Virus record (IMG/VR): IMGVR_UViG_3300047468_000006
Coordinates: 1 to 25,644 of that record
Reading direction: 5' to 3' (one strand)
DNA length: 25,644 nucleotides
DNA from: a virus
Below, in pieces: positions 1 through 25,644 of the stretch; the first letter of the stretch is position 1; each line of letters opens with the position of its first letter. Below the pieces are notes generated by a model, which was given only the letters and a program-made list of their open reading frames with translations, made no database searches and was not told where the DNA came from. The position numbers were made by a program, and so were the translations under genes.

Positions 1-3000
1 ACGTTGCCCTTGCCGATCAGCACGTTCTGACGATCCTTCAGGGCCTTGACCAGCACCTCCTTGCGCTCGTCGCTGAGGCGCTTGCTGTCCCTGATCTTCT
101 TGATGCGTGACGACATCTTCTTGCGGGCGTTCTCTATCGCATTCACGCGCGCTGCGGCTTTGTATTCCTTCGGGTAGTTGCGCATGATCTGCATATAGAG
201 TTCGTTGTCGCCCTCCTTGCGGGCGTCACGCAATGCCTTGCGGATGCGCAGCACCTTGTCCCTGCCCTCGATGTAATCCTGAAGGTCGTTCTTCGCCGTG
301 ATCTGACCGTAGCCCTTGCGCAGGACAGGCAAGTCGCCAGCGTCGATGTCCTCGGGCAGTTCCCCCTGCGCCCCGGAGTACAGCAGCCGACCGGCCCGCG
401 CGAGGAACGTCCCGGTGCCGCCGGTCAGCCAGTCCGATACGTACTCCACTTGGTTGGGCGACCACTCCGCTGCGCCGGGGATGAAGTCCCCCTGCCGCCC
501 CGTCAGCTTGGACATGTAGTCGGCTATGGTCACGTACACGGGGTTGGTGTTGTTCCAGTATTGCTGGCTGCGGTTTTCCTCGGCACCCCCGTAAGGCGAG
601 ATCGGCGGGGCGATGGGCTTACCCGTGAAGTCCTCGTTCTGGTAGAGGTCCACGACCGGATCGAGCACCGTCGGCATCACCCAGTTGAGCAGGGAGTTCG
701 ATCCGCCCCACGGGTTGAGGCTGTCCAGCATGGTGACGCCACCGCTGGTCAGCATCTCACCCATCGTGGCCTTGCCGCGCACCGTCTTGCCCAGCATGCG
801 GCCCCAGTTGTGGATGCTGTTCAGCATGTAGGGCATCGGGAACTTGAAGTAGCCACGCTCGCTGATGCCGAACGGGTCCATGAACACCATGTTATGCTCA
901 AGCACGTAGTCCGGTATCTTGTCGTAGGTCTTCTCGCCGTCGTCGTCCTCCGGTGACAGCATCGACATCAGCGCATCCTGCACGATGCCAGCCACCACCA
1001 CGCCAGCCCACACCTTGCGCATCCTGCCGGACCGGATCAGCGGGTTGAGCAAGGCCATGCTTCCTTGCAGCGACGCATTGAAGAACATGTAGAGGGCCGA
1101 CATGAACGACTTGCTCTCGCCGCCCATGTTGAAGTTGACGGTCAGGTTCTTGGCGGCGAACGCCGCCATCTCCTTGGCCCGCTTCTGGGCCTGTGGATCG
1201 TTGGGTGTGCCGGACATCTCAAGGTACTTGTCGCGCAGCGTCTTGTAGGCAGCGAGGCGGGTGCCGTTCTCGATGGCGACGTTGTAGTCCTCGATGACCT
1301 TGAACAGACCCTTGATCGGTTGCCACACCTTGTGGACAGGACCGGAGACATCCCTATCGAACTCGGCATTGATGCGGTCGAGCGTGTCGCTCAGTCCCTT
1401 GATGCCGAAGACAGCGGTGTGGCCGCCATAGGTCTGGAACTCATCGAACACCTTGCCCCACTCGGAGGTCCGGTCGCCGGACCGCAGCGCCCGCCTCACG
1501 CCGTTCAGTGCCGGGAAGACAGACGCCACCGTCTTCTTCTGGAGGCCCTTCATCTCGTATTCGGACAGGTTGACCATCGCCGACTGGAGATCGCGGAACA
1601 TGTTGGAGATCATGAACTCCGGGTTCCAGCTTGTGCGCGTGGAAGCAAGGAAGCGGTTGACCCCGATCATCCCCTTGAGCAGGGTGTTCAGGCCGGTGCT
1701 GCTGCCCAGCCCTGACTTGGAGCCGAACGCCTTCACGAGACGCGGGTCCTTCAGTTCGATGTAGAAGGTGTGGCCGTCGAGCTTGCCCTTCAGGTATTTG
1801 GGGTTGCTCTCCAAGGACATGTCTGTCCGCTCCACCACCAGTTGGCGCTCACGGTCGTAGCCCCACTTGGTCTTGGGTAGCTGCACGATGTTGGCCACGT
1901 CAGCGAACTCGCCGGGGTTGTCGAGGATCAGTTGCCTGAAGGACCGGGTGACCTTGTTCTTCCCGGCACGGACGATGGCCTCTTGGTTCTGCAACATGGT
2001 GTGAGCGATCAGGTCGGCACCCAAGCTCTGGCGACCCAGCGCCGCCATGTCTTCCTTGCCCCTGATGTTGAAGCCCTTGCCGGTCTTGGCGAGGTCGTCG
2101 GTGATGTCGTCGCGGATCGACGCCTCGGCAAGGAAGCCTCTCAGCGGCACGTAATCCTCATACTCGTTGACCGGGGTGCCGTCGGCGTAGGTCATGTGCC
2201 GGAAGTCGGGGGTCAGCCCAGCCTGCACGCGCACGTCGTTGGTGTTCTTGACGATGGCCCGCAGCCGCGAGCGCACGGAGTTGGGGTTGGTGGCGTCGTT
2301 GAACTGCCGCGCGAACTGCTTGCTGTTGAACCAGTCGAGGATGTGGATCGCCTCGCCGTCCTCCATGCCTGACCCCTGCATGAATTGCAGATCGCGCACC
2401 GGCATCGGGTCGCCATTGGGATCGAGGATGATGTTGCCCTGCGCATCCTTCTTCCACACGGAGTTGCGCTTGCGCATGACGCGGTTCCGTTCGACGGCGT
2501 GCTGCGCATACACGTAGAGTTCCGCCAGCGCGTGCTTGAAGTTCTTGTTGTAGCGGCTGAGGATGTCGTTGGAGTTCTGCGACAGCCGCTTGGCCTCGTT
2601 GTAGTCGGCCTGCGTGACGCCCAAATCTTGGATCGTCTTCTCCATGGTCTTGTAGAGATCGCGTTCGTTAGCCGACAAATGAGCGTCGGTCTGGCTGGAG
2701 TACAGCGTCTCCCGCAGGTAGGTGTCGTTCTCGTTGGAGATGAAGCCGCCGTTCTTCTTGATGCGGTCGATCAGCCTGCCGACTGGCAGCATGCGATCCT
2801 GCAACGAGATGAAGGTGTCATCGACCTTCGACATGGCCGTCTTCCGCGCCTCTCCCGGCGGGAGGACAAGCTGGATCATCTTGTGGATGATGGGCGACAC
2901 GTTGTCGTAGGTGATCTTGCGATGGACATCGGCCAGCGTGTTGATGGGCGGTGTCACTGGCACGCGCTGGCCCAGTGGTGCCGTCGCTGAATACTGTGGT

Positions 3001-6000
3001 GCCGTCGGCGTGACCATCGAGAAGTAGGGCTGGTCGCCCTTCTCGAAAGCCTCCTGCATCTGGGCATTGAAGTCCATGCGGTAGTGGTCATGCTTGAACT
3101 TGGTTGGCTTGGCCCCTTGCTCGCCGCGTATCTCGGTCGAGAAGCCAGCCATGAAGTCACCGGTTTCCGCCCAAGCGATGACATGCTTGAGGTCGGTGTC
3201 CTGCACATCGGCGGCATCGAAGATGGACTGCGCATCGAAGGCCCGCCGGTTGCGGGCGATCTGCGCCACCCGCTGCATCTTGCGGACCAGTTCCGTCGCG
3301 AGGTTCTTGTCCTCGTCGGTCAGGTACTCGTCGTAGCGCAGGGTTTCTTCGTGGCCACGGGTGATCTTGTCGATCATCCGCAGCATTGCCGACGGGGTAG
3401 GGAACAGTTCCCGCACCAGTTCGTCGCTCAGTTCCTGATGCTGGTAGGTGGGCGGCGCATTGACATCATCGGGCAACCAGTCGGGCGGCAGGCTGCTGCG
3501 ATCAACGCTGTTGTGCTCAAGCGTGACACCGAACGGATCGGCCAGCGACCGGGTGATGCCGGGTAGCTTGATCAGGTAGCGGTTGACGATGGGGCCGACC
3601 GACGTTTCACCATAGGCGAGGTACTGCTTGCGGCCCTTGTCATCGACATGCTCGACCAGTTCGCCATAGCCCTCGGTCTTGGACACGCTCTCCGGTGAGC
3701 CGTGCCAAGCGATGCCGTGATAACCATGCTCGACGGCGTGACGGATCATGCGGCGGATCACATAGTCTTCCCAGTTCGACTTGAACGGGGCGTTGGGGAT
3801 TGTCAGGCGCTGGTTCGCATCCTTGATCGCCGTGACCAGTTGCTCATGGGCGTTGAGGTGCGTCTTGATGTCCGCTTCGTTCTGCTGGAGCCGATAAAGA
3901 TGCTCCTGAATTTCAGCCTGCCCATCGTGGGTGGCGTGCCGTCCGGTTTTCTGGATGACCCAGATGTCGTCGCTGATGTTGATCGTGTTCTGCCGCAGCC
4001 GCTCCACCTCCTGATAGGTGGCCCGCGCCTGATCGCGCATCTGCGCGATCTTGTTCTCGACGCTCTTGGAGTAGTAGCCCTTCATCGACCCCCGCTGATG
4101 AAGGTCTGACTGCATCTCTTCGATGAACAGGATGCGCTTCTGGTTGTCCTTCTCGCCCTCCATCACATCCCTGAAGCGGGCGAAGGCCAGCACGTTCTCC
4201 AGCTTGGTGCGGGTCAGCGACTTGGCCGCGACATCGTAGGCCGGGATGGTGATGTGCCCGCCCTTGTCGGTGAAACGTGGCTCGTCCGTGCGCGGCGGGA
4301 AGGTGAAGGCGACCTCGGCATAGTTGTCCAGCCCTGTGCTCTGGCTCTTCTCCACCCAGCGCGGGTCGGCCTGCGCGGCCTCTCCCAGATCGGGATGCTC
4401 GGTGTCGGCAAAGATGGTGGTGGAAACCCGTGGGCCGGATGCCTTGACGTAGTTGAGGATGTCGTTGCGGTGGATGTCCTCTCCCTTGGGCAGGCTCTGC
4501 AACCACGGGATCACACTCAGCCAGTCGAGTTCGGTCTTCTTGATGCCGGTGTCCGGGTTGGACAGCATCTTGATCCAGTCGTTCTTCTTGGCCTTCTCCG
4601 TGGTCACGCTCTCAAGGAAGCGTGCCGACTGGAGGAACAGGTTGTCCGGCTTGAGCAGCGAGAACTGGATGTCGTCGGGATTGCGTGGGCCTAGCCCGCC
4701 ATGGCCGATGTCACGGTCGGCAATACCGCCTTCAAAGATCGTGTCCATCAAATCTTCGGCGTCGTGACGCTGGCTGATCCGCATCAGCTTCTTGATGAAG
4801 TCGGCAATCTTGCGAAGGATGGTGCGCTCCGCGCCACGGAAGGCGGTCGGGTCATTCGTGTAATGACGGACCATCTCGGCGATGGCTTCTTCTTCCACCA
4901 TGGCTGGCGATGAATTCGGGGCGCGCGCCATCGCCCGATCGATCCACGTGTAGGGCCTGCCGGGAACTTTGCGGGTCGTGGCCTGCGCCAGCGTATCCCA
5001 CTCGCCTCTGGTCAGCAGATCGAGACTGCGCAGGGCGTGAACCAGTTCGTGGTTCAGCACGCTCTGCATCAGCTTGGCGCGTTGATCCTCGTTCAGGTTG
5101 GGATTGTAGATGTCACGGGCCAGCGTGATCAGGTTGCGGACGACGCCCCTGAAGCTTTCCCCCTCGGCCTTCGTCTCGATGTTCTGCGAGTGGCCCTCGA
5201 CAATCGCGCCCGGTGCATGCGCGGGTGCCGGGATGTTGGAGGGCGTCGCCACCTCCACCCTGCCCTGACCAAGCACCCTCTCGCCCGCCGCCTTCATCTG
5301 CTGGGCGATGGTCGGACCCACCTCTTCGGTCAGGTCGTGCTCGATGGAGGACTGCTTGTCCTCTACCGACTGCTGCTCGTTCCACTTGTTGCTCTCTGGG
5401 GAGTAGGTCGGGTCGAACCCCTTGAGCGCTTCCTTGGCTTCCGCCTCGGTGGCGAAGCTGCGGACCAGCCGCTCCGATACCGGCTTCTCGGTCTTGTCCT
5501 TGCCGCGCTCATTGTGGGTTTCGTAGATGCCGTGCTGGAGGCTGGACTTGTCCTCGACAACGGTGGCGCTCTTCCGCTTGTCTTCCGGAACCCGCTCGCC
5601 GACATGGGCCAGCGCTTCCTCCTGCGTGGCGAACTTCTTGATCAGCTTCTTGCCATCGATCTCGATGGCAAATGGCTTGGGGTTGCTACTAGGCACCGGG
5701 CGGATGGCAAAGCCACGAACGCGGCGCGGCCTCTTGTTGTCGGTGACCGGGGCATTGGGCGGCAGGATGATGCTGAGATACTGGTCCTTGGTGCCGGTCG
5801 GGTGGGCGTCCTGACGGCGCAGCAACTCGGCAAAGAGGGACTGGGCCTGTTCCTTCTTGACCCCCATCACCTTCTTGATGCGGTCCACCGACACGCTGTC
5901 GTACTCGCCCAGCTTCTTGATGGCGTTGCGGTACTCCGTCTCGGTGCCGAACGTGTCCTTGACCGCTTCGGTCGGCGTGACCTCGGGGACCACGCCACCT

Positions 6001-7439
6001 CGTGGGGTGAGCAGCGCTTCGAACTTGGAGCGGTTGGTCCTGAAGTCTTCGGCCTTGATCCCGTTGCGCACGAGGACCTGTGCATGCTCCGGGGTGACTG
6101 TTGCGAGATCGGCTGGCGAATAGCCAAGTTTCCTGAGGCCAAGCAGTGTCGTGCGAGCGCCCAGCGGCTTGGGGGTGACCGGGTTCTTCTTGACCTCCTT
6201 GTCCTTCAGGCCCTCGGGAAGGCTGGCCTCCTTCTTCGCGATGATCTCGTCGGCATCGATCTCGACAGACGGGTCCGGCGCGGGGGCGATTGCCGCAGGG
6301 TCTGCCACGTCGGGGGCTGGCTCGGTCGGCAGGGCTGAGGCGGGAGGGGTTGCCCCATAGGAAGCCAGCGTGTTGGCTTCCGCATCCACATCCTTCTTGG
6401 CGGCGGCCAGCGCGTTGCGGTCCCTGACCTCGCGCTTGGCAGACACAGCACCGGCACCAGCACCGAAGATGCTCTCGACAATGCCGCCCATGACGGCGCT
6501 CTCGATGTATTCCTTCTTGGCCTCGTCATCCATCAGGGCCATGTCGGCCTGCCAGCGTTCCATTCCCTGCTGGAGGACTTCTTCCGTGGCACCCGACACC
6601 GCCTGCGTTGCGGTGCCGACGCCGACCTTCTTGGCCGTGATGGTCAGCGCTTCCTTGATGCCGACCTCGATGCCGTCCCTGATCTGCTTCTCTGCGGTCT
6701 TGGCGAACAGCCCCTTGCCGACGACCTTCGCGCCATCGACGGCGTAGCCGAGAACCTTCAGCCCCAGCCTGTCCGTCGCCGTCTCGATCACCGACTGCGC
6801 GGCGGTCGCCGTGTACGCCTTGCCCCAGTCCTTGACGTAGCCGTGCTGCTCGATCTGCCGCTCGGCATTGGCGTTGAGCATCTGCGGCGCATAGCCCAGC
6901 ACGCCGCCGATTGCGCCGCCGACAAGGCTACCGGCGGCAGTACCAAGCGGACCGGCAAAGGAACCGATGGCTGCACCTGTTGCGGCACCGGCATACATGC
7001 CGCCCATGCCCATCGCCATGGCGGGGGTGGACTGGCCCAGCGTACCGGCGACAGCCTGTGCCTTCTTGCCGAACCCTTGACTGTCGAGGAAGCCACCCTC
7101 CGGGGCGGCGTAGGTATCCCGCTCCGCACGCTGCGCCTTCGCCGCCTCTTCCCATTCCTTGGCGGCTTCCTTGTTGCCGGTCAGCACCTCGTGGAAGGAC
7201 TGCATGGCGACATCGGCACCCGCCTGCGTCTCGTTCCAGCCACGCGCAATGCCGCTGCCCAGTGTGGACAGGAGGCCGGGTTCCTCTTTCGGTTCGGATG
7301 GTTCTGCCGGGGTGGCGGTCTGCGGACCTTGGCTGAGGATCGCATTGATCTGCGTCATCTCGATGGGCGACGGCTTGTCGCCAGCGATGGTGAAGGAATG
7401 CCGCGCTCCGGTCCTGTCGTCAGCGAAATATTCGCCCAT
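1..7439 (-). CDS. Giant polyvalent-type phage protein, 3' end outside window
   Basis: One open frame runs from ATG at 7439 to base 1 without a stop, at least 2479 codons. The ATG directly abuts the TAA of the preceding gene; its ribosome site is weak, so coupling is likely. Visible parts: a Gly/Ala/Met-rich hydrophobic stretch (about 140-182) suited to membrane insertion; two short modules around FATQEEA (603) and FATEAEA (662); a HELVH motif (797-801) with a downstream EEEAIAE (849-855), the layout of a gluzincin metalloprotease; IEEMQSD (1106-1112) followed by GYHGIAWHG (about 1238), a pair typical of large polyvalent phage proteins; and a region near 1941-2200 (ISNMFRDLQ, then KFPMPYM) resembling polyvalent-protein domain LPD38. 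The last residues are charged and helical, so the stop probably lies just outside. Such proteins are thought to be packaged and ejected into the host. That role is inferred; catalysis is unproven. Confidence 0.85.
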   Translation of the reverse strand, partial: MGEYFADDRTGARHSFTIAGDKPSPIEMTQINAILSQGPQTATPAEPSEPKEEPGLLSTLGSGIARGWNETQAGADVAMQSFHEVLTGNKEAAKEWEEAAKAQRAERDTYAAPEGGFLDSQGFGKKAQAVAGTLGQSTPAMAMGMGGMYAGAATGAAIGSFAGPLGTAAGSLVGGAIGGVLGYAPQMLNANAERQIEQHGYVKDWGKAYTATAAQSVIETATDRLGLKVLGYAVDGAKVVGKGLFAKTAEKQIRDGIEVGIKEALTITAKKVGVGTATQAVSGATEEVLQQGMERWQADMALMDDEAKKEYIESAVMGGIVESIFGAGAGAVSAKREVRDRNALAAAKKDVDAEANTLASYGATPPASALPTEPAPDVADPAAIAPAPDPSVEIDADEIIAKKEASLPEGLKDKEVKKNPVTPKPLGARTTLLGLRKLGYSPADLATVTPEHAQVLVRNGIKAEDFRTNRSKFEALLTPRGGVVPEVTPTEAVKDTFGTETEYRNAIKKLGEYDSVSVDRIKKVMGVKKEQAQSLFAELLRRQDAHPTGTKDQYLSIILPPNAPVTDNKRPRRVRGFAIRPVPSSNPKPFAIEIDGKKLIKKFATQEEALAHVGERVPEDKRKSATVVEDKSSLQHGIYETHNERGKDKTEKPVSERLVRSFATEAEAKEALKGFDPTYSPESNKWNEQQSVEDKQSSIEHDLTEEVGPTIAQQMKAAGERVLGQGRVEVATPSNIPAPAHAPGAIVEGHSQNIETKAEGESFRGVVRNLITLARDIYNPNLNEDQRAKLMQSVLNHELVHALRSLDLLTRGEWDTLAQATTRKVPGRPYTWIDRAMARAPNSSPAMVEEEAIAEMVRHYTNDPTAFRGAERTILRKIADFIKKLMRISQRHDAEDLMDTIFEGGIADRDIGHGGLGPRNPDDIQFSLLKPDNLFLQSARFLESVTTEKAKKNDWIKMLSNPDTGIKKTELDWLSVIPWLQSLPKGEDIHRNDILNYVKASGPRVSTTIFADTEHPDLGEAAQADPRWVEKSQSTGLDNYAEVAFTFPPRTDEPRFTDKGGHITIPAYDVAAKSLTRTKLENVLAFARFRDVMEGEKDNQKRILFIEEMQSDLHQRGSMKGYYSKSVENKIAQMRDQARATYQEVERLRQNTINISDDIWVIQKTGRHATHDGQAEIQEHLYRLQQNEADIKTHLNAHEQLVTAIKDANQRLTIPNAPFKSNWEDYVIRRMIRHAVEHGYHGIAWHGSPESVSKTEGYGELVEHVDDKGRKQYLAYGETSVGPIVNRYLIKLPGITRSLADPFGVTLEHNSVDRSSLPPDWLPDDVNAPPTYQHQELSDELVRELFPTPSAMLRMIDKITRGHEETLRYDEYLTDEDKNLATELVRKMQRVAQIARNRRAFDAQSIFDAADVQDTDLKHVIAWAETGDFMAGFSTEIRGEQGAKPTKFKHDHYRMDFNAQMQEAFEKGDQPYFSMVTPTAPQYSATAPLGQRVPVTPPINTLADVHRKITYDNVSPIIHKMIQLVLPPGEARKTAMSKVDDTFISLQDRMLPVGRLIDRIKKNGGFISNENDTYLRETLYSSQTDAHLSANERDLYKTMEKTIQDLGVTQADYNEAKRLSQNSNDILSRYNKNFKHALAELYVYAQHAVERNRVMRKRNSVWKKDAQGNIILDPNGDPMPVRDLQFMQGSGMEDGEAIHILDWFNSKQFARQFNDATNPNSVRSRLRAIVKNTNDVRVQAGLTPDFRHMTYADGTPVNEYEDYVPLRGFLAEASIRDDITDDLAKTGKGFNIRGKEDMAALGRQSLGADLIAHTMLQNQEAIVRAGKNKVTRSFRQLILDNPGEFADVANIVQLPKTKWGYDRERQLVVERTDMSLESNPKYLKGKLDGHTFYIELKDPRLVKAFGSKSGLGSSTGLNTLLKGMIGVNRFLASTRTSWNPEFMISNMFRDLQSAMVNLSEYEMKGLQKKTVASVFPALNGVRRALRSGDRTSEWGKVFDEFQTYGGHTAVFGIKGLSDTLDRINAEFDRDVSGPVHKVWQPIKGLFKVIEDYNVAIENGTRLAAYKTLRDKYLEMSGTPNDPQAQKRAKEMAAFAAKNLTVNFNMGGESKSFMSALYMFFNASLQGSMALLNPLIRSGRMRKVWAGVVVAGIVQDALMSMLSPEDDDGEKTYDKIPDYVLEHNMVFMDPFGISERGYFKFPMPYMLNSIHNWGRMLGKTVRGKATMGEMLTSGGVTMLDSLNPWGGSNSLLNWVMPTVLDPVVDLYQNEDFTGKPIAPPISPYGGAEENRSQQYWNNTNPVYVTIADYMSKLTGRQGDFIPGAAEWSPNQVEYVSDWLTGGTGTFLARAGRLLYSGAQGELPEDIDAGDLPVLRKGYGQITAKNDLQDYIEGRDKVLRIRKALRDARKEGDNELYMQIMRNYPKEYKAAARVNAIENARKKMSSRIKKIRDSKRLSDERKEVLVKALKDRQNVLIGKGN
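6894..7022 (-). other. Gly/Ala-rich hydrophobic segment in the giant protein
   Basis: Residues about 140-182 are almost entirely Gly, Ala, Met, Leu, Val and Ile, with GxxxG-type spacing. This resembles the glycine-zipper membrane segments found in ejection proteins. It follows a hydrophilic N-terminus and precedes a helical region ending in a TEEVLQQ motif. Membrane insertion is an inference. Confidence 0.5.
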
Positions 7440-8639
7440 TTATTTTGCTGCCGTCAGGTTGTGGTGATTGCCGGGGGCGATGTAGCGGCCCTCGCGCGTA
7501 CCCTGATCGTAGCGCAGCCAGTAGTCGGCCAGCGCTTCCGGTGACACAGGCTCGCCATATTCGTTTGGCTTCAGCAGTTCGAACTCCTTGTCGTACTTGT
7601 GCTGGATGCGGTCGATGTCCTGCTTCTGCAAATCCTTCTTGTCTTCGCGCTTGATCTTCCAGACATCGTAGTCGCGTTCGGTCTTGGCCTTCCACAAGGT
7701 GCGGCGGTCCTCGGACTGGCGGGTCGCCTCGTCGGAGTAGAGATCGAGCGCTGCCTTCCGGCGTGCCAGATCGTAGGCCATCGACTTGTCCTGCTGCTGG
7801 GCATAGCGGTCGGCGCTGTCCTGAAGCGCATTCTGGTATTTCTCAAAGCCCTTGTCGTAGGCCGCACCGGCATTGGCGAAGCCAGCGCCCAGACCCTCCC
7901 ATGATTTCCCGGCCCCGCTGACCATGCCAGCGGCAAGCTGAAGCTGGGCCAGCATGGCTGTCCGTTCGAGGTCGCGCTTGGCGTTGGCGTCGGCCAGCGC
8001 CTGCTTGGGGTTGTTGTCGAAGTCGAGGTCGGGATAGGCCGACTTGATCTTGGACAGATAGTCATCGAACGACAGCGCTCCGGTCGGCGGATCGAGCGTG
8101 CTTATCGGCAACTCCGGAGGCGTGTCGGCCTCTGCCGGAACCGGTTCCTTGGGAAGGTTGGCCGGGTCACCCGGCTTCAGCCGCCACTTCCTCTCCTCGT
8201 CCGGACCGTAGGGGGTGTAGATTTCCTGATACCCCGGATCGGCGTTCGGCCCACCGGGCGGGAAGTTCGTCGGCCATGTCCCGGTCTGGGCTTCTGTCAG
8301 GTAGGGGTCGGTCCATACCGGTTCCTTCGGAACGGTGTTGCCGGGATTGAGCGCATCACGGATGCCCTGATCGGGATCGATGTAGTCACGGCCAAGGCCA
8401 AGCGGATCGCCTGTATCGGTTGGCCGTTCGTCCGGGGGAAGCGCAGGCTCCGGGGGATCAATGCCAAGCAGGGACCGGATGCCCTTCGGCATCGGCGGCT
8501 GGTTGCCTACCCTGTCGCCCTTGCCGGGGCTTGTGAGCGTGTAGTTGAACCGCTCAAGGAAATTGGGGAACCCGGTGACATCGATGACGGGGTTGCCCTT
8601 GGCCCCACCACGCACATCAACGATGCGTCTCTCAGCCAT
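7440..8639 (-). CDS. Phage virion-associated protein, Pro-rich then helical, unknown function
   Basis: The product is 399 aa and I do not recognise a named family. Residues 1-45 form a small conserved-looking head; residues 48-185 are rich in Pro, Asp and Gly, look disordered, and contain repeated PxEP-type runs. Residues 190-355 are Ala/Gln/Lys/Asp-rich and should be helical or coiled coil (for example AMLAQLQLAAGMVSG, then a long charged helix). The ATG at 8639 overlaps the upstream stop by 8 bases and has GGAGAA six bases before it. The stop TAA abuts the ATG of the giant gene. Position between the virion lysozyme and the giant protein suggests an internal virion or ejection protein. This is inference from place and composition. 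Confidence 0.75.
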   Translation of the reverse strand: MAERRIVDVRGGAKGNPVIDVTGFPNFLERFNYTLTSPGKGDRVGNQPPMPKGIRSLLGIDPPEPALPPDERPTDTGDPLGLGRDYIDPDQGIRDALNPGNTVPKEPVWTDPYLTEAQTGTWPTNFPPGGPNADPGYQEIYTPYGPDEERKWRLKPGDPANLPKEPVPAEADTPPELPISTLDPPTGALSFDDYLSKIKSAYPDLDFDNNPKQALADANAKRDLERTAMLAQLQLAAGMVSGAGKSWEGLGAGFANAGAAYDKGFEKYQNALQDSADRYAQQQDKSMAYDLARRKAALDLYSDEATRQSEDRRTLWKAKTERDYDVWKIKREDKKDLQKQDIDRIQHKYDKEFELLKPNEYGEPVSPEALADYWLRYDQGTREGRYIAPGNHHNLTAAK

Positions 8640-10173
8640 ATCGGCTTCTCCGCTGTTGCTCTAGGTAGCCGTGGCGCACCCCGGCGAATTGATTTGGATC
8701 GATGGCGACAGCCTGCCTGACAGGGGCCGCTGGTGGCGGGGCTGCTTGAGGCTTGGTTCCCTTCCCCATCAGTTGCGTCGCCACCATGTACTGGCTCATC
8801 GGGTCGCCAGCCGTGGCGTTCTCGGCTGTGGCCATCTTGGCCCCTGCATCGGTCGCCGCCTCGGCCACGGCACCCTGTGCCGATATCCCCGGCGTGGACG
8901 GACTGCCCAGTGCCGTCTGGTAAGCAGAGACGAACTTGTCTGTGGTCGTGCCCTGCTCGATGCCACCCGGCAGCGAGGTCCACGTGCCGCTGAGAACATT
9001 GCCGACATTGGCGATCTGCTTGGTGTCGCCCGACTGCAAGACCGTCGCAAGATCGCTGCCCGTCTTGGCTTTGTAGACATCGTTGGCATAGTTCCAAGCG
9101 GCGGTGTCCTGCGTCTCAGGACTGAAATCCTTGTAGCCATACTTCTGCGCCTGCTCGTTCCACGTCGGGGCGAGGAACTGGTAGCGGCCAGCGGCGCTGG
9201 ATGTCTGACCCGCATTCGGCCCGGTGTTGATGACATGGCCTAGACCGGGATGCTGACTATAGTCGCTGAATGTACTGCCACCATACATGACGTTATACTT
9301 GCCGCCGCTCTCCGGTCCGGCAATGGTGTCGAGCAAGGCACGCTGGTAGTTGGCTAATCCACCGCCGCCGCCACCGCCCCCACCGCCATAGAGCGACGGC
9401 AGTTCACCGCGCTGGCCTGCTTCGAGAGCCGCCTTCTGTGCTTGCGTCAGACCGCCATAGTCCCACGACCAGCCGCCGCCCGATTGCTCCGGAGACAACT
9501 GATCGAGATGGATGCCGCCGCCATGCATCTCCAACCCAGTGCCGCCGATCTTCTTGGCCTGCCAATACTGGGCGATAGGGGCCAGCGCGTCACCGCTCAA
9601 CCGGTTGCCGTTTGGGTCAACGACGTAGACATCGGCGGCGCGGCCAAGGTCATGACGATGGGTGCCGGTGCGACCCGGACCGCTCTCCGGTTGCCCGCCG
9701 CTGTAGACCTGCATCGAGTAGCCGGGGCCATAAACATCGGCCACCGCCTGCTCAAGACTGCCGAACAGTTCAGGGGTGAGTGGCCGGTTGCGCGTAGCCT
9801 TCTCATTGGCGTAGACGACACCACCTCTCGCTAAAGAGACGATGCCGCCATTGGCGTAACCTTGAGCCTGTTGAGGCAGCGACCCAAGACCTTGGGCCTG
9901 TGGCGGCATCGGTTGCTGGGGAGGGGGTGAGGGAGGAGGCTGCATGCCCGCCCCAGCGAACACCGGCTGGATTGATCCAGAGTATTCTTCGGCCATCGAC
10001 TTGCGCTTGCTGGGATCGCCGCCACCCGTGGTGGCGCGCATCCTCTTACGCTCATGGATTTCTCCAAGCGCCAGCCAGCCGGGGACCATCCCGGTAGGGT
10101 GAGACAACTCACGCTGAAGCGCATGGTCGGGCAGACTTTTGATTTCCGAAAACGCCCGCGCCAGATCGACCAT
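8632..10173 (-). CDS. Virion lysozyme: M15-like peptidase plus GH104 lytic transglycosylase domains
   Basis: The product is 513 aa. Residues 1-65 (PGWLALGEIHERKRMR) resemble a short N-terminal module seen in other phage structural proteins. A Pro/Gln-rich linker ends in GYANGGIVSLARGG (105-118). Residues about 129-246 carry HDLGRAAD (H174, D181) and IHLD (H222, D224), the zinc-ligand pattern of M15-type D,D- or L,D-carboxypeptidases. After a poly-Gly linker (264-272), residues 273-424 align by eye with lambda endolysin R: AGPESGGKY with likely catalytic E288, FSDYSQHP, AAGRYQFL, DFSPETQD and TWTSLPGG. The C-terminus is Ala-rich. Two cell-wall activities in one chain, lying among structural genes, point to a virion enzyme used at entry rather than a holin-linked endolysin. 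The start overlaps the upstream stop as TGATG. Confidence 0.9.
   Translation of the reverse strand: MVDLARAFSEIKSLPDHALQRELSHPTGMVPGWLALGEIHERKRMRATTGGGDPSKRKSMAEEYSGSIQPVFAGAGMQPPPSPPPQQPMPPQAQGLGSLPQQAQGYANGGIVSLARGGVVYANEKATRNRPLTPELFGSLEQAVADVYGPGYSMQVYSGGQPESGPGRTGTHRHDLGRAADVYVVDPNGNRLSGDALAPIAQYWQAKKIGGTGLEMHGGGIHLDQLSPEQSGGGWSWDYGGLTQAQKAALEAGQRGELPSLYGGGGGGGGGGLANYQRALLDTIAGPESGGKYNVMYGGSTFSDYSQHPGLGHVINTGPNAGQTSSAAGRYQFLAPTWNEQAQKYGYKDFSPETQDTAAWNYANDVYKAKTGSDLATVLQSGDTKQIANVGNVLSGTWTSLPGGIEQGTTTDKFVSAYQTALGSPSTPGISAQGAVAEAATDAGAKMATAENATAGDPMSQYMVATQLMGKGTKPQAAPPPAAPVRQAVAIDPNQFAGVRHGYLEQQRRSRYG
9820..9861 (-). repeat. GYANGGIVSLARGG motif in the virion lysozyme
   Basis: This 42-base unit encodes residues 105-118 and sits between the Pro/Gln linker and the M15-like domain. 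It matches the two copies in the 598-aa protein nearly residue for residue. Confidence 0.85.
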
Positions 10174-11315
10174 CAGCCGGTTGTCCCTCTGCCAAGGTTA
10201 TAGAGGGCCTGCATGCCCATGGCTGATCCAACTGCACCGGCAATCGGGTTGCTCGGCGTTGTCGTGTTGGTCGTCTGATTGGTGCCGGTCGGCTGGCTGG
10301 CCAACAGGCTGGACAGGTAGGACAGGTTCTGGCGTGGCCAGTTCTGCTGGTTCTGGAAATCCTCATAGGCAAGATCGAGGCCCTGCTGCTGCCGGTCCTC
10401 CATCGACTGGCCGACACCCAGCATGGTCTGGAAGCGGGACATCTGCATGTCGTCGGACAGCTTCTGGAAGTCGGCCATCTGGCCAGCCGTGTTGCCTGCC
10501 AGTTGCAACCCCTCAAGCCCCAGTTTCTGGCCGCCCTGCCGTAGCTGCTCGGTCTGGCTCTGCGCCTCCATCCCCATCGCTGCGGCCTGCCGCTTGGCTT
10601 CCTCCGCGAACTGGCGGGAGGTTTCACCCATGCCCAAGGCTTCAAGGTTCTTGGATTGGTTAGCCAGCGAAGCTTGCAGTCCTCGACCCTGATCGCGTTC
10701 GAACTGCTGCTGCGCATTCTCGTAAGCCGACTGTCTTCCTTGGACACCGATATCCGAGATGCGCTGCTGCGCTGCGTTGGCTGCGATCTGCTGCTGCACC
10801 GCGCCACGGGAACCACCGAAGGCACCGGTCGTCCCTTGCTGCGCCTTGATCAGCGCCTGTTCTTCGGCGGCGTTGCGTGCCGCCTCGGCCTGCGCCGCCT
10901 CGGTCACCGACGCCATGTAGGGCGACATGTACTGGTTGGCCTGATCCGCGCCGAAGGTTCCAGTTCCGACCTGATCGGCAGCGAACTGACCGGGGTCATA
11001 GGTGCCGCCGTAGGTGTTATCGACCCCGCCAGCTTGGTAGTTCTGGTAGTTCATCGCCTGCTGGCCAACCATGCCAGCGAGAGAGTTGGCGTTGTTGAGG
11101 TAGTCGCCGCCGGACTGCGCAAAGTCCTGCGCCATGTTGAGGCCGGAAGTGGTCTGCCCACTCTGATCCGCCAGCCGCTGCCCGCCATAGGGCTGGTAGG
11201 GGCGCGTGCTTTCGGCCTGCCCCCGCTCCATCAGCGAGGTGTAGTACGGCTCTGCATATTCCGGCAGGCTTGATTGATGGACGGTACTCGTGGTTTCGCC
11301 GCCGCCTTTGCCCAT
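10173..11315 (-). CDS. Phage structural protein, Gln/Ala-rich, with MSPYM and FGGSR motifs
   Basis: The product is 380 aa. It begins with a polar Gly/Thr segment and LPEYAEPYY, then holds a YMSPYM motif (129-134) and GAFGGSRGA (164-172), followed by a long Gln/Ala/Glu-rich helical region (about 136-330) and a Thr/Asn-rich tail. The MSPYM...GAFGGSR combination recurs, to my knowledge, in structural proteins of many short-tailed phages, usually annotated as hypothetical. The ATG at 11315 follows the upstream TGA by one base, and GAGGA lies eight bases before it, so the start is well supported. The exact virion role is unknown; a head-tail or internal protein is plausible from its neighbours. 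Confidence 0.8.
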   Translation of the reverse strand: MGKGGGETTSTVHQSSLPEYAEPYYTSLMERGQAESTRPYQPYGGQRLADQSGQTTSGLNMAQDFAQSGGDYLNNANSLAGMVGQQAMNYQNYQAGGVDNTYGGTYDPGQFAADQVGTGTFGADQANQYMSPYMASVTEAAQAEAARNAAEEQALIKAQQGTTGAFGGSRGAVQQQIAANAAQQRISDIGVQGRQSAYENAQQQFERDQGRGLQASLANQSKNLEALGMGETSRQFAEEAKRQAAAMGMEAQSQTEQLRQGGQKLGLEGLQLAGNTAGQMADFQKLSDDMQMSRFQTMLGVGQSMEDRQQQGLDLAYEDFQNQQNWPRQNLSYLSSLLASQPTGTNQTTNTTTPSNPIAGAVGSAMGMQALYNLGRGTTG

Positions 11316-11316
11316 G

Positions 11317-11742
11317 TCAGTGTTCCTCTAGGGTGTATTCCATGAAGGTGCCGATGGCCTTGCCGCCCCAGTCCTTGACGTAGGCTGCGGTGCCGGGACG
11401 AGCGACCATCTCGATGTACTTGCAGTGGTTGTCCCTGCCGTAGGCTTTGATCTGGTCCCACATCTCGTTGAACCAGTCGTCACGATCCTTGCCAGCGATG
11501 TAGTCGATGCGCCCCACCTTCAGGCCGCTGGGGTAGAGCGTAATGACGAAGACCAGCGAGCCGATGATCTCCTTGTCCCTGATGGCGATCCACAGCGAGG
11601 CCGTGCCATCGATCAGTTGCGTCAGGACATCGACACTGTGGAAGCGGCCATGGGTCCGGATGATCGCCTTGTCCAGCCATGGACTGACCACGTGCCAGAC
11701 GTTGGTGATGTGGTCCTTCGGGACCGCCGAGATGGAAGTCAT
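11317..11742 (-). CDS. GNAT-like acetyltransferase-fold phage protein
   Basis: The product is 141 aa. The pattern of strands and helices fits a GNAT fold: WIAIRDKEIIGSLVFV (about 51-66) as the central strand pair, a VGRIDYIAG strand (76-84), an amphipathic helix with MWDQIKAYGRDNHC, then IEMVARPG and a C-terminal WGGKAIGTFMEYTL segment. A clear Q/RxxGxG/A acetyl-CoA loop is not obvious, so enzyme activity is uncertain. Small GNAT-like proteins do occur inside phage virion operons; T7 gp13 is a possible parallel in size and location. The start overlaps the upstream stop as ATGA (11739-11742). Confidence 0.7.
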   Translation of the reverse strand: MTSISAVPKDHITNVWHVVSPWLDKAIIRTHGRFHSVDVLTQLIDGTASLWIAIRDKEIIGSLVFVITLYPSGLKVGRIDYIAGKDRDDWFNEMWDQIKAYGRDNHCKYIEMVARPGTAAYVKDWGGKAIGTFMEYTLEEH

Positions 11743-12617
11743 CGGCTATTGGCTCCGAACCTGCCGGGTTGCGCATCCCGCCGAAGCCGCTCCGCAAGCG
11801 CCCTGTTCATGGCCGTTGGAGCCGCGACCGACTTTGCCGCGACCGCTGGCGGTGTCCACATGGCCTGCTGCACGGGGGGTGCCACATAGCGGGCAGGCGC
11901 GGTGATCGCCGGAAGCCTGCTGGTCTGGGAGGGGAACATGCCAGCGCCTTGGGATGCCCCGAAGTTGACCGCGTTTGGCGACCAGCCCACCCTAGCCGGT
12001 GCGGCCATGGCGGGAGCCACTGTCCCACCCACGGCATAACCCTGCGGCACCTGATCCGCCATCAGCGGTGCGCCGGTCGGTGCTCCCTGCTGGGCCATCG
12101 CCTGCAATGCGGCCAGTCCTCCCGGCGCTCCAGCCGGGGTGACCCCACCGCCGAAACCGCCGCCATCCATGGGTGGAGGTGGACCACCGAAGTTACGGCC
12201 CATGCCACCCCATCGGCCCATGCCCATGCCACCACCCCAGCCCATGCCACGCTGTTGCGCGCCCCAGCCACCGAAGCGACCGGAGAGGGGGCCACCGGGG
12301 GAAGCACCTGTCGCCGCTGCGGGAGGTGGCATCTGGGCATCGCCTTGCAGGCTGTTGATGCCACCCTCCAAACCCGGAGCCGCAGGCATCGCCTGCTGTG
12401 CGGCACGCTGCTGTGCATACTGCTGTTGCATCATCTGCGGCTGCATGCCGGGAGGGCGCATCGGCATCAGTCCCCTCTGCCCCATCTGGTTCTGCGGCAC
12501 ACCGCCACCACCCTTGCCCATGGAGTTGTAGGATGGCTGTTGGCTCATGCCTGCGCCAGCACCACCGGCACCCATGTTCTGCTGTTGCGGCGCACCGCCG
12601 CCGGTCTTGCCACCCAT
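11739..12617 (-). CDS. Gly/Met/Pro/Gln-rich low-complexity phage protein
   Basis: The product is 292 aa, with no recognised catalytic domain. The first 190 residues are low complexity: GGGAP runs, Met/Gln/Pro-rich stretches, a Gly/Trp/Met patch (about 114-145), and short Pro runs. Residues 193-200 (GYAVGGTV) echo a motif found in neighbouring proteins. The C-terminal 25 residues are more ordered and basic (AMNRALAERLRRDA). The frame is open upstream to 12743, but the ATG at 12617 is chosen because AAGGAA lies six bases before it and it forms a TGATG junction with the upstream stop. The longer Arg-rich extension is only a shadow of the preceding gene. The role is unknown; a disordered virion or scaffolding protein is possible. 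Confidence 0.75.
   Translation of the reverse strand: MGGKTGGGAPQQQNMGAGGAGAGMSQQPSYNSMGKGGGGVPQNQMGQRGLMPMRPPGMQPQMMQQQYAQQRAAQQAMPAAPGLEGGINSLQGDAQMPPPAAATGASPGGPLSGRFGGWGAQQRGMGWGGGMGMGRWGGMGRNFGGPPPPMDGGGFGGGVTPAGAPGGLAALQAMAQQGAPTGAPLMADQVPQGYAVGGTVAPAMAAPARVGWSPNAVNFGASQGAGMFPSQTSRLPAITAPARYVAPPVQQAMWTPPAVAAKSVAAPTAMNRALAERLRRDAQPGRFGANSR
12018..12041 (-). repeat. Diverged GYAVGGTV motif in the 292-aa protein
   Basis: Residues 193-200 resemble the start of the GYANGGIV motif in the adjacent genes; the rest of the unit is not kept. Confidence 0.45.
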
Positions 12618-14413
12618 CACTTGTTCCTTCCCTGTTCGAGGAGTTTGTCTCTGCGCGCCATCTCTGCCCTGATCGCAGGCGCTGTCATGAAGGGATCGCC
12701 AAGCACCGCTCCGCGCACGGAGGGTATCCACCTGTCGGCCCACTCGGGGAGGTCGCCGCCACTGATCGCCTTCTCGGCATCGAAGTCCGGCGTCACCTTG
12801 CCGCCCTCAGCGAGACTGACGATGCCGCCACTGGCGTAACCACGCACCAGCCCGCCGCCATTCAATGCCGGTGGCTGTTGTGGACTTCCTGTCCTCTGGG
12901 TCCGGACCTGATCGACCAAGCCTTGCAGATGGTTCGCCCCGGCATCTGTCGAGCCGTTGCCCAGTCCGGAGACGGCATCGGCAGGGACCACAAACTCGCC
13001 TTGGCTGAGAGCGGCTGGCTGCTGCCCGTCGATCATGGCAGGCACACTGTCGGATTGGCCGTCGCCTGCTGGTGCGCCCATCGACTTGACCCGCATGGCC
13101 AAGTCCTCAAGCGCAGGCTCACCGAACTCCTTGACGAAGGCCAAGAGGATCGGCTGCGGATCGGGCGACTTGCCCTGTATCGCCTCGACCGTCTGGGCAA
13201 TCAGTTCGTGGTCGTTGAGGTTGGAGCCTTCCTTCACCGTGTCTTCCATCGTCGTGTCGGGGGGAGGTTCCGGGGTCGAGCCGATCTGCGAGGTCGGGAA
13301 CGGGCTGGACGGGATGTCCTCCAGCATGGGGGCTTCATCCGTGCCGGGAACACCGTTCAACGGGAAGGTCATGTCCTGTGGCATCTGTGCCTGAAGATCG
13401 ATGCCGCCTCCTTCAGCGAGGCTGACAATGCCGCCATTGGCATAGCCGGGAACCAACCCGCCACGTGCCGCAAAGAACCGGTGTTCGACGGGCATGGCGC
13501 TGGTTCCATAGCCTTCGAGCGAAGACGGGAAAGACGGATCGCCGCCTTCGTACTTAATACCGGATACATCCTTCTTCTTGTCCTTCTTCTTGTCGCCTCC
13601 CAGCTTGCCCAGACTGCCCAGAAGCTGTGCGCCGATGCCCATCGCCATCATGGGGTTCTTCTTGATCCAGTCGCCGAAGCCACCCATGAAGCTCTTACCG
13701 GTTTCCTCCGTCGCGGCCTGCGCTCCGGTGGAGGCGACCGATGTCGGGATCGTCGTCGTCGTGGGCGCGAGCGCTGGTGTCCCTGCGGCAGCGGTGTTCG
13801 CGGCTGTGGTGTAAGCGGGTGCCGAGGTGCCTGCCCCTACCGAGGTCACAAGGGGATTGGCTGCATTCGCGGCAGCGGTGAAGCCGGGTGCCGAGGTGCC
13901 TGCTCCAACCGTCGTGGCCGGGAGTGCCGCCGTGATACCGGGTGATGCTGTCGGGATTACTGCCGTAGAGGCGGGGAGTGCTGCATTGCCGATGGCTCCG
14001 GTCGTGATCGCATCGACACCGATACCGGCACCAGCCCCACCTGCCGAGGCTAGGGTCGGGGCCAGCGTTGCTGCTGTCTCTCCTGCCGCAGCCGCCGCTG
14101 GGGCAAGCGTTGCCAGTTCAACCGCCGGGGCCGCTGTTGCTGCCAGCGTACCCAAGCCTGTAGCTGCTGTTGCCAAAGGAGCCGCAGCCGCCGTGGCCGC
14201 TGCTGCGGCTGGGGCTGCGGCTGAGAACATGGACGCCAAGAAAGGTAGGAAGAAGAACGCTTCTGGCAATCCTGTCTCGGGGTTGATGGTCAGACCGCCG
14301 GGAATGAGCGAGGCAATACCGGCAACCTCTGCGGGGTTGACGTGGATCAGCATGCTGTCCCCGAACCGCCCCTTTGCCGCCAGTTGTTGGGCGGTAAGCC
14401 TCATGTCATTCAT
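12617..14413 (-). CDS. Phage structural protein, Ala-rich, with SxGEFVVPAD motif
   Basis: The product is 598 aa. The N-terminus (GDSMLIHVNPAEV, then TINPETGLPEA) resembles a module shared by many phage proteins. Residues about 61-130 are nearly all Ala/Thr/Pro/Gly, followed by two copies of VGAGTSAP about 23 residues apart. A Lys-rich patch (274-281) separates this from a more ordered half with two GYA(N/S)GGIVSLAEGG motifs (323-336, 525-538) and ALSQGEFVVPADAVSGLGNGS (468-488), a motif I know from many phage structural proteins. The frame is open back to 14482, but ATG 14413 has AAGGA seven bases upstream, and the longer start would lie inside the acidic 44-aa gene. The function is not known. 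Confidence 0.8.
   Translation of the reverse strand: MNDMRLTAQQLAAKGRFGDSMLIHVNPAEVAGIASLIPGGLTINPETGLPEAFFFLPFLASMFSAAAPAAAAATAAAAPLATAATGLGTLAATAAPAVELATLAPAAAAAGETAATLAPTLASAGGAGAGIGVDAITTGAIGNAALPASTAVIPTASPGITAALPATTVGAGTSAPGFTAAANAANPLVTSVGAGTSAPAYTTAANTAAAGTPALAPTTTTIPTSVASTGAQAATEETGKSFMGGFGDWIKKNPMMAMGIGAQLLGSLGKLGGDKKKDKKKDVSGIKYEGGDPSFPSSLEGYGTSAMPVEHRFFAARGGLVPGYANGGIVSLAEGGGIDLQAQMPQDMTFPLNGVPGTDEAPMLEDIPSSPFPTSQIGSTPEPPPDTTMEDTVKEGSNLNDHELIAQTVEAIQGKSPDPQPILLAFVKEFGEPALEDLAMRVKSMGAPAGDGQSDSVPAMIDGQQPAALSQGEFVVPADAVSGLGNGSTDAGANHLQGLVDQVRTQRTGSPQQPPALNGGGLVRGYASGGIVSLAEGGKVTPDFDAEKAISGGDLPEWADRWIPSVRGAVLGDPFMTAPAIRAEMARRDKLLEQGRNK
12624..12629 (-). promoter_or_regulatory. Ribosome binding site deciding the start at 12617
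   Basis: AAGGAA lies six bases before ATG 12617, supporting this start over the longer frame beginning at 12743. Confidence 0.7.
12800..12841 (-). repeat. GYASGGIVSLAEGG motif, copy in the 598-aa protein (second)
   Basis: This 42-base unit encodes residues 525-538 and differs from the first copy by one residue. It follows a GGGLVR linker, as the first follows GGLVP. Confidence 0.85.
13406..13447 (-). repeat. GYANGGIVSLAEGG motif, copy in the 598-aa protein (first)
   Basis: This 42-base unit encodes residues 323-336. It is closely similar to units at 12800-12841 and 9820-9861, both in protein and in DNA. Confidence 0.85.
13787..13912 (-). repeat. Duplicated GAGTSAP unit in the 598-aa protein
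   Basis: VGAGTSAPGFTAAAN and VGAGTSAPAYTTAAN lie 23 codons apart, and the underlying DNA (GGTGCCGAGGTGCCTGC on the plus strand) is almost identical. This is a small, probably recent tandem duplication. Confidence 0.75.
14024..14233 (-). repeat. Alanine-rich low-complexity tract
   Basis: Residues about 61-130 of the 598-aa protein are mostly Ala with Thr, Pro and Gly. It follows a short hydrophobic stretch (FFFLPFLASMF). It could be a helical hydrophobic or flexible spacer; nothing in the sequence decides. Confidence 0.65.
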
Positions 14414-14420
14414 GGTCGTG

Positions 14421-14425
14421 TCCTT
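14421..14425 (-). promoter_or_regulatory. Ribosome binding site deciding the start at 14413
   Basis: AAGGA lies seven bases before ATG 14413 and shares bases with the TAA of the 44-aa gene. It supports this start over the in-frame ATG at 14482. Confidence 0.7.
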
Positions 14426-14558
14426 ACGCCTTGGGTTCGTCGGACGCTTCGTCTTCGTCGTCGTCGCCGTCGTCGTCTTCATCCGGCTCCGGCTGCGGGG
14501 GAATTGGTTCTGGCTTCGGAGGGGTTACCGGAGGGTCTACTTCTGGATCGCCTGTCAT
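14424..14558 (-). CDS. 44-aa Pro-rich, strongly acidic small protein
   Basis: This short gene lies between its two neighbours. The first half is Pro-rich with repeated P-x-P-E patterns and the second half is a run of Asp and Glu (DEDDDGDDDEDE), ending in EPKA. The ATG at 14558 has AAAGGAG seven bases upstream and overlaps the preceding stop as ATGA. Its TAA runs directly into the AAGGA that serves the next gene. Good translation signals at both ends argue that it is real. No family is recognised. It might be a disordered adaptor, a small scaffold or a DNA-mimic-like acidic peptide; none of these is shown. Confidence 0.7.
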   Translation of the reverse strand: MTGDPEVDPPVTPPKPEPIPPQPEPDEDDDGDDDEDEASDEPKA

Positions 14559-14818
14559 TGGACTGCTCCTTTCATTGCTTCTTCGCTTCTGGCCTGCGCA
14601 CTCGGAAGCTCGCTTTCCATGACGAGTTCTTCCTTGGTGCCTGACACGCTGCCACCGGCAGCGAGGGTGGTGGTGACATGAGCCGCCGCCAATTCATCCA
14701 TGGCAACACGCGCTCGGTTATGCACTGCATTCTGTATCCACTCGTCCACATCGACCGCGACGTATTCCATTGCCTTCTGTTCGGCTTCGCTGAGTTCGAC
14801 TGTGTATATGTTTGCCAT
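14555..14818 (-). CDS. Small conserved phage protein, unknown function
   Basis: The product is 87 aa. It begins with a beta-like segment (ANIYTVELSEAE), then a helix with DVDEWIQNAVHNRARVAMDEL (about 24-44), followed by a polar, likely flexible tail. The WIxNAVHNRARxAMDE pattern is one I have seen in small proteins of other phages beside tail-fibre genes, always without a known role. The start at 14818 is three bases after the upstream stop; no strong Shine-Dalgarno is visible, so coupling is likely. It ends in an ATGA overlap with the 44-aa gene. Confidence 0.75.
   Translation of the reverse strand: MANIYTVELSEAEQKAMEYVAVDVDEWIQNAVHNRARVAMDELAAAHVTTTLAAGGSVSGTKEELVMESELPSAQARSEEAMKGAVQ
14566..14572 (-). 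promoter_or_regulatory. Ribosome binding site of the 44-aa gene
   Basis: AAAGGAG lies seven bases before ATG 14558. It is one of the best Shine-Dalgarno sequences in the window and supports the small gene as translated. Confidence 0.7.
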
Positions 14819-14821
14819 TAC

Positions 14822-15307
14822 TTACCCGATCAGATGTCCTGAGAACTGGCCGTAGTTCAGGTCTGTATACATGGACCCAGCACCAGTTTCGTAGCGCACT
14901 GTTGCGTAGTCATTAGCGTTCAAGAAAATATGCCCCTCGGCAATGAGCGACCACCACGTCGAGGCTGGCTTGTTGGTGATGAACCTGCTGCCACCATAAC
15001 CAGCACCGTTCACATATAGTGCGGTGCGGTACTCACCTGCGTTGGCATTCGGTGCCAGTTGGTGAAACCTAAGGAAGTACCTTCCGGCGACCGGCGCGGT
15101 GAACCTGCCATTGGCCACGTTGTAGGCAGACCCGATGTTGAAGATCGCGGTGAGGAAGATGATATCCGCTCCCGCTACGGTGGCATTGTTGTTGTTGGTG
15201 CTGAAGGCCACCTGAAACGGTTTCAGCACCCTGCCTGCCGTGTCGATGGTCATGTAGTTGGTGCCAGCTATGCTGAGATTTCCGGTGCTGCTGAAATCGA
15301 TGCTCAT
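14822..15307 (-). CDS. C1q-like domain phage protein, copy 2
   Basis: The product is 161 aa and looks like a single C1q/TNF-like jelly-roll domain. Signatures are GRFTAPVAGRYFLRF (about 67-81), GEYRTALYVNG (91-101) and the C-terminal YGQFSGHLIG, matching the FxGxLI end typical of C1q domains. Such domains trimerise and bind ligands, and in phages they cap fibres or decorate virions. It is a paralogue of the gene just upstream, with the same start pattern (M-x-x-DF-x-ST). ATG 15307 is chosen over an upstream extension to 15418 because it makes an ATGA junction with the previous stop and begins at the shared N-terminus. Confidence 0.85.
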   Translation of the reverse strand: MSIDFSSTGNLSIAGTNYMTIDTAGRVLKPFQVAFSTNNNNATVAGADIIFLTAIFNIGSAYNVANGRFTAPVAGRYFLRFHQLAPNANAGEYRTALYVNGAGYGGSRFITNKPASTWWSLIAEGHIFLNANDYATVRYETGAGSMYTDLNYGQFSGHLIG

Positions 15308-15777
15308 ATCAAGTGTCCTCCGAACGCCTGATAAGAACCATTGACGTGCGACACCCCGCCCAATGTCCGGTACATGCCAACGGTGTCGCCTGCGGCAAGC
15401 TGGATATGCCCGCCGCATTCCATGGTCCAGTACCCGGCGACCTTTGTTTGGATGAAGTAGCCGCCTGAGTAGACACCACCGTTCTTGAGCAGCGAATGCC
15501 TGTACTCCCCGACCGGGGCGCTCTCAGCGAGGAAGTAGGCAACGAAGTAGTACACCCCGCCGACCGGTGCGGTGAAAAGTCCGTTGCTTGCGTTGTACCC
15601 GCTGCCGATGTTGTAAACTATCGTGGGGAAAACGACGTATGCGTTTATGCCGAAGGCCCCGGTGTTGCCTACAGCGGAGAACGACGGTGTGTTTGGCTGA
15701 AGGATGGCCGAGCTACCGATAAGCTGACTGGTTCCGGACTGGCTCAGATCAATCGTCGATGCGAAATCAACGCCCAT
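15304..15777 (-). CDS. C1q-like domain phage protein, copy 1
   Basis: The product is 157 aa and fills one C1q-like domain. The core signature is GLFTAPVGGVYYF (about 66-78), followed by GEYRHSLLKNGG, GHIQLAAGDTVGM and the terminal SYQAFGGHLI. C1q folds form compact trimers that act as fibre tips or receptor-binding heads. ATG 15777 has GAGGT five bases upstream and overlaps the end of the preceding fibre gene by 11 bases. Its neighbour (14822-15307) is a diverged tandem copy, so the pair may form alternative or mixed trimers. Receptor binding is inferred. Confidence 0.87.
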   Translation of the reverse strand: MGVDFASTIDLSQSGTSQLIGSSAILQPNTPSFSAVGNTGAFGINAYVVFPTIVYNIGSGYNASNGLFTAPVGGVYYFVAYFLAESAPVGEYRHSLLKNGGVYSGGYFIQTKVAGYWTMECGGHIQLAAGDTVGMYRTLGGVSHVNGSYQAFGGHLI

Positions 15778-16462
15778 CCCCGACCTCGATCAGCGCAAAC
15801 TTGTACCTCTTGCCGGTCTTGTTGTTGGTGATGAACAGATCGTCCTCGCCCTCAACGATGGTCCAGTCCCCGATGCCATTGTTGAGGCTCAGGTCCGAGG
15901 TGTAGATCGTAGCCCAACGCAGCGAGGCGGAACCAAGGTTGCGAGTGCCGGTGGCCTCTGGCAGCACGTTGCCGGTGACCGTGGTGTTGGTCATCAGGTT
16001 GCCGGTGACATTCCCGGTCAGGTTCCCGGTGATGGTGCCGGTGACGCCCAACGTTCCCCCGATTGTCGCATTGCTGGTGACACCGAGCGTGCCGGTGACC
16101 GTCGTGTTCTTCAATGCCGAGACACCGTTGACTGTCAGGACATCGGTAACGGTCAGGTCGTCCCCAATGGTGGCATCTGTATTGACAGTCAGCACGTTCA
16201 CGACGAGAGGGTCGGGTATCGCAGTAAGAACCCCTTCGATGGTTCCATCGACGGTCAGGTCGCCACCAATCGTTACGTCACCACTGACCGCTGCGTCCTC
16301 AACCTCAAGCGTGTCTGCCGTCAGCGAGGCAACGGACACATTGCCCTTGGAGGTGGTCTGCTGCATCCACTGCTCGATGGTGCGGTAGGTCTGCCAGAAA
16401 TACTGGGCGTCGAACTCCTTGTTGGCCTGTCCCAGATTGGGCGCGGCAACATCATCCTTCAT
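15767..16462 (-). CDS. Repeat-rich tail spike or fibre protein
   Basis: The product is 231 aa. The N-terminus (ANKEFDAQYFWQTYRTIEQWM, about 13-33) resembles attachment segments of other phage fibres. Residues about 45-165 consist of short repeats of the type TIGGDLTVxG, TGNLTGNVTGN and TVTGTLGVT, a pattern expected for a beta-helical or beta-prism shaft. The C-terminal part (RNLGSASLRWATIYTSDLSL, then VEGEDDLFITNNKTGK) is a widespread fibre ending in phages. It starts at 16462 with an ATGA overlap onto the preceding gene and is followed by the C1q pair, which may bind to it as tips. Confidence 0.85.
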   Translation of the reverse strand: MKDDVAAPNLGQANKEFDAQYFWQTYRTIEQWMQQTTSKGNVSVASLTADTLEVEDAAVSGDVTIGGDLTVDGTIEGVLTAIPDPLVVNVLTVNTDATIGDDLTVTDVLTVNGVSALKNTTVTGTLGVTSNATIGGTLGVTGTITGNLTGNVTGNLMTNTTVTGNVLPEATGTRNLGSASLRWATIYTSDLSLNNGIGDWTIVEGEDDLFITNNKTGKRYKFALIEVGDGR

Positions 16463-18369
16463 CGTTGGCCGTCCGTCCTTGCATCGATGCGGGTCAGGCC
16501 CAGTCGCCAGTTGGTGCCGAGCGTATTGCTCTCGGCCCTGAAGGTGAGCGAGCGCCCCCGCAGCCGTACATACGTCTCTTCCGTGAACCGCTCGACCGGC
16601 ACCGTGGCTGTCCGCTGCACGCCGCTGGACGAGTTGTCCCCGAAGCCGCCACCCGGCTTGTCCATCATCTTCAGCACGAGGTTCATTGACGGCGCGTCGG
16701 ATGACGTACCCACCATCCTGAAGGTCACGTCCGGCAGGATGCGCCGCACGAACATCATCTTGTCGCCCTTGTCGAAGGAACCCTCCGACGACAGTTCGAT
16801 GGGGCCGCTCTCGATGAATGCCGGGATCGGAGAGGCAGGGTTGGTGGAGCCGTCGTCGGCACCGATGTCATGCTCGTAAAGGCGAGCCTCCGGGGAAACG
16901 GCGATCACCCCATGCAAGGCATCGAGGTCGAGCCAAGCAGTGCGCGGCAGCAAGCCATAAGTCCACACGCCATCTGTCACATTGAGACAGGCATAGCTGT
17001 CGATTTCGCCCGTGGCGCTTTCAGTAGACTGATAGAACCACAGCACCTCGTTGAAGTTCTGGTTGCTCGACGCATAGGTCTTGGCGAACTGCGCATGGTC
17101 GAGCCGCGACGAGACGTAGTTCCAGATCGGGCAGGGCAGCTTCTCCGTCCTGCCTGAGTAGGCGTAGAAGCCACCGCGCCCCATCCAATAGACGATGCCG
17201 TTGAAGGTGCAGACCGCCTTCATGCCAGCGATGTCAGCCCAGCGATCCAGCAGTTCCGCCGTGAACATCAGGGGAGGGCCGATGAACTGGATCGAGTAGA
17301 GCGCCTGATCGGTCCATGCCAGAGTTTCTCTGGCGGTCGCGATCCCTGCGATGAACTTGGAACCGTTGGACAGCGGTAGCGAGCCAGCCGTCCCAGCTAG
17401 GTCGGCCTCGTTCCAGTTGTAGAAGTTCTCCTGACTGCACCAGCGGAACGACATCGGCTCGACCAAGCCGCCTCCCGCGAAGACGGATGCGCCGAAGGCC
17501 AGCAGGTGCCGGTCGCGATGCGAGACGATGATGAACTGCGAGTGGGCAGGGGCATTGCCATCAGCACCGGGCAGATCGAGGATGTTCTTCATCCGCGCCA
17601 GCGGCGTGGTCGCGTCCCAATAGAAGATCGGACCGTTCATGGCGCAGGCCACCAAGTCCTCGCCCCAGTTGTCTTGGCTCCAGATGCCAGCCTGATCGGC
17701 AAGACCGGCCTCGATGTCCTGAAGGTCGCCGCCCCATTCCTCTTCATTCCACGTCAGCGATCCCCAGCCGCCGCCGAAGATGAAGTCGTCGGTGCCAGCA
17801 TGGAAGATGTACTGGACCGTCACCCCTGCGCCGCCGCCACCGGGCACGGTCGAGGTGGCGTTCATGCCGACCGCGATCTCGTAGATATTGTTGTCCACGT
17901 AGTTTTCGATCTCGTGGATTTTGTTGAGGTGGGACGACAGGATGCCGCCGGTATCCGCCGCACCCGCAATGACCACGCTGTCACCGGGGAATTTGTTGTG
18001 TGCCGGGTGCGTCACCCTGACAAGGTTGGACCCGTTGGTGGTGGATAAAGAGGCGGGAAGAGCGACAGGCGTTGGCGTCGAGCCGTCGAAGGGCGTCACG
18101 TCGGACTGTGCATCGTCGGTGATCATGTAGAAGCGCTTGGAGCTACCGGCACTGATGTAGGAGACGCCGGTCAGGATGCTGTGCCTGTGCAGCGAGCGCA
18201 CCCTGCCGATCATGACGAAGCCGGTGTAGGCGTCCTGCCACCCTTCCCATTTTTCGGGATAGCCCTCGCGGAACCTGACCAGCGATCCGTCGAACCAAGT
18301 GCCTGCCGTGGCGTAGCGGGTGGAGCTTCTGACGATGCCGGGTGAAATCTTCAAGCCTGTCCAACTCAT
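16459..18369 (-). CDS. Phage tail structural protein, VRFREGYPEK family
   Basis: The product is 636 aa. The N-terminus contains WFDGSLVRFREGYPEKWEGW (25-44), a strong signature I associate with a family of structural proteins in short-tailed phages. The rest has repeated Trp/Gly-rich strands (FGGGWGSLTW, WSQDNWGEDL, FNGIVYWMGRGGFY), suggesting a beta-propeller. The last part contains strand-rich RRILPDVTF and VRLRGRSLTF. It may be a tail nozzle protein like T7 gp12 or P22 gp10, but I cannot prove homology. ATG 18369 is chosen over the frame opening at 18882: it forms an ATGA junction with the preceding stop, and the 171 codons before it are Arg-rich out-of-frame reading of the Gly-rich adhesin. 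Confidence 0.8.
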   Translation of the reverse strand: MSWTGLKISPGIVRSSTRYATAGTWFDGSLVRFREGYPEKWEGWQDAYTGFVMIGRVRSLHRHSILTGVSYISAGSSKRFYMITDDAQSDVTPFDGSTPTPVALPASLSTTNGSNLVRVTHPAHNKFPGDSVVIAGAADTGGILSSHLNKIHEIENYVDNNIYEIAVGMNATSTVPGGGGAGVTVQYIFHAGTDDFIFGGGWGSLTWNEEEWGGDLQDIEAGLADQAGIWSQDNWGEDLVACAMNGPIFYWDATTPLARMKNILDLPGADGNAPAHSQFIIVSHRDRHLLAFGASVFAGGGLVEPMSFRWCSQENFYNWNEADLAGTAGSLPLSNGSKFIAGIATARETLAWTDQALYSIQFIGPPLMFTAELLDRWADIAGMKAVCTFNGIVYWMGRGGFYAYSGRTEKLPCPIWNYVSSRLDHAQFAKTYASSNQNFNEVLWFYQSTESATGEIDSYACLNVTDGVWTYGLLPRTAWLDLDALHGVIAVSPEARLYEHDIGADDGSTNPASPIPAFIESGPIELSSEGSFDKGDKMMFVRRILPDVTFRMVGTSSDAPSMNLVLKMMDKPGGGFGDNSSSGVQRTATVPVERFTEETYVRLRGRSLTFRAESNTLGTNWRLGLTRIDARTDGQR

Positions 18370-19583
18370 GATGGTCCCACTGGTCCGCCGTATGATCCAT
18401 AGAGCGTGCCGCCGGTGACCAGCGACCAAGCGCAATCGGAATAGATCGCCAGCCCAGCGCCACCGCCACCAGAGCCGCCAGCCCCGCCCGGTCCCCAGCC
18501 TGTATAGTTGCCGTAGCCGCCACCCGCTCCGGTGTTGCCGGTATTGCCGACACCACCCCATGAGGCTCCCGTGCCACCGGTTCCGCCAGCGCCTCCAGCC
18601 CCGGCATTGGTGCCGCCGCCTGCGCCTGCCGCGCCGCCCGTCCCGCCAGCGTTGGGGGTGTTGTAGCCAATGCCCCTGCCGCCGTTTCCGCCGATGCCCC
18701 CGCCGCCGCCGCCCGTGTAGGCGTTGGCCGGGTACTGACGGTAGATTTGATATTGGCTCCCGCCATTGCCGTAGGAACCGGCAAAAGCGCCACGATAATA
18801 AGTGATGCCGCCGCTCGCCCATGCGCTGACATTCTGAGCGCCCAAGTTCCCCGAGATGTTGCCGCCCCAGTAGAAATTGCAACTCCCCGAGACGTTATAC
18901 TGACCACCATTGCCGGTCTGCTGTGTGTATGACGGCTGATACGCAGTCCTGTAGTCGGCGTTGAAATACGGCCCTTCTTGCGCCGTGTAGACGTAGTAGC
19001 CCTGCCCGCCGGTCCCGCCTGCCCCGCCCCAGCCACCGCCGCCGCCACCCCCGGCAATGTAGCTGTTGTTGATGATCTTCGGCTTGGTCGTGCATTGGGT
19101 GATGACGAGGGCATGCTGGCCAGCCGTGGCATTGGCAGAACCATAGACGGCACCGACCCCGCCTGCCGCTTGCATTTCCGAATTGTTGATGAAGGTGATG
19201 ACGCCAGCGCCTTGGTAGATGACGCAGGGATAGTAGCTGGTCGAGTTCGACGCCATCATGCCGTTGTTGATGAAGGTCTTCGGCCAAGCCTTGCCGTTCC
19301 AGTCAACGCCGAACCGCAGATGTATCCAGATGTGGTCGCCAGCCGTGACTTGGGTTCCGGTGTGGGTGTAGGTCCAGCCTGCCGCCTTGCCACGGAAGGT
19401 GTTGAACCTCAGTGGCCCCGATGTCGGGACGCCAGCGGACCCGTTGACCGCTACGTTGCCGGACCCGTTGTTGAACACGTAGCTGCCGCCACGATAGTAA
19501 TGCCCCAAGCGCGAGGTCGTGGGGCCGAGATATTCGTTGCGCAGGGCGCTCATGCGAAGGGGGCCAGAGGCAGCTATCGTCAT
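18366..19583 (-). CDS. Glycine-rich tail-fibre adhesin
   Basis: The product is 405 aa. The N-terminus (ASGPLRMSALRNEYLG, then YYRGGSYV and VPTSGPLRFNTFRG) follows the SLSEYYRG...IPTSGxISFxxF pattern common in phage fibre proteins. A strand-rich module with WIHLRFGVDWNGKAWPKTFINNG and IINNSYI comes next, then glycine-rich segments at 177-194 and 290-376, built of GGxGG and GAGGTGG units. These resemble the Gly_rich_2 type and the poly-glycine sandwich of T2/S16 gp38-type adhesins. The C-terminus (AIYSDCAWSLVTGGTLYGSYG) closes the domain. Likely job: distal receptor binding. ATG 19583 is chosen over an upstream frame to 19730 because of its ATGA junction with the previous stop. Confidence 0.85.
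   Translation of the reverse strand: MTIAASGPLRMSALRNEYLGPTTSRLGHYYRGGSYVFNNGSGNVAVNGSAGVPTSGPLRFNTFRGKAAGWTYTHTGTQVTAGDHIWIHLRFGVDWNGKAWPKTFINNGMMASNSTSYYPCVIYQGAGVITFINNSEMQAAGGVGAVYGSANATAGQHALVITQCTTKPKIINNSYIAGGGGGGGWGGAGGTGGQGYYVYTAQEGPYFNADYRTAYQPSYTQQTGNGGQYNVSGSCNFYWGGNISGNLGAQNVSAWASGGITYYRGAFAGSYGNGGSQYQIYRQYPANAYTGGGGGGIGGNGGRGIGYNTPNAGGTGGAAGAGGGTNAGAGGAGGTGGTGASWGGVGNTGNTGAGGGYGNYTGWGPGGAGGSGGGGAGLAIYSDCAWSLVTGGTLYGSYGGPVGPS
18456..18716 (-). repeat. Poly-glycine repeat region of the adhesin
   Basis: Residues 290-376 of the adhesin are built from GG, GAGG and GTGG units with Ala, Asn and Thr spacers. The composition resembles the poly-glycine II sandwich of gp38-type adhesins, in which specificity loops project between the Gly helices. 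Confidence 0.7.
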
Positions 19584-20470
19584 CCGACACTCACGCTGAA
19601 AACTTCGATGTCGTCTTCGGTCAGGATCAGGCCGGTGGACTTGATCCGGATCACCGTGTTCGCACCATACTTCAGGATCACGTCGCCCGTGGCCACCTCG
19701 ATTGACCACGGCGTATCGACGGCCACCCAAGCTAGGTTCTTGCGGACATACTGCTTGCCGTCATTGGGTGCGTCCACGAACTGGATTTGCGAGGCATGCA
19801 GCCCATCAAGCAGATCGGCATCCAGCCCCGACGCGGCCCCCATGTTTCCGGAGTTCCAAATCTTGCGACCGGAGCCAGCCTGCGTGACGACGTAGAGATC
19901 GGTGTTTGTGGCACTGGTCGAGAGCCTGACATTCCAGTCGTTGGTGTCGGTGTTGGTGTTGTGGAAATCGATGTTCTGCCCGACCTCCATGTTGCCGGTG
20001 ACCGAGACGAAGGGTGCGATGTCCCAGCGCTGGATACTGCTCGACGTTGTGGTCAGGCTGTCGTTCGACCAGACCGAAGCGCCATCCGTGAAGAGAAGCT
20101 TCCACTGCGTCCCCGGCGATCCGTTCGGGATGACGGTGTAGGTTGTGCCGCTGCCCGTGGTGAAGGTCAGGTTGAAATTACCCGTCGTCCCGTTCTGCAC
20201 GAAGTACATCTTGGAGACGGTCGGGATGGTGATGGTGCGGTGGTTGGTCAGGACGCCCGTGAACTTCAGGAACATCGGGCGCGACTGATCGGTCGATCCC
20301 TGCACCGTGGTCAGCGTCAGGTTGGCATCGGCCAGCGCGATGGTCTTGGCTCCAGCAACAGCCTCCTCCAGCAGGGAGTAAGCATTGTTCGCCTTCGTAC
20401 CCCAAGCGCCCCGGTTCTCGCCGGTCCCCTGAAGCTCAAGACGGAGATTGGTCGTATAGGTGCTGGCCAT
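19580..20470 (-). CDS. Tail-fibre protein with GLDADLLDG signature
   Basis: The product is 296 aa. The N-terminus (STYTTNLRLELQGTGENRG, then WGTKANNAYSLLEEAVAG) is a common phage fibre or baseplate attachment segment. A beta-rich middle (about 60-145) includes TNHRTITIPTV and FVQNGTTGNFNLTF. It ends with KIWNSGNMG and GLDADLLDGLHASQ (215-228), a frequent motif of tail-fibre shafts, and a short strand-rich C-terminus. The ATG directly follows the TGA of the 1335-aa gene. No good Shine-Dalgarno is visible, so translation probably depends on coupling. It likely connects fibres to the tail or forms a shaft. Confidence 0.88.
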   Translation of the reverse strand: MASTYTTNLRLELQGTGENRGAWGTKANNAYSLLEEAVAGAKTIALADANLTLTTVQGSTDQSRPMFLKFTGVLTNHRTITIPTVSKMYFVQNGTTGNFNLTFTTGSGTTYTVIPNGSPGTQWKLLFTDGASVWSNDSLTTTSSSIQRWDIAPFVSVTGNMEVGQNIDFHNTNTDTNDWNVRLSTSATNTDLYVVTQAGSGRKIWNSGNMGAASGLDADLLDGLHASQIQFVDAPNDGKQYVRKNLAWVAVDTPWSIEVATGDVILKYGANTVIRIKSTGLILTEDDIEVFSVSVG

Positions 20471-23400
20471 TCAGTGCGTCCATTCGTTGGATGGATGGTT
20501 TTGCTTGTCCCAGATTTCATCCGGCACATCCGGAGTTGGGGTCCATGCGTTCTGTCTCTTCGGTGCCGGGGTCCAGCCCTCGGCGGGACCGGGGACAGGC
20601 TCGACCCAACCTTCCCGGTCGCTCTCTTCGTCGGGTGCCGTGCCCCAGTTGAGGGAGTAGGCCAGTCCCTGCGACAGGGTTAGCTGGTAACTGTTGACCA
20701 TGATGTTGTGGTTGAGGACGAAGCTGGCGATGCCGCTCATGAAAACTGTCATTTCTACTCCTGTGACCGCCACGTCCCTCGGTAGCGAGATCGTTTCGTT
20801 GCCGACCGAGGCGACCATCGGCGGGCCAGTCACCGGGACATTGACGACCGGGAGAACAAAGACCCCTTCGGTGAAGGCGAACACCTGCTCCCCGAACGCA
20901 TAGACCGTGACCGGCTGGATGACCGCCACCGTATTGGTGGAAGCCGTGACCTGATTGCCGGTAGCGAACACCGTCATCGGGAAGGCGACACTCTCGTTGC
21001 CCATCGAGGCCGTTACCGACTGCCCGATGACATTGACCAGAGCGCGGAACCCCTCCAGCACCGTCACGGGGTTGGTTGATGCCGTCATGAACTGAGACAT
21101 GACGATAGTGATCGACATGTTCTGGATGGCGGTGACGCTCTCGTTGCCGAGGCCGACCGTGATCAGGTTGGTTGCGGCAGTGGTCGAGACGCCCAGTCCC
21201 TGAATGACGCTCTCATTACCGAGGCCGACTGTCAGGAGATTGGTCGCGGCAGTGGTCGAGGCACTGACCGTGGTCGTGACGCTGACGTTGCCGACCGATG
21301 CCGTGACGAGATTGGTCGTCAGGAACGTCGCGTTGTGCGGCACGCTTTCATTGCCGACAGAGGCCGTCAGTTGCGGACTGCTGGCACTGATGCTGATCGA
21401 GCCACCAGCGGTGACATCGACCCCACTGAGCGAAGCGGTCAGCCCCGGCATGGTGACGCTGATCGAAACACCAAGCTTCAGGCTGACCGTTCCGACCGAC
21501 ACCGCTATCTGTTGCCCGACTGCGGTGGTCGATACGTTAGTGACCGCTGTGACGGCCACCGCCCCAACAGAGACTGTCGCTACCTGACTGGCGGCATTGA
21601 CGCTGACATCCGGCGTTCCATACCAGTCGTCGTACCCGGCAGGTGCGGCGTTGGCAAATGGGCCGGTCGTGTTGATCGTCCCAATACTTGTATTGCTGTC
21701 AGCGGCAAAGACTATCGGCAGCAGCAGACCGGGCGTGACATCGAACCCGTTGACGAGAGTTGGTCCAACAGGAGGTGCAGACTTGTAGAGGTGGCCAACG
21801 GGCAGGTTGGCCTCAAGCCCCCACTTCCATGCGAGATAGCCCTCGACTGCCTGACGGTCGGCATCGGCAAGCTGGTGGTCGTAGAGAACCATCTCCGCGA
21901 CATCGAGGTCCATCGTCTCGCCGCCACCGGGCGTCTCGAAACCCGACAGGCCCCAGCCGCCAGTCAGGCCACCGACACCCAGTTGGTAACCGATGTAGGT
22001 GCCGTTGATGTAGAAGCGGAAGCCAGACCCAGTTGCGGAATTGCCGCCATATATCTTCCACGGATCGGGTGGCGTGGACGGCCATGTCGTCCCACCGGGA
22101 CTGTAGATGAAGTTGCCGTTGTCATAGGCCAGATCGGTGCCAGACGCATGCATGCCGACGAGCAGGTTCGACGGCGGGTACATGACCGAGAAGGCGCGAC
22201 CGACACCAGTCCCCCAGCGGCGGCAGACATAGACAAGATCATAGTCGTGGACGGCGGTGGACCAGACGCCACGCACGCGACCCTGACCGGAAGAGATGTG
22301 CACGACAGATTTGCCAGCGAGGATACTGAGCTTGCAGACCGGCGAGGGCGAACCATCGAAGGTCGGGTCAGGACCGGAGCCGGGGTTCGGCCATGTCGTT
22401 ATCGCAGCACCATCGGCAAGGCCAAGCGTCGAGGCATCGAGCCAGTGGGCAAGACCGGTGATGATGTTCGGTGACCATCCCCCACCAGTCGTCGCTGTGA
22501 TCGAAACGGTTCCGACATCGGTCGTGACCTGATTGCCGGTCAGGTTGGTCGAGACACCAATGGTGGTGGTGACCGAGACAGTCCCGACCGAGGCTGTGAT
22601 CAGATTGGTCGCGGCATCGACCGATGTGCCAGCCCCCGCTGCCGCCACGCCGACATCGAAGCCGATGAACTGTGAATTGGGCGAACCAGCAAACAGTGCG
22701 CCACCAGACTTGTAGCTGTCGTAGACATTGACGATGCTACTGGCGAAGGTGGTCGCGCCGGGGTTGCACCATATCTGCCCATCGGAAGCCGTCGTCTCCA
22801 TCAGGATTGCGTAGTAGCCATTCGCGGCCAGCGTGAATGGCGAGATCGCGGTCCACGCATAATCCCCGACGGCGATGCCGGTGTAGTCGATGACTGCCGT
22901 GCGCTGTGCAACGCCCGAGAACCACTCATAGAGATAGACCGTATGCGTGCCGGTCTGTGTGGCATGATGGCGGCGTGCGCCAATCCAGTCGATGTTGATG
23001 GCCGTCGTGCCGATACCAAGCCTGACGCCGACCTCTCCCGTGAAATCATTCCTGTCAGTGCCGGGAGTGTAGGAGGTCAGCAGTCTTGTGGACGGGTTGA
23101 ATATGGCCGAAGCGGTTCCGGCAGAGGCGGTGACCGACTGGCCATAGCCGATAGAATTGACCGCGCCCGCCGCCCTCTCGCTGATGTTGGCCAGCAGCAG
23201 CAACTGGTCAGGGAAGTTCGATCCCATGACCGCGTTGTTGTTGCCTTGCGGCGTTACATCGTAGCCGGTGCGGTAGGGCGACGACGCCACCGAGGTCAGT
23301 GAGGTGTAACCGGTGGCGATGGTCGAACTGCCGCCGCCCGCACCATAGAAACTGAGGTAGCTGATGCCGGTCGTTGGCGGTATTGGCAGCGTCGCGGTCA

Positions 23401-24478
23401 CCGGGTTGGACGGTGTTCCCGTGCTGCCCGCTGAAGCCAGATTGTAGAAGTCGGGGAGCAGGCCAGCACCGACAGTGAAGGATGCCACTGACGAGAAGAC
23501 ACCGCTGCCAATGGGACCGGCATTGCCCCATGTCAGCGTCACCGTCTTGGCCGCACCGTCCGAGATCGCCCACCACCACTGCGCCTTGGTGCCGGGGTTA
23601 AGGCCGACCTGCGATGGCTGCGTCGTGAAGACCGGTGTCCATGTCAGCGGTGCAGCAGAGCTATCGGCCAATGTGCCATCGTCAGGCGCGAGCGTGGTCG
23701 AAGCCCGTCTTGCATGCGAATTGATCAGCAGGACAACCCCTGCCGTCGTGGCAGGGATCGACAGCACGTGCGTCGTCGTGCCTGCGGAAACCGCACCAGC
23801 AAGCGTGTTGACCGGTGTTCCGACCGTGCCAATCTTGGATCGTATGACGATGGTGTTGGCGACACTGACCGCACCCGTCGCACTGAACGTAAATACAGGC
23901 GGGTTCTCGGACGCATTGCTCGACAACAGTATCGACGTGTAGCAGGAGGCTGACGCTGCCGCCTGCCCGCCGCCGCCGTCATTGGTCGTGACGGGAGTTC
24001 CCCAGCCGCTCGGCCCGCTGGACAGCGTTTGGCTACCTGAGTTCGCCACGCAGGTAATGAACAGATTGTCAGCCAGTGCGCCCCACGACGCCGTGACGGC
24101 GGGAGGATCGACCGTGGTGCCAGCAGCGACACCGACCACGGCAGTTCCGACTGTGTGGGTCAGTGCGTCCATCGCCCCGGTAAGGCGATAGACTTGCGCC
24201 GCTGCCTGCTCGACAGCACTCGTCACAAAATCGACGGTCGTGCCGCCCTCGGTCCCCAGTGCGATCTTGGTGTAGGCACTGCCCCTTGCCGTGGTGCTTT
24301 GCGGCGTCGAGTAGAGCAGCGTCCAGCCCGATGGCGTCGTGACAGTGGCGCTGCCGTCACTGGCGAAGAAGCAGACCAGCAGTTCGCCAGCCACCACGGT
24401 CGTCGGCATGGTGACGAGGTGGGCGGTCGCGTCGGTCGTGAAAGCCGTATGGGTTACACTGACGACCGCTAAAGCCAT
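20471..24478 (-). CDS. Large mosaic tail-fibre protein with LamG-like domain and beta repeats
   Basis: The product is 1335 aa. Approximate layout: 1-213 and 215-345, two strand-rich modules (VVAGELLVCFFASDG, PSGWT, TTLAPDDGTL); 478-612, a DUF4082-like jelly roll (EVGVRLGIG, THTVYLYEW, LAANGYYAILMET); 614-665, two short repeats; 668-892, a LamG/concanavalin-like domain (LAHWLDAS, FYINGTYIG, EMVLYDHQL, VEGYLAWKWG); 956-1265, about 13 repeats of TNxVTASVGNxSV every 20-25 residues; and 1278-1335, a Trp/Pro-rich tail. It sits in the receptor-binding region and is presumably a long fibre with carbohydrate-binding parts. GAGGG overlaps the upstream stop just before ATG 24478. Domain names are by eye. 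Confidence 0.87.
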   Translation of the reverse strand: MALAVVSVTHTAFTTDATAHLVTMPTTVVAGELLVCFFASDGSATVTTPSGWTLLYSTPQSTTARGSAYTKIALGTEGGTTVDFVTSAVEQAAAQVYRLTGAMDALTHTVGTAVVGVAAGTTVDPPAVTASWGALADNLFITCVANSGSQTLSSGPSGWGTPVTTNDGGGGQAAASASCYTSILLSSNASENPPVFTFSATGAVSVANTIVIRSKIGTVGTPVNTLAGAVSAGTTTHVLSIPATTAGVVLLINSHARRASTTLAPDDGTLADSSAAPLTWTPVFTTQPSQVGLNPGTKAQWWWAISDGAAKTVTLTWGNAGPIGSGVFSSVASFTVGAGLLPDFYNLASAGSTGTPSNPVTATLPIPPTTGISYLSFYGAGGGSSTIATGYTSLTSVASSPYRTGYDVTPQGNNNAVMGSNFPDQLLLLANISERAAGAVNSIGYGQSVTASAGTASAIFNPSTRLLTSYTPGTDRNDFTGEVGVRLGIGTTAINIDWIGARRHHATQTGTHTVYLYEWFSGVAQRTAVIDYTGIAVGDYAWTAISPFTLAANGYYAILMETTASDGQIWCNPGATTFASSIVNVYDSYKSGGALFAGSPNSQFIGFDVGVAAAGAGTSVDAATNLITASVGTVSVTTTIGVSTNLTGNQVTTDVGTVSITATTGGGWSPNIITGLAHWLDASTLGLADGAAITTWPNPGSGPDPTFDGSPSPVCKLSILAGKSVVHISSGQGRVRGVWSTAVHDYDLVYVCRRWGTGVGRAFSVMYPPSNLLVGMHASGTDLAYDNGNFIYSPGGTTWPSTPPDPWKIYGGNSATGSGFRFYINGTYIGYQLGVGGLTGGWGLSGFETPGGGETMDLDVAEMVLYDHQLADADRQAVEGYLAWKWGLEANLPVGHLYKSAPPVGPTLVNGFDVTPGLLLPIVFAADSNTSIGTINTTGPFANAAPAGYDDWYGTPDVSVNAASQVATVSVGAVAVTAVTNVSTTAVGQQIAVSVGTVSLKLGVSISVTMPGLTASLSGVDVTAGGSISISASSPQLTASVGNESVPHNATFLTTNLVTASVGNVSVTTTVSASTTAATNLLTVGLGNESVIQGLGVSTTAATNLITVGLGNESVTAIQNMSITIVMSQFMTASTNPVTVLEGFRALVNVIGQSVTASMGNESVAFPMTVFATGNQVTASTNTVAVIQPVTVYAFGEQVFAFTEGVFVLPVVNVPVTGPPMVASVGNETISLPRDVAVTGVEMTVFMSGIASFVLNHNIMVNSYQLTLSQGLAYSLNWGTAPDEESDREGWVEPVPGPAEGWTPAPKRQNAWTPTPDVPDEIWDKQNHPSNEWTH
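20684..21601 (-). repeat. Array of about 13 short beta repeats in the 1335-aa fibre
   Basis: Residues about 960-1265 repeat the pattern (T/G)(N/Q)xVTASVGNxSVxxxxxVxV every 20-25 residues, with diverged copies at both ends. The alternating strand and turn pattern suggests an extended fibre shaft such as a beta-prism or beta-solenoid. Structure is inferred. Confidence 0.75.
21107..21250 (-). repeat. Two near-identical 72-base units in the fibre gene
   Basis: Residues 1077-1124 of the 1335-aa fibre contain AATNLLTVGLGNESV and AATNLITVGLGNESV exactly 24 codons apart. The DNA is closely similar too (a GTGGTCGAG...GGTTGCGGC type core on the plus strand), which suggests recent tandem duplication within a longer, more diverged repeat array. 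Confidence 0.75.
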
Positions 24479-24485
24479 CTATCCC

Positions 24486-25640
24486 TCAATATGGAGCCTG
24501 AGTAGGATCGTTGTTCCAGTTTCCTCCGTTGATCCGGAACCAGACTTTTCCAGCCTCCGCATTGTAGGCGATGCCGACGACATCTCCCGGCACGAGAGCA
24601 GGCATTGTCCCGTCATCACCCTCGGCATTGACGAAGCCGGTGGAGTGGAGAACCGCACCACCCGTCAGCGGGATGTTGGCGGGGCCGACCCTCAAGTTCA
24701 ACGCGCTTCCGGTGATGGTCACCTCGACGTAGTGCTTGCCGGTATCCCATGCCGTGGTGGACTTGATGTATCCCGCACTGATCGCATTCGGGGCATCGAC
24801 CGTCATGTCGCTGTTGGTCAGGTCCAGCCCTATCGGCACAGCCGATTGCCAATCCCAAGCATCTCCCGGTCGAGCGCTGCCAGCCCCTTCCAGCCCAACG
24901 TAAGCTGTGACGCTCTGACCGGTCAGGGCCGTGGAGACATCCGTGCGGGTCGTAGCCGTGACGATGCCATCCGAAACCGTAATGACGTTGGTCGAGGCGT
25001 TCACCTGCTTGGGCAAACTGACCGTTACGCTGTTGACCGAGGTCGTGGCCACATTGGTCGTGACGGGGACCAGCCTTGGCAGGGTGACAGTTCCTGTCGT
25101 GGTCGAGATCAGGTTGGTCGTAGCATTGACCAAGACCGGGATGGCGACGCTCTCGTTGCCGACCGTGGTCGTGAGAAGGTTGGTCGCGGCGGTGAGGCTG
25201 GCCCCCGTATTGACGGTTTCTTCAGCGCCCACTGCGTAGAACTGAGGGTCCAAGAAGATGTCTTGACCAAGGGTGCTGTCGGGGAAATTCCCCTGACCCG
25301 CAGGAGCGTAATAGGAATAGACGAGGCTTATGTTGCCATTGACGACAGGCCATGGTGGCGCATTGGAGTATCCGTAGATGCCGGGATTGTTGATCGAGAT
25401 GATGTAATCAACGCCAGCCTGAACGTTCGCGACCATGCCGACATTCACCCAAGCATTGCTGATCCCAGTGTCGTCAGAACCACCACCGGACGCCATCTGG
25501 AACTGCCCGCTGTAGTTCCACAATCTGACGGTTCTGGAGCCATTAGGCGCACCCGCGATCTTGTAGTACCGGACTGTCTGGATATAGCCGGGGTGGGAAA
25601 ACCTCACCCTGACGCCAAGCTCTGAATTGATGGTGCTCAT
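24486..25640 (-). CDS. Fibre protein: DUF4082-like, beta repeats, SPRY-like; start may lie outside
   Basis: The visible product is 384 aa. Residues 1-110 resemble DUF4082 (SELGVRVRFSHPGYIQTVRYYK, RTVRLWNYSG, VQAGVDYIISI). Residues about 146-250 hold five repeats of roughly 22 residues (ATNLLTTTVGNESV and variants). Residues about 258-384 look SPRY-like (KHYVEVTITG, GDVVGIAYNAEAGKVWFRINGG), though the chain stops soon after the last of these strands. The frame remains open from ATG 25640 to the window edge, and a DUF4082 unit normally has more residues before its ELG motif, so this Met may be internal. The next gene shares its domain types. Likely a receptor-binding fibre. Confidence 0.8.
   Translation of the reverse strand: MSTINSELGVRVRFSHPGYIQTVRYYKIAGAPNGSRTVRLWNYSGQFQMASGGGSDDTGISNAWVNVGMVANVQAGVDYIISINNPGIYGYSNAPPWPVVNGNISLVYSYYAPAGQGNFPDSTLGQDIFLDPQFYAVGAEETVNTGASLTAATNLLTTTVGNESVAIPVLVNATTNLISTTTGTVTLPRLVPVTTNVATTSVNSVTVSLPKQVNASTNVITVSDGIVTATTRTDVSTALTGQSVTAYVGLEGAGSARPGDAWDWQSAVPIGLDLTNSDMTVDAPNAISAGYIKSTTAWDTGKHYVEVTITGSALNLRVGPANIPLTGGAVLHSTGFVNAEGDDGTMPALVPGDVVGIAYNAEAGKVWFRINGGNWNNDPTQAPY
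24891..25205 (-). repeat. Five beta repeats in the 384-aa fibre
   Basis: Residues about 146-250 contain five units 20-24 residues apart, sharing the TNxxTTxVGNxSV core with the array in the next gene. Some plus-strand stretches, such as CTCTCGTTGCCGACC, recur in both genes. Confidence 0.7.
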
Positions 25641-25644
25641 GAGA

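Follow-up and report, generated by a model that had tools for sequence, protein, structure and literature searches.

The window, a 25,644-nucleotide stretch of viral DNA (IMG/VR record IMGVR_UViG_3300047468_000006), carries a gene module in which a recognised DNA ejection protein (ej380) adjoins a virion hydrolase (lys513, matching phrog_90 with E 1.8e-24), and this synteny is kept in relatives (Table 1). A cultured relative, Synechococcus phage MinM2 (OQ594354; proteins WEV89209 and WEV89211), has the same module. Three of the module proteins, p598, p292 and lys513, are presumably located in the virion, as suggested by family matches and synteny. They match different families or none, in agreement with a preliminary description of this DNA that had called them otherwise unrelated. 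A Megablast search of phage records with the module gave no match, nor did a search of the p598 sequence against the PDB. A single-protein scan of the genome contigs returned one locus.

Table 1. Genes and features of the module (positions in the window).
Feature	Position	Strand	Remarks
Giant polyvalent protein (LPD38)	3..7439	-	module end, cut by contig end; PF18857, E 7.3e-31
399-aa module protein	7440..8639	-	open reading frame, without motif; module comparison
lys513	8632..10173	-	N-terminal domain; motif-bearing Pro/Gln linker; by eye, an M15-like part; lysozyme part, phrog_90 over residues 277-462
lys513 motif copy, GYANGGIVSLARGG	9820..9861	-	residues 105-118; 11/14 in L310; GFQGGGIVTL in G001
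lys513 N-terminal domain (SLPDHALQRELSHPTGMVPGWLALGEIHERKRMR)	10024..10173	-	conserved among loci compared
ej380	10173..11315	-	DNA-ejection-protein family member, without motif; phrog_4287, E 1.1e-17
141-aa protein	11317..11742	-	GNAT-like by eye only; kept in module
p292	11739..12617	-	292 aa, Gly/Met/Gln/Pro-rich; positional relative in L310 at 3176-4405
p292 degenerate motif copy, GYAVGGTVAPAMAA	12000..12041	-	residues 193-206; L310 relative carries LYRGGIVSLANGG
p598	12617..14413	-	598 aa, Ala/Gly-rich; N-terminal GDSMLIHVNPAEV domain, C-terminal GEFVV domain, two motif copies; family in IMG/VR loci
p598 motif copy 2, GYASGGIVSLAEGG	12800..12841	-	residues 525-538, immediately following GEFVV domain; low model confidence; 9/14 in L310
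GEFVV domain (DSVPAMIDGQQPAALSQGEFVVPADAVSGLGNGSTDAGANHLQGLV...)	12836..13060	-	p598 residues about 452-526; weak profile match to lambda gpH
Three-helix segment	13082..13213	-	p598 residues about 401-444, between motif copy 1 and GEFVV domain; block pLDDT 95-97
p598 motif copy 1, GYANGGIVSLAEGG	13406..13447	-	residues 323-336; low confidence in AlphaFold2 model; 13/14 in G001, 10/14 in L310

A 14-residue glycine-rich peptide recurs across these neighbouring phage genes, twice in p598 and once in lys513, with the positions and peptides given in the preliminary description. The three strong copies are mutually 12-13/14 identical. When p598 was compared with the lysozyme, the best-matching 14-mers shared 13/14 residues, more than in any of 200 locally shuffled pairs (maximum 10/14). 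A diverged copy in p292, first noticed at 12018-12041, is also present and extends over 14 residues; it is weak alone and is backed by the p292 relative in L310. The consensus is [G][YF]AxGG[hydrophobic]Vx[L/F]xxGG.

The similarity had further been said to persist at the DNA level. Between the three strong copies, 29-35 of 42 bases are indeed identical. Codons for identical residues agree in 5-7 cases, where 5.3-6.1 were expected from the window codon usage, and codon choice differs between copies for serine (AGC/AGT or TCT) and leucine (CTC or TTA). Synonymous codons thus agree no more than by chance, so that the DNA similarity is only that dictated by the peptide, and this part of the claim holds in a trivial sense only.

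In the viral collection, a degenerate DNA pattern of the motif matched 108 stretches, and the codon-reversed pattern none. The unit [YF]AxGGx[VI] was likewise found 78 times forward versus twice reversed in 36 contigs. For an unbiased count, 80 loci were gathered solely via the N-terminal domain of the lysozyme-position gene, not via the motif. Downstream of that domain, the motif was present in 73 of the 74 genes carrying it; it was also found in 52 of 66 genes of the p598 (GEFVV) family, and in just nine of 225 other genes (GEFVV versus other, Fisher 6e-35). In 62 loci the GEFVV gene lies 2-4 genes upstream of the N-terminal-domain gene. Six of the nine other genes share the N-terminal-domain gene's motif layout, stand in loci where the domain pattern failed, and appear to be family members that this pattern missed. 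In another count over loci not chosen by the motif, it was present in 13/15 GEFVV-family and 6/7 N-terminal-domain genes versus 7/99 others (Fisher 1e-13). Neither of the two outcomes that would have spoken against the preliminary description was seen. The motif is not equally common elsewhere. Nor is it lost from orthologues: it outlasts the flanking sequence there, is retained in L310 and G001, and in L310, the closest relative, occurs in the counterparts of all three genes. It is thus directional and maintained as a peptide, and in many phages it is concentrated in two to three adjacent genes of the module.

Proteins with the motif match endolysin, lytic tail, tape-measure and transglycosylase families, and one of them, from A2, matches phrog_4287. 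By eye, the L075 motif gene also resembles the phrog_4287 family. Judged from these comparisons, the motif is general and marks the equivalent DNA-delivery genes in many environmental phages besides this one. It was absent from the examined 20 kb P22 stretch, from HTVC010P and from the HK97 tape-measure C-terminus shown, and is therefore not a universal need of ejection. Literature searches returned no description of it, nor any proteomics of this phage or its relatives.

In the lysozyme-position family the motif is placed between the conserved N-terminal domain and a peptidoglycan-degrading domain that is interchangeable (SLT, M15, M23 or VanY). Identity in this family was 76% over the motif, versus 55% in the preceding linker (29% when shuffled) and 23% in the C-terminal part; tyrosine is kept in 47 of 51 genes, with phenylalanine in four, alanine in 48 and valine in 49. 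An earlier, high estimate of conservation among motif-selected genes was dropped as biased, and the unbiased gene set was used instead. In the p598 family, conservation of the motif does not exceed that of other GG sites and is only somewhat above that of its flanks (0.41 versus 0.385 and 0.33). Its place in the linker therefore turns over. Within genomes, the form of the motif did not covary between the two genes (6.59 versus 6.42 identities of 14).

Structure prediction gave no confident structure over the motif, which lies in low-confidence linkers both in the AlphaFold2 model of p598 and in the lysozyme model (mean pLDDT 39.7, usable for the N-terminal helices only). These linkers are probably disordered. 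A fold search with the p598 C-terminal model found no useful match in the PDB, and in the viral library its best matches were only uncharacterised proteins of uncultured phages.

We tentatively read the motif as a conserved linear docking or sticker element of the entry (ejection) module, situated in linkers likely to be disordered; the docking or packaging tag of the preliminary description is a possible function in this light. Motif-bearing proteins would be packaged in the virion, where the aromatic-Ala-Gly-Gly turn and the short hydrophobic strand might act as the sticker or dock. The motif would then tether the hydrolase to the GEFVV protein, or both of them to a shared partner, within the particle or in the course of ejection, and different hydrolases could consequently be swapped on a constant N-terminal adapter. 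The lack of covariation between genes, the modest conservation and turnover in the p598 family, and the absence from the P22 stretch, HTVC010P and the HK97 C-terminus shown are points against docking.

The main rival is a directional flexible spacer: a hinge of glycines and small hydrophobic residues, selected to let the domains unfold and thread through the portal and tail, that would need no specific partner. We hold it to be rather unlikely, albeit a serious contender. The location in low-confidence linkers, the p598-family conservation at the level of other GG sites with turnover of position, and the absence of covariation are all as a spacer would have them. In contrast, the residue order is strongly directional in both pattern searches, and a mere spacer needs none of the Tyr/Phe, Ala and Val residues retained in the lysozyme-position family.

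Alternatively, the YAxGG unit could be the natural flank of a tape-measure-type GEFVV element, a small domain in common with lambda-type tape-measure proteins, and have reached adjacent genes along with shuffled domains. The unit continues directly into the element in many members of the family (GYADGGPVNMRNGSFVVDARTVSELG), lambda gpH has the order FATGG, GEFVF, GYATGG, and the hhalign probability reaches 54-79% for gpH and 85% for the tape-measure-like L053. We nevertheless think this origin improbable: in lysozyme-position genes, which have no recognised GEFVV domain, the motif stands beside a different conserved N-terminal domain; the gpH alignment spans only 26-27 columns; and no DNA trace of shuffling was seen.

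The spreading linker cassette suggested in the preliminary description, a recent DNA segment copied between genes by recombination, is disfavoured. Window copies are closer to each other (12-13/14) than some are to their own orthologues, as such copying would predict, but where residues are identical, their codons match at no more than the expected rate, serine and leucine codons differ by two steps, and many contigs show no excess of within-genome similarity. Recent DNA duplication was rejected on this codon evidence, and a cassette is very unlikely. Still less probable is a processing site, with SLAE-GG or LARGG cut by a maturation protease; the motif contains an LxE/GG that presumably resembles prohead-protease sites, but the residue before GG is variable (E/N/R/D/K) and no protease was identified. 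Chance likeness, conceivable since the motif-bearing proteins are Gly/Ala-rich, was refuted by the shuffles, the reversed-pattern controls and the conservation in orthologues.

The choice of proteins carried in the particle is understood for a few models, such as T4, P1, T7 and P22. A short peptide marking two to three adjacent entry genes in many uncultured phages, together with a constant adapter bearing swappable hydrolases, offers a simple test for a general docking signal, and the motif is a sequence handle by which entry proteins may be annotated without a known family match. In the contigs examined, small basic proteins with a C-terminal tag, GG...RADGxAxKGKTKG, are encoded near capsid-like genes; the literature searches returned no description of this tag either. 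It is a speculative and rather improbable extension that the internal proteins of environmental phages are labelled by a small code of peptides serving as sorting or docking signals, with the GYAxGGxVxF linker motif designating the entry module and the related C-terminal tag several unrelated small basic proteins. If true, such a code would let phages exchange cargo enzymes freely.

Among known systems, the C-terminal region of lambda gpH appears, by eye, to have the motif-GEFV-motif layout of p598 (FATGG, then GKYEPAGIVHRGEFVFTKEATSRIGVGNLYRLMR, then GYATGG). The profile match is nevertheless short and of middling probability, module and synteny differ, and Pfam TMP_2 and Tape_meas_lam_C are both matched by gpH and neither by p598. 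The DNA ejection family phrog_4287 includes ej380 of the module, which yet has no motif in the window. In T7, the gp16 'molecular tape' stitches gp15 in the ejectosome (PMC8954989). It is alike in that an ejection protein which also has a peptidoglycan hydrolase domain is considered to keep a second ejection protein in place through an extended stretch. In contrast to our motif, the tape is not a recurrent short motif common to both proteins, and no similarity to gp15 or gp16 was established here.

T4 IPIII and P1 DarB carry capsid targeting sequences, short peptides that direct otherwise different proteins into the virion; that of DarB is N-terminal, and for T4 an N-terminal packaging signal is described (PMC9024508). 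The present motif differs in being internal, in linkers (copies at residues 105, 193, 323 and 525), and repeated within one protein, and its targeting role is a proposal. Like these sequences, it is a short peptide on different proteins and might be their functional analogue: it occurs in several cargo proteins that are not otherwise related, namely p598, p292 and lys513, both in the window and in L310, and in two gene families of many phages.

The 14-residue glycine-rich motif lies at the four positions given in the preliminary description: twice in p598 (a 598-aa protein with a GEFVV domain), once in the lysozyme lys513 and, in degenerate form, in the 292-aa protein p292. The best 14-mer match between p598 and lys513, otherwise different proteins, was 13 of 14 residues, whereas shuffles keeping local composition (n = 200) reached 10 at most. 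The earlier statement that similarity persists at the DNA level needs qualifying, as codons of identical residues agreed only about as expected (5–7 observed versus 5.3–6.1), with serine AGC/AGT versus TCT and leucine CTC versus TTA among the differences. This chance-level agreement argues against recent DNA copying as the source of the likeness, which reflects constraint on the peptide itself.

In L310, the closest relative (56–70% identity over lys513, the DNA-ejection-family protein ej380 and much of p598), the two p598 places read YAQGGIVTLADGG and YAQGGIVGLKKGG, lys513 has GYHNGGVVGLARGG, and the degenerate GYAVGGTV of the window corresponds to LYRGGIVSLANGG in the p292 relative. In contig G001, 13 of 14 residues of copy 1 are kept in p598, and lys513 has GFQGGGIVTL at the motif place. 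Over the orthologue alignments other than p292 (motif missed by the aligner), 6–13 of 14 motif residues were kept, versus 28–55% of flanking residues.

The viral record (25,644 bases) has its genes on the minus strand. The order in transcription direction is p598, p292, a 141-aa protein, ej380, lys513, a 399-aa protein and a giant LPD38 protein, and IMG/VR relatives show the same order. Family matches and synteny suggest that these genes form an entry/ejection module, whose products would be present in the virion. The giant protein has, by eye, a HELVH zinc-protease-like site beside LPD38, and a glycine-zipper match, a weak one, close to the N terminus. Elsewhere in the window, a 1335-aa protein and its neighbour hold many diverged short repeats of the type TNLxTxSxGNESVxxxxxVxAS (by eye), and two small proteins encoded side by side (157 aa and about 165 aa) seem to be diverged duplicates, both resembled by relatives in L310 and contig G043. 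In some relatives (loci L003, L004, L006, L007, L010) p598 is split into adjacent N-terminal-domain and C-terminal-domain genes, with a GG motif in both halves. Three GenBank entries (OQ594354, OL906435, PP438419), all of 65,014 bases and with identical match statistics for p598, may represent one phage or one contaminant; their stated hosts differ (Synechococcus, Planktothrix, Planktothricoides), and two of them annotate the matching gene as calcium-binding or solute-binding protein.

Coordinates of the module genes, motif copies and other regions discussed
Feature	Position	Strand	Remark
p598	12617-14413	-	no Pfam or PHROGs family match
p292	11739-12617	-	no Pfam or PHROGs family match
141-aa protein	11317-11742	-	
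ej380	10173-11315	-	matches DNA-ejection-protein family
lys513	8632-10173	-	matches endolysin family
399-aa protein	7440-8639	-	
giant protein	3-7439	-	LPD38 domain match; cut by contig end
motif, p598 copy 1	13406-13447		residues 323-336
motif, p598 copy 2	12800-12841		residues 525-538
motif, p292	12000-12041		degenerate
motif, lys513	9820-9861		
repeat proteins	20471-25643		
paired small proteins	14822-15777		
split p598	L003 5376-8143		
C-terminally tagged genes	G020 45389-48364		
C-terminally tagged genes	G023 38781-41459		
C-terminally tagged genes	G022 19011-19939		

The multi-gene distribution first noticed in this one phage was borne out in two sets assembled independently of the motif. 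For the first, p598 or lys513 peptides from outside the motif served as homology queries, and the loci obtained were scored for [YFM]xxGGx[VI], which was present in 13/15 GEFVV-family (p598-type) genes, 6/7 genes with the lys513 N-terminal domain and 7/99 other genes; five of these seven correspond to the N-terminal half of p598 as a gene of its own, and one is the lysozyme-position gene of locus L008. The second comprised 80 loci, the query being only residues 1–60 of a different lysozyme-position protein. Of the 74 genes here that have this N-terminal domain, 73 had the motif in the 200 residues that follow it, and none had its mirror image over those residues. The motif was found in 52/66 GEFVV-family genes versus 9/225 other genes, and in 62 loci the GEFVV-family gene lay upstream at a distance of two to four genes. 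Six of the nine appear to belong to the N-terminal-domain family, since they fall in the six loci where the domain pattern failed and have the motif layout of that family. Fisher tests gave 6e-35 for GEFVV versus other genes in the second set and 1e-13 in the first, values that overstate the independent cases because some loci are near-identical. The multi-gene distribution is a property of many phages beyond that of the window.

A degenerate DNA encoding of G[YF]AxGG[hydrophobic]Vx[hydrophobic]AxGG matched 108 stretches in IMG/VR, and the same pattern with codons reversed matched none. Other genes of 73 pattern-matched loci contained the shorter unit [YF]AxGGx[VI] 21 times (mirror image, 0), and 36 whole or long contigs contained it 78 times (mirror image, 2). 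PHROGs names of motif-bearing proteins were endolysin, lytic tail protein, tape-measure protein, transglycosylase and virion structural protein, and 30 of 34 motif-chosen contigs had a p598-family member. The unit is not universal, with none in the HTVC010P genome, the examined P22 stretch or the HK97 tape-measure C-terminus.

Phages of these kinds also encode several small basic proteins that share a C-terminal tag, GG...RADGxAxKGKTKGRxV, for which a scan returned at least 120 stretches. Among the matches listed, 80 loci (L312-L391) were read, and 77 of them contained 120 tagged frames in total. In 118 of these frames the tag was no more than 15 residues from the C terminus, and more than one tagged gene was present in 33 of the 77 loci. 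The protein bodies were similar in 0 of 45 compared pairs; a single phage may have the tag on as many as four small basic proteins that are otherwise dissimilar. Tagged proteins lie near capsid- or connector-like genes in G020 and G028, the two contigs examined for gene neighbourhood. The tag, which was not found in the window's fragment, G043 or G001, gives further weight to the broader notion of peptide tagging in these phages and has no direct bearing on the window's motif.

The AlphaFold2 model of p598 has low confidence over both motif copies, which flank a confident three-helix segment and the confident GEFVV domain. The lys513 model (poor, six sequences) reached moderate confidence for the N-terminal helices only, and the motif falls in a low-confidence stretch between these and the enzyme part. 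Among 51 non-redundant second-set proteins, identity was 88% in the N-terminal domain (the search query), 55% in the linker (29% when shuffled), 76% in the motif and 23% in the remainder, where SLT, M15, M23 or VanY domains vary by member. These values and differing domains indicate that the N-terminal domain and the motif stay constant while the peptidoglycan hydrolase attached to them can be exchanged.

The unit passes directly into the second half of the GEFVV element in many p598-type proteins (GYADGGPVNMRNGSFVVDARTVSELG); in lambda gpH the order is FATGG, GIVHRGEFVFTKEATSRIGVGNLYRLMR, GYATGG. Because profile comparison gave probabilities of 54–79% over 26–27 columns for gpH and 85% for L053, another tape-measure-like protein, homology of the GEFVV element with tape-measure proteins is plausible but unproven. 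The solved structure of the lambda tail models gpH only as helix 818-842, beyond the FATGG–GYATGG region (PMC10721106).

The motif is directional, is held at the peptide level, lies in linkers of entry-module proteins, is kept across orthologues and recurs in neighbouring genes. We tentatively read it as a dock or sticker, which might hold these proteins to each other, or to a partner, either within the particle or at the time of ejection. Its form did not co-vary between the two genes of a genome (6.59 versus 6.42 identities), and in the p598 family it was conserved no better than other GG sites and only somewhat above its flanks. Both results count against a specific dock and are compatible with a plain spacer, an explanation that we consider somewhat less likely than the dock or sticker; a conserved partner or self-association would be compatible with them as well.

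No description of the motif was found among open-access papers. One of the two nearest known kinds is the capsid targeting sequences of T4 and P1 (PMC9024508), which are N-terminally located, whereas the window motif is not; capsid targeting is a candidate function by analogy. The other is the molecular tape of T7 (PMC8954989).
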